Below are positions 1 to 64,000 of a stretch of 64,000 nt of DNA, one piece after another (the first letter of the stretch is position 1; each line of letters begins with the position of its first letter). The position numbers were made by a program, and so were the translations under genes. The stretch spans positions 857,501-921,500 of the forward strand of contig NZ_AP014809.1 of NCBI RefSeq assembly GCF_002355515.1, given 5' to 3'. The DNA comes from Methylorubrum populi (GTDB lineage Bacteria; Pseudomonadota; Alphaproteobacteria; Rhizobiales; Beijerinckiaceae). The notes beneath the pieces were generated by a model, which made no database searches, was not told the origin of the DNA, and saw nothing but the letters and a program-made list of their open reading frames with translations.

Positions 1-476
1 GCGACGTAGCCGGTGACGAAGGCGTAGATCGCCTTGTGCAGGAGATCGACCCGCTGCTCGTCCCGCGGCCAAGTCCAGGGTGGCGCGCCGGCACCGGTGG
101 CGTTTTCCAGCGCCTGATCGTTGAGCAGGCGAAGGTTCAGGAACAGGAACGAGGCGACCGAGCCGCGCATTCCACGCTCCGCCATCAGCATCCGGAGCGG
201 CCCGAGGGCGATGCCCTGGCCCCAATGCATCGCCCAGTTCAAGCCAACCCGCTCGCGATCGGGCCGCGGCGGCAGGCCGAGGACGCGGCGCAGGGTGTGC
301 GCGGGCACGAAGGAATTCGGGCGGCCGGTGAGGCTCTGCTCGACCTTCTCGGCGAGCGTCATCGCGGCGACGCCGGCGGCGCCCGCGACGAGCCCCCGGA
401 CGAGCGTCGTCCCGAAATCCGCTTGCGCGCGCGGCTGGTGCCGAGGCCGGGCGGTCCGAGTCCTGTCGCCGGTCAT
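1..476 (-). CDS. Hypothetical membrane-associated protein, 3' part cut by window edge
   Basis: The frame is open from an ATG at 476 to the window edge, giving at least 158 residues. A GAGGA ribosome site lies about 7 nt before the start. The N-terminus is basic and is followed by a small Ala/Gly-rich hydrophobic stretch (about residues 24-41). A Trp-rich middle segment reads NWAMHWGQG. Codon use matches the neighbours, and no frame on the other strand looks better. I do not recognise the family. The C-terminus is missing, so membrane topology cannot be judged. Confidence 0.6.
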   Translation of the reverse strand, partial: MTGDRTRTARPRHQPRAQADFGTTLVRGLVAGAAGVAAMTLAEKVEQSLTGRPNSFVPAHTLRRVLGLPPRPDRERVGLNWAMHWGQGIALGPLRMLMAERGMRGSVASFLFLNLRLLNDQALENATGAGAPPWTWPRDEQRVDLLHKAIYAFVTGYV

Positions 477-595
477 GAAGGTCCTCAAAGGTTCGCGGAA
501 GCGAGGCGCGGCGCGCGTCTCTCCGGCAAACCCGAGGCCGGGCGGATTGTTCGCCGTTCGCCCGGGAGACCGCGGGTGCCCTCCCCGCTCCCCGG

Positions 596-1603
596 TCAGC
601 CCGCGAGCCGGCGCAGCTCGCCCCGCGCGATGCCGAGGAGGGTCCGGAGGGCGAGGGCCGCGATCGTCGCCGTGGCGGCGGCGAGCAGGGCCAGGGCCAG
701 GATATCAGCCGGAAGCGCGCCGACATGCTCGGCGTAGCGCAGGGATGACACCGCCATGGCGGCGAAGGGAAAGCTCACCGCCCACCACGAAACGCGGAAC
801 GGGCAGCAGCGCGGCAGGTCGCGCAGGCGACCGGCCAGCACCGCGAAGACGAACAGGCCGATCAGGAACAGCGCCTCGGCGAAGGCGTCAATCCGTCCGA
901 AGGTCGCGCTGTAGCTGGAGAAGCCGACGGCGAAGGGCGCCACGAGGATCATCAGGGTCGGCCGCTGGGCGGCGGGCAGCGGCTCCTCGAAGACGAGGCG
1001 GGCGAAGACCAGGGTGAAGAGCGGGACGGCGAAGAACAGGCCGACGCTGAGCGCGAACATCATCAGCGTCTGGGTGTACGGCAGGCCGAGCAAGGGGCCG
1101 GCGAGCGGGATATCGAGCAGGCCGACCACCGGCACGATCCAGGCGGGCGTCGCGTGGGCGAGCTGCTGACGGCTTCCCATCCAGCGGCTGACAATGAGGA
1201 GAGCGAACAAAACCATGCCCGCCGCCCCGACGACCCAGGCCACCGCGGCGAGGGTCGGGCTCAGGCCGCCGAGCACGAAGGGCAGCAGCATCAGGCTGAT
1301 CGGAACCGTGCCGAACAGGTTGCCGGCGATGGGATGGCGGAACTCCGCCAGCACCACCGGCCACGCCGTCACCGCCTTCGCGCCGTAGGCCAGCGCGAGG
1401 GCGAAAAAGGTGAGGAGCGCGCCCCAGCCGATCGCGTCGGCAATGAGGGCGGGCAGGCCGTAGCGCGCACTCGCGAGACGCCACGCGACGCCGAGGCCCG
1501 TCAGCCCCATCACGGAACCGAACAGGGCGACCGGCAGGTACTCGAAGCGCGGCGCGAGGCCCGCGCGAACCGGCGGCACCTCGTTCGCCGCGACCGTGGC
1601 CAT
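596..1603 (-). CDS. SLAC1/TehA-type anion channel or exporter
   Basis: This 335-residue integral membrane protein has about ten hydrophobic helices with short loops, the pattern of the SLAC1/TehA/Ssu1 family. That family includes plant anion channels, TehA and sulfite or dicarboxylate exporters. The start at 1603 is preferred over an in-frame GTG at 1627 because GGAGG lies 8 nt upstream of it. The gene ends the minus-strand group iorA-iorB-transporter, starting about 30 nt after the iorB stop, so co-transcription is likely. The substrate cannot be read from sequence. A link to the oxidation product of the adjacent molybdoenzyme is inference only. Confidence 0.8.
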   Translation of the reverse strand: MATVAANEVPPVRAGLAPRFEYLPVALFGSVMGLTGLGVAWRLASARYGLPALIADAIGWGALLTFFALALAYGAKAVTAWPVVLAEFRHPIAGNLFGTVPISLMLLPFVLGGLSPTLAAVAWVVGAAGMVLFALLIVSRWMGSRQQLAHATPAWIVPVVGLLDIPLAGPLLGLPYTQTLMMFALSVGLFFAVPLFTLVFARLVFEEPLPAAQRPTLMILVAPFAVGFSSYSATFGRIDAFAEALFLIGLFVFAVLAGRLRDLPRCCPFRVSWWAVSFPFAAMAVSSLRYAEHVGALPADILALALLAAATATIAALALRTLLGIARGELRRLAG

Positions 1604-1633
1604 GATCCCGTCTCCTCCCTCCGACACCGGCCG

Positions 1634-3886
1634 TCAGACGCCGGACAAGGGCGTCTTGGCGAGCGGCAGGCTGCGTACCCGCTGGCCCGTGAGGGCGGCG
1701 ACGGCGTTGACCACCGCGGGCGGCACGCCGGGCAGGCCGGGTTCGCCGATGCCGCCCATCGGTGCCCCGCTCTCGACGATGGTGACGTGGACCCGCGGCA
1801 TGCGCTCGCGATCGAGGATCGGGTAGGCGTCGTAGTTCTTCGCCTGCCGCTGCCCGTTCTCGTAGACCACCTGCTCCAGCAGCGTGGAGGAGAGGCCGAG
1901 CGCCGCCGCGCTCTCGACCTGACGCTTGACGATGGCCGGGTTGACCACGCTGCCCGGATCGATGGCGATCCAGAGATCGTGCACCCGTGCCTCGCCATCC
2001 TTCAGCGAGACCTCGGCGATGGTCGCGGTCTCGGAACCGAAGGGCGAGGCCATCGAGACGCCGCGGGCCCGGCGGGTGCCGTCCTCCGCCGCGAACGGGC
2101 CGCGCCGCCATCCGCCGGCGAGATCCGCGACGGCCTTGAGCAGCGTGCGGTGGCGCGGGCTGTCCCTCAGCAGCGCCATGCGCAGATCGAACGGATCCCT
2201 GCCGCCGGCCTCGGCGACCTCGTCGAGAAAGCTCTCGTAGAAGTAGTCGTTCATCGAGTGGCCGACCGAGCGCCAGAAGGCGATCGTGACGGGATGGGGC
2301 ACCTTCACGAAGTCGAGGCGCCTGTTCGGGATCGCGTAGGGCTTCTTGTCGAGACCCTCGACCACCGAGGAATCGACCGGCGACTTGAACAGCGCTCCGA
2401 ACCATCGGCCGATCGGGCCTTCGCCGACCGCCGTGGTCTGGAGCGCCACCGGCATTCCATCGGCCCCGAGGGCGGCCTTGAAGCGGGCGAAGCTCAAGGG
2501 ACGCACCGCGTCCATGCCGAACTCTTCTTCGCGCGACCACAGCACCCGCACGGGCCGGCCGGTCGCCTTGGCGAGCAGGATCGCCTGCGGGAAGGGATTG
2601 GCCGGGCCGTAGGCGAAGTGGCGCCCGAAGAAGCCGCCGAGCATCGGCGAGTGGATGCGCACCTGCTCCGGATCGAGCCCCGCGGTCTTCGCGGCGATCT
2701 GCTGGAACAGCTCCGGCATCTGGTTCGGCAGCCAGAGATCGAGGCTGCCATCCGCCGTGAACCGGGCGACCGCCGAGGGCGGTTCGAGCTGGGCATGGGC
2801 GAGATAGGGCGCGTCGTATTCCGCCTCGATCACCTTGGCGGCGCCCGCGAAGGCGGCGGCCGGATCACCCTCCTGCTCGGCAGGGATGCCGGGCTCGGTC
2901 GAGCCCTTCAGTGCCGCGAGCATCGCCGCCGACGAGAAGCCCTGCGAGACCGTGGCGATCCCGTCCGGCGCGGCCTCCGTCCAGCTGACCTGCAGCGCCT
3001 CCGCGCCCTTGCGCGCCCGCCACCAGGAATCGGCCACCACCGCCACCGCGCCGGGCAGGCGGTGGACCGAGTGGACGCCCGGCATCGCCCGGACCGCCGC
3101 CTCGTTGGCGACCGCCTGCGGCTCGGTGCCGAGATGCGGCGCATGCGTGACCGCCGCGTGCAGCATGCCCTCCACGCGGATGTCGATGGCGTAGGTCGCC
3201 CGCCCGGTCGCCTTGTCGCGCAGGTCGAGCCGGGCCACCGGCTTGCCGATCCAGCGGAAGCTCTTCGCGTCCCTCAGCGGCACGTCGTCCCGCGGCTGGA
3301 GCGCGAGGGCGGCCTCCGCCAGTTCGCCGTAGCCGAGGGTGCGGCCGGTGGCGGCGTGGATCACGCGGCCGTCCTCGGTCGTCAGGCTGTCCTGGGCGAC
3401 GGCGAGCCGGGCGGCGGCAGCGCGCAGCAGCATCTCCCGGGCGGTGGCGCCGAGACGACGCATCGCCTCGAAGCTCGACCGGGTCGAGAAGCTGCCGCCG
3501 GTCATGCGCAGGCCGTTGACGACGGCGTAATCGGGACCGGGTGGGGCGCATTCCACCGCGAAGCGGGCGGGGTCGAGATCGAGTTCCTCGCCGATGGTCT
3601 GGGCGAGCCCGGTATTGATGCCCTGACCGCCCTCCACGAACGGGCTGAGCAGGCGCACGGAGCTGTCGGGGCGGATTTCGAGGAAGGCGGCCACGCGGGT
3701 GCCGGGCTTGGGCGCCACCGCCGCCGGCCCTTCGGCGCGGGTCTGCGCGGCGGCCCCGCCGGGCAGGTCGATGCCGAGCAGCAGGGCGCCCGAGGCGATG
3801 CCGAGGAAGCCGCGGCGCGAGAGGTTCCGCACCGGCTCGCGGGCAGGCCGGGCGCCGAGGCGGTGGAGCGGCGTGAGATCGTTCAT
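1634..3886 (-). CDS. iorB: Molybdopterin-binding subunit of isoquinoline-1-oxidoreductase-type enzyme
   Basis: This 750-residue large subunit belongs to the xanthine dehydrogenase/aldehyde oxidase family. A twin-arginine signal is visible at residues 23-29 (SRRGFLG) before a hydrophobic stretch, so the folded holoenzyme is probably exported through Tat. The body carries glycine-rich cofactor motifs such as GGFFGRHF and a C-terminal GGIGEPGLPG region near the active-site glutamate of the family. It forms the catalytic half with the 2Fe-2S subunit just upstream (10-nt gap). This two-subunit layout without a FAD protein is typical of IorAB-type enzymes. They usually hydroxylate N-heterocycles or oxidise aldehydes and pass electrons to a membrane acceptor; the substrate here is unknown. 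Confidence 0.85.
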   Translation of the reverse strand: MNDLTPLHRLGARPAREPVRNLSRRGFLGIASGALLLGIDLPGGAAAQTRAEGPAAVAPKPGTRVAAFLEIRPDSSVRLLSPFVEGGQGINTGLAQTIGEELDLDPARFAVECAPPGPDYAVVNGLRMTGGSFSTRSSFEAMRRLGATAREMLLRAAAARLAVAQDSLTTEDGRVIHAATGRTLGYGELAEAALALQPRDDVPLRDAKSFRWIGKPVARLDLRDKATGRATYAIDIRVEGMLHAAVTHAPHLGTEPQAVANEAAVRAMPGVHSVHRLPGAVAVVADSWWRARKGAEALQVSWTEAAPDGIATVSQGFSSAAMLAALKGSTEPGIPAEQEGDPAAAFAGAAKVIEAEYDAPYLAHAQLEPPSAVARFTADGSLDLWLPNQMPELFQQIAAKTAGLDPEQVRIHSPMLGGFFGRHFAYGPANPFPQAILLAKATGRPVRVLWSREEEFGMDAVRPLSFARFKAALGADGMPVALQTTAVGEGPIGRWFGALFKSPVDSSVVEGLDKKPYAIPNRRLDFVKVPHPVTIAFWRSVGHSMNDYFYESFLDEVAEAGGRDPFDLRMALLRDSPRHRTLLKAVADLAGGWRRGPFAAEDGTRRARGVSMASPFGSETATIAEVSLKDGEARVHDLWIAIDPGSVVNPAIVKRQVESAAALGLSSTLLEQVVYENGQRQAKNYDAYPILDRERMPRVHVTIVESGAPMGGIGEPGLPGVPPAVVNAVAALTGQRVRSLPLAKTPLSGV

Positions 3887-3896
3887 CGCCGCCTCC

Positions 3897-4343
3897 TCAG
3901 GCCGCGGCCTGCCGCACGGCAGCGGCGATGGCGTTGTAGGTGCCGCAGCGGCACAGATTGGTCATCGCCGCGGCGATGTCGTCCTCGGAGGGTTTGGGGG
4001 TTTCCTTGAGCAGCCCCGTCGCGGCCATGACCTGGCCCGACTGGCAGTAGCCGCATTGCGGCACCTCGATGCCGACCCAGGCCGCCACCACCTTGGCGCC
4101 GACCGGATCCGCCTCGATCGCCTCGATCGTGGTGACGCCTTGCGTGCCGACGCTCTCCAGCGGCACCTGACAGGAGCGGGTCGCCTGCCCGTCGAGGAGC
4201 ACGGTGCAGGCACCGCACTGGCCGATGCCGCAACCGTATTTGGTGCCGGTCAGGCCGATCGTGTCCCGCAGGACGAAGAGAAGCGGCGTATCCGGATCGG
4301 CCTCGACCGCATGTTGCCGACCATTGACCGTGAGATTGATCAT
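3897..4343 (-). CDS. iorA: 2Fe-2S subunit of isoquinoline-1-oxidoreductase-type enzyme
   Basis: This 148-residue protein has both cluster-binding regions of the molybdenum hydroxylase small subunit. The plant-ferredoxin-type site uses Cys38, Cys43, Cys46 and Cys58, and the helical site uses Cys97, Cys100, Cys131 and Cys133. It relays electrons from the molybdenum centre of IorB. The ATG at 4343 has a GGGGAG site 8 nt upstream; an in-frame extension to 4475 lacks one and is not conserved-looking. The protein has no signal of its own, so it probably travels with the Tat-exported large subunit. Confidence 0.88.
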   Translation of the reverse strand: MINLTVNGRQHAVEADPDTPLLFVLRDTIGLTGTKYGCGIGQCGACTVLLDGQATRSCQVPLESVGTQGVTTIEAIEADPVGAKVVAAWVGIEVPQCGYCQSGQVMAATGLLKETPKPSEDDIAAAMTNLCRCGTYNAIAAAVRQAAA

Positions 4344-4518
4344 CGCACGACTCCCCTGAGCCTTCACCCCGCAACGGTCATGCTGTTCGATGGCTTCGAC
4401 GACCGCAACGCCATAAAGGCGGCGATTTCGGACATCCGCCGAATTGGGTGTTCGACGTGACGGCCCGTAAGGCAATGCCGCGCGGCCCCAGCGGACGTCA
4501 GCCGGAGCCGCGCCGCGG

Positions 4519-5535
4519 TCAGGCCCAGCCTTCCAGCACGATCTTGCCCTTGGCGCGCCCGCTCTCGAGCAGCGCGTGGGCGCGGCGCAGGTTGGCCGCC
4601 GAGATCGCCCCGAAATGCTCGGCCACCGTCGTCTTCACGGTGCCGGCCTCGACGAGGCGCGACACCGCGTCGAGCAGGCGGCCCTGCTCGTCCATGTCGG
4701 CGGTGGCGAACATCGAGCGGGTGAACATGAACTCCCAATGCGTCGAGACGCTCTTCTGCTTGAACGCCAGCACGTCGAGGGATTCCGGATCGTCGATCAG
4801 CGCGAACCGGCCCTGCGGCGCGATCAGCTTGCCGATCTCCGGGAGATGCCGGTCGGTGTGGGTGGTCGAGAACACGAAGCCCGGCGCGCCGAGGCCGAGG
4901 GCCGCGACCTCCGCCGCGAGCGGCTTGGTGTGGTCGACGACATGGTGCGCACCGAGCGTCCGGCTCCATTCCGCGGTCTCGGGTCGCGAGGCCGTGGTGA
5001 TCACCGTCAGGTCGGTCAGCTGCCGGGTGAGCTGCGTGGCCATGGAGCCGACGCCGCCGGCCCCGCCGACGATCAGCACAGCGGGCGCCGCCCCCGGCAC
5101 GGGCTTGCGCAGGTCGAGCCGGTCGAACAACGCTTCCCAGGCGGTGATCGTGGTGAGCGGCATCGCCGCCGCCTCCGCGAAGGACAGGGTCGCGGGTTTC
5201 GCGCCGACGATCCGCTCATCGACGAGGTGAAGCTCCGCATTGGTTCCGGGCCGGCCGAGCGCGCCGGCGTAGAACACCGCGTCCCCCGCCTTGAACCGCG
5301 TCACCTCCGGGCCGACCGCCTTGACGACCCCGGCAGCGTCGTAGCCGAGAACCTGCGGCTGTCCCTCCTGGGGACTGGCCCGCATGCGGACCTTGGTATC
5401 GACTGGGTTGACCGAGATCGCCCGCACCCGGACGAGCAGGTCGCGCGGACCCGGCACCGGATCGGGCAGCGTCAGGTCGAGGAGGGACCGATCGTCCTCG
5501 ATCGGCAGGGGCTCGTGAAATCCGACGGCACGCAT
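4519..5535 (-). CDS. Zinc-less MDR-family quinone/alcohol oxidoreductase
   Basis: This 338-residue protein is a medium-chain dehydrogenase/reductase. The GroES-like N-terminal half carries SVNPVDTKVR and LGYDAAGVV, and the Rossmann half carries the nucleotide motif VGGAGGVGS near residue 155. It lacks the cysteine pattern of the structural-zinc alcohol dehydrogenases and matches the ZADH/quinone oxidoreductase group that reduces quinones or enones with NADPH. It is separated from iorA by 175 nt with no recognisable gene, and sits 30 nt downstream of the DMT exporter stop on the same strand. The natural substrate is unknown. Confidence 0.85.
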   Translation of the reverse strand: MRAVGFHEPLPIEDDRSLLDLTLPDPVPGPRDLLVRVRAISVNPVDTKVRMRASPQEGQPQVLGYDAAGVVKAVGPEVTRFKAGDAVFYAGALGRPGTNAELHLVDERIVGAKPATLSFAEAAAMPLTTITAWEALFDRLDLRKPVPGAAPAVLIVGGAGGVGSMATQLTRQLTDLTVITTASRPETAEWSRTLGAHHVVDHTKPLAAEVAALGLGAPGFVFSTTHTDRHLPEIGKLIAPQGRFALIDDPESLDVLAFKQKSVSTHWEFMFTRSMFATADMDEQGRLLDAVSRLVEAGTVKTTVAEHFGAISAANLRRAHALLESGRAKGKIVLEGWA

Positions 5536-5565
5536 GGGATCGCTCCTTGTCAGTCGAAGACCGCG

Positions 5566-6594
5566 TCAGTCGCGGCGTGTACCAAGTCTTGTTTCCGCAA
5601 CATCTTTTTCCGAGAGTCGGCGACCGCCTTTCGAGGCGATGCGCGCGGGCACCGCGCTCGCGGCGATGCCGAGGATGATCGCCAGGGCGCCGAGGATCAG
5701 GTCGGGTCCGGGCGTCTCGTGCAGGGTCGCCGTCGCGATCGCGAGGCCGGTGACCGGCACCGCGAGCATCAGCGTTGACATCAGGCTCGCCGGCACGAGC
5801 CGGCTCGCCGCGTTGACGGCGCAGAAGCCGAAGGCGGTGGCGATGGGCCCGACGAAGATCAGGCAGGCCCAGAACGTCGTCGTTCCGTCGCCGGTAAATG
5901 GCCCCTCAAGCGCGAGGGCGAGCGGCAGCAGCACGGCGGCGGCCAGCAGCATCTGCCAGGGCGCGAGCTGCGCCGCGGACGCCTCGGAGCCTCCGTAGCG
6001 CAGGTGCAGGATGCAGGCGGCCCAGGCGGCCGACGCCGCCAGCAGCATCGCGTGGGCGCCGAGCACGGTCCCGTCGCGCCAATCGATGGCGTGCGGGTTG
6101 AACAGGATCGCGACGCCGAGAGCCGCCAGCCCGATCCCGGCCCATTGCCGGGACGCGATCCGCTCGCCGAAGACCAAGACCGCCACGGGCACGACCCAGA
6201 TCGGCGTGGTGTAGCTCAGGATCGCCGAGCGCCCGGCCGGCAGATGCGTCATCGCCAGCGCGCCGAGCGCGGTGAACAGCATCATCTGCAGCAGGCCGAT
6301 GGAGGCGATGACGGGCAGGTCCGCGGCCCGCGGCCGCCACACCGTGCCGCGGGCGGCCTGCCACGCGAACAGGCAGGCGGCGCCGGTGGCGAAGCGGAGC
6401 GCCGAGAACCAGAGCGGCGAGACATGGCCGAGCCCGAGCTTCATCACCGGCCAGTTCGCGCCCCAGAGCAGGATCGCACCGCCGAGCAGAAGAGCCGGGG
6501 CCGTGCCTACAGCGGCACCGCCGCGCCGGAGCGCGGTCGCGGCCGGCAGAGCACGGCAGGCGGAAGGCGTCGGGACGGCGGCCGAGGCGGACAT
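5566..6594 (-). CDS. DMT-superfamily (EamA) transporter
   Basis: This 342-residue protein has ten predicted helices arranged as two EamA halves; the first begins near GGAILLWGANWPVMK and the second near the charge-poor DGTVLGAHAM segment. Such proteins usually export amino acids or other metabolites. The gene is divergent from a LysR regulator, with a perfect dyad between them, so it is probably that regulator's target. The first 30 or so residues are less hydrophobic, and the true start could lie slightly downstream. Confidence 0.85.
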   Translation of the reverse strand: MSASAAVPTPSACRALPAATALRRGGAAVGTAPALLLGGAILLWGANWPVMKLGLGHVSPLWFSALRFATGAACLFAWQAARGTVWRPRAADLPVIASIGLLQMMLFTALGALAMTHLPAGRSAILSYTTPIWVVPVAVLVFGERIASRQWAGIGLAALGVAILFNPHAIDWRDGTVLGAHAMLLAASAAWAACILHLRYGGSEASAAQLAPWQMLLAAAVLLPLALALEGPFTGDGTTTFWACLIFVGPIATAFGFCAVNAASRLVPASLMSTLMLAVPVTGLAIATATLHETPGPDLILGALAIILGIAASAVPARIASKGGRRLSEKDVAETRLGTRRD

Positions 6595-6706
6595 GACGGG
6601 CCTCTTCGGTGCGGAGCGGAAGCGGGCTCGAAGGCCCGTCCGGCCGGTCGTCGTGACCGGCGAGAGGCAGGATGCGCCGCACTGGTGAAGTTGGGAAACG
6701 CATAGT

Positions 6707-6725
6707 TCTGATCGATGCGATCAGA
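6707..6725. promoter_or_regulatory. Perfect dyad, probable LysR-type operator
   Basis: TCTGATC and GATCAGA are perfect inverted arms separated by 5 nt. The site lies in the 226-nt gap between the divergent transporter and LysR genes. LysR proteins bind interrupted dyads in such gaps and often repress their own gene. No promoter hexamers were assigned with confidence. Confidence 0.6.
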
Positions 6726-6820
6726 TTTTCTACTTGATGGTCAGCGTCCGGGTCGCGAAGATGCGGGGCAGGCGGCGGGCGCGGAGCGTCCGCCGCCCTC
6801 ATCGACGAAGCGAACGGGCC

Positions 6821-7699
6821 ATGCGCCATCCCGACCTCGAACTCGATCTGCTTCGCGCCTTCGTGGCGGTGGCCGAGACCGGCAGCTTCACGGCGGCCGC
6901 GGATGTCGTGCACCGCTCGCAATCGGCGGTGAGCCAGAAGGTGCTGCGGCTGGAGGAGATCCTGGGGCGGCGCGTCTTCGACCGCACCAGCCGCACCCTC
7001 AGCCTGACCCCGGACGGCGAGCGGCTGCTCGTCGCCGCCCGCCAGATGCTCGAATTCAACGACAAGCTGATGCGGGAATGGCGCGAGCCGCCGGCCAGCG
7101 GCACCCTGCGGCTCGGCGTGTCGGAGGACTTCATCCCCGGCCAGTTGCCGAAGCTGCTCGCGCGATTCAGCCGGCTCTATTCGGGGGTGCATATCGACCT
7201 GATGACCGGGCTGAGCTGCACCCTGCTCGAAGCCTACGACGCCGACCGCCTCGACGCGGTGATCGCCAAGCGCAGCGGCAGCCATCCCCGCGGCCGGGTG
7301 ATCTGGCGCGAGCCGCTGGTGTGGCTCGCCTCCGCCGATTACGAGCTCGATTTCACCAAGCCCGCCCGGCTGGTGATGCTCGCCCCGCCCTGCAGCTACC
7401 GCGAGATGATGATCGCGGCGCTCGACTCGGTGCGCCGGGAATGGAACGCGGCATGCACCGCCAGCAGCCTCTCCGGCGTGCAGGCGGCGGTGGCCGGCGG
7501 CCTCGGCGTGACGCTGCTCGGCCGCTCCTTCCTGCAGGAGGGCATGCAGATTCTGCGCGCCCCCGAAATCTGGCCGGCCCTGCCGATGACCGAAGTCATG
7601 GTGCTCGGCGAGGAGCGCGCCGCCGACCTCGTCCAGCCGCTCATCACCTTCCTGAGCGAGAGCCTCGCCGGCCGCGACGGATTGAACCTCGCAGCGTGA
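6821..7699 (+). CDS. LysR-family transcriptional regulator
   Basis: This 292-residue protein has the N-terminal winged helix-turn-helix of the family at about residues 4-63 (LDLLRAFVAVAETGSF, SQSAVSQKV). A periplasmic-binding-protein-like effector domain follows. The ATG at 6821 places the HTH at its usual distance from the N-terminus. An in-frame TTG/ATG at 6734-6737 would add 29 arginine-rich residues and overlap the operator region, so it was not used. The likely targets are itself and the divergent DMT exporter. The co-inducer is unknown. Confidence 0.88.
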   Translation: MRHPDLELDLLRAFVAVAETGSFTAAADVVHRSQSAVSQKVLRLEEILGRRVFDRTSRTLSLTPDGERLLVAARQMLEFNDKLMREWREPPASGTLRLGVSEDFIPGQLPKLLARFSRLYSGVHIDLMTGLSCTLLEAYDADRLDAVIAKRSGSHPRGRVIWREPLVWLASADYELDFTKPARLVMLAPPCSYREMMIAALDSVRREWNAACTASSLSGVQAAVAGGLGVTLLGRSFLQEGMQILRAPEIWPALPMTEVMVLGEERAADLVQPLITFLSESLAGRDGLNLAA

Positions 7700-7711
7700 T
7701 GTCCGGGGTTC

Positions 7712-7805
7712 CCAAAGGGATCATCCCTTTGGCGGGGCACCGGGGCAGCACCCCGGCCCTCTTCCAGGGCTCCGCCCTGGACCCGCGAAAGGACCTGTCC
7801 TTTCG
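7712..7805. repeat. Cluster of four stacked perfect palindromes between convergent genes
   Basis: Four hairpins follow each other in 94 nt: 7712-7732 (10-bp arms, 1-nt centre), 7740-7756 (6-bp arms), 7764-7780 (7-bp arms) and 7786-7805 (9-bp arms). The cluster fills nearly the whole gap between the convergent LysR and SDR genes. It looks like an interspersed palindromic repeat (REP/BIME-like) and could also act as a two-way transcription barrier, though there is no U-run. No second copy was seen in this window. Confidence 0.75.
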
Positions 7806-7812
7806 AAACCTG

Positions 7813-8604
7813 TTACCGCACCGTGCGGTAGCGCGCGGCGGGGACGGCGCTCGACAGGTGAGGCAGCATGGTCTGGCGCGCCGCCTCCCAGGCCTCCCAC
7901 TCGGCGGCGTCCTGAAGTGAGGGAATGGTGGCGAACTCGCCCCGGTCGAGGCCGGCCAGAGCCGAATCGACCAGATCCTCGGCCGACATCACCCAGTCCT
8001 TGGGCAGGTTGCTGGCGGGGAGCCCCGCCACGTCCCAGAACTCGGTTCCGGTCGCGCCCGGCAGCACCACCTGCACCGTCACGCCGGTGCCGGCGAGTTC
8101 CTTGCGCAGGCTGTGGCTGAAGCCGAGAACGAACGACTTCGAGCCGCCATAGACCCCGTTCAGCACCTCCGGCCCGATGGCGACGATCGAGGCGATGTTG
8201 ATGATCGTGCCCCGGCCCCGCGCGGTGAAGGCCGGTACCGCCGCGTAGGTCAGGCGCATCGGCGCGGTGACGTTGATGGCGATCATCCGCTCCATCTCGT
8301 CGACGGACGCCGCGGCGAGCGGCGCGGCGCTGCCGAAGCCGGCATTGTTGACGAGATGCGTGACGCTCTCATCGCTCTTCAGGATCTCTTCGACCGCGGC
8401 GAGGCCCGCGCGGTCCGTCAGGTCCGCCTCGACGGCGCGCACCGCGACGCCGTGGCGGCGGGTCAGCGCCTCGGCCACGGCATCGAGCCGCGCCCGGTTG
8501 CGGGCGACGAGGATCAGGTCGTGACCGCGCGCGGCGAAGCGGTCGGCGTAGACGGCGCCGATGCCGGAGGAGGCGCCGGTGATGAGGACGGTTCCTTGGG
8601 TCAT
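7813..8604 (-). CDS. Short-chain dehydrogenase/reductase
   Basis: This 263-residue classical SDR has the cofactor motif TGASSGIG at residues 9-16, NNAG at about 86-89, catalytic Ser139, and the YxxxK pair Tyr152/Lys156. Arginine after the second strand (VARNR) suggests NADP(H) preference. The gene is divergent from a GlxA/AraC-type regulator with a long dyad between them, so it is probably the regulated gene. The substrate is unknown. Confidence 0.9.
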   Translation of the reverse strand: MTQGTVLITGASSGIGAVYADRFAARGHDLILVARNRARLDAVAEALTRRHGVAVRAVEADLTDRAGLAAVEEILKSDESVTHLVNNAGFGSAAPLAAASVDEMERMIAINVTAPMRLTYAAVPAFTARGRGTIINIASIVAIGPEVLNGVYGGSKSFVLGFSHSLRKELAGTGVTVQVVLPGATGTEFWDVAGLPASNLPKDWVMSAEDLVDSALAGLDRGEFATIPSLQDAAEWEAWEAARQTMLPHLSSAVPAARYRTVR

Positions 8605-8684
8605 GATCGATGGTCCTTCCGAGGTCCGACCGGCGGGCGGCTTGCCCGTCGGCGGCGATGTCAGGACCCTAGCCCTGGACCGCG

Positions 8685-8721
8685 ATGTCCGGAATGACGT
8701 ATAACCGTCAAATCAGGACAT
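8685..8721. promoter_or_regulatory. Long two-tier dyad, candidate GlxA/AraC operator
   Basis: Outer arms ATGTCC (8685-8690) and GGACAT (8716-8721) enclose inner arms TGACG and CGTCA around an A/T-rich centre. Allowing one gap, each half reads roughly ATGTCC-GA-TGACG. The site is just upstream of the regulator start at 8738 and within the divergent gap to the SDR gene. A further ATGTC half-site lies at about 8658. Confidence 0.6.
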
Positions 8722-8737
8722 GAGTGAGGCGTGACCG

Positions 8738-9694
8738 ATGCGACAGGTCGGGTTCATTCTCGAGGACGGCTTCCAAGTCATGGGGCTTGCCGCCCTGTCG
8801 GCCTTCGAATTCGCCAACGTGCATCTCGAACGCGAGGCCTACCGGCTGACGGTGATGTCGGAGCGGGGCGGCACCGTCCGCTCCTCCCTCGGCATCGGCA
8901 TCGAGACCGTGCCGCTGGCGGAGGCCCCCGACACGCTGATGGTGGTCGGCGAGTTGCTGCCGCGCCCGCTCACGCCGCGGCTGCGCGACTACATCGCAGG
9001 AGCGGGCCGGGCCTCGCGGCGCGTGGCCGGCCTCTGCACCGGCGCCTTCGCCCTGGCGGAGGCCGGCCTGCTCGACGGGCGGGTGGCGACGACGCACTGG
9101 GCCCATGCCCGCGACCTGCAGGAGCGCTTCCCCCTGATCCGCGTCGACGACGACCGCATCTACGTCTCCGACGGCCCGATCTGGACCTCGGCCGGGATGA
9201 GCGCGGCGATCGACCTGACCCTGGCGCTGATCGAGGACGACCACGGGGCCGAGCTGTCGCGCGCCATCGCCCGCAAGCTCGTGGTCTATCACCGCCGCCC
9301 CGGCGGCCAGTCGCAGTTCTCGGCCCTGCTCGAACTGGAGCCGCGCTCGGACCGGGTTCGCCGCGCCCTCGTCTACGCCAAGGAGCACCTGCGCAACCCG
9401 CTGACCGTGGAGGAGCTGGCGGAGGCCGCGCGCGTCAGCCCGCGCCAGTTCAGCCGCCTGTTCCGCGAGGAGACCGGGCAATCCCCGGCCAAGGCGGTCG
9501 AGCGGCTGCGCCTGGAGGCGGCCAAAGCCATGCTCGAAGAGGGGCGCCACTCCCTGGACGTGGTCGCCCGCGACGCGGGCTTCGCCGACCGCGACCGGAT
9601 GCGCCGCGCCTTCCTGCGCGCCTTCGGCCACCCGCCGCAGAGCCTGCGCCGCAGCCTGCGCCTGATCGAGGGGCCCGAATCCTCCGTGGCATGA
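8738..9694 (+). CDS. GlxA-family regulator: DJ-1/PfpI domain fused to AraC HTH
   Basis: This 318-residue protein has an N-terminal DJ-1/PfpI-like domain (about 1-175) with a cysteine at the nucleophile elbow (GLCTGAF, Cys100). The C-terminal AraC/XylS double HTH spans about 210-310, with EELAEAARVSPRQFSRLFREE and a second HTH near VVARDAGFADRDRMRRAF. These proteins sense small molecules and activate nearby genes. The start has a GAGG site 8 nt upstream. The divergent SDR gene and the dyad at 8685-8721 suggest local control. Confidence 0.9.
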   Translation: MRQVGFILEDGFQVMGLAALSAFEFANVHLEREAYRLTVMSERGGTVRSSLGIGIETVPLAEAPDTLMVVGELLPRPLTPRLRDYIAGAGRASRRVAGLCTGAFALAEAGLLDGRVATTHWAHARDLQERFPLIRVDDDRIYVSDGPIWTSAGMSAAIDLTLALIEDDHGAELSRAIARKLVVYHRRPGGQSQFSALLELEPRSDRVRRALVYAKEHLRNPLTVEELAEAARVSPRQFSRLFREETGQSPAKAVERLRLEAAKAMLEEGRHSLDVVARDAGFADRDRMRRAFLRAFGHPPQSLRRSLRLIEGPESSVA

Positions 9695-9804
9695 GCCGAT
9701 CCGTCGGCCCCACTTATTTTCGGGCCGTCCGCGCGAAAACCGGTCTGTCGCTCCCATGCCCCTGGCGAAGGCGGATGCACACCGCCCCATCAGGGAGATG
9801 CGAC

Positions 9805-10065
9805 ATGAACAAGATGATGATCCTGGCCCTCGTCGGCGCCGGCCTTCTCGGCGCCGCTCCCTCCGCCCTCGCCCAGGAAGACGCGCCGCGGACGGGCAAC
9901 CAGGAATTCCTCGGCGTCGATCTCGACAATGGCGGCGTCTATTACAACGGGCGCAATTCCGGCCGGTACTGCCTCTACCGCACTGTCGAGGTGTTCAACC
10001 GCTACACCGGCTACGTCGAAGCCCGCCGGGTGCGCCGCTGCGGCCGCGGCCTCTACCTGCCGTAA
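9805..10065 (+). CDS. Small secreted protein of unknown function
   Basis: This 86-residue protein starts with a clear Sec signal (about residues 1-23, cleavage after ALA). The mature part is Tyr/Arg/Asn-rich and contains two cysteines that could form a disulfide. A GGGAG site 7 nt upstream supports the ATG. No family was recognised. It is the first gene of the long plus-strand run of exported proteins, but a 245-nt gap separates it from the caspase gene, so common transcription is uncertain. Confidence 0.75.
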   Translation: MNKMMILALVGAGLLGAAPSALAQEDAPRTGNQEFLGVDLDNGGVYYNGRNSGRYCLYRTVEVFNRYTGYVEARRVRRCGRGLYLP

Positions 10066-10077
10066 GGGGGCGACGCG

Positions 10078-10149
10078 ATGCTGACCGCCCTGTGCCCGCT
10101 CCACCTTGCCGCCTTCGGCCTCATCCTCGTGCTGTTCACCGGAGGCTGA
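10078..10149 (+). CDS. Possible 23-residue hydrophobic peptide
   Basis: A short frame starts with ATG 12 nt after the stop of the previous gene and follows a GGGGG stretch. The peptide is a single hydrophobic segment ending in TGG, compatible with a small membrane peptide. It is short enough to arise by chance, and there is no homology evidence. It is listed because the position and ribosome site are plausible. Confidence 0.3.
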   Translation: MLTALCPLHLAAFGLILVLFTGG

Positions 10150-10310
10150 GGGCCGATGTCCGAACCCGCCTCCTCGCCCGTACGGCGCTCCCCCGACGCG
10201 ACATTGTTTCCCAGCCATCGAGCGGCTAACCCTGGGTGGCGCCCGAGGCGGGCGCCCCGCTTCCCAAGGAATTCAGACTCGGCCCGCGAGCCGAGAAGAG
10301 GACGATCCGC

Positions 10311-12401
10311 ATGCCGAGACAGGGCCTGGTTTCCGCCGCGCGCCGCGCTTTTCACGAGGCCGCGTTCCTCCTGGCAGCCTGCCTCGTCCTCGCCGCACCG
10401 GCCCGCGCCGCGCCGGAGGCGGCGCCGTTCGCCGACAACGCCGACTCGGTCGCGGTGGTGATCGGCAACCGCAGCTACAAGCAGACGGTGCCGGTCGATT
10501 TCGCCCATAACGACGCCGAGGCGATCCGCGCCTACCTGATCGAGCGCCTGGGCTACCGCGAGAGCAACGTCTTCCTCCTGAAGGACGCGACCCTCAACGA
10601 GTTCAACCAAGTCTTCGGCACCGAGCGCAATCCGCAATCGGGCCGGCTCTGGCGCAGCGTGCGCGAGGGCCGCTCCAACGTCTTCGTCTACTATTCCGGC
10701 CACGGCGTGCCGGATCTGGCGAGCAAGCAGCCCTTCCTGCTGCCGGAGGACGGCAACCCGAACCAGGGCGAGAGCGGCTATGCCCTGGAGACCCTCTACC
10801 GCAACCTCGACCTCGTGAAGCGCAAGATCGGGCCGGAACGCCAGCTCGTGGTGATGGTCGATGCCTGCTTCACCGGCGAGACCGGCCGCAAGGGCGAGAG
10901 CCTGCTCGCGGTCTCCGCCCCCGGCTTCGCCCCGGCCCGGCCGAAGGCGGAGAGCGGGATCGTGCGCCTCGTCGCCACCTCCGGCGCGACGCCGGCGAAC
11001 TGGGACGAGCCGAACCGGCTCGGCCTTCTCACCAGCCGCTTCCTGATGGGCGTCTCGGGGCTCGCCGATGCCGAGGGCGCGGAGGGGACAAGCGACGGGC
11101 TGATCCGCTGGCCGGAGCTGAAGAGCTACCTGCGCCGCGAGGTCGAGGAGGCGGCGCGCCGCGCCTCGGGCCGCGAACAGGTGCCGGAGATCGACGACGC
11201 GCCGATCGTGCTGAAGGCTTCGCTCCCCGTCGCGGCGGTGGCCGGCGGCGTCGCCGCGATCCGCGACGAGGCGGCGTGGCGCCGCGCCGAGACGCTCGGC
11301 ACCCGCGAGGCGTTCGAGGCTTATGTCGGCACCTGCGGCGAGGCTTGCGCCTACCGCTCCCAGGCGATGGACCGCCTGCTCGCCGGCCGCAAGCGCGATG
11401 CGGCGGCGATCGACCAGGAGAATTGGGCAAAGTTCGGCGCGGCGCGGCAGTATCAGGCCTATCTCGATTCCTGCGGTGAGGTCTGCGCCTATCGCAGCCT
11501 CGCGGAGGGCTATCTCGGCGGCACGAACCCCAGCACCGATCCGCGGGTGAAGCGCTGCGACGAGCTCGCCGCCGGCACCGACGATCCCGACCGGCCGAAG
11601 GGCGTGCCGGGGGTGAAGCTCGGACGGATCGAGGCGTCCGCGGCCATCGAGGCCTGCCGCGGGGCGTCGGCGGCCTACCCGCAGCTGCGCCGCCTCGCCT
11701 ACCAGCTCGGCCGCGCCTACGACCGGGCCGACCGCTCCAAGGAGGCCTTCTCCGCCTACGATCGGGCGGCCAAAGCCGGCAGCATCGCGGCGATGAACAA
11801 CCTCGCCACGCTCTACGAGAACGGCCAGGGGGTGAAGCGCGGGCAAGCTGAGGCCTACCGGCTCTATCGGCAGGCGGGCGAGGCCGGCAACGTGGTGGCG
11901 CTCGCCAACGCCGCCCGGATGCTCGAATACGGCAACGGCATCCCCAAGGACGAGGCCGGCGCGGTGGCGCTCTACAAGCGCGCGGTGGAGGGCGGCGACG
12001 TGCCCTCGATCTCGAAGCTGGTGCCGCACTACGCCACCGGCGCCCACGGCTTCCCGAAGGACCTGCGCCAGGGCTTCGACCTGTTCCGCCGGGCGGCGGA
12101 CAAGGGCGATCCGGTCGCGATGGCGACGATGGCGACGCTGATCGACAACGGCTTCGGCCGCTACTTCCCCGGAATGCGCTCCGCCGACATGGTGCTGCGG
12201 GCGCTCAAGCGGGGCGAACTCGGCGCGGCGTCCGTCTCGGCCACCGACACGGCGGCGCAGAAGCTGAAGCCCGAGACGATCCGCACCGTCCAGCGCGCGG
12301 TCAAGGAGGCGGATTACTATTCCGGCGCCCTCGACGGCCGCTTCAACCCGGTCTTCGTCCGCGCCCTCGACCAGTACGCCCGGGCCAACGAGGCGGAATG
12401 A
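10311..12401 (+). CDS. Exported caspase-fold (peptidase C14) protein with Sel1 repeats
   Basis: This 696-residue protein has a Sec-type signal at about residues 14-34. A caspase-like domain follows (about 45-290) with the full catalytic dyad: His131 in YYSGHG and Cys186 in VDACFTGE. A pair of related motifs (YVGTCGEACAYRS and YLDSCGEVCAYRS) lies in the middle, then about four Sel1/TPR-like repeats (about 475-640) and a short helical tail. AGAGGA lies 8 nt before the ATG. The stop overlaps the next start (ATGA), so the two are translationally coupled. The dyad implies active cysteine protease; the signal implies action outside the cytoplasm, unlike most bacterial defence caspases. The substrate is unknown. 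Confidence 0.85.
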   Translation: MPRQGLVSAARRAFHEAAFLLAACLVLAAPARAAPEAAPFADNADSVAVVIGNRSYKQTVPVDFAHNDAEAIRAYLIERLGYRESNVFLLKDATLNEFNQVFGTERNPQSGRLWRSVREGRSNVFVYYSGHGVPDLASKQPFLLPEDGNPNQGESGYALETLYRNLDLVKRKIGPERQLVVMVDACFTGETGRKGESLLAVSAPGFAPARPKAESGIVRLVATSGATPANWDEPNRLGLLTSRFLMGVSGLADAEGAEGTSDGLIRWPELKSYLRREVEEAARRASGREQVPEIDDAPIVLKASLPVAAVAGGVAAIRDEAAWRRAETLGTREAFEAYVGTCGEACAYRSQAMDRLLAGRKRDAAAIDQENWAKFGAARQYQAYLDSCGEVCAYRSLAEGYLGGTNPSTDPRVKRCDELAAGTDDPDRPKGVPGVKLGRIEASAAIEACRGASAAYPQLRRLAYQLGRAYDRADRSKEAFSAYDRAAKAGSIAAMNNLATLYENGQGVKRGQAEAYRLYRQAGEAGNVVALANAARMLEYGNGIPKDEAGAVALYKRAVEGGDVPSISKLVPHYATGAHGFPKDLRQGFDLFRRAADKGDPVAMATMATLIDNGFGRYFPGMRSADMVLRALKRGELGAASVSATDTAAQKLKPETIRTVQRAVKEADYYSGALDGRFNPVFVRALDQYARANEAE

Positions 12402-13732
12402 GATCGCTCCTCCTCGCGGCTCTCCTCGTTCTTCCCACGGCCGCCCGCGCCGATCCGACCACCGCCACCCTCGCCCCGTTCCTCGACGCGGTGGCGGCCT
12501 GCACCGGACGGCCCGACCTGACGCTCGCCGTGGTCGGCGTCGAGCCGGGCCAGACGGCGCTCTCGCGCGAGCAGGCGGAGGAGGTGCGCCTCGCCGTCGA
12601 GAGCCGGCTCCAGGCGACCGGCCGCGTGCGGCTCGCCGCCGCCGCCGACGTGGTGCGGATCAAGGCGCTGCGCGAGGGCACGTCCGGCCTGTCTGGGGTG
12701 GAGGCCGAGGCGCAGATCCGCGCCGCCTTCGCGGGCGATGCCAGCGTCTTCCTGGTCGAGGCGCGCCGGGCCGGCGAGACTGCGGCCCTGCGGCTCCAGG
12801 CCATCACCCGTACCGCTGCCTGCAAGGCGACGAGCGAGCCCCTGATCGTGCCGATCCGCGTCGGGGCGGCCGTCGCCGATATCGACGCGGTGATGGAGGG
12901 CGCCGTGAAGGCCTTCGCCGCGGCGGCACCGAACGTGCAGGCCATCGAGGTCTGCCCCTTCGTGGCCGAGGGCGGGCACTCGACCTGCGCCGGCGCGCTC
13001 ACCGACCGCCTCCTCATCGCCCTCGATGCCGAGGCGCGCTCGGCCAACCGCATCCTCAAGGGCGCGCGCCTCGACGTGCGCCGCAGCCCGCCCGGCACCG
13101 CCTGCGCCGGGCCGGTCACCGCGCACGGCCGCTTCCTCACCGATCAGAGCCGGCAATCCTGGATGGAGCTGGAATTCCAGCGCGACGGCGCGGTGCTCGC
13201 CCCGACGGGGCGCCGCCGCATCGGCGTCGAGGGCCTTGGCTGCGATCCGACCCCGCGGCCCTTCCTCGACCATCTCGCGGCCACCGCCCGCACCGATGCG
13301 GGGCGGCTCACGGTCGCCGCCACCGCCACGCCGTTCTCCGCCGGGCAACGGCTGGAGATGCGCATCGAGTCGCGGGCTCGGCAGAATCTCTATTGCTGGG
13401 TGGTCGCCCCCGACGAGACGGCCTTCGTCGCCCTCCCCGTTCGCGGGAACGCCGCCTCGCTCGAAGCCCTCAAAGCCGGCGAGGCGCGGCGCTACCCGCG
13501 CGGCTACGGCCTCGACGAGATCGTCGCGGGCGAACCCTTCGAGAACCTGTTCGCCTGTTTCGGCGTCGAGGGCGGCCTGCCGCCGGATCTCGCCGGGCGC
13601 TGGCTCGCGGCGGCACCGGGCAAGGATGGAGAGGCGCGGCTGCTGCAGCCCTCCGACATGCTCGATCTTCTGGAAAAGATCCGGGCGACGCCCGGCGTGA
13701 CCGAGGCGACGGCGCGGATTGTGGTGCGCTGA
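12398..13732 (+). CDS. Secreted protein with C-terminal DUF4384-like domain
   Basis: This 444-residue protein has a signal peptide (residues 1-18). Residues about 40-180 read like a CsgG/TolB-type alpha/beta unit (SREQAEEVRLAVESRL, ADVVRIKALREG). The C-terminal part (about 308-410) resembles DUF4384, with an LYCWVVAPDETAF strand and a VRGNA loop. DUF4384 domains often sit beside or inside caspase-like proteins, which fits the 4-nt overlap with the caspase gene. No catalytic residues are visible, so a partner or regulator role is likely. The domain calls rest on pattern only. Confidence 0.7.
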   Translation: MRSLLLAALLVLPTAARADPTTATLAPFLDAVAACTGRPDLTLAVVGVEPGQTALSREQAEEVRLAVESRLQATGRVRLAAAADVVRIKALREGTSGLSGVEAEAQIRAAFAGDASVFLVEARRAGETAALRLQAITRTAACKATSEPLIVPIRVGAAVADIDAVMEGAVKAFAAAAPNVQAIEVCPFVAEGGHSTCAGALTDRLLIALDAEARSANRILKGARLDVRRSPPGTACAGPVTAHGRFLTDQSRQSWMELEFQRDGAVLAPTGRRRIGVEGLGCDPTPRPFLDHLAATARTDAGRLTVAATATPFSAGQRLEMRIESRARQNLYCWVVAPDETAFVALPVRGNAASLEALKAGEARRYPRGYGLDEIVAGEPFENLFACFGVEGGLPPDLAGRWLAAAPGKDGEARLLQPSDMLDLLEKIRATPGVTEATARIVVR

Positions 13733-13778
13733 CGCTCCGCCCGACGGCCGGGGGCAGCGCGAGAAGAGAGGGGTCGAC

Positions 13779-14072
13779 ATGGCGGTTCTGGCGGGAAGCT
13801 TTTTGGGCCTTGTCCTCGGCTCCGCGCTGCTCGGGGCGCTGTTCGCCTGGATCCTGCGACGCGCTCTGCCGATTCCCCTGGTCGCCTCCTACGCGGTCGG
13901 CACGGCGGCGATGACAGGGGTCTACGCATTCGCCGGTGCGGTCCCGCCCGCTCCGTTCGACCGGGGCGCTGCCTTCCTGGCCTTTAACCTCGCCGGAGGC
14001 GCTCTCGCCTTCGCGCTGCTCTGGCTGACCGCCGGGCGGCGCAAGGGAGCGGCCGGCAAGGCGGGCGCGTGA
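13779..14072 (+). CDS. Small three-helix membrane protein, unknown function
   Basis: This 97-residue protein has three hydrophobic segments (about 3-25, 30-52 and 63-85) and a short basic tail. GAGAGGGG lies upstream of the ATG. It lies 46 nt after the DUF4384-like gene and 4 nt before the next gene, within the same run. No family was recognised. Confidence 0.7.
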   Translation: MAVLAGSFLGLVLGSALLGALFAWILRRALPIPLVASYAVGTAAMTGVYAFAGAVPPAPFDRGAAFLAFNLAGGALAFALLWLTAGRRKGAAGKAGA

Positions 14073-14076
14073 GGCG

Positions 14077-15165
14077 ATGATGTCCTGGCGCCACGCCCTC
14101 GCGGCGGCCTGCCTCGTTGTCCTCGGCGCCTGCACGCAGAGCCGGGGCTGCGACCTCGACGCGCTTCGGCACTATCCGATGGCACAGGCCGTCGAGAGCC
14201 GGGCCGTGCCGCTGCGCATGCCCGACCTCTTCTTCCCCGGGCCGAACAAGCGGAATTTCGACCGCTTCTCCCTCGACGCAGCCGGCGCCGCGACGATGCG
14301 CTCCGCCCTCGCCCGGGGACTCAGGACCTTCGGCGAGGCCGAGCGTCCGGTCCTGCTTCTGGCCGCGCTCGATCACTGGACCAGTGGCGCAACCGGGCTG
14401 AAGGGCTTCTTCGTTCTCACCGACAGCGTCTTCCTCGACGAAGTCCTGAACGTTCTCGATGCCGAGGGGCTGCCCGCCCATGCCGCGCTGCTGCGCGAGG
14501 GAACGGCCCTGTTCGGCCCGGATTTCGGCGGCACGCAGGCCCAGCGCTACGCCCGCTGGAGCGACGGGCATGGCGAGATCCGCGACGAGAGGCTCGATGC
14601 CGCCCTGGACCGCCTGTCCGAGCGCTTCCGGACCCTTCCGCGGCCCCTGGATGAGGCGGTCGCGCGCATCGCCCGCTCGCCGGAACTGACCGCGATCTAC
14701 GAGCCCCTGCGAGCCGGGGCGGACGAAGACGACCGGCTCAGCTTCCTCACCGGCGGGCTCTGGCAGTGCCTGAACCACTACGACGCGCCCGCCGCGGTGG
14801 CCGCCCGTCTCGCCGCCCTGCCCGCGCCCCACGCCCGGATCATCGCCGTCCGGATCTTCGAGGCGGAGATGCTGAACGGCTCGGTGCACCAAGCCTTCTT
14901 CAACTCGTCCGGCGTGCTCGCCCCCGACGTGGCCGAGGCGCTGAAGGCGATGGGACTGCCCGGCCACGCCGCGGCGGTGGAGCGCGGCATCGCCCTGTTT
15001 CCCAAGCCCTATCCCCGGGACACGCAGGAGCGGCGCGCCTTCATGGGGCGGCAGAACGAGGCGTTCGACACGGCCCTCGGCAACCTGACCGGCGACGTGG
15101 ACGACGGGGCGATGCACGCGGCGATGATCGCCACGGCCCGCGCCGCCGACATCCTGCCGAAATGA
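14077..15165 (+). CDS. Lipoprotein with two DUF4375 (DMP19)-like units
   Basis: This 362-residue protein starts with a lipoprotein signal ending in the lipobox LGAC (Cys at about residue 19). The C-terminal half shows the DUF4375 pattern: MLNGSVHQAFFNSSG, then VAEALKAMGLPGHAAAVERG. The first half repeats this more loosely (TGLKGFFVLTDSVF, then EVLNVLDAEGLPAHAALLREG), so the protein looks like a diverged duplication. DUF4375 includes the DNA-mimic protein DMP19 and some immunity-type proteins. A membrane-anchored, duplicated form is unusual. Two adjacent ATG codons (14077, 14080) are possible starts. Confidence 0.7.
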   Translation: MMSWRHALAAACLVVLGACTQSRGCDLDALRHYPMAQAVESRAVPLRMPDLFFPGPNKRNFDRFSLDAAGAATMRSALARGLRTFGEAERPVLLLAALDHWTSGATGLKGFFVLTDSVFLDEVLNVLDAEGLPAHAALLREGTALFGPDFGGTQAQRYARWSDGHGEIRDERLDAALDRLSERFRTLPRPLDEAVARIARSPELTAIYEPLRAGADEDDRLSFLTGGLWQCLNHYDAPAAVAARLAALPAPHARIIAVRIFEAEMLNGSVHQAFFNSSGVLAPDVAEALKAMGLPGHAAAVERGIALFPKPYPRDTQERRAFMGRQNEAFDTALGNLTGDVDDGAMHAAMIATARAADILPK

Positions 15166-15259
15166 CGATCGCGCTTTCGTACGCGCCCGATCCCGATCGG
15201 GCTCTGCCCGGCCCATGGGGGAGCTGCGTCGCGCCTCGCGCGGGGCGGGAGGGTGACGG

Positions 15260-16729
15260 ATGGCCGGGCTCGGGATAACCATACGGCGAATCGAGGAATC
15301 GCAAGGGGTTGCACGGCGCCCCGGTATCGGGAGGCGCATGACCGGCGGGTACGACGAGCGTTGCGCGGCCGATCTGGCCGCAGTCTGCGACGGCCGCGAC
15401 CTCCCGCGCGAGGATCGCGTCTGGCTCGCCCGGGTCGTCACCGGCGCCGTGCGCCCGAACCGCGACAAGCCGCTCTGGGACCTCGCCCACGCCCTCGCCG
15501 CCCTGGCCCGCGCGACGGAGGCCGGGAGCGGGCGCGACCTCGTCACCCTGGCGCTCGACCCCGGCCTCGCGACCGGCCGAGCCGCGGAGGCGCGCTTTTC
15601 CGGCACGGTCGCCGCCGACAGCCGCGGCCCGGTCCTCGGCGAGGCGTGGCGCACGAGCTGGGCCGGCCTCGCGCGGCTGCTCGCCCTGGCCGAGTTCGTG
15701 CTGACGGCGGAGGATCTGGCGCAGTTCGCCACCGTGACGGGCTGGCTCGACGACCTGGCCGCCGCGCCCGATGCCGAGGGGGCCGCCTTCCTGGCCAAGC
15801 GCCTCGCCCGCCACCTCTCCGCCTACCGCAACGCCCACCTGCCGCTGGCACCGCTGGAGCGCCGCTTCCGCGCGATCCTCGGCTTCCTGGCCGGGCGCAA
15901 AGCCTTCACCGACGACGACATCCTTTCTTTCTGGCGCGGCGAGATGGAGGCGGGCGAACGGCCGGGCTTCCGCACCGTCGCCGAGCACTTCGTGACCTTC
16001 GAGGCGGGTGCGCATCTCGTCGGCGGCCTGGAGGGGCTGTCCGCCCCCGTCTCCCTCGACGCCCATGCGGGCTGGGAGGAACGGCTCGACGCCGCCCTCG
16101 GCGATCTCGCCGCCTCCGAGCCGGCCGAGACCCTTGTGACCCTTCTCGCCGACTGGCCGGAGGGTCCGAAGATCCTCACCGGCGCCGAGCGCGAGGAGCT
16201 GACCGATTTCCTGCGCCTGGAACCCTTCCACCGCACCCGCCCGCTGACGACGCTGCGGGCCGCGAGCTTCGGGCAGGTTCAATCGGGCATCGCCAACCGC
16301 CTGCGCCGGGGCGGGGGCGGCGGCGAAGTCGCCGAGCGGGCGACCTGCGCCGAAGCCCGGAGCTACGCGGAACTGCAGGAGCGGGCCGGGACGCTGGCGG
16401 CCCACCTCGCCCGGATGCTGCGCATCGCGGCGGCCCTGCGGATCGGCGAGCGCGATGGTCTCGATCCCGCGACGCGCGACGCGCTGGAAGCCGCGGAGGC
16501 AGATCTGCGCCGGGTGCGCCGGGCCGGCTTCGAGGAACGTACCGCCCTGGCCGCGGGCTTCGCCTCCGCCGAGACGGCGCTCCTGCGCCTGGCGGAGGAG
16601 GCCGGCCGGCTGGAACGGGCGCTCGCGGCGCTCGCCCGCCAGCGCCCCCTCGACGCGGCCTTCGCGGCGGACCGGTCCGTCTTCGCGGCAGCCTTCGCTG
16701 CGGCTTATGCCGGGGAGGCCGCCGCGTGA
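15260..16729 (+). CDS. Large alpha-helical cytosolic protein, unknown
   Basis: This 489-residue protein has no signal or membrane segment. It is dominated by Ala/Leu/Arg helices, with a strongly charged coiled-coil-like C-terminal third (about 380-470). The start at 15260 has GGAGG 7 nt upstream. A second start at 15338 also has GGGAG, so the true N-terminus may be 26 residues shorter. The stop overlaps the next start (GTGA). I do not recognise the family. Its position before a small cytosolic partner and a bitopic membrane protein suggests the cytoplasmic part of one complex. Confidence 0.65.
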   Translation: MAGLGITIRRIEESQGVARRPGIGRRMTGGYDERCAADLAAVCDGRDLPREDRVWLARVVTGAVRPNRDKPLWDLAHALAALARATEAGSGRDLVTLALDPGLATGRAAEARFSGTVAADSRGPVLGEAWRTSWAGLARLLALAEFVLTAEDLAQFATVTGWLDDLAAAPDAEGAAFLAKRLARHLSAYRNAHLPLAPLERRFRAILGFLAGRKAFTDDDILSFWRGEMEAGERPGFRTVAEHFVTFEAGAHLVGGLEGLSAPVSLDAHAGWEERLDAALGDLAASEPAETLVTLLADWPEGPKILTGAEREELTDFLRLEPFHRTRPLTTLRAASFGQVQSGIANRLRRGGGGGEVAERATCAEARSYAELQERAGTLAAHLARMLRIAAALRIGERDGLDPATRDALEAAEADLRRVRRAGFEERTALAAGFASAETALLRLAEEAGRLERALAALARQRPLDAAFAADRSVFAAAFAAAYAGEAAA

Positions 16730-17229
16730 GTGAAGACGCTCGATTGCTCGCCGAGATTCACGCTGCCCGTGCCCTGATGCGGGCGCCGCCTTCCGCGGCT
16801 CGACCGAGCCACGCCGCCCTCTGGGAGCATGTCAACCGGGATCCGGGAAGCCCCGTCGATCTCGCGGTGGTCCGGGCGATCCGCTCCGACCCGGAGACCG
16901 CCCGGCGCTACCGCACGCTGCTCGGCGCGCAGGCCGTTGCCCATGCTCCCCTCGCCGCGGCGGCCTCGGACGGCTCGCTGACCCGGCGTCGGGTCGGCCC
17001 GTTCGAGCTGGAGATCCTCGACGGCACGCCCCCGCTCCTGATCCTGCGCGGGCCGGACGAGCGGATGCCGCGGCGGATCGAGACCTGGCTCGGCGACGAG
17101 GCGGTGCGGCTCGATCTCGGCGCGCCGTTCGACGGCGCGATCCTGCTCGCCCTCGATCCGGCCGTGGCCGAGGCCGACCGGCTCGGGCAGATGCTGCGCG
17201 ACCCCGCCTGCGCGGTGTTTCTGTTGTGA
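16726..17229 (+). CDS. Small cytosolic protein coupled to 489-residue partner, unknown
   Basis: This 167-residue protein begins with GTG overlapping the preceding TGA, so translation is probably coupled. Residues about 1-70 are helical with many charged residues. The rest alternates short strands, with LEILDGTPPLLILRG and an acidic tail. There is no signal or membrane segment and no recognised domain. Tight coupling predicts a stoichiometric partner of the upstream protein. Confidence 0.6.
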   Translation: MSEDARLLAEIHAARALMRAPPSAARPSHAALWEHVNRDPGSPVDLAVVRAIRSDPETARRYRTLLGAQAVAHAPLAAAASDGSLTRRRVGPFELEILDGTPPLLILRGPDERMPRRIETWLGDEAVRLDLGAPFDGAILLALDPAVAEADRLGQMLRDPACAVFLL

Positions 17230-17278
17230 GCGGACAGGTTGTGCGAAGACGGGCCGCGCCCCGGCGGACGACCCGCGC

Positions 17279-18493
17279 ATGAGCGGGACTGCGATCCTCG
17301 TCGTGATCCCGACCACGCGGGGGCCGCTCTGCCTGCGCGGGTTGAGCCCGCGCCCCGGCCTCCCGGCGCCGGCCGCCTTCGCCGACGGCGACTACCGCCC
17401 GCTGCCCTGGTCGGCCGACTACGCCCGGCTCTGTGCGCCGGGCGGGCCCGTCGCCCGGCTCGGCGCGGAGGCGGGAGCGCCGCACGAACTGCGCCTGTCC
17501 GGCTCGTTCGACGCCGGCCGCTCGTGGGAGGTTCCGGTCTGCCTCGCCCACGGCCTCGCGGCGCGCGGCCATCGCTTCGTCGCGGAGCCGGTGCAGGCCG
17601 ACCTGATCCTCTGGGCGACGGGCGCGGTCGATCGCGATCTCGCGGTGCTGCCCGGCGACTACGCGCTCCTCGACAAGATCGAACGCTCCCGCACCCTGCT
17701 CGCCGAGGTACCGGAGGTACCACTCGCGGTTCTGCTGCCGGAGGGGCCGGAGCGGGCGCCGGCCGAGGCGGCCTTCCTCTCCCTCGCACGGGCCGAGACG
17801 CCGCAGATCCTGCCCGCCGGACATGTGCCGGCCGCCGTGGAGGCGCTGACCGGGCCGAAAGGCGCGGACCGGCCGGACCCGCGCCGGCACTGGCGGCGCG
17901 TCGCCCTGCCGGCGGGCGCCGCCGCGGCGGCCGGCCTCGTCGGACTGGCCGGGTTCATGGCTCTTGCGGGGCGGCAGGCTCCCGTCATCAAGTCGGCGAG
18001 CGATCCGGCGGCCGTCGCCGTGTCGGCCGAACCCGTGCGGACGGCGGAGACCGACCCGCCCTCCCCGTCCGCGTCGGAGAAGCCGATCGCGGAGAAGACG
18101 GCGGCCGAGAAGCCGGCCGCGATCCGCGTCGAGGAATTGCGGGCCCCGCCCGGTTCGTCCTGCCGCCGCGTGGCCTTCGGCGCCGACCCGCCCGAGCGCC
18201 GCGCCGTGGCACCGGAGGGCGCAGAGCGCCTCGCTCCGACCCGGCTCGTGCCCGAATTGTGCGGGCTGGCCATCGCGGCGGCGCCCGGCCTGCGCCTCGA
18301 AATCGGGCCGGAGCTGCGCGCCGCCGCCCTGCCTCCGGTCCGGCTCGCGGACGGGGCGCAGGGCTTCTACCTCCGCGAGGGCGGCCGGCATAACCTCGTC
18401 TACGCGGTCCATGCCCTGCCGGAGGCCAAGGCGCGGCCGGAGGCAGGCGCCGCGCCGCCGGGCGAGCGGCTCGTCCATGCCCTGACACGCTGA
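17279..18493 (+). CDS. Bitopic membrane protein linking cytosol and periplasm, unknown
   Basis: This 404-residue protein has a soluble N-terminal domain (about 1-200), an arginine-rich patch (PRRHWRR, about 201-207) and one membrane helix (about 208-230). A low-complexity Ala/Glu/Lys/Pro linker (about 235-285) and a periplasmic domain with two cysteines follow. The positive patch before the helix indicates N-in, C-out topology. The N-terminal domain resembles nothing I can name. The gene stands between two cytosolic partner genes and the exported trypsin-like protease, which would suit a trans-membrane coupler. That role is inference. Confidence 0.65.
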   Translation: MSGTAILVVIPTTRGPLCLRGLSPRPGLPAPAAFADGDYRPLPWSADYARLCAPGGPVARLGAEAGAPHELRLSGSFDAGRSWEVPVCLAHGLAARGHRFVAEPVQADLILWATGAVDRDLAVLPGDYALLDKIERSRTLLAEVPEVPLAVLLPEGPERAPAEAAFLSLARAETPQILPAGHVPAAVEALTGPKGADRPDPRRHWRRVALPAGAAAAAGLVGLAGFMALAGRQAPVIKSASDPAAVAVSAEPVRTAETDPPSPSASEKPIAEKTAAEKPAAIRVEELRAPPGSSCRRVAFGADPPERRAVAPEGAERLAPTRLVPELCGLAIAAAPGLRLEIGPELRAAALPPVRLADGAQGFYLREGGRHNLVYAVHALPEAKARPEAGAAPPGERLVHALTR

Positions 18494-18574
18494 TGGGTGT
18501 GCAGTCCGCACCCTGAGACTTTTGACCCAGCCGTACCGGCCGGGCATACAACCCTGACGGAGAGGAGGGAGACG

Positions 18575-19603
18575 ATGACCCCGATTCGCCGGAGACGCCG
18601 GCCCGCCCGATCGGCCTCGAGCGCCGCCGCCCTGCTGCTCGCGCTGGGCCCGGCCGTCATCGGCGCGGCCGATTCCGCGCTCGCACAGAGCCTCGGCTTC
18701 GACCCCGCCGATTACGGCCGGGCCCAGCTTCCCTTGCGCCAAACCACCGGCGACGCGGCGGCCTATGTCGACCAGAACAAGGGCGCGTTCGAGCCGATCA
18801 GCGAGCTCGACCCGAAGGACGGGCTCGCCGCGCTGGCCCGCCCGATCGGACGCGTCGATATCGTCCTGCGGAACGCCCGCACCGGGCAGCAGGTCGGCGC
18901 CTCCTGCACCGGCGCGTTGCTGCCCGGCGACTACGTGCTGACCAACCATCACTGCCTGCCGCAATCGGGCGACCTCGCTCCGGTCAAGGCGTCGATCCTG
19001 ATGGATTACCTGACGCTCGACGGCAAAGGCGCGCGCCGCTTCGAAATCGACCCGAAGCCGGTCGAGTACGACGCCCGCCTCGACTACGCGCTCGCTCGCG
19101 TCGCCGGGAACCCGAGCGCCGCCTACGGCACCGTCCGCCTCTCGGGCGAGGCCGTGCCGGGCAACCGCTCGATGCTGGTGATCCACCACCCCCTCGGGCG
19201 GCCGAAGGTGATGAGCCGCTTCCGCTGCTTCGCGATGAAGGATCAGGCCGAGGGGCCGGACCTGCGCCACCGCTGCGACACGCTGGGCGGTTCCTCCGGC
19301 TCGCTGATGTTCGATGCCTCCGTCGCCGGCATCGCCCTGCACAAGGAGGGCGGCCTCGACCCGAAGGACCCGTCGAGCTTCAACAAGGCCACGCGGCTCT
19401 CGGCCATCCTCGAACGCAGCCGCATCCTGTCCGGGATCGCCGCCGCCCAGGGCCGCCCGGTCGCCGCTGCGGCGGACACGCCGCCTCCGGCGGGCGCGGG
19501 GCCGAAGACCGGCGCGACCCCCGCCGCGAAACCCTCCGCCGGACCGCCCGCGGATGGGCCCCTCGATCCCGCAAGCATGAACGCGATCCTGCGCGGGCGC
19601 TGA
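18575..19603 (+). CDS. Exported trypsin-like serine protease
   Basis: This 342-residue protein has a signal peptide (about residues 1-38). A trypsin-fold domain carries a complete catalytic triad: His126 in TNHHC, Asp170 in RLDYAL and Ser241 in GGSSGS. Cys111 and Cys127 flank the histidine and could pair. A Pro/Ala-rich C-terminal tail (about 285-330) probably acts as a flexible tether. GGAGGG lies 5 nt before the ATG. It is the second protease of this gene run, with a mechanism different from the caspase. The substrate is unknown. Confidence 0.85.
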   Translation: MTPIRRRRRPARSASSAAALLLALGPAVIGAADSALAQSLGFDPADYGRAQLPLRQTTGDAAAYVDQNKGAFEPISELDPKDGLAALARPIGRVDIVLRNARTGQQVGASCTGALLPGDYVLTNHHCLPQSGDLAPVKASILMDYLTLDGKGARRFEIDPKPVEYDARLDYALARVAGNPSAAYGTVRLSGEAVPGNRSMLVIHHPLGRPKVMSRFRCFAMKDQAEGPDLRHRCDTLGGSSGSLMFDASVAGIALHKEGGLDPKDPSSFNKATRLSAILERSRILSGIAAAQGRPVAAAADTPPPAGAGPKTGATPAAKPSAGPPADGPLDPASMNAILRGR

Positions 19604-19703
19604 GCAAAGTTCTTTCGTGAGCAGACGGCGAAAACCGCTCTGCGGAGTCCAGGGATGAGTGGGACGGGGCCGCGGCAAGGCCCGTGAGACGGAGACGGAC
19701 GCC

Positions 19704-20558
19704 ATGGGGGCAATCGAACGGAGCGCGCCCGCGCGCGGCGGAACAGCGGTCATCGACGTAGCGACGGCGCGGCTTGCGCGCCTCGCGCTGATGCTGGCGG
19801 CGAGCGCGGCGCTTGCCCTCGCGCCCGCCCGCGCCAACCCGCTGACCGAGGTACCGGGCACTCGCCCGCCTGCCGCCGAGGGGGAAGCCGGAGCGGAGGT
19901 GCCCCCGGCCCGCGACGAGGCCGCCGAGCGGGCCGAGGCCGGGGCGGTGAACCCCTCGGCCAACGCGATCATCCGCTCGCTCGCGCCCTTCGCCGACGGC
20001 AATCCGGGCCGTCCCGCCGCGCCGGTCGCGGTCTCGCCCGGCGACGGCGGCCCGAGTCTGCGGGTCGATCCCGCCCGCTCGGTCGATCTCACCGTGTTCT
20101 TCGCCTACGACAGTGCCCGCCTGACGCCGGAGGCGCGCATTCAGCTCGAACCGCTGGGCCAGGCGCTGCAGGCCCGCGAGCTTTCCGGCCACGGCTTCCT
20201 CATCGCGGGGCACACCGATGCGGCGGGCGGGCTCGGCTACAACCGGCGCCTTTCGCTCGCCCGCGCCCGCAGCGTGAAGGCCCATCTCGTCGAGACCTAC
20301 GGCATCGATCCGCGCCGTCTGCGCATCCACGGCTGGGGACCCGTGCGCCCCAAGGACCCGTCCCAGCCCTTCGCGCGGATCAACCGGCGGGTCGAGGTCA
20401 GCCTGATCGCGCCCGCGCCGAGCGGCGCCCTGCGCTTCATCCTGCCGGCCTCCGAGCGAACCTGCGCGGCCGACGCGCCGGACGATCCCCGCCGCCGGGT
20501 CACGCTCGACCTCGACGATTTCGGCGCGGCACCGACGCCCCTGCCCTGCACCGAGTGA
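19704..20558 (+). CDS. OmpA-family peptidoglycan-binding protein
   Basis: This 284-residue protein has a long N-terminal signal (hydrophobic core about 24-44), a Pro/Ala/Glu-rich linker, and an OmpA C-terminal domain at about 130-240. The domain shows FFAYDSARL, the GHTD loop with the Asp that binds diaminopimelate, and the NRRVE motif with the binding arginine. It has no beta barrel and no lipobox, so it probably holds a complex to the cell wall from the periplasm. The ATG at 19704 has GGAGAC 8 nt upstream. The two C-terminal cysteines could form a disulfide. Confidence 0.85.
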   Translation: MGAIERSAPARGGTAVIDVATARLARLALMLAASAALALAPARANPLTEVPGTRPPAAEGEAGAEVPPARDEAAERAEAGAVNPSANAIIRSLAPFADGNPGRPAAPVAVSPGDGGPSLRVDPARSVDLTVFFAYDSARLTPEARIQLEPLGQALQARELSGHGFLIAGHTDAAGGLGYNRRLSLARARSVKAHLVETYGIDPRRLRIHGWGPVRPKDPSQPFARINRRVEVSLIAPAPSGALRFILPASERTCAADAPDDPRRRVTLDLDDFGAAPTPLPCTE

Positions 20559-20620
20559 ACCGCGCCACACCACCGCCGGCCAACGGCCCAACACACAGCC
20601 CGACACACAGGATGACACCG

Positions 20621-21583
20621 ATGCTGCGTACCCGAACGCGTGACCGCCTCCTCGCCCTCGCTCTGATCGGCGGCTCCCTCCTCGGCCTCGCCGCCCAGGT
20701 GCAGGCGCAGACCCGGCCCAACATCGTCGTGATGGGCGAGGATGCCGACGAGGATTCGGTGCCCCGCGGCAACCGCATCTTCCAGCGCGTCATCGCCGAA
20801 CTCTCCGAGACGATGAACCTGCGCGGCTACAACGTCTACGACGAGACGGCGGTGGCGATGGGGATCACCCAGGCCAACCGGGTCCGCCGCCGCGACGCGG
20901 AGCTGATCGAGGTCGCCCGCGCGGTCCAGAACCCGCCGCTCGACGTGGTGGCGGTGTTCCAGGTCTACGCCTCGGCCTCGAAATCGGCCTATTCCGACAT
21001 CGTGCGGCCGGAGGTGCGCATCCCCGGCCGGCTCCTCAACGTGCGCACCGGGCAATCGCTCGGCGCCTTCGAGGTGGCGGGGCTGCAGCTTCCGCCCCTG
21101 CCGCAGGGCTGCGACCGGGAATGCCTGCTCGAACGGGTCGGCGCGGAGGCGAAGAGCATCGCCGCCGATGTCGCTACCGCGCTCACGGCCAAGCTCGACG
21201 GCGTGATCGCCCCCCGCCGAGCCGCCGATACCGGGGCTCCGCCGGCCGGACTTCCGAACGCCCTGCCCGGCGCCGAGCCTCCGCCCGCCGCGGCCGTCGG
21301 GGAATCCTGCGGCGGCCTGCCGACGGCCTATGTCGTGCGCCTCAACGGCTTCTCGCCCCAGGAGGTGCAGGCGGCCGAGGAGTACATGGCCGCCTTCCGC
21401 TGCTACGAGCACCACCGCCCGGTGCGCTCGGGCGGGGCCACCGCCGAGTACTGGTACGAGACCCGCTCCGATTCCGCCCGGCTCGGCCGCAACCTGCGCC
21501 TGATGCTGGAGCACATGAGCGCGCCGGGGCAGGTCCAGTTCTCCGGCAACACCTTCGTCGTCAGCCGCGTCGCCACCCGCTGA
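20621..21583 (+). CDS. Exported LpoB/CsgG-like protein, unknown function
   Basis: This 320-residue protein has a signal peptide (about residues 1-29). Residues about 32-200 follow an LpoB/CsgG-like alternation, with strand IVVMGED, helix RGNRIFQRVIAELSETM and strand YNVYDETAVAMG. A second small alpha/beta unit ends the protein (about 230-320, YVVRLNGF then RLGRNLRLMLEHM). There is no lipobox, so it is probably soluble in the periplasm. Similar folds build secretion pores or activate cell-wall synthases; neither role can be assigned. The fold call is by pattern only. An alternative ATG lies at 20612. Confidence 0.65.
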   Translation: MLRTRTRDRLLALALIGGSLLGLAAQVQAQTRPNIVVMGEDADEDSVPRGNRIFQRVIAELSETMNLRGYNVYDETAVAMGITQANRVRRRDAELIEVARAVQNPPLDVVAVFQVYASASKSAYSDIVRPEVRIPGRLLNVRTGQSLGAFEVAGLQLPPLPQGCDRECLLERVGAEAKSIAADVATALTAKLDGVIAPRRAADTGAPPAGLPNALPGAEPPPAAAVGESCGGLPTAYVVRLNGFSPQEVQAAEEYMAAFRCYEHHRPVRSGGATAEYWYETRSDSARLGRNLRLMLEHMSAPGQVQFSGNTFVVSRVATR

Positions 21584-21639
21584 TCCCGGTGCCGGATCCC
21601 CAGCGACGCCCTTCCGCACGCAGCCTTCGGAGAGACGCC

Positions 21640-22629
21640 ATGACCGATCGCATCCCTCTTCGCCGCCGGTTCGCCCGCCTCGTTCCCAGCCGGTGGGCGC
21701 TGCGCAGCCTGCTCGCCGGACTGGTCGCCTCCGCCGCGCCGGTCTTCGCGGCCGAGCCCGTCTTCCCGCCCGCCGGGTCGCTCGGCCTCGCGCCGCCGCC
21801 GGGCATGAAGCCGGCCGCGAGCTTCGCGGGCTTCGAGCACCGCTCGGGCGCCTCGATCGTCCTCGTGGAGATGCCGCCGGAAGCCTGGGACCAGATCAAC
21901 GGGAAGTTCACGCCCGAGGCGCTGGCGCCATCCGGCTTCCGGGTGAAAAGCGGGCCCGAACCGCTGAGCACGGCGGGCGGCGAGGGCTTCGTCCTGCGCG
22001 GCACGCAGGGCGCCAACGGGTTGACCTACGCCAAGTGGGTCGCCGTGATCCGCGGCGCCGCGGGCACCGGGCTCGTGACCGTCCAAGTGCCCGAGGCGGC
22101 GGCCAAGCAGGTGCCGGCGCCTACGGTCGAGGCAGCGCTGCGCACGATCGCGTTCAGGCCCAAGGCGAGCCTCGCCGATCAAGTCGCCGCCCTGCCCTTC
22201 ACCGTCGGCGACACCGCCGGCTTTCGCCCGATCGGCGTCTTTGCCGGCAACGGCCTGCTCCTGACCGAGGGGCCGAAGGACGTCGATCCCGAGCGCGAGC
22301 AGCCCGTGGTCGTCATCACGCCGTCGCTGGGGCAGGCGCCGGTCCCGGCGGGTGCGGAGACGACTTACGCCCGCCGGCTCTTCGCCGCGCAGAAGGACCT
22401 GACGAACGTCGTCGTCACCGACGAGGACCGCAGCACCCGGGGCGACGCGGTCGTGGTCCGCCTTCGCGGCACCGGCACCGACGCCAAGACCGGACGCACG
22501 CTCGGCCTGACCCAGATGACGGTGTTCGAGGGCGGGCGCTACCTGCGGGCGATCGGCTTCGCCGATATCGACCGCACCGACGCGCTGGCCCGCGCCGAGC
22601 GCGTCGCCGCCTCGGTCGCGATGCGGTGA
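21640..22629 (+). CDS. Secreted protein of unknown function
   Basis: This 329-residue protein has a signal peptide (about residues 20-38, cleavage near VFAAEP). The mature protein is mainly beta-type with two similar-looking halves (GFEHRSGASIVLVEMP, later GVFAGNGLLLTEGP), each followed by a strand-rich segment. GGAGAG precedes the ATG. I do not recognise a named family. The stop overlaps a short downstream frame (GTGA). Confidence 0.65.
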   Translation: MTDRIPLRRRFARLVPSRWALRSLLAGLVASAAPVFAAEPVFPPAGSLGLAPPPGMKPAASFAGFEHRSGASIVLVEMPPEAWDQINGKFTPEALAPSGFRVKSGPEPLSTAGGEGFVLRGTQGANGLTYAKWVAVIRGAAGTGLVTVQVPEAAAKQVPAPTVEAALRTIAFRPKASLADQVAALPFTVGDTAGFRPIGVFAGNGLLLTEGPKDVDPEREQPVVVITPSLGQAPVPAGAETTYARRLFAAQKDLTNVVVTDEDRSTRGDAVVVRLRGTGTDAKTGRTLGLTQMTVFEGGRYLRAIGFADIDRTDALARAERVAASVAMR

Positions 22630-22781
22630 GCTGGCGCGTCTATCGCCGCGCCCGCTGCGAGGGCGAGGTGGCGGTCTCGTTCACCGGCGGCACCGGCCGC
22701 AACGCGGCTGTTCTGATCGGCCTGCTAGTCCAGGCCGGCCGGAGCACCGCCGAACTCACCGACCTGGCAGGGATGGATTGA
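22626..22781 (+). CDS. Possible coupled 51-residue protein
   Basis: A GTG start overlaps the preceding stop (GTGA), the same coupling seen at 16726. The peptide is basic at the N-terminus with a glycine-rich turn (TGGTGRNAAV) and an amphipathic helix. It has no signal peptide, although it follows a secreted protein. No family was recognised. It may be a chance extension, so confidence is limited. Confidence 0.4.
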   Translation: MSWRVYRRARCEGEVAVSFTGGTGRNAAVLIGLLVQAGRSTAELTDLAGMD

Positions 22782-22824
22782 GGATGCGGGCGAGCCCGCC
22801 GACGCCTCGCGGCACGAGGGACCA

Positions 22825-23007
22825 TCAGCGCCGGCAGGCGCCGTCCCGCCACGCGCCACCCGCATCGAGACAGGCATCCTGCGCCAGGACATCGTGCAGG
22901 TGCCAACCGGCTGCCGCGACGACGGCCAGCACCAGTGCCGCCACGATCCCTCGCCTGATTCCCTTTCGCACCATTCGGACGAGAGCGCTCCCTTGATCCA
23001 TTCCCAT
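22825..23007 (-). CDS. Small exported cysteine-containing protein
   Basis: This 60-residue protein is on the minus strand inside an otherwise plus-strand run. It has a basic start, one hydrophobic segment (about 18-36) and a short tail with two cysteines (DACLDAGGAWRDGACRR). Many alphaproteobacteria encode small proteins with this DACLDxGG tail. Starts at 23007 and 22974 are both possible. The 5' end overlaps the proposed start of the divergent plus-strand gene. Confidence 0.6.
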   Translation of the reverse strand: MGMDQGSALVRMVRKGIRRGIVAALVLAVVAAAGWHLHDVLAQDACLDAGGAWRDGACRR

Positions 23008-23757
23008 TCTATCCCCCGGCCGAGCCGCGGGTCACGCGGCCTCGTCCTGGTCGCGCTTCTGGCCGCCACCGGGGCGGCGGAAGCGCAGGATCGCCCGTCG
23101 CCCACGAAGAACGAGTGCCGGCGCACGCCCTCGCTCTCGGAGGGGCCGGCTCTCGGCTTCGGTCGGATCGTCGCAGCGGGCCGCACCGCTTTCATCAAGG
23201 ATGGACTTGCGCAGAATGGCTGCCCCGATGCGAGCGCCGAATGTCGCGAGCGGGCCTATCTCGTCGCCGGCGACCCCGTGATCCTGGGAGAGCGCCGCGG
23301 CGGCTATGTCTGCGCCAGCTATCGCGGCGCGAAGGGTGATCTGGCCCGGACCGGCTGGATCCCGGCGGACGCCGTGACGACGGAGCCTCCGCCTCCGGTC
23401 GCCCCCGGGGACTGGCTCGGCACCTGGAGCCAGGCCGAGGGACAGATCCGGATCAAGCCCGGCGACAAGCCCGGCACCCTCTCCGTCACGGGCGACGCGA
23501 CCTGGGGCCTGGGCGACCCCGAGCGGGTGAAGCGCGGCGGGGTCAACATGGGCGAGATCTCCGGCACGGTCACGGCTGCAGGCGACGGGGCCAGCTTCGC
23601 CATGGGTGAGAAGGACACGCTGCCGGTCACGAAGGGCGGCGAGTACGATTGCAAGGTCTGGCTGCGGCGGCTCGGGCCCTGGCTCGTGGTGGAGGACAAC
23701 CTCGCCTGCGGCGGCATGAACGTCACCTTCCGCGGCGTCTACCGGCGCGAACCGTGA
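22993..23757 (+). CDS. Secreted SH3-like protein, unknown function
   Basis: This protein has about 254 residues. No ATG fits; a TTG at 22993 gives a good signal peptide (LVLVALLAATGAAEAQ). Residues about 75-130 read as a bacterial SH3-like unit (AYLVAGDPVILGERRGGYVCASY, then GWIPADAV). The C-terminal half is beta-rich with conserved-looking Trp and two cysteines. SH3-like domains of exported proteins often touch the cell wall. The start is uncertain and overlaps the antisense gene by about 15 nt. Confidence 0.6.
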   Translation: MIHSHSIPRPSRGSRGLVLVALLAATGAAEAQDRPSPTKNECRRTPSLSEGPALGFGRIVAAGRTAFIKDGLAQNGCPDASAECRERAYLVAGDPVILGERRGGYVCASYRGAKGDLARTGWIPADAVTTEPPPPVAPGDWLGTWSQAEGQIRIKPGDKPGTLSVTGDATWGLGDPERVKRGGVNMGEISGTVTAAGDGASFAMGEKDTLPVTKGGEYDCKVWLRRLGPWLVVEDNLACGGMNVTFRGVYRREP

Positions 23758-23770
23758 CGGGGCGAAAGCG

Positions 23771-24229
23771 ATGGGACCCGGCATGACGGAACACGGCCGG
23801 CAAACCCTTCGCCGCCTCGGCACCCAAACGCGGCGAGACGTCTCGCACGCCCACATGTCGGACACGAAGTGGCGCAAGCTCCTGTCCGCCCTCGATGAGG
23901 CCGGCTTCGGCCGGGCGCGGATCGTCGTGCGGTTCATCGATCGTCCCGAGCCGCGGGTCATGACTCTGCCGAAGCGGGCCGACCTCTGGCCGCCGCGGCC
24001 CTACGCTGATTCGATTACGGTCGGCCCGCTCGAGCTGCGCGCCATCACGTGGCTCGAACTGCCCACCCTCGCCCGCTGGCCCAGCGGGGACGGACGCCCC
24101 GTACCCACCGTCCCGCAGGACATGGCGCACGCCCGCGCAGTGCTGGAGGCCCTCGGCCGCTTCCCTCTTGAGGAGACGGAGCAGGGCTTGCGCATCCTCG
24201 GCTCTAGCGGCCGGCGGAGCGAGAGATGA
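23771..24229 (+). CDS. Small cytosolic protein resembling DUF6678
   Basis: This 152-residue protein has no signal peptide. The core reads SDTKWRKLLSALDEAG, then RARIVVRFIDRPEP and a short strand before ITWLEL, which resembles DUF6678 as I remember it. Function is unknown; proteins of this size and type often occur as immunity-like or orphan genes. Starts at 23771 and 23783 are both possible. The stop overlaps the next ATG (ATGA). Confidence 0.55.
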   Translation: MGPGMTEHGRQTLRRLGTQTRRDVSHAHMSDTKWRKLLSALDEAGFGRARIVVRFIDRPEPRVMTLPKRADLWPPRPYADSITVGPLELRAITWLELPTLARWPSGDGRPVPTVPQDMAHARAVLEALGRFPLEETEQGLRILGSSGRRSER

Positions 24230-24651
24230 TCCGGTGCGCCCTCCTCGTCGCCCTCGCCGCCGGGCCGGCGCTCGCGGCCTGCTCATTGCCGCCGACGACG
24301 ATGACGCCAGAGGCCGTCGAGGCCTTTCTCGAAACGCCCCTGCCGCCCGGCCGCCGCGACCTGCGGACCTATACCGAGGCGGGAATCGACCGCCTGGTCC
24401 TGCTGCGCCTCGATGCGCCGGAGGCGGAGGCCGACGCCTTCGCCGCGCGCCTCGTACCGGATGGTCTCGAAGCGGGCGCCGATCCGGGGCTCGGTTTGAT
24501 GAGCACGTCGTTCGAGGGCTGGATCTCGGCACCGCCGGAGGGAAGCTTCGGCGGCAAGAAACAGTTCGACGGGCGGCGGTCGGTGAAGGTCGTCGTCGCG
24601 CCGGCCGGACCCGGCTGGCGGCGGATCTGGGTCGCGAGCTTCACCCTGTGA
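24226..24651 (+). CDS. Small lipoprotein, unknown function
   Basis: This 141-residue protein overlaps the preceding stop (ATGA). The signal ends in a lipobox, LAAC (Cys at residue 19). The mature part is mixed alpha/beta, with no recognised domain. Coupling with the upstream cytosolic protein is notable because the two should be in different compartments. Confidence 0.65.
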   Translation: MIRCALLVALAAGPALAACSLPPTTMTPEAVEAFLETPLPPGRRDLRTYTEAGIDRLVLLRLDAPEAEADAFAARLVPDGLEAGADPGLGLMSTSFEGWISAPPEGSFGGKKQFDGRRSVKVVVAPAGPGWRRIWVASFTL

Positions 24652-24670
24652 TCGGCGGCGGAGGCACACC

Positions 24671-24985
24671 ATGGATGGAAGGAAGCCCTACCGGTTACCG
24701 CTGCCGCGATGGGGCCGGCGCATGATGCTCGCCGTGACCGTCCTCGTCTGGACGCCGGCCCTGCTGTTCGCCCTCGGGTTCGCGCTGGCCCATCTCACCG
24801 GCTGCCGGGTCGACGAGGGGAGCGCGCATCCCTGCCTCGTCGCCGGCATCGATATCGGCGGGCTGCTCTACACGCTTCTGGTGATGGGCTGGCTGGTCAT
24901 CCTGCTGCTGCCCTTCATGCTGCTGACGCTCGTGATCTGGCTCGGCATCGGCCTGCGGGCGCTCATCGGCGCGTGGCTGTCGTGA
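24671..24985 (+). CDS. Small membrane protein, unknown function
   Basis: This 104-residue protein has a basic N-terminus and two long hydrophobic regions (about 18-42 and 62-98, the second probably two helices). Two cysteines (GCRV and HPCLV) lie in the loop between them. It starts 19 nt after the lipoprotein stop. No family was recognised. Confidence 0.6.
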   Translation: MDGRKPYRLPLPRWGRRMMLAVTVLVWTPALLFALGFALAHLTGCRVDEGSAHPCLVAGIDIGGLLYTLLVMGWLVILLLPFMLLTLVIWLGIGLRALIGAWLS

Positions 24986-25026
24986 CGCGGCTGCCGCGAC
25001 GCCCGCGCTCCCCGAGTGAATGGAAC

Positions 25027-25626
25027 ATGATGGGTCCGAGGCTCTCGATGCCGCAGCTTGCCCGCTTCCTGGCGGTCCTCGCCCTGCTTCCCACCGGCGG
25101 CGCAAACGCCGAGGGCAGCGGCTTTGCCGCCGAGCGCGCCTTCCCCGTGGCGGGCGCCTGCTACGGGCGCCGCTACGACGCGGACCACATCGCCCGCCAC
25201 CCGGGGCAGGTGGTGAGCGCGATCCATCTCTCCGGCTCGTCCCGCGGACTGATCAGGCTGCGTCCGCAGGCCGACCGGATCGATCCGGAGCTCGACCTGA
25301 CGCTCCGCATCGCTTTCACCGACGGCGGACGGGCCGAGGGCGAGATCGGCTGCGTCGAGACCGGCGGACGCATCCGCCGCTGCGGGCGCGGCGCGAGCTG
25401 CGCGGGCAGCTTCGCCGTCGATCTCCTCCCCGACGGCCGGCTGAGGATCGTCAACGACGATGCGGAGTCGCGGCTCGACCGGCCGGTGGTCGGCGCGCCC
25501 GGCTTCAGTCCGGACGCGACCTGCCGGGGAAGCGGCCGCTTCGTGCCGCCGGATGCGCAGAACCGCGTCTTCCTCCTCACCCGTCTGCCCCTCTCCGCCT
25601 GCGGGCCGCAGCCGACCCGAGATTGA
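25027..25626 (+). CDS. Secreted protein, unknown function
   Basis: This 199-residue protein has a signal peptide (about residues 8-28, cleavage near ANA). The mature domain is beta-rich with several cysteine residues (GACYGRRYD, IGCVETGGRIRRCGRGASCAG), suggesting disulfide-stabilised export. Tandem ATG codons at 25027 and 25030 and an ATG at 25048 are alternatives; the ribosome site is weak. The stop lies within a 12-bp tandem repeat. Confidence 0.6.
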   Translation: MMGPRLSMPQLARFLAVLALLPTGGANAEGSGFAAERAFPVAGACYGRRYDADHIARHPGQVVSAIHLSGSSRGLIRLRPQADRIDPELDLTLRIAFTDGGRAEGEIGCVETGGRIRRCGRGASCAGSFAVDLLPDGRLRIVNDDAESRLDRPVVGAPGFSPDATCRGSGRFVPPDAQNRVFLLTRLPLSACGPQPTRD

Positions 25627-25640
25627 TCCCGAGATTGATC

Positions 25641-27224
25641 ATGCGCCCTCACCATCCCGACCTCGCCGCGCCTGTCCCCGCGCGGCTACGGCTACCGACG
25701 CACCAGTCCGGGACGCGGACCTGCCTCTTCGGTGCGCTTCTGCTCCTGGCGGCGCCCGCCGGCGCGCAGGTTGCCGGGGCCGGCATCCCCGGAGGGTTCC
25801 CGCAGCGGCAGGCGCAGGCGGACGGGCCCGGGATCGACACGCGGTCGCTGCGCGAGACCGCCTCGCCGGCGCAGGAATCGGACACCGGCGCGACGGACCG
25901 GCGCTTGCCCTTCGCTTCCTCACCCGACCTGCGCCGGGCGACGGTGGAGCGGCACCTGCGGAGCCTGCGCGCGACGAATCCGATCGCGGCGGCCGAGGCC
26001 GGCCGGGAACTCGCGAAGTACGATTACGACGCGATCTTCCGCAGCTTCCTCGACGGCACCGGCCTCGATTCGGAGGATGCCGGCGACGTGCTCACCGCCT
26101 TCATCGTCCTGCAATGGATGGTCGCCAACGACGCGACCGCCGAGCCGAGCCCGGCGGCGCTTCAGGCGATCCGCCGCCGCTTCGTGCTGCCGATGGCGGA
26201 CAAGCCGCCGCTGTCGCAGCCGGCGAACCGGGCCGCCTTCGCCGAGCAGGTCAAGCTGCGCGCGGTGCTGCACCACGCCGGCTGGAAGGCGGCGCGGCAG
26301 CTCGGCGTCATGCCCCGCTTCCTCGCCACCCTCTCGAACGAGTTCATTCCAGCCGCGAAGTTGCAGGCGCTCGCGCTGACCGAGGACGGTCTGGTGTCCA
26401 AAGGGCGGTCGACGGGGCCGGCGGGCGCCCGGCCGTCGCGCGAGCCGTCGGAGCCATCGCCGCCGACGGTCTCGACGGACGCGGCCCCGCCCCCCAACGA
26501 TCCCCGGCCGGCCTCACCGCTCTCTGCCGGAGCGCTTGCGGATGCCTCGACCCCGCCGCGCCACGCCGGCAACTGGGATGCCGTCGAGGGCGTGTACTTC
26601 CGTTCCACCACGGGCGTCGGTGTCGGCGGCATGGTGACGATCGATTTCGAGCCGCTGATCGTCCTCACCGACGGGACGTATTACGAGATCGACGACACGG
26701 CGCTGGAGGATGTCGATCTCGCCGCCGAGCGAAGCGCGAAGCCCCGCCGCTTCGGCCGCTGGACCCGCAAGGGCCGGGGCTTCGTGCTGACGGGCGTGGA
26801 CGGCAAGCCGGTCGATTACGCCCCGGGCGACGGCAGCTTCTTCCGGGCCTTCCCGGCCGGGGCCGACGAGCGCGTGGCGCGCTCCTACCGGCGCCTGTCG
26901 GGCGGCGGCAACAGCGCCATGGGCGGCGACGTCGCGGTGGCGGTCGAGAGCCGCTACGACTTCAAGGCGGACGGCCGCTACGGGCGCGGCGGCTCCGTCG
27001 GCGCGGTCAATTCCGGGGCGAGCACCGGCGTCGGCACGGCAATGGGCCGGCGCCGCGCACCCGAGGGCGGGCAGTACCGGCTCGACCGCCATACCCTGAC
27101 GCTGACCGGCGCCGACGGGCGCAGCCGGCGCCTGTTCTTCGCCTTCGGCTCGCAGAAAGACCCGCCCGAGGTCGATCGCGACATGCTCTTCATCGGCGAC
27201 AGCGTCTTCAGCTCGGACGACTGA
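25641..27224 (+). CDS. Secreted two-domain protein, N-terminal part DUF6683-like
   Basis: This 527-residue protein has a signal peptide (about residues 27-43). Residues about 85-240 form a helical domain (YDYDAIFRSFLDGTGLDSEDAGDV, with AFIVLQWMVAND) that resembles DUF6683. A Pro/Ser-rich linker follows (about 255-310). The C-terminal domain (about 310-525) is beta-rich, starting NWDAVEGVYF, with many Gly and Tyr. It closes the exported-protein run. Function is unknown, and the DUF assignment is by pattern only. Confidence 0.6.
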   Translation: MRPHHPDLAAPVPARLRLPTHQSGTRTCLFGALLLLAAPAGAQVAGAGIPGGFPQRQAQADGPGIDTRSLRETASPAQESDTGATDRRLPFASSPDLRRATVERHLRSLRATNPIAAAEAGRELAKYDYDAIFRSFLDGTGLDSEDAGDVLTAFIVLQWMVANDATAEPSPAALQAIRRRFVLPMADKPPLSQPANRAAFAEQVKLRAVLHHAGWKAARQLGVMPRFLATLSNEFIPAAKLQALALTEDGLVSKGRSTGPAGARPSREPSEPSPPTVSTDAAPPPNDPRPASPLSAGALADASTPPRHAGNWDAVEGVYFRSTTGVGVGGMVTIDFEPLIVLTDGTYYEIDDTALEDVDLAAERSAKPRRFGRWTRKGRGFVLTGVDGKPVDYAPGDGSFFRAFPAGADERVARSYRRLSGGGNSAMGGDVAVAVESRYDFKADGRYGRGGSVGAVNSGASTGVGTAMGRRRAPEGGQYRLDRHTLTLTGADGRSRRLFFAFGSQKDPPEVDRDMLFIGDSVFSSDD

Positions 27225-27241
27225 GCCCGCTCTCGGTGGGG

Positions 27242-27263
27242 CCGACGCCGCTTGCGCCGTCGG
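27242..27263 (+). terminator. Weak hairpin after the exported-protein run
   Basis: CCGACG and CGTCGG arms enclose a 10-nt loop that can pair partly. There is no U-run. It lies between the last exported-protein gene and tex and may mark the end of the transcript. Confidence 0.3.
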
Positions 27264-27325
27264 TCTCAATCGGAGAAGGACGGCCGCTCCGACCATCCCT
27301 GCCACCATGATCGAGGCCCGATCCC

Positions 27326-29647
<2,322 letters not shown>

Positions 29648-29817
29648 GCGACGAACGGCGATCCGGCAGTCGAGCCGCCTGCATCCGGTGACAGACGCGG
29701 ACGGCATCCGCAGATTCGCCGCTTTTTCCGGCTTTGTGCCCGGCGCAAGGTGCCGGGCCTCGTCTCTCGCGCCAGTTGTCGGCGGCGGCGCGGCGGGTGT
29801 TCGGCGGGGGGGCTCCG

Positions 29818-30519
29818 ATGCTGCGGGGCCGGCCCGCATCGTTCGCCGACGGAGCCCATCGAACCGTGATCCGCTTCGAGAACGTCACCAAGGTCTATTC
29901 CACCTACGGGCGGCGGCGCACGATCCTCGACCGGGTGAACTTCACCCTGAAGCCCGGCATCAGCTACGGCATCATGGGGATCAACGGTGCCGGCAAATCG
30001 ACGACGATGAAGCTCATCTCCGGTGTCGAGGAACCGACCCGCGGCCGCATCTCCCGGGGCCTGCGCGTGTCCTGGCCGCTCGGCTTCGCGGGCGGCTTCA
30101 ACCCGAGGATGACGGGACGGGACAACGTCATCTTCGTCGCCAGGATCTACGGGGAGGATCCGCGCCGCGTGCTCGAATTCGTCGAGGACTTCTCCGAGCT
30201 CGGCAGCTACCTGAACATGCCGGTGAACACCTACTCCTCCGGTATGGGCTCGCGGCTCGCCTTCGGGATGAGCATGGCGATCCCCTTCGACACCTACCTC
30301 ATCGACGAGACGCTCTCGGTGGGCGATGCGCGCTTCCAGAAACGCTGCGCGGACGTGTTCAACAAGCGGCGCGAGACCGCGGACGTGATCCTGATCTCCC
30401 ACAGCATGGAGCAGATCCGCGAATACTGCAGTCAGGCCCTCATCCTGATCAACGGGCAGGCGGTGGTGTACGACGACGTCGACGAGGCGATCACGGCCTA
30501 TCGCCGCCTGAACAGCTAA
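29818..30519 (+). CDS. kpsT: Polysaccharide export ABC ATPase (KpsT type)
   Basis: This 233-residue ATPase has Walker A GINGAGKST (about 54-62), signature YSSGMGSRL (about 139-147), and Walker B with catalytic Glu164 in YLIDETLS. Its short length, lacking the extra C-terminal binding domain, fits the capsule export group (KpsT/BexA/CtrD) rather than O-antigen Wzt. It would drive lipid-linked capsule export. A GTG at 29866 would give the classical MIRFENVTK start; 29818 was chosen for the G-rich site before it. The permease gene is not next to it. Confidence 0.88.
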   Translation: MLRGRPASFADGAHRTVIRFENVTKVYSTYGRRRTILDRVNFTLKPGISYGIMGINGAGKSTTMKLISGVEEPTRGRISRGLRVSWPLGFAGGFNPRMTGRDNVIFVARIYGEDPRRVLEFVEDFSELGSYLNMPVNTYSSGMGSRLAFGMSMAIPFDTYLIDETLSVGDARFQKRCADVFNKRRETADVILISHSMEQIREYCSQALILINGQAVVYDDVDEAITAYRRLNS

Positions 30520-30668
30520 AGGACGGCCGCTTCGGCCTTCCGGGCCGCTCTCGTCAGCGGATCGGACACGCTTTCGCCGCGAGGGCGGGTCACAGACGAA
30601 ATCGTGCGGTCCGCCGCGGCTCCCGACGCCGCGCGGCAGACCGCCTGGGGCGTGCGGGCACCGAGACC

Positions 30669-31913
30669 ATGAGCACCGAGATCAGCAGTCCGAGCGGCGC
30701 ACCGCTGACCACCGCCGACCGCTCGACCGCCGTCGCGGAATCGCTCAAGCGGTTCGCACGCATCGCGCGGCAATCCGATCACAAGAAGGGCATCCGCGCC
30801 TACCAGACGCATATCCGGCGCGATCCTTGGATCCCGGTCCTCTTCGTCGTCCTGTTCCTGCTGCCGACGCTCGTTACTTCCGGATACTACTATCTCATCG
30901 CCTCGGACCGCTACATCACCGAGGCCCGCTTCGCCCTGCGGCCGGCGCTCGGCAGCGTCGACAAGGTCCAGAGCGACGAGACGGGCAGCAACAGCTCGAT
31001 GTCCAAGCAGATGATCGCTCAGGACACGCTGATCACGATCAGCTACATCGCCAGCCGGCAGATGGTCGAGGCGATGGAGCGGCAGATGCCGCTGCGGGAG
31101 ATGTTCTCGCGCGACGGCATCGACTTTTTCTCGCGCTTCGACGCCAACGAGCCGATCGAGCTGTTCCTGCGCTACTGGCACAAGCGCGTCACGACGAAGG
31201 TCGACTCGAACGGCGGCATCGTCACCCTGAATGTCGCCGCCTTCGATCCGGAGGAATCCTACCGGCTCGCCCGCGCTTTAATGGAAGAGAGCGAGCGGAT
31301 GGTGAACGAGCTCAGCGTCAGGGCGCGCAACGCCGCCCTCGCCGAGAGCACGCGCGAGCTCAAGAATGCCGAGGAACGCCTTCTCACCGTGCAGCGCGCC
31401 ATGCGCGACCTGCGAAACCGCGCCGGCGTTCTGGATGCGCAATCGGCCAACAAGAACAATCTCACGGTCATCGCGGAGCTGCGCAAGAAGCGCATCGAGC
31501 TCTCCGTCCAGCTCAATCAGAGCCTGCGCGACCTCGCCCCCGAACGGCGGCAGATCCAGGACCTGAAGGCACAGATCCAGGATCTCGACGACAACATCGA
31601 GAAGATCGAACGGCAGATGACCAGCACCGATCCGGAGCAGCGTCGCCTGCTGTCGGAGGCGATGACGGAGTTCGAGGGGCTGGAGAACGAGCGCAAGAAC
31701 GCGCAGCTCTATTACAACAAGGTACTGGCCGCGAGCGAGCAGGCGCGCATCATCGCCAACCGCCAGATCGAATTCTTCACGCCCGTGGTCAACCCGGTGG
31801 TTCCCATCTCGGCGATCGAGCCGCGCCGCCATCTCATCACCAGCATCGTCGCGCTGGTGGCGATGGCGGTGTTCGGCTTCAGCGTCGTGATCCGGAAGTA
31901 TCTCTACAGCTGA
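30669..31913 (+). CDS. kpsE: Capsule polysaccharide export inner-membrane protein (KpsE/CtrB type)
   Basis: This 414-residue protein has a cytosolic N-terminus, one helix at about 54-76, a long periplasmic region with coiled coil (about 215-340), and a second helix near the C-terminus (about 390-408). This is the polysaccharide co-polymerase layout of KpsE/BexC/CtrB. These proteins link the KpsMT transporter to the outer-membrane channel. It follows the KpsT-type ATPase by 149 nt. The pair supports an ABC-dependent capsule or similar glycan. Confidence 0.85.
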   Translation: MSTEISSPSGAPLTTADRSTAVAESLKRFARIARQSDHKKGIRAYQTHIRRDPWIPVLFVVLFLLPTLVTSGYYYLIASDRYITEARFALRPALGSVDKVQSDETGSNSSMSKQMIAQDTLITISYIASRQMVEAMERQMPLREMFSRDGIDFFSRFDANEPIELFLRYWHKRVTTKVDSNGGIVTLNVAAFDPEESYRLARALMEESERMVNELSVRARNAALAESTRELKNAEERLLTVQRAMRDLRNRAGVLDAQSANKNNLTVIAELRKKRIELSVQLNQSLRDLAPERRQIQDLKAQIQDLDDNIEKIERQMTSTDPEQRRLLSEAMTEFEGLENERKNAQLYYNKVLAASEQARIIANRQIEFFTPVVNPVVPISAIEPRRHLITSIVALVAMAVFGFSVVIRKYLYS

Positions 31914-31923
31914 TCCGGCCGGT

Positions 31924-32640
31924 TCAGGCGATCTCGCTCGGGGGACGGCGGGTCGGGTGGGGCGCCGTGGGATCGGCCGGGGTGCCCGGCTCGGGCGCCA
32001 GGGCCGGCTCCGGAACCGGCGCGGGCGTTGCGGTGGCCGGCGGTGCCCCGGTGGTGCCACCGGTCCATCCTTGCGCCCGCCATCCCTCGGCACGCTCATC
32101 GAGATCGATGGCTCCGCCGCGCTGCATCAGCGCGATGACCCGGTCGGCGATGTCCCCGTCGGCCCGAACGGTGACCAGGGTGCCGCCGCGGCGGATCCCC
32201 TCGGCATAGGTTTCGGCATCGGCGCCGCTTAGGCCGGCACCGGTCAGGGCGCCGATCAAGCCGCCCGCGGCCGCTCCGACGCCGGCGCCCGACAGAGCCG
32301 CAACGAGCCATCCCGCGGCGATGACCGGACCGGCGCCGGGGATCGCCAGAAGGCCGAGGCTCGCGAGCAGTCCGGCGCCACCACCGAGCACGGTGCCGAC
32401 GGTGGCACCGGCGCCCGCCCCTTCCGCCGCCGAGCTCTCGTGCCCGCCGCCGGCAACAGAGGTCGCCGCATCCGGCGCGTCGGCCGAGGGACCGGGCAGC
32501 GAGCCGGCCGGCCGATCCGCCGCGTCCAGGGACACGATGCCGATATCCGCCCGCGTCACGCCCGCCGCCTCGATGCGGTCGATGACGCGGGCGGCGTCCT
32601 CCTGGCTGTCGAACAGGGCGGTGACGGCGCGTGCTGCCAT
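31924..32640 (-). CDS. Glycine-zipper protein with N-terminal stress-protein-like domain
   Basis: This 238-residue protein starts with a short alpha/beta unit (VTALFDSQEDAARVIDRIEAAG) like that of the general-stress protein 17M/YflT group. Glycine/alanine-zipper segments follow (about 70-150, GAGAGATVGTVLGGGAG and similar), then a second unit (GTLVTVRADGDIADRVIALM) and a Pro-rich tail. Zippers of this type insert in or lie on membranes. Related proteins are often stress-induced; the function here is unknown. It is convergent with kpsE, with only 10 nt between the stops. Confidence 0.7.
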   Translation of the reverse strand: MAARAVTALFDSQEDAARVIDRIEAAGVTRADIGIVSLDAADRPAGSLPGPSADAPDAATSVAGGGHESSAAEGAGAGATVGTVLGGGAGLLASLGLLAIPGAGPVIAAGWLVAALSGAGVGAAAGGLIGALTGAGLSGADAETYAEGIRRGGTLVTVRADGDIADRVIALMQRGGAIDLDERAEGWRAQGWTGGTTGAPPATATPAPVPEPALAPEPGTPADPTAPHPTRRPPSEIA

Positions 32641-32693
32641 AGATCGTTCCTCTCGTCTGTCTCAGGGCTCGACGGGCCAAAACCCGGCGTGCC

Positions 32694-32999
32694 TCACTCG
32701 GCGGCGACTTCGCCCCGGTAATCCATGCCGACGCGCAGCGTACGGCCGGCATGCTCGGCCCGCCCGCGCCAGATGCCCTGTTCGTCGAGTCGCAGGTCGG
32801 CGACGTCGGGAAATCCCATTTCGGCAAGCCGGGCTCGCACCTGCGCGGCCGTGAAGCTGTTGGCACCGGGCTGGAGCCGCGCCCCCACCGCCCCGTGCGC
32901 GCGCTCGGCCGGGCTCACGGCCGGTGCCGCGGGCTCCGGCGCGGCCTGGACCGATACCGGCACCAGCAGGGCAACACAGACAAGGGGAAGGAGACGCAT
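32694..32999 (-). CDS. Small secreted protein, PepSY-like
   Basis: This 101-residue protein has a signal peptide (about residues 1-19). The mature part includes FTAAQVRARLAEMGFPDVADLRLDEQGIWRGRAEHAG, written here in pieces: a helix FTAAQVRARLAEMGF, a strand VADLRLDEQG and a strand GIWRGRAE. This resembles PepSY-type exported proteins that may bind peptidases. The gene lies just upstream of the glycine-zipper gene on the same strand. Confidence 0.6.
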   Translation of the reverse strand: MRLLPLVCVALLVPVSVQAAPEPAAPAVSPAERAHGAVGARLQPGANSFTAAQVRARLAEMGFPDVADLRLDEQGIWRGRAEHAGRTLRVGMDYRGEVAAE

Positions 33000-33090
33000 G
33001 AGCGAGGCCCGTCCGCGGGGTCCGGAGCCGAGCGCCAGACCGATTGCCTGACCAAACCCTGTCGCCGGCCGAGGTTCCGCCCTCTCGGCG

Positions 33091-33106
33091 TTAACGCCTC
33101 GCTAAC
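33091..33106 (+). promoter_or_regulatory. Candidate CtrA box upstream of flhA
   Basis: TTAA (33091-33094) and CTAAC (33102-33106) are separated by 7 nt. The Caulobacter CtrA box is TTAA-N7-TTAAC, so this differs by one base. It lies about 75-90 nt before flhA, a gene class controlled by CtrA in Caulobacter. Confidence 0.5.
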
Positions 33107-33180
33107 CGTAGACCCGGCAAATCCTGCCGGGTGCGGACCTGCGGATGGGCCGCGCGATTCGACTTCGAGGACTCGACGCG

Positions 33181-35325
33181 ATGAGCGAAGCGGCCAAGGC
33201 CGTACCGGCGGGTGCAGGCGGGCTCGGCGGCCTGTCATCCCTGCGCATGCCGAGCCGGTCGAACCTGCAGGCGCTGTCGAAACGTTCGGACCTGTTCTTC
33301 GCCACCGCGGTGATGGGCATCCTCGTGGTGCTGATTTTCCCGCTGCCGGCCTTCCTGCTCGACCTTCTGCTCGCCGTCTCGATCATCATCTCGGTCCTGA
33401 TCATGATGACCGGGCTGTTCATCGACAATCCGCTCGAATTCACCGTCTTTCCGACCCTGCTCCTCATCGCGACCATGCTGAGGCTGGCGCTCAACCTCGC
33501 ATCGACCCGGCTGATCCTGGGCCACGGCCACGAGGGGACGGCGGCGGCCGGCCACGTCATCGAGGCCTTCGGGCACTTCGTGATGGGCGGCAACTTCGTG
33601 ATCGGGATCATCGTCTTCGCGATCCTGATCATCGTGAACTTCGTCGTCATCACCAAAGGCTCCGGCCGCATCGCCGAGGTGGCCGCCCGCTTCACCCTCG
33701 ACGCCATGCCCGGAAAGCAGATGGCGATCGATGCCGATCTCTCGGCCGGCCTGATCGACGAGAAGACGGCCAAGGCGCGGCGCTCCGCGCTCGAAGAGGA
33801 ATCCTCGTTCTTCGGCGCCATGGACGGCGCCTCGAAATTCGTGCGCGGCGACGCCGTGGCGGCGCTGCTCATCACCGGCATCAACGTGGTGGGCGGCATC
33901 ATCATCGGCGTCGCCCAGCAGGGACTCGGCTTCGCCGAGGCCGCCAAGACCTACACGCTGCTCACCATCGGCGACGGGCTGGCCTCCCAGGTGCCGGCCC
34001 TGATCGTCTCGACGGCCGCCGGCATCCTCGTCTCGAAGGCCGGCGTGAAGGGCTCGGCCGACAAGGCGCTCGGCAAGCAGATGGCGAACTATCCCAAGGC
34101 GCTCGGCATGTCGGCCGGGGTCATGCTGCTGATCGCGCTGCTGCCCGGCATGCCGATGCTGCCCTTCCTCGCGCTCGGCGGCGCCGCCGGCTACGCGGCG
34201 TGGCGCATCGCCAAGACGCAACGGGAAAACCCGCCAGCGGCAGCCGAGGGCACGCCCGGCGCCGGCGCCGCTCCCGGCGCGGCGCCGGCCGAGGAAACCG
34301 TCACCGACCTGCTCAAGCTCGACGACCTCAAGCTGGAGATGGGCTACGCGCTCCTCGCCCTCGTCAACGGCGAGGGCCAGGACCGGCTCACCGACCAGAT
34401 CAAGGCCCTGCGCCGCCAGCTCGCGTCGGAACTCGGCATCGTGATGCCCTCGGTGCGCATCCTCGACAACGTCAGTCTCGAGGCCAACACCTACGTGGTG
34501 CGCGTCAAGGAGATCGAGGCCGGCACCGGCCAGGTCTTCCCAGGCCAGTTCATGGCGATGGACCCGATGGGCGGGCAGGTGCAGCTGCCCGGCCAGCACC
34601 TGCTCGAGCCGACCTTCGGCCTGCCCGCGACCTGGATCGATGCCGGCCTGCGTGATCAGGCCCAGCTCAAGGGCTACACCGTGGTCGATGCGGCCACCGT
34701 GATCTCGACGCACCTGACCGAGCTGATCAAGGCCCACGTCTCGGAGCTCCTGAACCACGTCGAGGTGCAGAAGCTGCTGCGCGAGCTGCCCAAGGATCAC
34801 ACCGAACTGCTCAAGGAAGTGGTGCCCTCGCAGATCGCCACCACCGGCATCCAGCGGGTGCTGCAATTGCTGCTCGCCGAGCGGGTCTCGGTGCGCGATC
34901 TCGGCTCCATCGTCGAGGGCATCGCCGAGGTCGCAGGGCATGTGAAGAACCCGCGCGACATCGTCGAGCATGTTCGCGCCCGTCTCGGCCGCCAGATCTG
35001 CGCGCAGTATCAGGGGCCGGACGGGACGCTGCCGATCATCACCCTGTCGCCGGCCTGGGAACAGGCCTTCCTCGAATCGATCGTCGGCGAGCGGGAAGAG
35101 CGCTACCTCGCGATGCAGCCCTCGAGATTGACGGAGTTCGTGAACACGGTGCGGGACCGCTTCGAGCAGGCGGCGCGCATGGGCGAGATGCCGGTGCTCG
35201 TCACCTCGGTCCAGGCCCGGCCGTTCGTCCGCTCGATCATCGAGCGCTTCCGCCGCGAGACCCCGGTGATGAGCCAGGCGGAGATCCATTCCCGTGCCCG
35301 CCTGCGAACCGTCGGTTCGGTGTGA
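33181..35325 (+). CDS. flhA: Flagellar export gate protein FlhA
   Basis: This 714-residue protein has about eight N-terminal membrane helices and a large cytosolic domain. The family signature is present: RLALNLASTRLIL (about 101-113), then GRIAEVAARFTLDAMPGKQ (about 162-180) and DGASKFVRGDA. FlhA forms the export gate of the flagellar type III secretion system and docks chaperone-substrate complexes. GAGGA lies upstream of the ATG at 33181. A start at 33145 is possible but lacks support. No other export-gate genes lie next to it. Confidence 0.96.
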   Translation: MSEAAKAVPAGAGGLGGLSSLRMPSRSNLQALSKRSDLFFATAVMGILVVLIFPLPAFLLDLLLAVSIIISVLIMMTGLFIDNPLEFTVFPTLLLIATMLRLALNLASTRLILGHGHEGTAAAGHVIEAFGHFVMGGNFVIGIIVFAILIIVNFVVITKGSGRIAEVAARFTLDAMPGKQMAIDADLSAGLIDEKTAKARRSALEEESSFFGAMDGASKFVRGDAVAALLITGINVVGGIIIGVAQQGLGFAEAAKTYTLLTIGDGLASQVPALIVSTAAGILVSKAGVKGSADKALGKQMANYPKALGMSAGVMLLIALLPGMPMLPFLALGGAAGYAAWRIAKTQRENPPAAAEGTPGAGAAPGAAPAEETVTDLLKLDDLKLEMGYALLALVNGEGQDRLTDQIKALRRQLASELGIVMPSVRILDNVSLEANTYVVRVKEIEAGTGQVFPGQFMAMDPMGGQVQLPGQHLLEPTFGLPATWIDAGLRDQAQLKGYTVVDAATVISTHLTELIKAHVSELLNHVEVQKLLRELPKDHTELLKEVVPSQIATTGIQRVLQLLLAERVSVRDLGSIVEGIAEVAGHVKNPRDIVEHVRARLGRQICAQYQGPDGTLPIITLSPAWEQAFLESIVGEREERYLAMQPSRLTEFVNTVRDRFEQAARMGEMPVLVTSVQARPFVRSIIERFRRETPVMSQAEIHSRARLRTVGSV

Positions 35326-35393
35326 TGGACGTCAGGGTCGCGCTGCCGCCAGCGGGCGCGATGACGCGACCCACCCCGGCACGTACGGCAAAG

Positions 35394-35429
35394 AGCCGAG
35401 CCCACCCTCAGGCAAGGGCGGGCTCGGCT
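35394..35429 (+). terminator. Hairpin downstream of flhA
   Basis: AGCCGAGCCC (35394-35403) pairs perfectly with GGGCTCGGCT (35420-35429) across a 16-nt loop. No U-run follows directly; a T-stretch lies about 20 nt further on. It is probably the end of the flhA transcript. Confidence 0.6.
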
Positions 35430-35517
35430 CCGAATCGTGCGGCGATGTTTTTTGGAAGGTCGGATCGGGCTTCCAGCCGTCCGGACCAGCGACGGTCCGC
35501 TTCGGGTCAGCGGCCGG

Positions 35518-35658
35518 TCAGGCGTGTCCCTCGATGGCGCGCAGGACGGCGACCATCTGGTCGGCCTGCGAACGCGTGAGTCCGCTGCTGATGATCGTGC
35601 CGTTGCGGCAGATCGAGCAGGTGCCGTCTTCGGCAACCCTAATCTTGATCGAAGCCAT
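35518..35658 (-). CDS. Small protein with CxxC-like pair, unknown
   Basis: This protein has about 46 residues from ATG 35658; a start at 35667 adds three residues. It shows a strand (IKIRVAEDG), a cysteine pair (TCSICRNG) and an amphipathic helix (SQADQMVAVLRAI). No signal is visible. Family unknown. It is convergent with flhA and shares the terminator region. Confidence 0.5.
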   Translation of the reverse strand: MASIKIRVAEDGTCSICRNGTIISSGLTRSQADQMVAVLRAIEGHA

Positions 35659-35886
35659 GATGTCCATCCGGGGGCCGGGATGGTCCCCCAATCGAGCGAA
35701 GCTTAACCGTTCCTGAAAGGCCGGCAAGTCCACGCGTCCCATTCGTCCACTGCGGCGACGTCACGTAAGGATCGGCACCCCGCTCGTCACTGCGACGAAG
35801 TGCCCACGGAACTCTCCGTATCGCACAACGTAGAGAGCGGCCGCCTCCCCGAGAGACGACCGCCGGAAGTCGCGCTGGGAGGCGGA

Positions 35887-36939
35887 TCAGACCGCCTTCT
35901 TCTCCAACCGCTGCTCGATCACGTGGTTGTCGAGGCCCGGTGCGACCAGCGGCGGCTCCGGCGCTGCCTTGGTGTTCTTGCCCAGAGCATTCGAGAGCCG
36001 GGAGCGCTCGAAGAGAAGCACCACCACGATCGCGATCGCGAAGGGGATGAGAAGGTAGAACAGGCGGAAGATCAGTACGGCGGCGAGGACCGGGGCCTTC
36101 TCGGCATCGGTCTGAAGCTGCATGGCGGTGAAGAACACGAGTTCGAACACGCCGAGCCCACCCGGCGCGTGCGAGGCTAGCGCGACGGAGAACGAGGCCA
36201 GGAAGATGCCGAGAACGGCGATGAAGCCGGGATTCAACGCGTCCGGCAGGGCGAAGTAGATGATGCCGGCGGCCCCCAGCAGTTCGAGCGGCGCCGCGAT
36301 GAGCTGGCGCACCATGATGCCAGGCCGAGGATACTCGATCTTGAAGTTGCGGATCGTCAGCGGGCGGAAGCGCAGCACCGAGCCGATGACGTAGAGCGCG
36401 ACGAAGGCGAGCAGACCAAAACCGACCAGCCGCGAGGTGGCCGGGTTGGTGAGCGCGGCGGGGAGCAGGTTGTCGAGCCGCGCCAGCAGGCCCGGATCGT
36501 AGACCAGCACGAAGCCGCCGAGCAGGATCGTGCCGAGACCGAAGGTGAAGGAGCACAGCGCCACCAGCACCGCGACCTGCGCCGCCGACAGCCCCTTCGA
36601 GGTGTAGGCGCGGTAGCGGACCAGGGCGCCGGAGAACACAGAGGCGCCGATATTGTGGGAAAGCGCGTAAGTCGTGAAGGAACAGACCGAGACGAACAGC
36701 CAGGAGATGTGGCGCACGCCCAGATGCAGCAGCGCGATCCGGTCGTACCAGGCGAGCGCGGCGTAGGCGACGAGCGTGGAGAGGGCCGCGAGCAGGAAGT
36801 GGTGGATCGGGATGGCGGCGAAGGCCGCCTCGATGCTAGCCCAGGATAGGGTCTTCAACTCGCCCCAGAGCAGGTAGCAGGACCCCACCACCGCGGCGAG
36901 GCCGACCAGCCCCCAGAAGATTTCACTGACTTTTTTCAT
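35887..36939 (-). CDS. YbhN/MprF-like integral membrane protein (UPF0104)
   Basis: This 350-residue protein has about eight membrane helices and matches the lysylphosphatidylglycerol synthase transmembrane region (UPF0104) with SHNIGASVFSGALVRYR and GGLGVFELVFF. It lacks the cytosolic aminoacyl-transfer domain of MprF. Members flip lipids or have unknown roles. The ATG at 36939 follows a GAGGAGG site; an in-frame start at 36993 lacks one. It is a lone gene between spacers. Confidence 0.85.
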   Translation of the reverse strand: MKKVSEIFWGLVGLAAVVGSCYLLWGELKTLSWASIEAAFAAIPIHHFLLAALSTLVAYAALAWYDRIALLHLGVRHISWLFVSVCSFTTYALSHNIGASVFSGALVRYRAYTSKGLSAAQVAVLVALCSFTFGLGTILLGGFVLVYDPGLLARLDNLLPAALTNPATSRLVGFGLLAFVALYVIGSVLRFRPLTIRNFKIEYPRPGIMVRQLIAAPLELLGAAGIIYFALPDALNPGFIAVLGIFLASFSVALASHAPGGLGVFELVFFTAMQLQTDAEKAPVLAAVLIFRLFYLLIPFAIAIVVVLLFERSRLSNALGKNTKAAPEPPLVAPGLDNHVIEQRLEKKAV

Positions 36940-37268
36940 GGATGCCGGCCGCCTCCTCGGGAGCGGTCTCTCCTGCGCCACGGCCGCACGCATCGCAAGC
37001 GGAACCGGGGCGACCGTCTCGATGCAACCGGGTCTTGCCCCCCGATCATGACGGTTTCATGCCGAGAAGGGGCGGTCACGGAGGATTATGCGCAGCCCAA
37101 CATCGTGTCGATCGCAAACAACAACTTACAGGGGAAACAGATGAAACGGCGCTGCGCAGGCGCGCGGTGCGGGGGCGGCTGCCGAAACATGGCCTCGACC
37201 CCGATCCCATGTCGGCCGGCGCACCTTCGCGGACCGGGGTCCGACCCTCGTGAGTGGGCCGTCAGGCG
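36940..37268. other. Spacer with weak short frames only
   Basis: There is no convincing gene. On the plus strand an 18-codon frame (37087-37143, after GGAGG) ends in a stop overlapping an ATG (37141) that follows AGGGGA and runs to 37272. Both lack homology and run into a convergent gene. The A-rich stretch near 37110-37140 is unusual for this GC content. Confidence 0.4.
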
Positions 37269-37796
37269 CTAAGGCGCGACCTGCTGGATGTAGACGGGGT
37301 TGGCCCGACCCGCGTCCGGGGCACTCACTCGGTCCCGGCTTCCGGACCGTCCCCTGTTCGAGCCGGGGATCGGTCCCGCAGCTTCGATCAGCCCCTCGTC
37401 GGTGATGAGACTCGGTCGAAGCGCACCGGCACGCGGACCCGGCGCGAGGCGCTGGCCCTCGTAGAGATTGATGCAATCGCGCAGAGCGATCGGATCCCGG
37501 ATGAAAGTGCAATCATTCACATTCGGGACGGGGGCCGCCCCGTTCGGGGTCACGAGGTTCTGGGCAACGACGACCCGCGAACCGGGCGCTGCGCCGAAGA
37601 CATCGACCCGATAGCCCATGCCGTCCGGCGTGATCACGTTCCGGGTTGTGGCCGTCGAGGTCACGTCGCCCGCAGCGGACACGGTCGCGCGCGAGCCGCT
37701 GCCGTCCAGCGGGATGATGGTCTGCGAAAACGCGGCCGTGGGAGCGACACCGGCGAAGAGAGCCGCGAGCAGGATCCTGGTTCCGGACTGCAGCAT
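37269..37796 (-). CDS. Secreted protein, unknown function
   Basis: This 175-residue protein runs from ATG 37796, with a signal peptide (about residues 7-25, cleavage near SFSQ). The mature part is rich in Ser, Thr, Gly and Arg, with short strands and a cysteine pair (DCTFIRDPIALRDC). No family was recognised. A 33-residue upstream extension in frame carries no support. Confidence 0.55.
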   Translation of the reverse strand: MLQSGTRILLAALFAGVAPTAAFSQTIIPLDGSGSRATVSAAGDVTSTATTRNVITPDGMGYRVDVFGAAPGSRVVVAQNLVTPNGAAPVPNVNDCTFIRDPIALRDCINLYEGQRLAPGPRAGALRPSLITDEGLIEAAGPIPGSNRGRSGSRDRVSAPDAGRANPVYIQQVAP

Positions 37797-38046
37797 GCCG
37801 CACCTATGAAGAAGCCGAGCGCGCGCGAAGGCGGCCCGATGCCGACGACATAGGTTAGAACTTGGCCTCCGCTTCGTGGTTCCCGGAGCGCCCACTCGGC
37901 GGGCGCCCAGACGAAGTCATCGACGGCCGTCGAGGCGCGCTCCGCAGCGGGCGTCCGATCCGGCCGACATCCGGGCTCGCGATCGAAGCCATTCACGGGC
38001 TCGCAGCCCGCGATGCCTTCACCGACTTGGCCGCAATCGCGCCCGC

Positions 38047-38451
38047 TCAGGCGCGGGCGCGCAGCCCGATTGCGTCCATCTCCGCCTGCTCACGGGCAGC
38101 CTCGGCCGCGCGCTCGGCGGAGCGCTCGCGATCCTCGAGGATCTCGACCTTCTTCAGCTCCTCGAACGCCTCGCCGAGTTCGGCCTTGGCCTCGGCAAGC
38201 TGCCCCTCAAGAGCGGCGGCGGACTGGCGCATGTTGTCCCGGCGGCCGGTCGCGGCGCGGGCATAGGTCGGGTAGGCGAAATGGGCGGGATCCGAGATCC
38301 CGGCACGGGCCTCTTCCTGCGCGACCTCGCGGTCGAGCTCGGCCGCCATGCGGTTGAAGTCGGCCATCATCATTTCGATCTGGGCGACCCGGCGGCGCTT
38401 CTCGTCCACCTGGAACCGACGCAGCCGGATCAGCGTGTCACGCGATTTCAT
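38047..38451 (-). CDS. fliJ: Flagellar export protein FliJ
   Basis: This 134-residue coiled-coil protein begins MKSRDTLIRLRRF, the usual FliJ N-terminus, and is mainly charged helix to the end. FliJ binds the FliI ring and helps couple it to the FlhA gate. It lies 92 nt downstream of fliI on the same strand. A 32-residue in-frame N-terminal extension reaching into the fliI 3' end was not used. Confidence 0.85.
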   Translation of the reverse strand: MKSRDTLIRLRRFQVDEKRRRVAQIEMMMADFNRMAAELDREVAQEEARAGISDPAHFAYPTYARAATGRRDNMRQSAAALEGQLAEAKAELGEAFEELKKVEILEDRERSAERAAEAAREQAEMDAIGLRARA

Positions 38452-38543
38452 GTCGGGCCATCCACTCCACGCTACGCTGGAAAGCGGCCCGATCGGCGCC
38501 GCGATCCTTCCGGACCGTGACCCGACGCGCTTTCGAAGCCGCC

Positions 38544-39905
38544 TCACCCGCCGCCGACGATGGCGGCCAACCGGGCGTAACCCTCGCCGATGGAGGTTGC
38601 TTCTTCCTTACCCTGCCCCAGAAAAGCCGTCAGATCGGGCATCAAAGCCACCGCCTCGTCCACCTCCGGCGACGATCCGGCCCGGTAGGCGCCGAGCCGG
38701 ATCAATTCCTCCATGTCGGCATAAGTCGCGAGCACCTTCCTCGCCCGGCGAACCGTCGGGAGGTGGGCCGGGTCGCAGGCCCGCGGCATGGTGCGCGAGA
38801 CCGAGCGCAGCACGTTGATCGCCGGGTAGCGCCCCTGCTCGGCGATGCGCCGCTCCATGACGATATGGCCGTCGAGGATGCCGCGCACGGCGTCCGCCAC
38901 CGGTTCGTTGTGGTCGTCGCCCTCGACCAGAACGGTGAACAGCCCGGAGATCGCCCCCTCCCCCACGCCGGGCCCGGCCCGTTCGAGGAGGCGCGGCAAT
39001 TCGGAGAAGACGGTGGGCGTGTAGCCCTTGGCGGTCGGCGGCTCGCCGCCGGCCAGCCCGATATCGCGTTGCGCCATGGCGAAGCGCGTGATCGAGTCGA
39101 TCATGCACAGCACCTGCGCCCCCTGATCGCGAAAATACTCGGCGATCGCCAGCGTCACGTAGGCCGCGTTGCGGCGCATCAGCACCGGCTCGTCGGAGGT
39201 CGCCACCACCACCACCGAGCGGGCAAGCCCGGCCGCGCCGAGATCGTCCTGCAGGAATTCCTGCACCTCGCGGCCGCGCTCGCCCACGAGGCCGATCACC
39301 GCCACGTCGGCGGCGGTGTAGCGGGCGAGCATCGACAGCAGCACCGACTTGCCGACGCCGGAGCCGGCGAAGATGCCCATGCGCTGCCCACGGCACATGG
39401 TGAGAAAGGTGTTGATGCAGCGCACCCCGAGATCGAGCGGCGGTCCGACCCGCCTGCGTCCGTGGGCCGGCGGCGGATCGGCGCGCAGGGGATAGATCGC
39501 GGGTCCCTGCGCCAAAGGGCCGAGCCCGTCGATCGGGCGCCCGAGGGCGTCGACCGTGCGCCCGAGCCACGCATCGGAGGGACGGATGGCGCCTGCTGCC
39601 TCGTCGCGCACCAGGGCCGGACAGCCGCGGCGCACACCTTCCAGGGAGCCGAACGGCATGGCGAGCGCGCGGTCGCCGGCAAAGCCGATCACCTCGCACG
39701 GCACGGTCGCTGTCGCTGTCGCTGCCCCGCCGCTTTCCACCACAACATCGATGCGACCGCCGAGCCGCATGGCGGAGACCGGCCCGGCCACCTCGACCAG
39801 AAGGCCCCGGATCGCCGTCACCCGGCCGAAGGTCTCCAGGGTCTCGACGGTCGAGAGCGCGGCGAGCGCCGTCGCCAATCCTCCGGAGCCGCGCTCCTGC
39901 GTCAT
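38544..39905 (-). CDS. fliI: Flagellum-specific ATPase FliI
   Basis: This 453-residue F1-beta-like ATPase has Walker A AGSGVGKS (about 180-187), Walker B with Asp270 in [11 protein letters not shown], and the [10 protein letters not shown] motif. It drives substrate unfolding for the flagellar type III export system. It is transcribed away from ctrA and followed by fliJ, an arrangement common in Rhizobiales. Single TTAA half-sites at about 39922 and 39956 precede the gene but do not form a full CtrA box. Confidence 0.96.
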
Positions 39906-40344
39906 GGGCCCTCGATCCCGTTAACCGCCATCCGTCACCGAACCGGCCGATGTCTTAACACCGCGGGACCTCCCGCCAAGGCTTCGCGTCACCGCCTCGC
40001 CGCCGCCACCGCCGGTCCCGGCGAAATGAAAAGGCGACGAATGGTCTCCGTCTCCTTTCGGCAACAGGCCTGCCAACACCAGGGAATTGAAGGGGTTAGC
40101 CAGCGAGGCTGATTTTCCGCCTCGGGAAAGCCCCTGCTGATGGAGAACAGATCGCCAACCGTGGTGAGAATCGGTGCCGGACTCGAAAGAGACAGCCCTT
40201 GCAAGCGGGATTCGGCTTTTGTTAACGGTTAAGGAATAGCGTTTCGAAAGTGGGAATGAGGGAGCGTCCGCCGGGGCCGTCGGCGGACGACCGGCGGCGG
40301 CTTGTCTCAAGCGCCCCGAAACGGCCTGTCCGGTGGGGATCACG
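39906..40344. other. Divergent fliI-ctrA control region
   Basis: This 439-nt stretch holds no gene. It contains two TTAA half-sites near fliI, three GANTC sites and a close TTAA pair near ctrA. The AT content is raised near 40200-40250. Promoters for both directions are expected here; hexamers were not assigned. Confidence 0.7.
40168..40232 (+). promoter_or_regulatory. GANTC cluster and TTAA pair upstream of ctrA
   Basis: GAATC (40168-40172), GACTC (40180-40184) and GATTC (40209-40213) are CcrM-type methylation sites within 46 nt. TTAA motifs at 40222-40225 and 40229-40232 are spaced by 3 nt rather than the canonical 7. In Caulobacter the ctrA promoter is controlled by a GANTC methylation site and by CtrA itself. 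The arrangement here suggests similar cell-cycle control, but it is inferred. Confidence 0.5.
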
Positions 40345-41046
40345 ATGCGCGTACTTCTGATCGAGGACGACAGCGCCACGGCGCAGAGCATCGAATTGAT
40401 GCTCAAGTCCGAGAACTTCAACACCTACACGACGGACCTCGGCGAAGAGGGCGTCGATCTCGGCAAGCTCTACGATTACGACATCATCCTTCTGGATCTG
40501 AACCTTCCCGACATGTCGGGCTACGAGGTGCTGCGCTCGCTCCGCGTCGCCAAGGTGAAGACCCCGATCCTGATCCTGTCGGGCATGGCCGGCATCGAGG
40601 ACAAGGTGAAGGGCCTCGGCTTCGGCGCCGACGACTACCTCACCAAACCGTTCCACAAGGACGAACTGGTGGCGCGCATCCACGCCATCGTGCGCCGCTC
40701 GAAGGGCCACGCCCAATCGGTCATCACCACCGGCGACCTGATCGTGAACCTCGACCAGAAGACTGTCGAAGTGTCGGGCTCCCGCGTCCACCTCACCGGC
40801 AAGGAGTACCAGATGCTGGAACTCCTCTCCCTGCGGAAGGGCACCACGCTCACCAAGGAGATGTTCCTCAACCATCTCTACGGCGGCATGGACGAGCCGG
40901 AACTGAAGATCATCGACGTGTTCATCTGCAAGCTGCGCAAGAAGCTCGCGAACGCCTCCGAGGGCAAGAACTACATCGAGACCGTGTGGGGCCGCGGCTA
41001 CGTGCTGCGCGAGCCGCTCGAGGGCGAGGACCGCATGGCGGTCTGA
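40345..41046 (+). CDS. ctrA: Cell-cycle response regulator CtrA
   Basis: This 233-residue OmpR-type regulator has a receiver domain with the acidic pocket Glu7/Asp8/Asp9, phosphoacceptor Asp51 (LLDLNLPDM) and Lys101 (LTKPF). The C-terminal winged helix (about 125-225) ends with [15 protein letters not shown]. CtrA controls replication, division and flagellar genes in alphaproteobacteria. The start at 40345 follows GGGGAT; an in-frame earlier codon at 40333 was not used. The gene is divergent from fliI-fliJ, a likely target. Confidence 0.95.
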
Positions 41047-41069
41047 TCCGCTCGGGTCTGACCACTCAC

Positions 41070-41091
41070 GAACCCCGCTCCGGCGGGGTTC
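41070..41091. terminator. Hairpin between ctrA and convergent gene
   Basis: GAACCCCGC pairs with GCGGGGTTC around a TCCG tetraloop. It lies 24 nt after ctrA and 8 nt before the stop of the convergent gene, so it can serve both. There is a partial T-run on the plus side (TCTCGTTTC). Confidence 0.75.
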
Positions 41092-41098
41092 TCTCGTT

Positions 41099-41599
41099 TC
41101 AGCGTCCGACGATCCGGGGCGCGAGAGTCTCGACGAGGGTTCGGGCGTTGCGCGAGGCCGTGGCCTCCTCGCTGGCGAGCGAGCGGATCGTCAAGAGATC
41201 GCCGTCGCGCAGGACGACCGCCGTCGCGCCCGACATCGCGCCCATCCGGTAGAGGCTGATCCAGCCGACCGCCGGCGCGACGGACAATCCGGTCAGGCGG
41301 CATTCCGGATTGCGTTGCCGGCAGAGCGCCTCCAGGCGGGCGATGGGCGTCGCTCCCGAACGCACGCGCTCTTCGGTGCCGTCGGCTTGGCGGCCGAGCA
41401 GCACGTCAATCATCGGAGCGCCCTCGCATTCGGGGCACATCAGCGTCAGCCGGGCCGCCTCGGCCCGCGCCGCGTACCGGCCTCCCAGCACCGCCTTCGC
41501 ATCCGCGGCGAGCGTGCCGAGGTCACGGACGGCGAACCCCTCGGCGCCGGCCGGCAAGGGGGCGAGGCCGAGGAGGAGGGCAAAGGCGACTCTTCGCAT
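41099..41599 (-). CDS. Secreted protein with cysteine pair, unknown
   Basis: This 166-residue protein runs from ATG 41599, with AAAGGGG upstream. It has a signal peptide (about residues 1-19). A CPEC motif (about 55-58) and two further cysteines (ALCRQRNPEC) suggest disulfides or metal binding. The rest is mixed alpha/beta. No family was recognised. Confidence 0.65.
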   Translation of the reverse strand: MRRVAFALLLGLAPLPAGAEGFAVRDLGTLAADAKAVLGGRYAARAEAARLTLMCPECEGAPMIDVLLGRQADGTEERVRSGATPIARLEALCRQRNPECRLTGLSVAPAVGWISLYRMGAMSGATAVVLRDGDLLTIRSLASEEATASRNARTLVETLAPRIVGR

Positions 41600-41643
41600 T
41601 CCGGCCCCTTTCTGACCTCGTTCCGAGAGCCCGATCCGTCCGG

Positions 41644-41895
41644 TCAGGCCTCGGCCGGCTCCTCGCGGAAATACGGTTCGACGGCGCCCTTGAGCTTGAC
41701 CGTCATCGGGTTGCCTGCCCGGTCGAGCGCCTTGCCGGCCGACAGCCGGACCCAGCCCTCGCTGACGCAGTATTCCTCGACATTGGTCTTCTCGACGCCC
41801 TTGAAGCGGATGCCGACGCCGCGGGCGAGGACCGCCTCGTCGTAGAAGGGGCTGTTCGGGTTCACCGAGAGGCGGTCGGGGGGCGTGTCGGACAT
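41644..41895 (-). CDS. DUF3297-family protein
   Basis: This 83-residue protein reads SVNPNSPFYDEAVLARGVGIRF and GVEKTNVEEYCVSEGWVRL, the pattern of DUF3297. Such small proteins are widespread in proteobacteria and of unknown function. It lies just upstream of the secreted protein on the same strand. Confidence 0.8.
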   Translation of the reverse strand: MSDTPPDRLSVNPNSPFYDEAVLARGVGIRFKGVEKTNVEEYCVSEGWVRLSAGKALDRAGNPMTVKLKGAVEPYFREEPAEA

Positions 41896-41940
41896 CGGTC
41901 GTGACTTCCTGGCAATCCTGCTGTCGCTCTTGCGGGCCGG

Positions 41941-42579
41941 TTACGGCAATCGGGGCGGTCCCGCAACGGCGCGCTCGGCCCTCACCGCGGCGATCAGTTC
42001 CTCGACCCGGCCGCTCTGGAGCAGCGGGATCAAGCGCGTCACCGCCTCGTGCGGACACTCCCACCACGCCGCCTCGACGAGCGCCGCGGCGGTGGCCTCG
42101 TCGAAGCGGCGGCGCACGATCCGGGCCGGATTGCCGGCCACCACGGCGTAGGGCGGCACGTCGCGGGTGACGACGGCGTGGGCGGCCACCACCGCCCCAT
42201 GCCCCACGGTGATCCCCGACAGGATCATGCAGCCCGATCCGAGCCAGACGTCGTGGCCGATGGTCACGTCGCCGCGTGAGGCGTGGTAATCCTGCGGTGC
42301 CTCCGCACGCGGCCAGAGCCCGGACATCGCCGCGAACGGATAGGTCGAGACCCAATCCAGGCGGTGATCGCCGCCGAGCAGAATCTCGACCCGGTCGGCG
42401 ATGGAACAATACCGGCCGATCGTCAGCCGACGCCCCGATTCCGGGAAGCGCACCTTCGGTCGCCCGTAAGAATATGCGCCGATTGAAAAATTCCAGCGCC
42501 GCGACAGCTTTTCGAGATGAAGTCGCGTCTCGTTGTGCGGGTTGCGCCCCCGCTTCAGCCGTTGCAACAGATGCCTCAA
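41941..42579 (-). CDS. CatB-type hexapeptide acetyltransferase
   Basis: This protein has about 212 residues, with left-handed beta-helix repeats ([17 protein letters not shown], then [13 protein letters not shown]) and the xenobiotic acetyltransferase (CatB/NodL-like) C-terminus [13 protein letters not shown]. The catalytic histidine of the family is probably in the GGDHRLDW loop. It likely acetylates a sugar or small acceptor. No ATG fits; TTG at 42579 after a G-run is the most likely start, leaving 63 nt to the divergent maeB. The start is uncertain. Confidence 0.75.
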
Positions 42580-42642
42580 CAGCGCCCCCCGAACGACGAG
42601 GGTGCGGGCGCGCAAAAACGAGCGGAAGAGGACGGCATCGCC

Positions 42643-44976
42643 ATGGCCGACAATATGTCCGAGGATCTGAAGTCCGGGGCGCTCGTCTACCATCGACTGC
42701 CGAAACCCGGAAAGCTCGAGATCCAGGCCACCAAGCCGCTCGGAAACCAGCGCGACCTCGCCCTCGCCTATTCCCCCGGCGTCGCCGCCGCCTGCATGGC
42801 GATCCACGACGACCCGCAGGAGGCCGCCACCCTCACCATCCGCCAGAATCTCGTCGCCGTGCTCTCGAACGGCACCGCGGTCCTCGGTCTCGGCGATATC
42901 GGCCCGCTCGCATCGAAGCCGGTGATGGAGGGCAAGGCGGTCCTGTTCAAGAAGTTCGCCGGGATCGACGTGTTCGACGTCGAGGTGAATGAGAAGGACG
43001 TCGACAAGCTCGTCGACGTGGTCTGCTCGCTGGAGCCGACCTTCGGCGGCATCAACCTCGAGGACATCAAGGCGCCCGAGTGCTTCGAGGTCGAGGAGCG
43101 CTGCCGGGAGCGGATGAACATTCCGGTCTTCCACGACGACCAGCACGGCACGGCGATCATCGTCGCGGCGGCCGTCCTCAACGCCCTGGAACTCGCCGGC
43201 AAGCAGCTCTCCGACGCCAAGATCGTCACCTCGGGCGCGGGAGCGGCGGCGCTCGCCTGTCTCAACCTGCTGGTCTCCCTCGGCGCCCAGCGCGAGAACA
43301 TCACGGTCACCGACATCAAGGGCGTGGTCTACAAGGGCCGGTCCGAGTTGATGGACCGGTGGAAGGAGGTCTACGCGCAGGAGACGCAGGCGCGCACCCT
43401 GGCCGAGGTGATCCCCGGCGCCGACGTCTTCATCGGCCTCTCGGCCGGCGGCGTGCTCAAGCCCGAATATCTCGAGAAGATGGCCGAGAAGCCGCTGATC
43501 ATGGCGCTCGCCAATCCGTATCCCGAGATCATGCCGGACCTCGCCCAGGAGCGGCGGCCCGACGCGATGATCTGCACCGGGCGCTCGGATTTCCCCAACC
43601 AGGTCAACAACGTTCTCTGCTTCCCCTACATCTTCCGCGGCGCCCTCGATGTCGGCGCGCACGCGATCAACGAGGAGATGAAGAAGGCGGCGGTGAAGGC
43701 GATCGCCGCGTTGGCCCGCGAGGCGCCCTCCGACGTCGTGGCCCGCGCCTATGGCGGCGAGGCCCGGCCGTTCGGGCCCCACTCGCTGATCCCGAGCCCA
43801 TTCGATCCCCGGCTGATCCTGCGCATCGCGCCCGCGGTGGCCAAGGCGGCGATGGATTCGGGCGTCGCAGGGCGGCCGGTCGAGAACATCCAGGCCTACG
43901 CGGAATCGCTCGACCGGTTCGTGCACCGCTCCGGTTTCATCATGAAGCCGATCTTCTCCAAGGCGAAGGACAACCCCAAGCGCGTCATCTACGCCGAGGG
44001 CGAGGACGAGCGGGTGCTGCGCGCGGCCCAGGTCGTCGTCGAGGACAAGGTGGCCCGCCCCATCCTGGTCGGTCGTCCGCGGGTGATCGAGACCCGCATT
44101 AAGCGCTTCGGCCTCGACCTTCGCCACGGCGAGCATTTCGACCTGATCGACCCGGAAGACGATCCGCGCTACCGCGCCTATGTCTCGACCTACCTTGAGG
44201 TCGCCGGGCGGCGCGGCATCACGCCGGATCTCGCCCGGACGCTGGTGCGCACCAACAGCACGGTGATCGGCGCCCTGGCCGTGCGCCGCGGCGAGGCCGA
44301 TGCCCTGATCTGCGGCCTGGAGGGCCGGTTCGAGACCCGGCTCCGGGTCATCCGCGACATCATCGGGCTCTCGCCGGATCTCCTCGATTTCGCCGCGATG
44401 AGCCTGATCGTCACGAAGAAGGGCGCCTACTTCCTGGCCGACACGCATGTGCGCCAGAATCCGAGCGCGGAGGAGATCGCCGACGTCGCCATCGCCTGCG
44501 CCGGCCATGTCGGCCGCTTCGGCCTCACCCCGAAGATCGCTCTCCTGAGCCACTCCGATTTCGGTCAGTCGGACTCGGACTCGGCCAAGAAGATGCGTCG
44601 CGCCCTCGAACTGATCCAGGCCCGCGCGCCGGACGTCCAGGCCGACGGCGAGATGCAGGCGGATTCGGCCCTGTCCGAACTCGTGCGCGACCGGGTTCTG
44701 CCGGGCTCGAACTGGAAGGGCGCGGCCAACATCCTCGTCTTCCCGAACCTGGATGCGGCCAACATCGCCTTCCAATTCGCCAAGGTGCTCGCCGACGCCC
44801 TGCCGGTCGGTCCCCTGCTGATCGGACCGGCCAAGCCGGCGCACATCCTCACGCCCTCCGTGACGGCGCGCGGCATCGTCAACGTCACCGCCGCCGCGGT
44901 GGTGGAAGCTCAAGCCGGAGCCGAGCAGGACACCGCGCCGGAGGCCGAACCGGGCGTCGGGCCCGTCTCGGAGTAG
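42643..44976 (+). CDS. maeB: NADP-type malic enzyme with phosphotransacetylase domain
   Basis: This 777-residue fused protein has a malic enzyme domain (about 15-430) with [14 protein letters not shown] and a Rossmann region [13 protein letters not shown]-terminal phosphotransacetylase-like domain (about 445-777, from [18 protein letters not shown]) follows; in this family it is usually regulatory, sensing acetyl-CoA. The enzyme decarboxylates malate to pyruvate with NADP+. The start at 42643 is chosen over an upstream in-frame ATG at 42517 that would overlap the divergent gene. Confidence 0.95.
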
Positions 44977-45001
44977 CGGCGTCCGAAGCAGCCTCCGGTG
45001 C

Positions 45002-45040
45002 CTTGAGCCCCGCTTCCCGATCCGGGTAGGGGGGCTCAAG
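45002..45040 (+). terminator. Hairpin downstream of maeB
   Basis: CTTGAGCCCC (45002-45011) pairs perfectly with GGGGCTCAAG (45031-45040) around a 19-nt loop. A T-rich stretch follows after about 10 nt. It is a likely end for maeB transcripts. Confidence 0.7.
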
Positions 45041-45094
45041 CTTGGCTGTGATTTTGCATTCAGGTTCGGGCGTTGAACACGCTTGGAGTCTGCA

Positions 45095-46534
45095 ATGTGC
45101 CTTGGTGACGATCCGACCTGTGCCGCCTTTGCCGAACATCGGCTGCGCTACCGGCGCGACATGGAGCCGGAGCGGCGCGCCTTCCTGAAGAGCGGCTTCG
45201 TCGCCACCGGCGGGGCCGCGGCCCTGGCTGCGGGCGGGCTGACCCTGGTGAGCCCGGCGCTGGCGCAGAGCAGCGCGGGCCGGCTGAAGCAGACGGCGCA
45301 TTACCACCTGCCGGCCAATGCCGAGACCGTCCACTGGGGCTACTTCTCGAAGAACCTGAAGCCTCAGGTCGAGATCGACTCGGGCGATTTCGTCACCATC
45401 GAGACCCTGACCCACCACGCCAACGACGATGCCGAGCGCATGGTGACGGGTGATCCCGGCGCCGAGAGCGTGTTCCTCTGGACCAAGGAGCGGAAGGGCG
45501 TCGCCCGCCGCGGCGCGGGGCCGGAGGATTCCAAGCTCGGCCCCGGGGGCGGGCTCGGCGTCCATATCTGCACCGGCCCGGTGGCGATCCGCGGGGCGGA
45601 GCCGGGCGACGTGCTGGAGGTGCGCATCCTCGACGTGGCACCGCGCCCCTCCGCCAACCCGAAGTTCAGAGGCCGGACCTTCGGCAGCAACGCCGCGGCG
45701 TGGTGGGGCTACCACTACAACGACATGCTGGAGGGAAAGAAGCGCGAGGTCGTCACGATCTACGAGGTCGATGCCAGCGGCGAGCGCGACTGGGCCAAGG
45801 CCGTCTACAGCTTCCCCTGGCCCGGCGTGACCGATCCGGACGGACGTGACCACCCGACGATCGATTATCCCGGCCTGCCGGTCGATCACACCAAAACCAA
45901 GCGCCGCTTCGACGTGCTGAAGGGCATCCGCGTGCCGATCCGCCCGCATTTCGGCACGATGGGTCTGGCGCCGTCCGAGGCCGACATGGTGAACTCGATC
46001 CCGCCGAGCTACACCGGCGGCAACATCGACAACTGGCGCATCGGCAAGGGCGCGACGCTGTACTACCCGGTCGCGGTGCCGGGCGCGCTGTTCTCCGTGG
46101 GCGACCCCCATGCGAGCCAGGGCGATTCGGAGCTGTGCGGCACGGCGATCGAGTGTTCGCTCACCGGCACCTTCCAGTTCATCCTGCACAAGCGGGCGGA
46201 TCTCGCCGGCACCTCGCTCGAGGCCCTCGACTTTCCGATGATCGAGACGAGCGAGGACTGGGTGCTCTCGGGTTTCAGCTACCCGAACTACCTCAAGGAT
46301 CTCGGGCCGGACGCGCAGAACGCGATCTTCCAGAAATCCTCCATCGATCTCGCCATGCGCGACGCCTTCCGCAAGATGCGTCAGTTCCTGATGCAAGCGA
46401 AGGGGCTGACCGAGGACGAGGCGATCTCGCTGATGTCGGTGGCGGTGGATTTCGGCATCACCCAGGTGGTCGACGGCAACTGGGGCGTCCACGCCATCGT
46501 CAAGAAGGCGATCTTTTCGGAGCGCGGTGTCTAA
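45095..46534 (+). CDS. Exported acetamidase/formamidase-family protein
   Basis: This 479-residue protein has a twin-arginine-like signal ([14 protein letters not shown], starting about residue 27) and the acetamidase/formamidase fold, with the motifs [15 protein letters not shown] and [11 protein letters not shown] and a later [20 protein letters not shown] loop. Family members hydrolyse short amides to ammonia and acid. An exported form is less usual than the cytosolic enzyme. ATG 45095 has GGAG 7 nt upstream; ATG 45161 would give a classical Tat start and is an alternative. The lone gene lies between a terminator and a palindrome. Confidence 0.85.
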
Positions 46535-46570
46535 CGACGTCGAGCGGCCGATCCTCCAACCTGCCGCCCG

Positions 46571-46674
46571 CATCCTGAGGTGCCGCGAAAGCGACCTCGA
46601 AGGATCCTCCAGATGCCGCGCAAGCCCTGGAAGATCCTTCGAGGCTCCGCTTCGCTGCGCACCTCAGGACGAGG
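46571..46674. repeat. Long interspersed palindrome, copy A
   Basis: This imperfect inverted repeat of about 104 nt begins CATCCTGAGGTGC and ends GCACCTCAGGACGAGG. Inner arms CTCGAAGGATC and GATCCTTCGAG also pair. It matches copy B at 52696-52800 over much of its length. It lies downstream of the acetamidase gene and before a convergent small gene. Confidence 0.85.
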
Positions 46675-46708
46675 CCATGGGTGGGAAGACCCAGGGGCTG
46701 AGCCTCGA

Positions 46709-46888
46709 TCACAACTGCCGGATCTTCTCCTCGATCCGCTTGGCCTCCGCCTCGTCAACCTGCACGGGCCGCCCGCTATCGTCCGGGATGCCCTCGCCGG
46801 TCTGGCCGATGGTGGTGTCGCGCGGCCTCGAATTGGTCCCGGTCGAGTCGGGGCGCTCCTCGCGCGTCTCGCGGTCGTCGGTGCTCAT
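46709..46888 (-). CDS. Small hydrophilic protein, probably disordered
   Basis: This 59-residue protein runs from ATG 46888, with AGGA upstream. It is composed almost wholly of charged and polar residues (DDRETREERPDSTG) and has a short amphipathic helix at the end (EAEAKRIEEKIRQL). It has no cysteine or signal. It probably has no catalytic role; some such proteins are stress-related. Confidence 0.55.
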   Translation of the reverse strand: MSTDDRETREERPDSTGTNSRPRDTTIGQTGEGIPDDSGRPVQVDEAEAKRIEEKIRQL

Positions 46889-46957
46889 GGCGGCGATCCT
46901 GCTGGTGCTCTTCACCCGAGGAACCCCCGTCGCCGCCTCCGTTTCCCCGAATGCGGG

Positions 46958-47842
46958 TCAGGCTGCCGGCCACCCCTCCCCTTTCGCGAGACGCCGCGCG
47001 GAGAAATGGCCGCCGGGGAACACCGCCGCGACGCCGGGCCGCTTGAGGCGCAGATCCCATGCCCGCAGCTCGGCGTAGCGCAGGTGCAGCGCCCGGCCGT
47101 CGCCCGAGCGGGTGACGAAGCAGCGCTCGAAGGCGAAGAGTTGCGTCGGCATCGGCGGGTGCGGACCGGCGCCGGTGTCGATCTCCAGCGCCACGGCCTC
47201 CTGTCCCCCTGTCTCGAAGGCGCGGAACGCGTCGAGCAGGGCGTCGTACTCGACACCGTCGACGCAGAGCTGGAGGCAGAAGCGCGGGGCGAACTCGGCC
47301 TTGCGGTCGAGGGGGCTCTCCCGCAGCAGCGTCAGGGCGAAGCGCCCGCCCTCCGTCTCGGGCAGGGTGAGGATGTGGTCCTCCGCCACGCCGTCGAGCG
47401 CCCGCAGCCGGTCGGGCTCGATCGGCGAGGGCGCGGCCTCGCGCCCCTCCGCTCGGCCGTCGGTGCGAAAATGCAGCAGCGGGTTGATCCCGGCCGCGAC
47501 CACATCCGGGTAGCGGGCGAGATAGAGGCTGGTGCTGAAGGCGGGGCTCGGGTCGAGCCCCTGCAGCGCACCGACCCGCAGGTAGTGGCGGACCGGATCG
47601 AGCCGGGTGCGGCCGCTCTGGCGGCGGTAAAAGGCGGTGTCGAAATCGGCATTCGGATTGCGGTCCCGGCGGGCGCCGAACCACGCGTAGTGCAGGAACG
47701 GGTCGAGGCCGCTGCGCGCCACGCCCGGATTGCGCTCACGGTAGTACGCGGCGTCGAACAGCTTCGGCACGCGGCCAACCACGGCGCGGCGCAGGAGCCC
47801 GGTGGTGAGGCCGACAAAGCGGGCGACGGGAGAGGCGCTCAT
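46958..47842 (-). CDS. Protein with three FDxxYYxxxNPD-type repeats, glycan operon
   Basis: This 294-residue protein starts with a basic hydrophobic patch and three repeats of the type FDAAYYRERNPGVA...PFLHYAWFGA (about 29-125), which also occur in surface glycan glycosyltransferases and adhesins. The remainder is beta-rich with charged tails. Its ATG overlaps the stop of the upstream glycosyltransferase (ATGA), so it is the last gene of the operon. It is probably a binding or substrate-handling protein; the enzymatic role is unknown. Confidence 0.65.
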   Translation of the reverse strand: MSASPVARFVGLTTGLLRRAVVGRVPKLFDAAYYRERNPGVARSGLDPFLHYAWFGARRDRNPNADFDTAFYRRQSGRTRLDPVRHYLRVGALQGLDPSPAFSTSLYLARYPDVVAAGINPLLHFRTDGRAEGREAAPSPIEPDRLRALDGVAEDHILTLPETEGGRFALTLLRESPLDRKAEFAPRFCLQLCVDGVEYDALLDAFRAFETGGQEAVALEIDTGAGPHPPMPTQLFAFERCFVTRSGDGRALHLRYAELRAWDLRLKRPGVAAVFPGGHFSARRLAKGEGWPAA

Positions 47843-49911
47843 GCGACGACCTGCGCCTCGCACAAAGCCCGGATCGCCGCGGCGAAGGCCTCGGCGTCGC
47901 AATCCTCGGCGATCCTCCGCCTCCCTTCGTCCCGGACGCGATCCCACAGGGCGGCGTCCTCGTGGAGCGCCACCAGCGCCTCGGCAAAGGGTTTTGGATC
48001 GCGCCAGTCGCGGACGAGGAAACCGGCGCCGTCCTCCCAGCCGATCTGATCGGCGAGGATCGGCGTGATGACGCAGGGCAGCCCCCGTGCCACCGCCTCG
48101 TGGACCTTGTGCGGGATGCCGGCGGCGAAGCGCGTCGGCGCCAGGAAGACCCGGGCGGCGTCGAGGAACGGCTCGGTCCGCGGCACCCGGCCGGTCACCG
48201 CCACGCCCGGCTGCCCCGCGTAGCGCTCCCGGATTTCCGGTGCGATCCCGCCGACAATCGTCAGCGCCGCCTCCGGCAGCGCGGCGCGCACGAGGGGCCA
48301 GACATTCTCGAAAAACCAATCGAGGGAATCGACGTTGGGCTGGCCCTCGCGGGCGAGCGCGCCGACGAAGACGAAACCGGACCGCGCGGAAATGCCCGGC
48401 GTCGGCGCCTCGGGCGGAGCCAGGGCGTGGCCGAGCACGGTGGCGTTGCAGGCGCTGTATCGGGCGAGCACCCGCGCCTCGGCCGGCGAGACGCAGACCA
48501 CGGCGTCGGCGAGGCCGAACAGGCGCGTCTCACGCTCGGCCTGCCACGCCAAGTCGGCGGCGACCGCGCTCCCGGAGGTCGCGGCTCCAGTAACGAAGTC
48601 GCGCAGCGCGAACAGGGCTTCGGAGTCGAAGATCACTTTCGATCGCACGAAGCCCCGCGGGTCGAGCCCGGCGGCGTGGAGCGCCTGGGTGACGAACAGG
48701 ATGTTGTGCGGCCGGCTGACCCAGAGCACGTCGAAATGGTCGCGCCGCTCGGCGATCAGGCGGGCGAAACCGTCGTCGCCGCTGGCATAGGCGATCTCGA
48801 TGCGCTCATCGAGATCGCGGTAGCGCTGCGCCTCCTCCGCATCCGCCTCGTAGTTCGGGAAGAAGGTCACCGCGTAGCCGAGGCGCGCCATGGCGTTGAG
48901 GATGGCGTTGGCCCGCGGCAGGCCGGCGCCGAGATCGAGATGCGGCACCCGGTCGTCAACGTAGAGCACGCGCAGGCGCCAGGGATCGTGATCGAGGAAG
49001 CCGCCCCGCGGCTGCGGCCCCTGCTCGAACAGGCTCGCCCGATGACGGTCAAGGAAGTGGGCGCGGTTGCGATCGAGCAGCGCCTCGACCTCCTCGCGGC
49101 GGGCGCTGGTGGCATTCTCGTAGTGGATCGCGGTGGCCCGCGGCTGCACGATGACGCGACGCCCGGCCTGATGGCAGCGCAGGCACAGGTCGGTGTCCTC
49201 GAAATAGGCCGGGGCGAAGAGCGGATCGAAGCCGCCGAGACTTTCGAACAGGGTCCGCTCGATCATCAGCACGGCGCCCGAGACGTAGCCGACATCGCGG
49301 GTCGCGGCATGTTCGGGGGCGAAGGGGTCGGCGTTGCCGCGGCCGAACGGATGGGTGAGCTGCGCGTCGTCGCGGAAGCCCGCGCCGGATTCCTGCAGCA
49401 CGCCGCCGGGGAAGACGAGGCGGGCGCCGACGATGCCGGTGCCTTCGTGATCGCGGAAGGCTGCGACCATCGCCGCCAGCGCGCCGGGCAGGAGATCGAC
49501 ATCGGGATTGAGGAACAGGATGTAGCGCCCCCGGGCCCTCGCCGCGCCCGCGTTGCAGGCGGGCCCGAAGCCGGCGTTGGTAGCGTTCTCGATCAGCGTC
49601 ACACCGTCGAGATGCCGGTAGAGCGCGCGGGTCTCCGGTGCCGAGGCGTTGTCGACCAGCACGACCTCGAAGCTCACGCCCGCCAGAACCTGGCCCGCGC
49701 AGAGGCGGGTCAGGGTGAGGGCCAGGAGGTGGCGCGCATCGTGGGCGACGATGACGATGGAGACGTCCGGCTCGGGATGGGGCGCGAAGGCGAGACGCAC
49801 GCCGTTGCGCTGAATCGCGTCGAAGATCAGCGCGGCCTCGGCCAGCGCGGCGCGGCGGCCGGTGCCGGGATCGACGGTATCGAGAAGGCGAACGGCGGGA
49901 GTCTCGCTCAT
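47839..49911 (-). CDS. Dual glycosyltransferase, GT2 plus GT4-like
   Basis: This 690-residue protein has an N-terminal GT2 domain (about 48-300) with DVSIVIVAHD, the metal-binding region LFLNPDVD and the ED of YFEDTDLCLR. A C-terminal GT-B fold (about 315-690) shows the glycogen-synthase-like VFVGALAREGQPNVDSL and EAVARGLPCVIT segments. It probably adds two sugars in turn to a surface glycan. It overlaps its upstream neighbour by 4 nt (ATGA). Confidence 0.85.
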   Translation of the reverse strand: MSETPAVRLLDTVDPGTGRRAALAEAALIFDAIQRNGVRLAFAPHPEPDVSIVIVAHDARHLLALTLTRLCAGQVLAGVSFEVVLVDNASAPETRALYRHLDGVTLIENATNAGFGPACNAGAARARGRYILFLNPDVDLLPGALAAMVAAFRDHEGTGIVGARLVFPGGVLQESGAGFRDDAQLTHPFGRGNADPFAPEHAATRDVGYVSGAVLMIERTLFESLGGFDPLFAPAYFEDTDLCLRCHQAGRRVIVQPRATAIHYENATSARREEVEALLDRNRAHFLDRHRASLFEQGPQPRGGFLDHDPWRLRVLYVDDRVPHLDLGAGLPRANAILNAMARLGYAVTFFPNYEADAEEAQRYRDLDERIEIAYASGDDGFARLIAERRDHFDVLWVSRPHNILFVTQALHAAGLDPRGFVRSKVIFDSEALFALRDFVTGAATSGSAVAADLAWQAERETRLFGLADAVVCVSPAEARVLARYSACNATVLGHALAPPEAPTPGISARSGFVFVGALAREGQPNVDSLDWFFENVWPLVRAALPEAALTIVGGIAPEIRERYAGQPGVAVTGRVPRTEPFLDAARVFLAPTRFAAGIPHKVHEAVARGLPCVITPILADQIGWEDGAGFLVRDWRDPKPFAEALVALHEDAALWDRVRDEGRRRIAEDCDAEAFAAAIRALCEAQVVA

Positions 49912-51953
49912 GGCTCGGTCACGGGTTGGGCCGCGTCCTCCGGCAGGATGATCCGGCCGATCCCGTCATCGGTGAGGAACAGGAGCTGCCCGGCCGTCGG
50001 GGGCGTCGCCTCCGCGCGCAAGGACAGGCTCACCGGCAGCGGTGCGGGCAGGCGCCCGGTCCGGTCGGCATAGGCCGATGCCACGCGGCGGTGGAGCGGC
50101 GTAACTCGCTCCAGGCGCAGTTCGCAGGCGCCCTCACCTCCGATCAGGAAGGCGGCCGCCGGATGGGTGCCGTTGACGAGCACACCGGGCAACAGGGTCT
50201 CGATCTCGATGCGATCCCTCGCGCAGCCGACGACATGCCCTTCCGTCTCCCAATCCGCCTGGACGCGGACGAACGCGCGGGCAAGCGCCCCGCGCGCGGC
50301 CGGCGGCAGGGTTCGGTCGCGCACCCATTCGGGCGCGAGGGAGAGGTCGAGGGCGCCGAGATCGGGGGGATCACCGAGGGCGGACGCCTCCGCACGGGCG
50401 AACCAGCGCTGCCTCAGCGGGGTGTAGACCGCCGCCGTGCCGTGGCCGGGACGCCGCTCGGTGGCGACCAGCACGCCGAGATCGGGGTCAGCGGCGGGCA
50501 GGGAGCGGGCGGAGGTTTCGCAGGTGAGCAGGAGGCCGCCGCCTCGGAAAACGTTCGCTTCGTCCGCCTCCGGATCTGGGGCCCCTCTCCCCGCACGCGG
50601 GGAGAGGGCTCTGCCGACCTCGTCGTCGGCAGAGCGAGCCGGCAGGCGATGGTGAGGGGGCTTAGCCGGAGGAGCCTCATTCCGAGCCGCCCCCTCACCA
50701 TCGCTACCGCTCGTCGCGACGACGACAAGATCGTCGCGACCCTCTCCCCGCGCGCGGGGAGAGGGGGACGTGCGTTCGCGTTCGTGCTCTTCCAGAAGCT
50801 CAATTAGCTCCGCCTCCGCCGCCAAGGCCGTCTCGGCGTAGCGGTTGAACAGCGCCTCGCTCGCTTGCGTCAGCCGCGCCAGGGCCTCGGCATCATGGGC
50901 GACCGTGAGCACCGCCGCCTTCACCGCCTCCACGTCGCGGCAGCGATGGGCCGGCTCGACCGGCTCGAAGCCTTCGAGACCGATCTCGGTGCCGATCACC
51001 GGCCGACCGAAGGACAGCGCCTCGCCGACCTTCATCTTCAGCCCCGAGCCCATCAGCATCGGCGCCACGACGACATCGGCCTGCGCGTAGAAATCCTCGA
51101 GCCGGTCGAGATAGCCGAGCAGCCGCACACCCGGCCCCTCGACGCCGGGCAGGCTGCGGCAGATCTCGCCGGCGATGACGAGTTCGGGCCGATCCGGCGT
51201 CCAGCCCTCGCGCCAGACGCGGATGAAGCGGCCGATGGAGAACAGGTTCGGATCGTTGCCGTGGCCGAGGAAGCCGATGCGTGCCACCCGCTCCGGTACC
51301 GTGAAGGTCGTCTGCGCGGGAAAATGCGGCGGCAGCAGCAGGACGCGGCTCTCGGTCAGACCCGCGAAATATCCGGCTTCCGCCGCCTGGATCGCCAATA
51401 CGATGTCGGCTCGTGACAGCCCCGCCGCCTCGCCGGGTGCGTCGGTGTAGAAGAAATTCGGCTCGGCGCGGAACGGCCGGTACTGTGTCTGGCGGCCGGC
51501 GAAGCGGTCGTGGGTGTCGATCAGCTTCAAGACGCCCGGCGGCACCCGCTCCAGAGCGCGCGAGAGGAAGACGTAGTTCAGAAGAACGGCGCCGGTCGCC
51601 GGATAGGCAGAAAAATACCACGCGACGAAGTCGCCAACCTCGTCGGGACACCATTCGTCGATGCCGAACGCGTTGGAACGCGTCTTGAGCGGGATCACCG
51701 TCCGCGCCTCGATCAGGAAGACGTGTCTGAACGTCCGCTCCATCGCCGAAAGATCGGTCGGCGGGTGCTGGCCGAAGCGGCGGTAGATCTGATCCTCGTG
51801 GGCGTAATAGGCGAGATCGATGGCGAAGCCGCCGCGGGTCAGCGCCTCGCAGGTGGCGGCGAGCCGGCGCCGGTTGCCGGCGCTCACCGGCGCCGCCGGC
51901 ATCGGCGCGAGGACGAGGATCGTGGGCTTTTCCGCGGGGTCGGACGACATCAC
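49908..51953 (-). CDS. GT4-type glycosyltransferase carrying an in-frame palindromic element
   Basis: In this 681-residue protein, residues about 10-390 form a GT-B glycosyltransferase (ILVLAPMPAAPVSAGNRRR, RIGFLGHGNDPNLFSI, GEALSFGRPVIGTEIG). Residues about 396-457 are encoded by a 183-bp element made of stacked palindromes, giving a low-complexity insert (SPRARGEGRDD, LSPRAGRGAPD). The rest (about 460-681) is a beta-rich domain. The element is a multiple of three, so the frame continues. The catalytic domain lies before the insert and could still fold. It overlaps both neighbours by 4 nt. Confidence 0.85.
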   Translation of the reverse strand: MMSSDPAEKPTILVLAPMPAAPVSAGNRRRLAATCEALTRGGFAIDLAYYAHEDQIYRRFGQHPPTDLSAMERTFRHVFLIEARTVIPLKTRSNAFGIDEWCPDEVGDFVAWYFSAYPATGAVLLNYVFLSRALERVPPGVLKLIDTHDRFAGRQTQYRPFRAEPNFFYTDAPGEAAGLSRADIVLAIQAAEAGYFAGLTESRVLLLPPHFPAQTTFTVPERVARIGFLGHGNDPNLFSIGRFIRVWREGWTPDRPELVIAGEICRSLPGVEGPGVRLLGYLDRLEDFYAQADVVVAPMLMGSGLKMKVGEALSFGRPVIGTEIGLEGFEPVEPAHRCRDVEAVKAAVLTVAHDAEALARLTQASEALFNRYAETALAAEAELIELLEEHERERTSPSPRARGEGRDDLVVVATSGSDGEGAARNEAPPAKPPHHRLPARSADDEVGRALSPRAGRGAPDPEADEANVFRGGGLLLTCETSARSLPAADPDLGVLVATERRPGHGTAAVYTPLRQRWFARAEASALGDPPDLGALDLSLAPEWVRDRTLPPAARGALARAFVRVQADWETEGHVVGCARDRIEIETLLPGVLVNGTHPAAAFLIGGEGACELRLERVTPLHRRVASAYADRTGRLPAPLPVSLSLRAEATPPTAGQLLFLTDDGIGRIILPEDAAQPVTEP
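50583..50765. repeat. In-frame palindromic element within a glycosyltransferase gene
   Basis: 183 bp, i.e. 61 codons. Two flanking hairpins (50583-50608 with 12-bp arms CCCTCTCCCCGC, and 50740-50765 with the same arms) enclose three more: 50608-50635 (11-bp arms), 50646-50704 (16-bp arms) and 50713-50740 (10-bp arms). The two flanks are near-identical to each other. It adds low-complexity protein between two domains. Confidence 0.85.
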
Positions 51954-52648
51954 GAAGTCCTTGTCGTCAGCGCCGTGAAGCCGTGGGCGTAGAGCGCGAA
52001 GGAGCGCTCGGGCAGGCCCGCGGGCGCCGCGCCCCAGACGGGTTCCAGCGTGAGGTGCTGGCGCGGGTGCCCCGCAAAGCGGAGGGCCGACCGGGTGACC
52101 CGGGCGCAGCCCCAGCCCGCGCCGGTCCGGAACAGCAGGCCGAGCGGAATCGCTGTGCCGCCGAGCGACCAGCCGCCGGCCTCGTCGGCGAGGTCCGGTG
52201 CATCGTCGGCGACCGGCAGCGCAGCGACCGATCTCTCGACGAGGCCGAACAGCGCTCCGAGCGTCCCAAGGCCGGAGGTGCCGGCGGAGAGCAAGGCCCG
52301 CGCGAGCAGCGCCCGCTCGGCCGCGCTCAGGGCGTCGGCCGGCGCGGGTTCGGGCCGCAAGGCGAGATCGCGGAAATGCGTGGCGACGCTCACGCCGCCG
52401 CGCAGGGCGGCACCGTCGGCTTCGAGCGCCAGCAGGCAGACAGGCCCGTCCGCAGCGTCCGCGTCGAGGCCGGCGAGGGCCCAGGTCACCAGCCGTACGC
52501 CCTCGGGCGACGCGACATGGAGCGGGATCGGCAGCGAGGGCGGCAGGGGGAAGCGCAGCAGATAGGCGCCGGGCGCGGCCTCCACGAGCTGCCCGGAGAC
52601 GGGCGCCGTCTCTTCTCTCATCGGCCGGGAAACGGCAGCGCCGCTCAT
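51950..52648 (-). CDS. Protein of unknown function heading the glycan operon
   Basis: This 232-residue protein has no signal or membrane segment. It is rich in Ala, Leu and Gly, with strands near PGAYLLRFPLPPSLPIPL and a helical middle. The stop overlaps the next start. No family was recognised. A shorter start at 52621 is possible. The position at the head of four coupled genes suggests a glycan-related role; that is inference. Confidence 0.6.
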   Translation of the reverse strand: MSGAAVSRPMREETAPVSGQLVEAAPGAYLLRFPLPPSLPIPLHVASPEGVRLVTWALAGLDADAADGPVCLLALEADGAALRGGVSVATHFRDLALRPEPAPADALSAAERALLARALLSAGTSGLGTLGALFGLVERSVAALPVADDAPDLADEAGGWSLGGTAIPLGLLFRTGAGWGCARVTRSALRFAGHPRQHLTLEPVWGAAPAGLPERSFALYAHGFTALTTRTS

Positions 52649-52695
52649 ACCGTCACGCCATCCGCGGCACTGCTCTCCGGGCTTCCCGCCCACAG

Positions 52696-52800
52696 CCTCA
52701 TCCTGAGGTGCCGCGAAGCGACCTCGAAGGATCCTCCAGGGATCGCGCGGGATCTGGAGAGTCCTTCGAGGCCCGCTGACGCGGACACCTCAGGATGAGG
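52696..52800. repeat. Long interspersed palindrome, copy B
   Basis: 105 nt with perfect 15-bp ends CCTCATCCTGAGGTG and CACCTCAGGATGAGG, and inner arms around CTCGAAGGA. It lies 36 nt before the stop of the dipeptidase gene, upstream of the glycan operon. It matches copy A at 46571-46674. Confidence 0.9.
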
Positions 52801-52835
52801 ACAGAGGTTGGGAATCGTCCCATTCATCGGCGCGC

Positions 52836-54221
52836 TTACGCCTGCGCCAGCGCCGAGAGGATCCGCGCCCAGGAGCGCGTGCCCTTGTGGAAGCTCGTCA
52901 GCTCGTACTTCTCGTTGGGCGAATGGATGCGGTCGTCGTCGAGGCCGAAGCCGATCAGCAGGGTGTCGAGGCCGAGGATGCGCTTGAAGTCGCCGACGAT
53001 CGGGATCGAGCCGCCAGCGCCCACCGCCACCGCCGCGCGGCCCCACTCGGCCGAGAGGGCCGCCTGCGCGGCAGCGAGCTGCGGCATGTCGTAGGGCAGA
53101 GCCACCGCCCGCGAGCCCTTGTAGCAGATCACCTCCACCGAGCAGTCGGCGGGCACGCGCTCGCGCACGAAGGCCTCGAAGGTCTTCGAGAGCTGCTCCG
53201 GGTCCTGGTCGTCGACGAGGCGGAACGAGACCTTCGCGGAGGCCTGGGACGCGATGACGGTCTTGGTCCCCTCGCCCGTATAGCCGCCGATGATGCCGTT
53301 CACGTCGCAGGCCGGGCGCGACTGGATCAACTCGATCGGCAGGCGCCCGCGCTCGCCCGCCGGCTCCTTCAGGCCGATCGGGCCGAGAAACTTCTCCGCG
53401 GTGAGACCGAGCCCGCGCCACTGCTCCAGCAGCTCGGGCGGCGGTTCGCGCACGCCGTCGTAGAAGCCCGGCAGGGTCACGCGGCCCTCCGCGTCGTGCA
53501 GGTCGGCGATGATCCGCGACAGGACGTGGATCGGGTTGGCCGCGGCGCCGCCGAAGAAGCCGGAATGGAGGTCGCGGTCGGCGCAGGTGACCTTCACCTC
53601 GTAATAGGCAAGGCCACGCAGGGAGGTGGTGATCTGCGGCGTCTCACGATCCCACATGCCGGTGTCGCAGACGAGCACCACGTCGGCCTTCAGCCGGTCG
53701 CGGTTGGCCTCGACCCATTCCGGCAGACCCTGCGAGCCGTTCTCCTCGGCGCCCTCGATCAGAATGGTGACGCCGACCGGCAGGTCGCCGTTCATGGCGA
53801 GATGCGCCCGGCAGGCCTCGACGAAGGTCATCACCTGACCCTTGTCGTCCGAGGCGCCGCGGGCGACGATCCGCTTCGTGCCCTCCGTCTCCTCGATGCG
53901 CGGCTCGAAGGGCGGCGTCTTCCAGAGGTTTTCCGGATCGACCGGCTGCACGTCGTAATGGCCGTAGAACAGCACGTGCGGCGCCCCCGGCTTCGGGCGG
54001 TGCGCCAGCACCACGGGATGGAGCGAGGTCTCCTCCACGCTGGTCTCGAAGCCGAGCGCGGTCAGGTTTCCCTGGAGCCACTGCGCCGCCTCGCGGCAAT
54101 GGCCGGCATAGGCCGAGTCGGTCGAGATCGAGGGGATGCGCAGCCACGCGAACAGCCGCTCCAGGCTGTTGTCCAGATCGCGATCGATGTCGTTGAGGAC
54201 GGGGTCGAGTGCGTCGGCCAT
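52836..54221 (-). CDS. M20-family dipeptidase/metallohydrolase
   Basis: This 461-residue protein has the di-zinc site of clan MH: GHYDVQP (His88, Asp90), GASDDKG (bridging Asp125) and EGAEENGS (general base Glu159, ligand Glu160). A dimerisation insert lies between, and the C-terminal HSPNEKYE motif completes the site. CNDP-like enzymes hydrolyse dipeptides. ATG 54221 follows GAGGAG. It is divergent from paoA across a 330-nt spacer. Confidence 0.9.
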   Translation of the reverse strand: MADALDPVLNDIDRDLDNSLERLFAWLRIPSISTDSAYAGHCREAAQWLQGNLTALGFETSVEETSLHPVVLAHRPKPGAPHVLFYGHYDVQPVDPENLWKTPPFEPRIEETEGTKRIVARGASDDKGQVMTFVEACRAHLAMNGDLPVGVTILIEGAEENGSQGLPEWVEANRDRLKADVVLVCDTGMWDRETPQITTSLRGLAYYEVKVTCADRDLHSGFFGGAAANPIHVLSRIIADLHDAEGRVTLPGFYDGVREPPPELLEQWRGLGLTAEKFLGPIGLKEPAGERGRLPIELIQSRPACDVNGIIGGYTGEGTKTVIASQASAKVSFRLVDDQDPEQLSKTFEAFVRERVPADCSVEVICYKGSRAVALPYDMPQLAAAQAALSAEWGRAAVAVGAGGSIPIVGDFKRILGLDTLLIGFGLDDDRIHSPNEKYELTSFHKGTRSWARILSALAQA

Positions 54222-54551
54222 GGCGGCTCCTCGAAATCGGCTCGAAGTCGGCGTGCGGCGCAAGCGTTAGCCGAGCTTCTCGCCCCGCGTAACCCCGCCT
54301 GCTCTTCCCGCCTTGCCCTTCGCGCCTGCTCGAGCGGGAAGCGCCCCCGAACCTCGCCGGCCCGTGATGGGGATGGTCCGTCCGCTTCACGGGCTGAGCG
54401 GAACAGGGCCACCTTGGAATGGTTATCGACACGACCCGGCGCGGGCGCTCACGCCCGCGCCCTTTCAAGGCGCGCTCCCTGTTCGGCCTCGCGAAGCCTC
54501 TCGCCTCGCGGTTCGTCCGTGTCGGGCGCGCACCTCATCACGGATGCAACC
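54222..54551. other. Divergent spacer with perfect hairpin
   Basis: This 330-nt stretch has no supported gene. The main feature is a perfect hairpin at 54438-54461, GGCGCGGGCG and CGCCCGCGCC around CTCA, roughly 90 nt before paoA; T's follow, so it may be an attenuator or terminator. No promoter hexamers were assigned. Confidence 0.5.
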
Positions 54552-55076
54552 ATGCTCATCGACAGCGGTTCGCCCGGAGCCGTCGGGACAATCGGCATCA
54601 CACTCACCATCAACGGCGAGCGGCGCGAGCTTCAGGTGGCGCCCTGGACCACGCTGCTCGACCTCCTGCGCGAGCGCCTCGACCTCACCGGCACCAAGAA
54701 GGGCTGCGACCACGGCCAGTGCGGCGCCTGCACCGTGCTGGTGAACGGCACGCGCATCAATTCCTGCCTGACCCTCGCCGTGATGAAGGACGGCGCCGAG
54801 ATCACCACCGTCGAGGGTCTCGCCGGCCTCGCCCAGCGCGAGGGCAAGAACAGCCTTCACCCGATCCAGGAAGCTTTCGTCGAGCACGACGCCTTCCAGT
54901 GCGGCTACTGCACCCCGGGCCAGCTCTGCTCCTCGGTCGGCCTGATGAACGAGGGCCACGCCAAGACCCGCGACGAGATCCGCGAGGCGATGAGCGGCAA
55001 TATCTGCCGCTGCGGCGCCTACACCAACATCGTCGATGCCATCGAAGAGGTGATGCAGCAGGGAGACGCCCGATGA
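54552..55076 (+). CDS. paoA: 2Fe-2S subunit of PaoABC-type aldehyde oxidoreductase
   Basis: This 174-residue protein has both iron-sulfur sites of the family: Cys52/57/60/72 and Cys117/120/152/154. Unlike E. coli PaoA it shows no obvious Tat signal, so the enzyme may stay in the cytoplasm. The stop overlaps the next start (ATGA). It transfers electrons between the molybdenum and FAD subunits. The ribosome site is weak. Confidence 0.85.
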
Positions 55077-56089
55077 ACCGCTTCGATTACGTCCGCCCCA
55101 GCACGGTGGCGGAGGCGGTGCAGGCGCTGGGCAGCGACCCGGCGGCCCGCTTAATCGCCGGCGGCACCAACCTCATCGACCTGATGAAGTACGATGTCGA
55201 GCGGCCGGGCAAGCTCATCGACATCACCCGCCTGCCGCTGGACCAGATCGAGGAGCATGACGGGGGTCTGCGTATCGGCGCGCTCGTGACCAACGCGACG
55301 CTGGCCTACGACGCCCGCATCCGCGAGCGCTACCCGCTGCTGGCGGACGCAATCCTGGCCGGCGCCTCGGCGCAGCTGCGCAACGCGGCCTCCACCGGCG
55401 GCAACCTGCTGCAGCGTACCCGCTGCTACTACTTCTACGATACGGCCACGCCCTGCAACAAGCGCGAGCCCGGCACCGGCTGCTCGGCGATCGGCGGCGT
55501 CGACCGCATCAACGCGATCCTGGGCACCAGCGAGCACTGCATCGCCACCCACCCCTCCGACATGTGCGTGGCGCTGGCCGCGCTGGAGGCGGTCGTGCAG
55601 GTGAGCGGGCCGCAGGGCGACCGGTCGATCCCGTTCGCCGAGTTCCACCGCCTGCCGGGTGACAATCCGGCCAAGGACACCAACCTTGCGCCCGGCGAGA
55701 TCATCCTCGCCATCGATCTGCCGGCGAAGGGCTTTGTCGGCGGCCACCACACCTACCTCAAGCTGCGCGACCGGCTCTCCTACGCCTTCGCGCTGGTCTC
55801 GGTCGCCGCCGCCCTCGAACTCGACGGGCAGACCATCCGCACCGCGCGCCTCGCGCTCGGCGGCGTCGCCCACAAGCCCTGGCGCAACACGGACGCCGAG
55901 GCCCTGCTGCAGGGCAAGCCCGCGACCCGTGAGAGCTTTAGGGCCGCCGCCGACCTGATTCTGCGCGAGGCCAAGCCGCAATCGACCAACGGCTTCAAGA
56001 TCGAACTGGCGCGCCGCGCCATCGTCCGCGGCCTGGAGCAGGCTGCCGCCGGCACGCCCCAGTCCCAGTCCGACAAGCGCATCCAGTAA
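55073..56089 (+). CDS. paoB: FAD subunit of PaoABC-type aldehyde oxidoreductase
   Basis: This 338-residue protein is of the CO dehydrogenase/xanthine dehydrogenase medium-subunit type, with AGGTNLIDL near residue 30 and TGGNLLQ at 108. An extra 4Fe-4S site is visible through Cys118, Cys128, Cys137 and Cys156, as in PaoB and the 4-hydroxybenzoyl-CoA reductase medium subunit. It binds FAD and passes electrons on to an acceptor. It is coupled to paoA and 10 nt from paoC. Confidence 0.88.
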
Positions 56090-56099
56090 GGAGCCGTCC

Positions 56100-58361
56100 A
56101 TGACCGTCCAGATCAGCTCGGCGGCCGGCCGTGACCGGTTCGTCGGCAGCGCCGTCAGCCGCGTCGACGGCCCGGCCAAGGTCACCGGCCTCGCCAAATA
56201 TGCCGGCGAGTTCGCCGCGCCCGACCTCGCCTACGGCGTGGTCGTGTCGAGCGCCATCGCCAAGGGCAGCATCCGGGGCATCGACGCCTCCGCCGCGGAG
56301 GCGGTGCCCGGCGTCATCAAGGTGATCACCCACGAGAACCGCCCGGCCACCTCCGACAACCCGGAGGATTACCAGGACGCGGTGGCGCCCCCCGGCGCCC
56401 CGTTCCAGGCGCTGGCGACCAACCGGATCGTCTTCTCCGGCCAGCCGGTGGCCCTCGTCGTGGCCGAGGATTTCGAGACGGCACGCTACGCCGCCTCCCT
56501 GGTGCGGGTCGATTACGGGGTCGTGGCCCCGCGCACCGACCTCGCGGCGCAGGCGCCCGAGGCCTACGATCCGCCGATGAAGCGGGCCGGCATCAAGCCG
56601 CCGCCGGAGCCGTGGGGCGACGCCGAGACGGCGTTCGACGCGTCCGAGATCCGCGTCCGGGGCGAGTACCGGCTGGCCGACGAGCACCACAACCCGATGG
56701 AGCCGCACGCCTCCACCGTCGTGGTGGAGAAGGACGGCACCTACACGGTCTACGACAAGATCCAGGGCGTCTCGAACACCCACGACTACATCGCCAGCGC
56801 CTTCGGCCTGAAGCCGGAGCAGGTGCGAGTGCTGAACCCCTATCTCGGCGGCGGCTTCGGCTCGGGCCTGCGCCCGCAATACCAGCTCTTCCTGGCGATG
56901 CTGGCGGCCAAGGATCTCGGCCGCTCGGTGCGGGTGACGCTGTCGCGGGACCAGATGTGGTCCTTCACCTACCGCTCGGAGGCGCTCCAGACCGTGTCGC
57001 TCGGCGCTGACCGCTCGGGCAAACTCACCGCGCTCAAGCACGACGCGGTGCAGGGCACCTCGGCTTACGAGGATTACCAGGAGGTCGTCGTCAACTGGTC
57101 GGGCGTGCTCTACGAGTGCGACAACGTCAAGCTCACCTACAGTCTGGCCAAGCTCGACACTCCGACGCCGGGCGACATGCGCGCGCCGGGTGCCGTGACC
57201 GGCGTCTACGCCATCGAGACGGCGATGGACGAGCTGGCCTACGCCACCGGCCAGGACCCGATCGAACTGCGCCTGAAGAACTACACCGAGAGCGATCCGA
57301 CCGAGGAGAAGCCGTTCGGCTCCAAGGCGCTCAAGGACTGCTTCCGCCAGGGCGCCGAGCGCTTCGGCTGGAGCCGGCGCAACCCGCAGCCGCGCTCCAT
57401 GCGCGAGGGCCGCGAACTCGTCGGCTGGGGCATGGCGACCGGCATCTGGGAATCGATGATGATGCAGTCGAGCGCCCACGCGGTGCTCACCGCCGACGGC
57501 CGGCTCGAGGTCGGCAACCAGACGGGCGATCTCGGCACCGGCACCTACACGATCCTGACCCAGATCGCCGCCGACACGCTGGGCCTGCCCCTCGATCACG
57601 TCACGACCAAGCTCGGCGACACCACGCTCGCCAAGGCCCCCGTGGCGGGTGGCTCGTGGACGGCGGCGTCCTCAGGCACCGCCGTGATGAAGGCTTGCCG
57701 CGACATCGCCGAGCAGGCGTTCAAGTTGGCCCGCGGCATGGAGAACTCACCGCTGGCCAATGCCGATTTCGAGCGCGTCGTCTTCTCCAACGGCCGCATC
57801 GAGGTGGCGGGCGATCCCGCCAAGAGCGTGGCTCTGGTCGATGTGCTGAAGGCGACGGGCACCGAGCGGCTGGAAGCGACGGGTGAGGCCGCTCCGGACA
57901 AGGATTTTGCGAAAGAATACGAGGCCTACACCCATTCGGCGATCTTCGCGGAGGTGAAGATCGACGAGGAACTGGGCCAAGTGCGCTGCACCCGCGTGGT
58001 CTCGGCCATCGCGGCGGGCAAGATCCTCAACCTGAAGACGGCCCGCAGCCAGATCCTCGGCGGCATCGTCATGGGCGTCGGCTCGGCGCTGCACGAGGAA
58101 TCGATGCTCGACCACCGCATCGGCCGGTTCATGAACCACAATCTCGGCGAGTACCACGTGCCGGTGAACGCCGACATCCACGACATCGACGTGATCTTCG
58201 TGGACGAGGAGGACAAGGCGAACCCACTCGGCGTGAAGGGTCTCGGCGAGATCGGCATCGTCGGCGTGGCCGCCGCGATCTCGAACGCGGTGTTCCACGC
58301 CACCGGCAAGCGCATCCGCCACCTGCCGATCACCCCGGACAAGATCGTCGGCGAGAGCTGA
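56100..58361 (+). CDS. paoC: Molybdopterin-binding subunit of PaoABC-type aldehyde oxidoreductase
   Basis: This 753-residue large subunit has the family motifs YLGGGFGSGLRPQ (about 250) and a C-terminal KGLGEIGIVG with the active-site glutamate, and the same overall layout as PaoC. It oxidises aldehydes, usually aromatic, to acids. A terminator follows directly. No PaoD-type cofactor chaperone gene lies in the window, so one may be elsewhere. Confidence 0.9.
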   Translation: MTVQISSAAGRDRFVGSAVSRVDGPAKVTGLAKYAGEFAAPDLAYGVVVSSAIAKGSIRGIDASAAEAVPGVIKVITHENRPATSDNPEDYQDAVAPPGAPFQALATNRIVFSGQPVALVVAEDFETARYAASLVRVDYGVVAPRTDLAAQAPEAYDPPMKRAGIKPPPEPWGDAETAFDASEIRVRGEYRLADEHHNPMEPHASTVVVEKDGTYTVYDKIQGVSNTHDYIASAFGLKPEQVRVLNPYLGGGFGSGLRPQYQLFLAMLAAKDLGRSVRVTLSRDQMWSFTYRSEALQTVSLGADRSGKLTALKHDAVQGTSAYEDYQEVVVNWSGVLYECDNVKLTYSLAKLDTPTPGDMRAPGAVTGVYAIETAMDELAYATGQDPIELRLKNYTESDPTEEKPFGSKALKDCFRQGAERFGWSRRNPQPRSMREGRELVGWGMATGIWESMMMQSSAHAVLTADGRLEVGNQTGDLGTGTYTILTQIAADTLGLPLDHVTTKLGDTTLAKAPVAGGSWTAASSGTAVMKACRDIAEQAFKLARGMENSPLANADFERVVFSNGRIEVAGDPAKSVALVDVLKATGTERLEATGEAAPDKDFAKEYEAYTHSAIFAEVKIDEELGQVRCTRVVSAIAAGKILNLKTARSQILGGIVMGVGSALHEESMLDHRIGRFMNHNLGEYHVPVNADIHDIDVIFVDEEDKANPLGVKGLGEIGIVGVAAAISNAVFHATGKRIRHLPITPDKIVGES

Positions 58362-58389
58362 ACCCCGTCTCCGTCCTGAACCGAGGGGT

Positions 58390-58424
58390 CCGCCGGCCGC
58401 ACAGAGCCGGCGGGCTTCTTTTTT
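58390..58424 (+). terminator. Rho-independent terminator after paoC
   Basis: CCGCCGGC (58390-58397) pairs with GCCGGCGG (58406-58413), followed by a T-run at 58419-58424. This is the clearest intrinsic terminator in the window. Confidence 0.85.
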
Positions 58425-58506
58425 GGGCTTGGCCATTTCTCGCCCCGATGCGCTAGACCTTGAAGCAAGCCCGCGCCGTGGCCGCGCCCATCCCGAGCCC
58501 CAAGCC

Positions 58507-58875
58507 TTGAACACGCTCCTCGTCTTCCTCGGTGCCGGCCTCGGCGGCGTGCTGCGTCACGGGGTCAACCTCGCGGCCGCGCGGCTCGGATCGACCTTCC
58601 CGTGGGGCACGCTCGGCATCAACATCGCCGGCTCGGTGCTGATGGGGATCGTCACCGGATGGCTCGCGCTGCGCGGCGGCCCGCCCCAGGCGCGGCTGTT
58701 CGTGGCGACCGGGATCCTGGGCGGCTTCACCACCTTCTCGACCTTCTCGCTGGAAGCCTTCACCCTGATGGAGCGCGGCGATGGGCTGGCGGCGCTGGCC
58801 TATGTGCTGGTCTCCGTTCTGGCGGGAATCGGCGGGCTGGCCCTGGCGCTGATCGTGATGCGGCAAGTGCTGTAG
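58507..58875 (+). CDS. crcB: Fluoride exporter CrcB/FluC
   Basis: This 122-residue protein has four helices and the family motifs GAGLGGVLRHGVN, GTLGINIAGSVLMG and GILGGFTTFSTFS (the Phe box and sodium-site region). It exports fluoride as a dual-topology dimer. TTG at 58507 is the likely start; no ATG fits. No fluoride riboswitch was found upstream. It is followed by a small EamA protein after 10 nt. Confidence 0.92.
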   Translation: MNTLLVFLGAGLGGVLRHGVNLAAARLGSTFPWGTLGINIAGSVLMGIVTGWLALRGGPPQARLFVATGILGGFTTFSTFSLEAFTLMERGDGLAALAYVLVSVLAGIGGLALALIVMRQVL

Positions 58876-58885
58876 GGAGGTTCCG

Positions 58886-59323
58886 GTGGGTGACCTGCTC
58901 CTGTCGTGGCGCTTCTGGGCCCTGCTCTCCGCCGGATTCGCCGCTGCCACCGCGATCCTCGCCAAGGTCGGGATCGACGGCGTCGCGCCGGATGTGGCGA
59001 CCTTCATCCGGACGCTCGTCATCGTGGTGCTCGCCGGCGCCATCGTCGCCGCCGCGGGGCAGGTGCCGGATCTCGCCCGCGTATCCGGTCGAAACCTCGT
59101 CTTCCTGATCCTCTCGGGGCTCGCGACCGGCGCCTCCTGGCTCTGCTACTTCCGGGCGCTCGCCCTGGGCGATGCCGGCCGGGTCGCGCCTCTCGACAAG
59201 CTGAGCGTCGTGCTGGTGGCCGTGTTCGGCGTCCTCTTCCTCGGCGAGCGCCTCGCGCCGCATCACTGGGCCGGCGTCGGGCTGATCGCGGCCGGCGCGG
59301 GGCTGCTGGCATGGCGCGGCTGA
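58886..59323 (+). CDS. Small EamA-domain membrane protein
   Basis: This 145-residue protein has about five helices and a single EamA half (LSAGFAAATAILAKVGIDGVAPDVATFIR is read here in parts: AAATAILAK then APDVATFIR; later ALALGDAGRVAPLDKLSVVL). Such half-size DMT proteins work as dimers. GTG 58886 follows GGGAGG. It overlaps the dipeptidase gene at its 3' end. Confidence 0.8.
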   Translation: MGDLLLSWRFWALLSAGFAAATAILAKVGIDGVAPDVATFIRTLVIVVLAGAIVAAAGQVPDLARVSGRNLVFLILSGLATGASWLCYFRALALGDAGRVAPLDKLSVVLVAVFGVLFLGERLAPHHWAGVGLIAAGAGLLAWRG

Positions 59324-59985
59324 TGCGCACAATCCTGACGGGCCTCGCCCTCGCCGCGACCCAGCCCGCCGGGGCGGCGACCGGACCTTTCGTCGATGCG
59401 GGCGGCGTCGTGCCGGGTCTCGTCCTCGACATGCGCTATGCCGGCTCCGACAACTTCGTCGGCCGTCCCATCGCCGGCTACGAGGCGCCGCGCTGCCTGC
59501 TGACGCCGCAAGCAGCTCGCGCGCTGGCGGCGGTCCAGGCATCGCTGGCGCCCGAGGGGCTCGGCCTCAAGGTGTTCGACTGCTACCGTCCCCGCCGGGC
59601 GGTCGCCGATTTTGCCGCCTGGGCGCGCGACCCCGCCGACACCCGCATGAAGGCCGCCTACTACCCGCGGACCGACAAGGCGGATCTCTTCCGCCTCGGC
59701 TACATCGCCGAGCGCTCCTCGCATTCCCGCGGCTCGACCGTGGACCTGACGCTGGTGCACCGCGCCGACGGCTCCGAACTCGACATGGGCACCCCGTTCG
59801 ACCTGTTCGACGAGGCTTCGGCGACGGATTTTTCCGGCCTCGCCCCGGCGCAAGCCCGCAATCGCCGTCGCCTGCGCGACGCGATGATTCGCGCCGGCTT
59901 CGTCCCCTACGCCCAGGAATGGTGGCACTTCACCCTCCGAGTCGAACCCTTCCCCGACACATCGTTCGACCAACCGGTTCGGTGA
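59311..59985 (+). CDS. D-alanyl-D-alanine dipeptidase (VanX type)
   Basis: This 224-residue protein has a short signal (about 1-23). The VanX site is complete: Arg93 in DCYRP, His138 and Asp145 in SSHSRGSTVDL, catalytic Glu203 and His206 in EWWHF. It cleaves D-Ala-D-Ala, probably for cell-wall turnover rather than resistance in this setting. ATG 59311 or 59323 (TGATG overlap) are both possible starts. Confidence 0.88.
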   Translation: MARLMRTILTGLALAATQPAGAATGPFVDAGGVVPGLVLDMRYAGSDNFVGRPIAGYEAPRCLLTPQAARALAAVQASLAPEGLGLKVFDCYRPRRAVADFAAWARDPADTRMKAAYYPRTDKADLFRLGYIAERSSHSRGSTVDLTLVHRADGSELDMGTPFDLFDEASATDFSGLAPAQARNRRRLRDAMIRAGFVPYAQEWWHFTLRVEPFPDTSFDQPVR

Positions 59986-60111
59986 TCGACCTGCCCCGGT
60001 CGGGCCAAACCGAGACGGGACGGGAGCTTTTCCCGAACCGATCGAATTATTCCAAATCGATACTGCAGCAACTCGAAAGACGGATGATTTAAAGTATTTC
60101 CAATGTTTCGA

Positions 60112-60131
60112 AGATCTCTTGCGTAAGATCT
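60112..60131. promoter_or_regulatory. Paired AGATCT sites in AT-rich promoter region
   Basis: AGATCT occurs at 60112-60117 and 60126-60131, centres 14 nt apart, just before TATAGT (60131-60136). The region 60030-60140 is strikingly AT-rich for this DNA. It probably contains the promoter of the gene at 60155. Confidence 0.4.
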
Positions 60132-60154
60132 ATAGTCAGAGCCATGGTAATCCC

Positions 60155-60466
60155 ATGGCACACATTCTCCCATTCCCGAACGCTTCCCAGGCCACCCCGT
60201 GGCTCTCGCCGGGCGATAGGCTGCCGGCCGCCCACATCCGCACCCGCAGACCCGCGGGGTGGCTCGGCACCCTCGAAAACCTGCTCGAATCGGTGCGTCT
60301 CGCGTGGTGGGACGGCTCCGCCCTCGGCCTGAGCCGAGGCGGCCTCGAAGCGCTGGTCGGGTTGGAGCCCGGCGACGCGACGCCGCCGCGGCTGGTGCCC
60401 GTCGAGGCCCGGGCAGGGGGGCGGACAGCGAGGAGGGCGGAGATGCGGGCCGGAGCGCAGGCATGA
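60155..60466 (+). CDS. Small protein, unknown function
   Basis: This 103-residue protein runs from ATG 60155. It is basic, with a helix TLENLLESVRLAWWDGSALGL and an ALVGLEPGD segment; it has no signal or cysteine. The tail is Arg/Ala-rich. It overlaps the next gene by 4 nt. Family unknown; it could bind nucleic acid, but there is no direct evidence. Confidence 0.55.
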   Translation: MAHILPFPNASQATPWLSPGDRLPAAHIRTRRPAGWLGTLENLLESVRLAWWDGSALGLSRGGLEALVGLEPGDATPPRLVPVEARAGGRTARRAEMRAGAQA

Positions 60467-60789
60467 GCGCCGGTCTCGTCACATCCCCGCCCGACGCGGC
60501 GGAGCGGCACGCGCAGGGGCTGTTGGAGCGCGCGCTCACGGTCGCCTTCTGGCAGGCGCTTCAGCGGGAGCCGATGCACGTCATGGCCGCGCTGGAGACG
60601 GCGGCGCGCACCGTCGGCACGCTCTACCGGCAGGTGGCCGCCGCGCACGGTCCCGATGGACATTGCACCTGCGGCTGGGAGCCCGACCCGGAAGCCGACC
60701 TCATCGTTCTGGAGGCGATGCTGGCCGCCGCCCTGTCGCATCCGGCCCAGCGCGACCTCGCCGACATGGTGCCGGTCGGGCGGGCCTGA
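60463..60789 (+). CDS. Small protein coupled to the upstream unknown
   Basis: This 108-residue protein overlaps the preceding stop (ATGA). It is helical, with a HCTCGWEPDPEAD segment in the middle that could bind metal and a conserved-looking C-terminal helix (ALSHPAQRDLADMV). Family unknown. It probably works with its coupled neighbour. Confidence 0.5.
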   Translation: MSAGLVTSPPDAAERHAQGLLERALTVAFWQALQREPMHVMAALETAARTVGTLYRQVAAAHGPDGHCTCGWEPDPEADLIVLEAMLAAALSHPAQRDLADMVPVGRA

Positions 60790-60830
60790 GCCGTCGGGCC
60801 GGGATCAGCCGATCCTGTGACGGACCCTGA

Positions 60831-60856
60831 GGAGCGGTTCCGAGCGGAGCCGCTCC
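60831..60856. terminator. Hairpin between convergent genes
   Basis: GGAGCGG (60831-60837) pairs with CCGCTCC (60850-60856). There is no U-run. It lies between the small gene and the convergent MarR-type gene and may block both transcripts. Confidence 0.35.
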
Positions 60857-60869
60857 CAATCGGCGAAGG

Positions 60870-61517
60870 CTACGACTGCGCCACCGCGTCGGAGGCCGCC
60901 GGTCCCAGCAGGACCTCATCCTCGTCGTCCGTCTCGCCGTCGATCTCGGAATCGGCCTCCTCGTGGCCGGTCACGCCCGCGGCTTCGGCGAGGTTGCGGG
61001 CGACGCGGCGCAGGAGCTTGCGCAGGCGGCGGCGCTCCTTGTTGTCGAAGTCCTCGAGCAGTTCGGCCTCGACCTCGTCCCAGATCCGCTCGATCGCGGC
61101 GGCCTTGGCCAGCCCGGTCTCGGTCAGGCGCACGCGCACGATGCGGCCGTCTCCGGCCTCGGCCCGGCGCTCGACGAAGCCGAGGGCGGCGAGCCGGGAA
61201 ATCGTCTTGGACGCGGTCGGCGGGCGCACCCGCAGGGTCGCGGCGAGATCGCCCATGGTCATGCTGCCGGCGGCCGCGAGCGCCTGCACCACCTGTTCCT
61301 GACCGGCGAACAGGTCGAGTTCGGCGAGCCGGTCGCCGACCCGGGCGCGGTGCAGCCGCGCCGCCTGGACCAGCGCCCAGCCGACGCTCTTGGCCGCCGG
61401 GGGGCGCAGCCGCTTGACGGTCTTGCCCGCCTTGTCCTTCTGCACGCTTCGGCCATCCGGCTGGCCGGTGGCCTCGCCGTGCGCCCGCACGGCGACCGCT
61501 TCGTTTGCCGCCGACAT
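60870..61517 (-). CDS. MarR-family regulator with extended termini
   Basis: This 215-residue protein has the winged HTH at about 75-135 (AAAGSMTMGDLAATLRVRPP, then TASKTISRLAALGFVER). The first 45 residues are basic and Lys/Arg-rich, and the last 30 are strongly acidic (EEADSEIDGETDDEDE), both unusual for MarR proteins. ATG 61517 follows AAGGGAA. Target and ligand are unknown. An upstream in-frame extension to 61691 was not used. Confidence 0.8.
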   Translation of the reverse strand: MSAANEAVAVRAHGEATGQPDGRSVQKDKAGKTVKRLRPPAAKSVGWALVQAARLHRARVGDRLAELDLFAGQEQVVQALAAAGSMTMGDLAATLRVRPPTASKTISRLAALGFVERRAEAGDGRIVRVRLTETGLAKAAAIERIWDEVEAELLEDFDNKERRRLRKLLRRVARNLAEAAGVTGHEEADSEIDGETDDEDEVLLGPAASDAVAQS

Positions 61518-61761
61518 GATCGGTTTCCCTTCACGGACGCGCGGGCCCTCGAACGCTGCCCGAGAGGATGCCCTTCGGGCGGCCCGCCGGGCAAGCATCT
61601 GCCGACGGCCCATGAAACTTCGATGACAGAAGCGTCTCGCTTTGACGCGACCGGGGGGACAAGACACAGCTCTCTCGAGAAATCGCTTCACGCCGCCGCC
61701 GATTTCATGGAATCCGACGCCGCATGAGCGTCCACCGCAACCGAGACAACGGGCCGATCCG

Positions 61762-63981
61762 ATGAGGCGCCGCGAGGCGCTCGGCCTCTATCCCCTGCGC
61801 GACCTGCGCCGGCCGGCGGACGACGGGGCCTGGACCGCGACCGGCCCGGATCCGGCCTTCGCCCTCGGCCCGGCGGCGGCGGTGGCGGCGCTGTCCGCGA
61901 CGCGCATCCGCATCCGCTGCCGCCCCGAGGCGGTGCAGCCGGTGCTCGCCGTCGAGGCCGCGGGCGAGGCGGAGCCGCGCCGCTACCGGCTCACCCTGCG
62001 GGAGGGCGGCACCGACGACCTGATCCGCCTGCCGCCCGGCACCCGCGCGCTGCGCCTTGAAGCCGCCGAGGCCGGCCCGCGCTTCCGCCTCGACGCCGTG
62101 CAGGTCGAGCCCTCGGGCCGGATCGAGGCGGCGGTCCTGTCGGCACGAAGGATCATCGAACGGCTGCCGCCGCAGGAACGTCGGCCGTCGCGCCTCCTGC
62201 GGCGCGCCTTCGGGCTGGTGCGTAGCGTGCCGCCGCGGGAGATCTGGCGCCGTCTCACCCGCGCCGCCGGGACCCGGCGCCCACCCGCCACCTACACCGC
62301 CTGGATCCGGGAGGTCGAGGCCAGAGCCCTGCCCTCGGCCGAGGCCATGCGCGCCCAGCTCGCGACCCTACCGGAGCGCCCACTGATCTCGCTGCTCATG
62401 GTGGCCGGCGAGGCCGATCCGGTTCATCTCGCGGAGGCGGTCGCGAGCCTGCGGGCGCAGATCTACCCGGATTGGGAATTGTGCCTCGTCGCCGAGACAG
62501 TCGCCGAGACAGGCGCCGAGACATCGGTCGCGCTCCGGGCACTGGCGGCGGAGGACGACCGCATCCGTCTGCTGTCGCCCGCCGAGAGTGCCGCGACCTC
62601 CCGCGACGCGGCGCTGGCGCAGGCGCGCGGCTCCTACCTCGCCACGATGGACCCCGCTGCCCGGCTCGCACCGCACACGCTCCTCGCCCTCGTCCGACGA
62701 ATCGCTCGCGAGCCTGATCTCGACCTGCTCTACACGGACGAGGACCGGATCGGCGCGGATGGGGCGCGCTGCGATCCCGACTTCAAACCGGACTGGTCGC
62801 CCGAGACGCTTGAGAGCAGCTTCTACATCGGCGGGCTCGCCCTCTGCCGCACCGCCCTGGTGCGGGCGGTCGGCGGCTTTCCGGGCGAGAGCCAGGGCGC
62901 GCCCGACTACGACCTCGTGCTCCGCCTGACCGAGCGGAGCGACCGTGTCGGTCACGTCGCGCAGGTGCTCTACCATGGCCGCGCCCAGCGCCGCGCCGCC
63001 GCGCAGGATCCGGAGGCCGCCGCCCGTGCGCTGACCGGACGCGCCCGGCGCACCGGTGGGCTCGCCCTCATCCGCGCGCTCGGCCCTGAACATTTCGCTC
63101 TGCGGCGTCGGCTCGCGTCCCGCCCCCTCGTCTCCATCGTCATCCCGACCGCCGGGCGCGACAGCACCATCGGCGGGCGCAGCGTCGATCTGCTCGCCGC
63201 CTGCCTCGCCAGCCTCCGCGGAACCAGCACCTACGACCGCATCGAGATCGTGGCGGTCGACAACGGCGACCTCCGTCCACAGACGCGCGCGGCGATCGAG
63301 CGGTTCGAGGCACGGTCCGTCACCTGGGACAAGCCGGTCTTCAACGTCGCCGCCAAGATGAACCTCGGCGCCCGGGCGGCCGAAGGCACGGTGCTGGTCT
63401 TCCTCAACGACGACATCAGCGTCATCACGCCGGACTGGATCGAGGCGATGCTGGCGCAGCTCACCATCCCCGGCGTCGGCGCGGTCGGCCCCAAGCTCCT
63501 GTTCGAGGACAACAGCCTGCAGCATGCCGGCGTGGTCTTCGGCGAAGGTCTGCCGGACCATGTCCGCCGCGGGTTTCCCGGTGACGATGCGGGCTACAAC
63601 GGCTCCAGTCTCGCCAACCGCAACGTTCTCGCCGTAACCGGCGCCTGCGTGATGGTGCGCCGCGCCGATTTCGAGGCGATCGGCGGCTTCGACGAGGGCT
63701 ACGCCGTCAATTACAACGACATCGACCTCTGCCTGCGCCTGCGCGAGCACAACCTGCGCACGGTCTATTGTGCCGAGGCCCGGCTGCATCACTACGAGAG
63801 CCGCAACCGCGTTCCGACCGTCGATCCCGCCGAGCAGGCGCGCTTCCGCAAGCGCTGGGGCGAGCAGCTTGCCCGCGACCCGTACTACCCGGACCCGTTC
63901 GGCATCCGCCCGCCGGCCTTCGAACTCGATGCTGAGCGGTTTCCGCTCGCCGCGCGGCGCATGGTAGAGGCGTGGCGATGA
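61762..63981 (+). CDS. Two-domain GT2 glycosyltransferase
   Basis: This 739-residue protein has a beta-rich N-terminal region (about 1-150) and two GT2 domains: about 205-425 (ISLLMVAGEADP, TDEDRIGADG) and about 465-710 (VSIVIPTAGRD, VFLNDDISV, NYNDIDLCLRLRE). It probably extends a surface glycan. The ribosome site is weak, but a 13-codon frame (61724-61765) ends in a stop overlapping this ATG and may couple translation. Its stop overlaps the next gene. Confidence 0.88.
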   Translation: MRRREALGLYPLRDLRRPADDGAWTATGPDPAFALGPAAAVAALSATRIRIRCRPEAVQPVLAVEAAGEAEPRRYRLTLREGGTDDLIRLPPGTRALRLEAAEAGPRFRLDAVQVEPSGRIEAAVLSARRIIERLPPQERRPSRLLRRAFGLVRSVPPREIWRRLTRAAGTRRPPATYTAWIREVEARALPSAEAMRAQLATLPERPLISLLMVAGEADPVHLAEAVASLRAQIYPDWELCLVAETVAETGAETSVALRALAAEDDRIRLLSPAESAATSRDAALAQARGSYLATMDPAARLAPHTLLALVRRIAREPDLDLLYTDEDRIGADGARCDPDFKPDWSPETLESSFYIGGLALCRTALVRAVGGFPGESQGAPDYDLVLRLTERSDRVGHVAQVLYHGRAQRRAAAQDPEAAARALTGRARRTGGLALIRALGPEHFALRRRLASRPLVSIVIPTAGRDSTIGGRSVDLLAACLASLRGTSTYDRIEIVAVDNGDLRPQTRAAIERFEARSVTWDKPVFNVAAKMNLGARAAEGTVLVFLNDDISVITPDWIEAMLAQLTIPGVGAVGPKLLFEDNSLQHAGVVFGEGLPDHVRRGFPGDDAGYNGSSLANRNVLAVTGACVMVRRADFEAIGGFDEGYAVNYNDIDLCLRLREHNLRTVYCAEARLHHYESRNRVPTVDPAEQARFRKRWGEQLARDPYYPDPFGIRPPAFELDAERFPLAARRMVEAWR

Positions 63982-64000
63982 TGGCGACGACGCAGACACT
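63978..64000 (+). CDS. Start of a coupled downstream gene, cut by window edge
   Basis: ATG 63978 overlaps the preceding stop (ATGA), with a second ATG at 63981. Only about seven residues are visible (MMATTQT). It is probably another glycan-operon gene. Confidence 0.4.

Follow-up and report, generated by a model that had tools for sequence, protein, structure and literature searches.

Introduction

The native roles of bacterial caspases are, to our knowledge, largely open. Membrane proteins with a Lon-type domain include archaeal LonB, which has an AAA+ module, and the YlbL-type proteins of Bacillus, which carry a PDZ domain and act outside the membrane. Lon proteases lacking a working AAA+ part are represented by LonC (e.g. 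MtaLonC), as set out in the available portion of PMC3391209. The accessible part of PMC3501461 describes prokaryotic metacaspases with Sel1 or peptidoglycan-binding domains, reporting OmpA in 14 of 217 metacaspase operons and an unknown function for 70 of the 217, and in the iSTAND and vWA-MoxR ternary systems, as presented in the accessible part of PMC7159879, caspase and trypsin act as alternative peptidases, with some of the systems being membrane-linked.

Here we analyze a plus-strand gene run (g01 to g11) in a 64,000-nt window from Methylorubrum populi (NZ_AP014809.1), the window being the whole stretch of DNA analyzed and the frame for all coordinates given below. The run holds a mobile block, roughly nine genes long and found in methylotrophic bacteria, that encodes an unannotated membrane protein resembling a Lon-type protease together with two exported proteases, one a caspase and the other trypsin-like. 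A preliminary description of this DNA did not recognize the set as a described system, and our literature search likewise found none matching the block, a weak negative given thin coverage of subscription papers and preprints; nor did it find, with similarly partial coverage and hence little weight, any paper joining DUF4384 with OmpA, or caspase and OmpA family proteins in an operon.

Results

Organization of the gene run

The frequent start/stop overlaps of the preliminary description hold in a milder form: two genes overlap the one before by 4 bp (12398/12401 and 16726/16729), and a third overlap (20555/20558) needs the GTG start of g10. The run had also been extended to 22781, a limit set by a GTG open reading frame (ORF; 21693 to 22781) that we discard as a shadow frame; the likely last gene is g11 (21640 to 22629), which follows g10 and encodes an exported accessory protein of 329 aa, with homologues in 18 of the 23 loci L020-L042 and on a plasmid. 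One optional gene had been overlooked: g03 (13779 to 14072), whose 97-aa product has two membrane helices by hydropathy, resembles DUF5665 below the Pfam cut-off and has a homologue in one of the same 23 loci (L032). A scan for promoters and terminators returned no promoters and two minus-strand terminator-like sites against 3.8 expected. Inspection by eye and hydropathy predicts export signals (a hydrophobic N-terminus with an AxA-type end) or a lipobox in g01, g02, g04, g08, g09, g10 and g11.

A conserved core triad

The core of the block is not the two exported proteases but the triad formed by g05 (15260 to 16729, with a possible start at 15338; 489 aa), g06 (16726 to 17229; 167 aa) and g07 (17279 to 18493; 404 aa). 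Among 51 Lon-type loci drawn from 60 labelled loci, with labels assigned by similarity to a few seeds and in part checked with Pfam, the complete triad is present in 49; g05 precedes the Lon-type gene in 50 and g06 does so in 49, in each case on the same strand and within 6.5 kb, in fetched stretches of at most 20 kb and sometimes less. Two of these loci (L055 and L077) are a single place on a 433,305-base contig, so the distinct loci number 50, 48 of them with both partners. The exceptions are L085, with no recognizable g06, and L133, which lacks g05 and has its g06 on the opposite strand.

Neither g05 nor g06 shows a signal or a membrane stretch by eye or hydropathy, in agreement with their initial reading as two cytosolic proteins. 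The AlphaFold model of g05 (pLDDT 88.7) is nearly all helical and has no Foldseek match at E ≤ 0.001, and g06 matches no family in Pfam, NCBIfam or PADLOC.

A membrane protein with a predicted Lon-type fold

The third member of the triad, g07, had been described as a bitopic membrane protein, and a single strong membrane stretch (residues ~202-230, by hydropathy) bears this out; what the description overlooked is a predicted Lon protease fold. The cytosolic half (residues ~2-193) is predicted with high confidence to adopt the Lon proteolytic fold, and the beta domain beyond the helix, assigned to the periplasm by topology prediction, carries a conserved Cys pair (C295/C328). This anatomy is well supported. 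It includes no AAA+ module, the 404 aa being taken up by protease fold, linker, helix and beta domain, and any cuts would therefore be limited rather than processive.

Pfam finds no family in g07, and an hhalign comparison with Lon, for which 16 of 30 loci were usable in the given orientation, detects no sequence homology to Lon_C (E 0.013, probability ~3%). Because the sequence profiles provide no link to Lon_C, we refer to a Lon-type fold and not to a member of the Lon family. A forced full-length hhalign path places Ser82 on the Lon Ser and TG on TG, leaving Lys133 off the catalytic Lys, onto which a one-residue gap shift would bring it. The Foldseek match to 1xhk is modest (TM-score 0.26 by query and 0.49 by target, rmsd 6.6), and PDB sequence searches with g07, g05 and g10 profiles yielded nothing convincing. 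A candidate relationship to SrfA was rejected: the NCBIfam matches, at E 0.062 for g07 and at best 0.013 among the 11 of 78 relatives that show one, are weak, coincide with the helix and the linker rich in proline, and are rivalled by unrelated families such as GltJ (13 of 78).

The structure matches of g07 also include RadA, ComM and BrxL, whose Lon-like domains lack peptidase activity. Under one alternative, the fold would serve as a scaffold without catalysis, like that of RadA or ComM, leaving g07 as no more than a transmembrane connector. We regard this as unlikely in view of the conservation of the putative active site: Ser82, Lys133 and Gly115 are invariant in all 78 relatives compared, which reach down to 13% identity with g07, and Thr114 is kept in 77. 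Ser82 and Lys133 stand in Lon-like order, and this candidate dyad agrees in order, spacing and invariance with the Lon pattern, in which the Ser opens a helix, TG follows a strand and the next helix carries the Lys. We infer from the modelled fold and these residues that g07 may act as a protease.

Exported proteases

Both proteases had been credited with export signals and complete active sites, and both attributes were confirmed, the former as hydrophobic N-termini seen by eye and in hydropathy profiles. The caspase g01 (10311 to 12401; 696 aa) scores above the Pfam cut-off for the C14 domain (E 1.7e-8) and carries Sel1 repeats (E 3.1e-15); a match below the cut-off (E 0.1) points to a possible C-terminal peptidoglycan-binding domain. 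Its dyad, numbered from 10311, is kept in 20 (H131) and 22 (C186) of 24 aligned sequences, the misses being ORFs truncated at locus ends (L031, L032, L039) and a kinase-Sel1 protein (L056) recruited through its Sel1 repeats; the untruncated relatives retain the His-Cys pair expected of C14. The protease g08 (18575 to 19603; 342 aa from a signal-bearing ATG, within a longer GTG ORF from 18497) matches Trypsin_2 (E 2.1e-12) and, numbered from 18497, keeps the trypsin-like triad H152/D196/S267 in 26 of 26 aligned sequences. The exported proteases are optional and not part of the core: 26 of the 51 Lon-type loci have no caspase, trypsin or S8 label within the fetched stretch, a count in which the S8 label of L039 is probably spurious and a trypsin-like gene seen by eye in L134 is unlabelled.

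Envelope partners

The exported 444-aa protein g02 (12398 to 13732) matches no Pfam family at cut-off, DUF4384 included. Its earlier designation as DUF4384-like becomes a suggestive relationship, seen in an hhalign comparison with four relatives, three of them Pfam-positive for DUF4384 (E 7e-4 against 0.6 for a control family, probability 27%). The lipoprotein g04 (14077 to 15165) does possess the reported DUF4375 duplication, with DMP19 (=DUF4375) in two stretches (E 2.4e-26) behind an LGAC lipobox. The OmpA assignment of the exported 284-aa protein g09 (19704 to 20558) also holds (Pfam E 3.1e-17) and makes contact with the cell wall probable; 14 of the 51 Lon-type loci have no OmpA label in the fetched stretch. 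The exported protein g10 (20555 to 21583, with a possible start at 20612) had been labelled LpoB/CsgG-like, a label we could not confirm: it has no Pfam family, its 23 relatives give stray weak matches only (DUF4136 in two of the 23, best E 0.048), and its best PDB sequence match is 8t8d (E 0.0028 across 64 positions). Its CxxxC pair (C166 and C170, numbered from 20615) is invariant across the 23 aligned relatives, and no g10 label is found in the fetched stretch of 13 of the 51 loci.

One alternative is a regulator of cell-wall growth or remodelling, which would monitor peptidoglycan synthesis and adjust it in the way that Lpo lipoproteins tune synthases, its proteases trimming wall enzymes. 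The OmpA domain would fit such a role, as would SLT-labelled genes in nine of the 51 Lon-type loci (Pfam-checked only in L055) and SEDS and transpeptidase genes convergent to the triad in nine of nine Bosea-type loci (Pfam-checked only in L018, where SEDS falls just under the cut-off). We consider it improbable, however, as no wall enzyme is recognized within the block, the LpoB homology of g10 is unconfirmed, and a patchy, plasmid-borne block is unlike core wall regulators; a single protein query for a relative of the Bosea SEDS protein in this genome came back empty, which is uninformative.

Gene order and mobility

The order whose conservation the preliminary description proposed to check is upheld for eight genes (g01, g02 and g05 to g10): of the 20 fetched loci with all eight labels, the only loci entered in this test, 18 have precisely this arrangement; it does not extend to the DUF4375 gene, present in four of the 20, and g04 is accordingly an optional insert. 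The two misses are L035, where the Lon-type ORF continues into the trypsin ORF, and L039, with fragmented ORFs. Since gene order is conserved, the arrangement goes beyond chance. The eight-gene order occurs in Methylobacterium-type genomes and in one Rhodobacterales genome.

That the block moves, a point also put forward for checking in the preliminary description, is borne out by several observations. It is complete in the Rhodobacterales genome (L040) and is also carried by a mobilizable plasmid, close to an integrase and a toxin-antitoxin pair; its flanks differ among Methylobacterium, and its distribution in the genus is patchy (34 of 111 genomes, counting one match of 41 residues at a contig edge and another that is distant, E 8e-10).

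Mobility of this kind is also compatible with a defence or regulated-death system in which the triad would be set off by infection or damage, with caspase and trypsin then attacking the envelope. Caspase, trypsin, OmpA, PEGA, Sel1 and FGE (FGS) recur in prokaryotic conflict systems, among them iSTAND ternary systems with OmpA, PEGA and Sel1 effectors, according to the accessible part of PMC7159879, and the PADLOC caspase model matches g01 (E 1.1e-10), as the ZorB models match OmpA (E 3e-5 and 9e-4). PADLOC nevertheless returned single-domain matches only and no complete catalogued anti-phage system. The triad has no PADLOC match, g07 finds none among 50,697 phage records, the scanned proteins include no STAND, MoxR or vWA family, and the exported proteases are predicted to face the periplasm or the outside, all of which makes defence a doubtful explanation.

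Outside the alphas, small membrane or exported families (F5-F10) surround the triad; a by-eye reading of F9 as MotA/ExbB-like was not borne out by Pfam. These families and the many envelope proteins of the block could suggest an apparatus for export or contact-dependent delivery, in which the exported proteases would be maturases or cargo, but no secretion ATPase, pore or pilin was recognized among the scanned proteins, which cover part of the neighbours, and we judge this reading very unlikely.

Discussion

The interpretation we tentatively favour, at somewhat less than even odds, is that the block is a horizontally mobile, envelope-spanning device dedicated to regulated proteolysis, a function deduced from its parts. 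The trans-envelope protease set of the preliminary description survives in its order and mobility, with the predicted Lon fold that it missed now added and the LpoB/CsgG label left unconfirmed, and its proteins may physically assemble across the envelope and may be anchored to the cell wall. The analysis shows the order of the genes, their co-conservation, a modelled fold, the invariance of catalytic-type residues and a topology read from the sequence, whereas catalysis, the direction of signalling, the substrates and a physical assembly are inferred. The core consists of g07, with its predicted cytosolic Lon-type Ser-Lys domain, single helix and periplasmic Cys-pair domain, and its partners g05 and g06; here the outer arm would comprise g09, in probable contact with the wall, g10, g02 and the two exported proteases. 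An envelope change would be sensed by g09, g10 or g02, possibly relayed through cleavage by caspase or trypsin, and transmitted by the periplasmic domain and helix of g07, switching the cytosolic Lon-type domain, which would then cut a partner or target to a limited extent. In this scheme, g05 and g06 may serve as adaptor, inhibitor or substrate.

More broadly, and with still greater reserve, the triad may define an undescribed kind of horizontally mobile device for transmembrane signalling, present in Alphaproteobacteria and in one further class or more. It would be built from a stand-alone Lon-type Ser-Lys protease domain, a periplasmic sensor and two dedicated cytosolic partners, and would be coupled either to Ser/Thr kinase-FHA signalling or to a caspase, trypsin or subtilase as exchangeable exported proteases. 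If correct, the model would imply a protease relay across the Gram-negative envelope and, were g07 an active protease under periplasmic control, a new way of inward signalling by proteolysis. The locus also places an exported caspase in conserved order with a second exported protease, beside a protein whose predicted Lon-type fold is invisible to current annotation.

Among known systems, the metacaspase operons of PMC3501461 resemble the block in their Sel1 or peptidoglycan-binding metacaspases and in OmpA, and the accessible part of that source does not describe the triad, the Lon-type domain or the block order. The iSTAND and vWA-MoxR systems share OmpA, PEGA, Sel1 and FGS parts with the block family, as far as the accessible part of PMC7159879 extends, whereas the scanned proteins of the block contain no vWA, MoxR or STAND family (g06 and g10 being without any family); the term Lon is absent from the main text of PMC7159879, and the accessible part of PMC8195603 contains no occurrence of Lon, OmpA, periplasm, DUF4384 or peptidoglycan. 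LonC, in the available portion of PMC3391209, is like g07 in its Lon fold, which in g07 is predicted, in Ser/Lys order and in additional residues that separate the Lys helix from the following strand; unlike LonC, g07 has no ATPase-like module, goes undetected by Pfam, and has a predicted N-terminal protease fold of ~195 residues, with a membrane helix and then a domain in the periplasm. With archaeal LonB and the Bacillus YlbL-type proteins, g07 shares a membrane-anchored domain of Lon type, in its case a predicted one. LonB has its AAA+ module and YlbL its PDZ domain and its action outside the membrane; g07 has the predicted protease fold on the cytosolic side and a different domain outside.

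Gene content and conserved order

Eleven likely proteins (g01-g11) are encoded on the plus strand at 10311-22629 of the window, which occupies 857501-921500 of a 5.7-Mb contig in a 5.94-Mb genome with Methylorubrum/Methylobacterium as nearest named relatives. Pfam matches in this run comprise caspase and Sel1 repeats (g01), DMP19 (g04), Trypsin_2 (g08) and OmpA (g09); the Pfam scan returned zero families for the 489-residue g05, the 167-residue g06, the 404-residue g07 and g10 (LpoB/CsgG-like in the preliminary description), and none reaching the cut-off for the DUF4384-like g02, the 97-aa g03 and the exported g11. For g05-g07, NCBIfam and PADLOC scans added nothing convincing. Signal sequences and one lipobox are visible on inspection of the run's proteins, as is a single membrane helix in g07. 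The trypsin catalytic residues are retained in 26/26 aligned sequences and the caspase cysteine in 22/24, with truncated ORFs and a single misassigned kinase making up the remainder. Elsewhere in the source genome lies another, stronger caspase-domain protein in an open frame of 938 aa (G000:C1:489913-490548, L001), and translations read by eye resemble a capsule-export protein and an FlhA-like flagellar export protein 3′ of the block (29421-31913 and 33145-35325).

Scanning the species-genome collection by pattern for the g10 family yielded 42 loci. Among the 20 loci with all eight families labelled, the exact order caspase, DUF4384-like, 489, 167, 404, trypsin, OmpA, g10 occurs in 18, including a locus of Actibacterium, Rhodobacterales (L040). 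The preliminary description, which proposed a trans-envelope protease assembly, had named scattered orthologues lacking a common order as its refutation; the order is kept, and the proposal is not refuted on this count. The DMP19 lipoprotein gene is present in 4 of these 20 loci, and g03 was found in 1/23 (L020-L042).

Core triad and variable module

The true core of the set is a triad formed by the 489 gene, the 167 gene and the Lon-type gene (the g07 family). The latter is found in 51 of 60 labelled loci, two of the 51 being the same place; the 489 gene accompanies it in 50, and both partners lie upstream on the same strand in 49. When loci were chosen via the Lon-type gene, both partners were present in 16/18. 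The exceptions to the full triad are L085 and L133; in L133 the 167 gene is on the opposite strand and a search for the 489 gene found none. A second module, the exported one, varies: alongside OmpA and g10 it contains caspase, trypsin and/or subtilase. It is also seen without a Lon-type gene in the stretch examined (e.g. L047, L048, L057), and 26 of the 51 Lon-type loci carry no exported-protease label.

Beyond the alphas, in Alteromonas and in genomes of other classes, and likewise in L052, SLT transglycosylases accompany the triad, together with as many as six small envelope families (F5-F10) that have no Pfam name and recur beside it at L078:15023-19302 and equivalents. By eye F9 resembled a MotA/ExbB-type membrane protein, which Pfam did not confirm. 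SEDS and transpeptidase genes are convergent to the triad in all nine Bosea-type loci. At L018:103-6691 and in other loci of this type, the convergent genes encode a transpeptidase, a protein of 300 aa and an SEDS-type protein of 1011 aa; the N-terminus of the last looks FHA-like by eye.

Distribution and mobility

The g07 gene is present in 34/111 genomes of the genus (two weak or partial), 13/297 of the order and 14/398 of the phylum, in samples that overlap by a few same-genus genomes. Among 72,556 plasmid records a single one carries it, from Methylobacterium aquaticum (L136; mobilizable, 463 kb), and phage records gave no match. The plasmid carries homologues of all of g01, g02 and g05-g11 in unchanged order, with the triad annotated as hypothetical and a toxin-antitoxin pair and integrase ~5-7 kb past the block. 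Since relatives of the downstream window genes g12, g14 and g15 also adjoin the block there (L136:3640-5335 and 17516-17773; the first two lie upstream of the caspase gene), these may be further accessory members. A Tex-type gene downstream of the block in the window is retained in five close relatives (L021-L024, L041) and was not seen in the other 18 loci compared, some of them short.

The Lon-type protein

The first alignments of the g07 family exposed an unusual invariant set, G-x-S-W, A-H, T-G and K, in that sequence, and Y48, G80, S82, W83, A90, H91, G115 and K133 are invariant across 78 members. The residue order Ser, Thr-Gly, Lys, Pro equals that of Lon. Thr-to-Lys spacing is 18-19 in 69/78 members against 18 in 16/16 Lon domains; the Ser-to-Thr and Lys-to-Pro intervals exceed those of Lon, at 32-37 versus 25 and 18-23 versus 15. 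The AlphaFold model is confident, and its top structure-search matches are Lon proteolytic domains, although the Foldseek TM-scores are modest, at 0.26 (query) and 0.49 (target). Profile comparison connects g07 to Lon weakly (E 0.013, probability ~3%), and on a forced path Lys133 lands beside the catalytic Lys rather than on it. Accordingly, our claim for g07 covers a predicted Lon fold and a Lon-type motif and stops short of proteolytic activity. In Methylobacterium oryzihabitans the gene lies in two overlapping reading frames (L013:4157-5238; L042 is the same place), either a real split or a sequencing error.

In the g07 sequence an arginine-rich stretch precedes the membrane helix, and two cysteines of the C-terminal beta domain are each retained in 77/78 members. 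Three loci from the same order encode homologues of this domain (17-24 bits), bearing a similar Cys pair, as separate signal-bearing genes directly 3′ of the Lon-type gene: L129:8517-9059 and L130:8594-9100, each with a 4-bp overlap, and L135:9151-9708 (minus strand). Their signals independently support a predicted periplasmic site for the domain. At L133:9535-11679 the Lon-type gene differs in its C-terminal region, which by eye resembles LprI.

Proposed function

The best-supported reading, which we put forward tentatively, is a device linking periplasmic events to limited cytosolic proteolysis; the link would run through g07, with either direction of signalling. Competing readings are regulation of the cell wall, a defence function, a scaffold without catalytic activity and an export apparatus. 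L079:10124-12745 encodes one predicted 873-aa membrane protein in which a Lon-type domain is followed by a Ser/Thr kinase and TonB_C, and this fusion argues that the Lon-type membrane protein carries a signal. An FHA protein neighbours the Lon-type gene clearly in L084, which also encodes a kinase-PEGA-FGE protein, and just below cut-off in L079. The variation in exported proteases argues that their periplasmic cleavage would be a possible input or output, dispensable in some loci. As near-constant companions of the Lon-type gene, the 489 and 167 proteins would be the leading candidates to act on it as inhibitor or adaptor, or to be its substrate.

Comparison with known systems

Metacaspases with Sel1 and wall-binding domains have been catalogued, and OmpA domains reported in 14/217 metacaspase operons (PMC3501461). 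Conflict systems combining caspase, trypsin, OmpA, Sel1 and FGS parts have also been described (PMC7159879), but their defining components were not found in the present block. The nearest enzymatic relative in kind to g07 is LonC, whose members are without ATPase function and carry inserted residues beyond the Lys helix (PMC3391209). At the domain level g07 is a variant of Lon; for the gene set as a whole, the literature searched yielded no matching described system.
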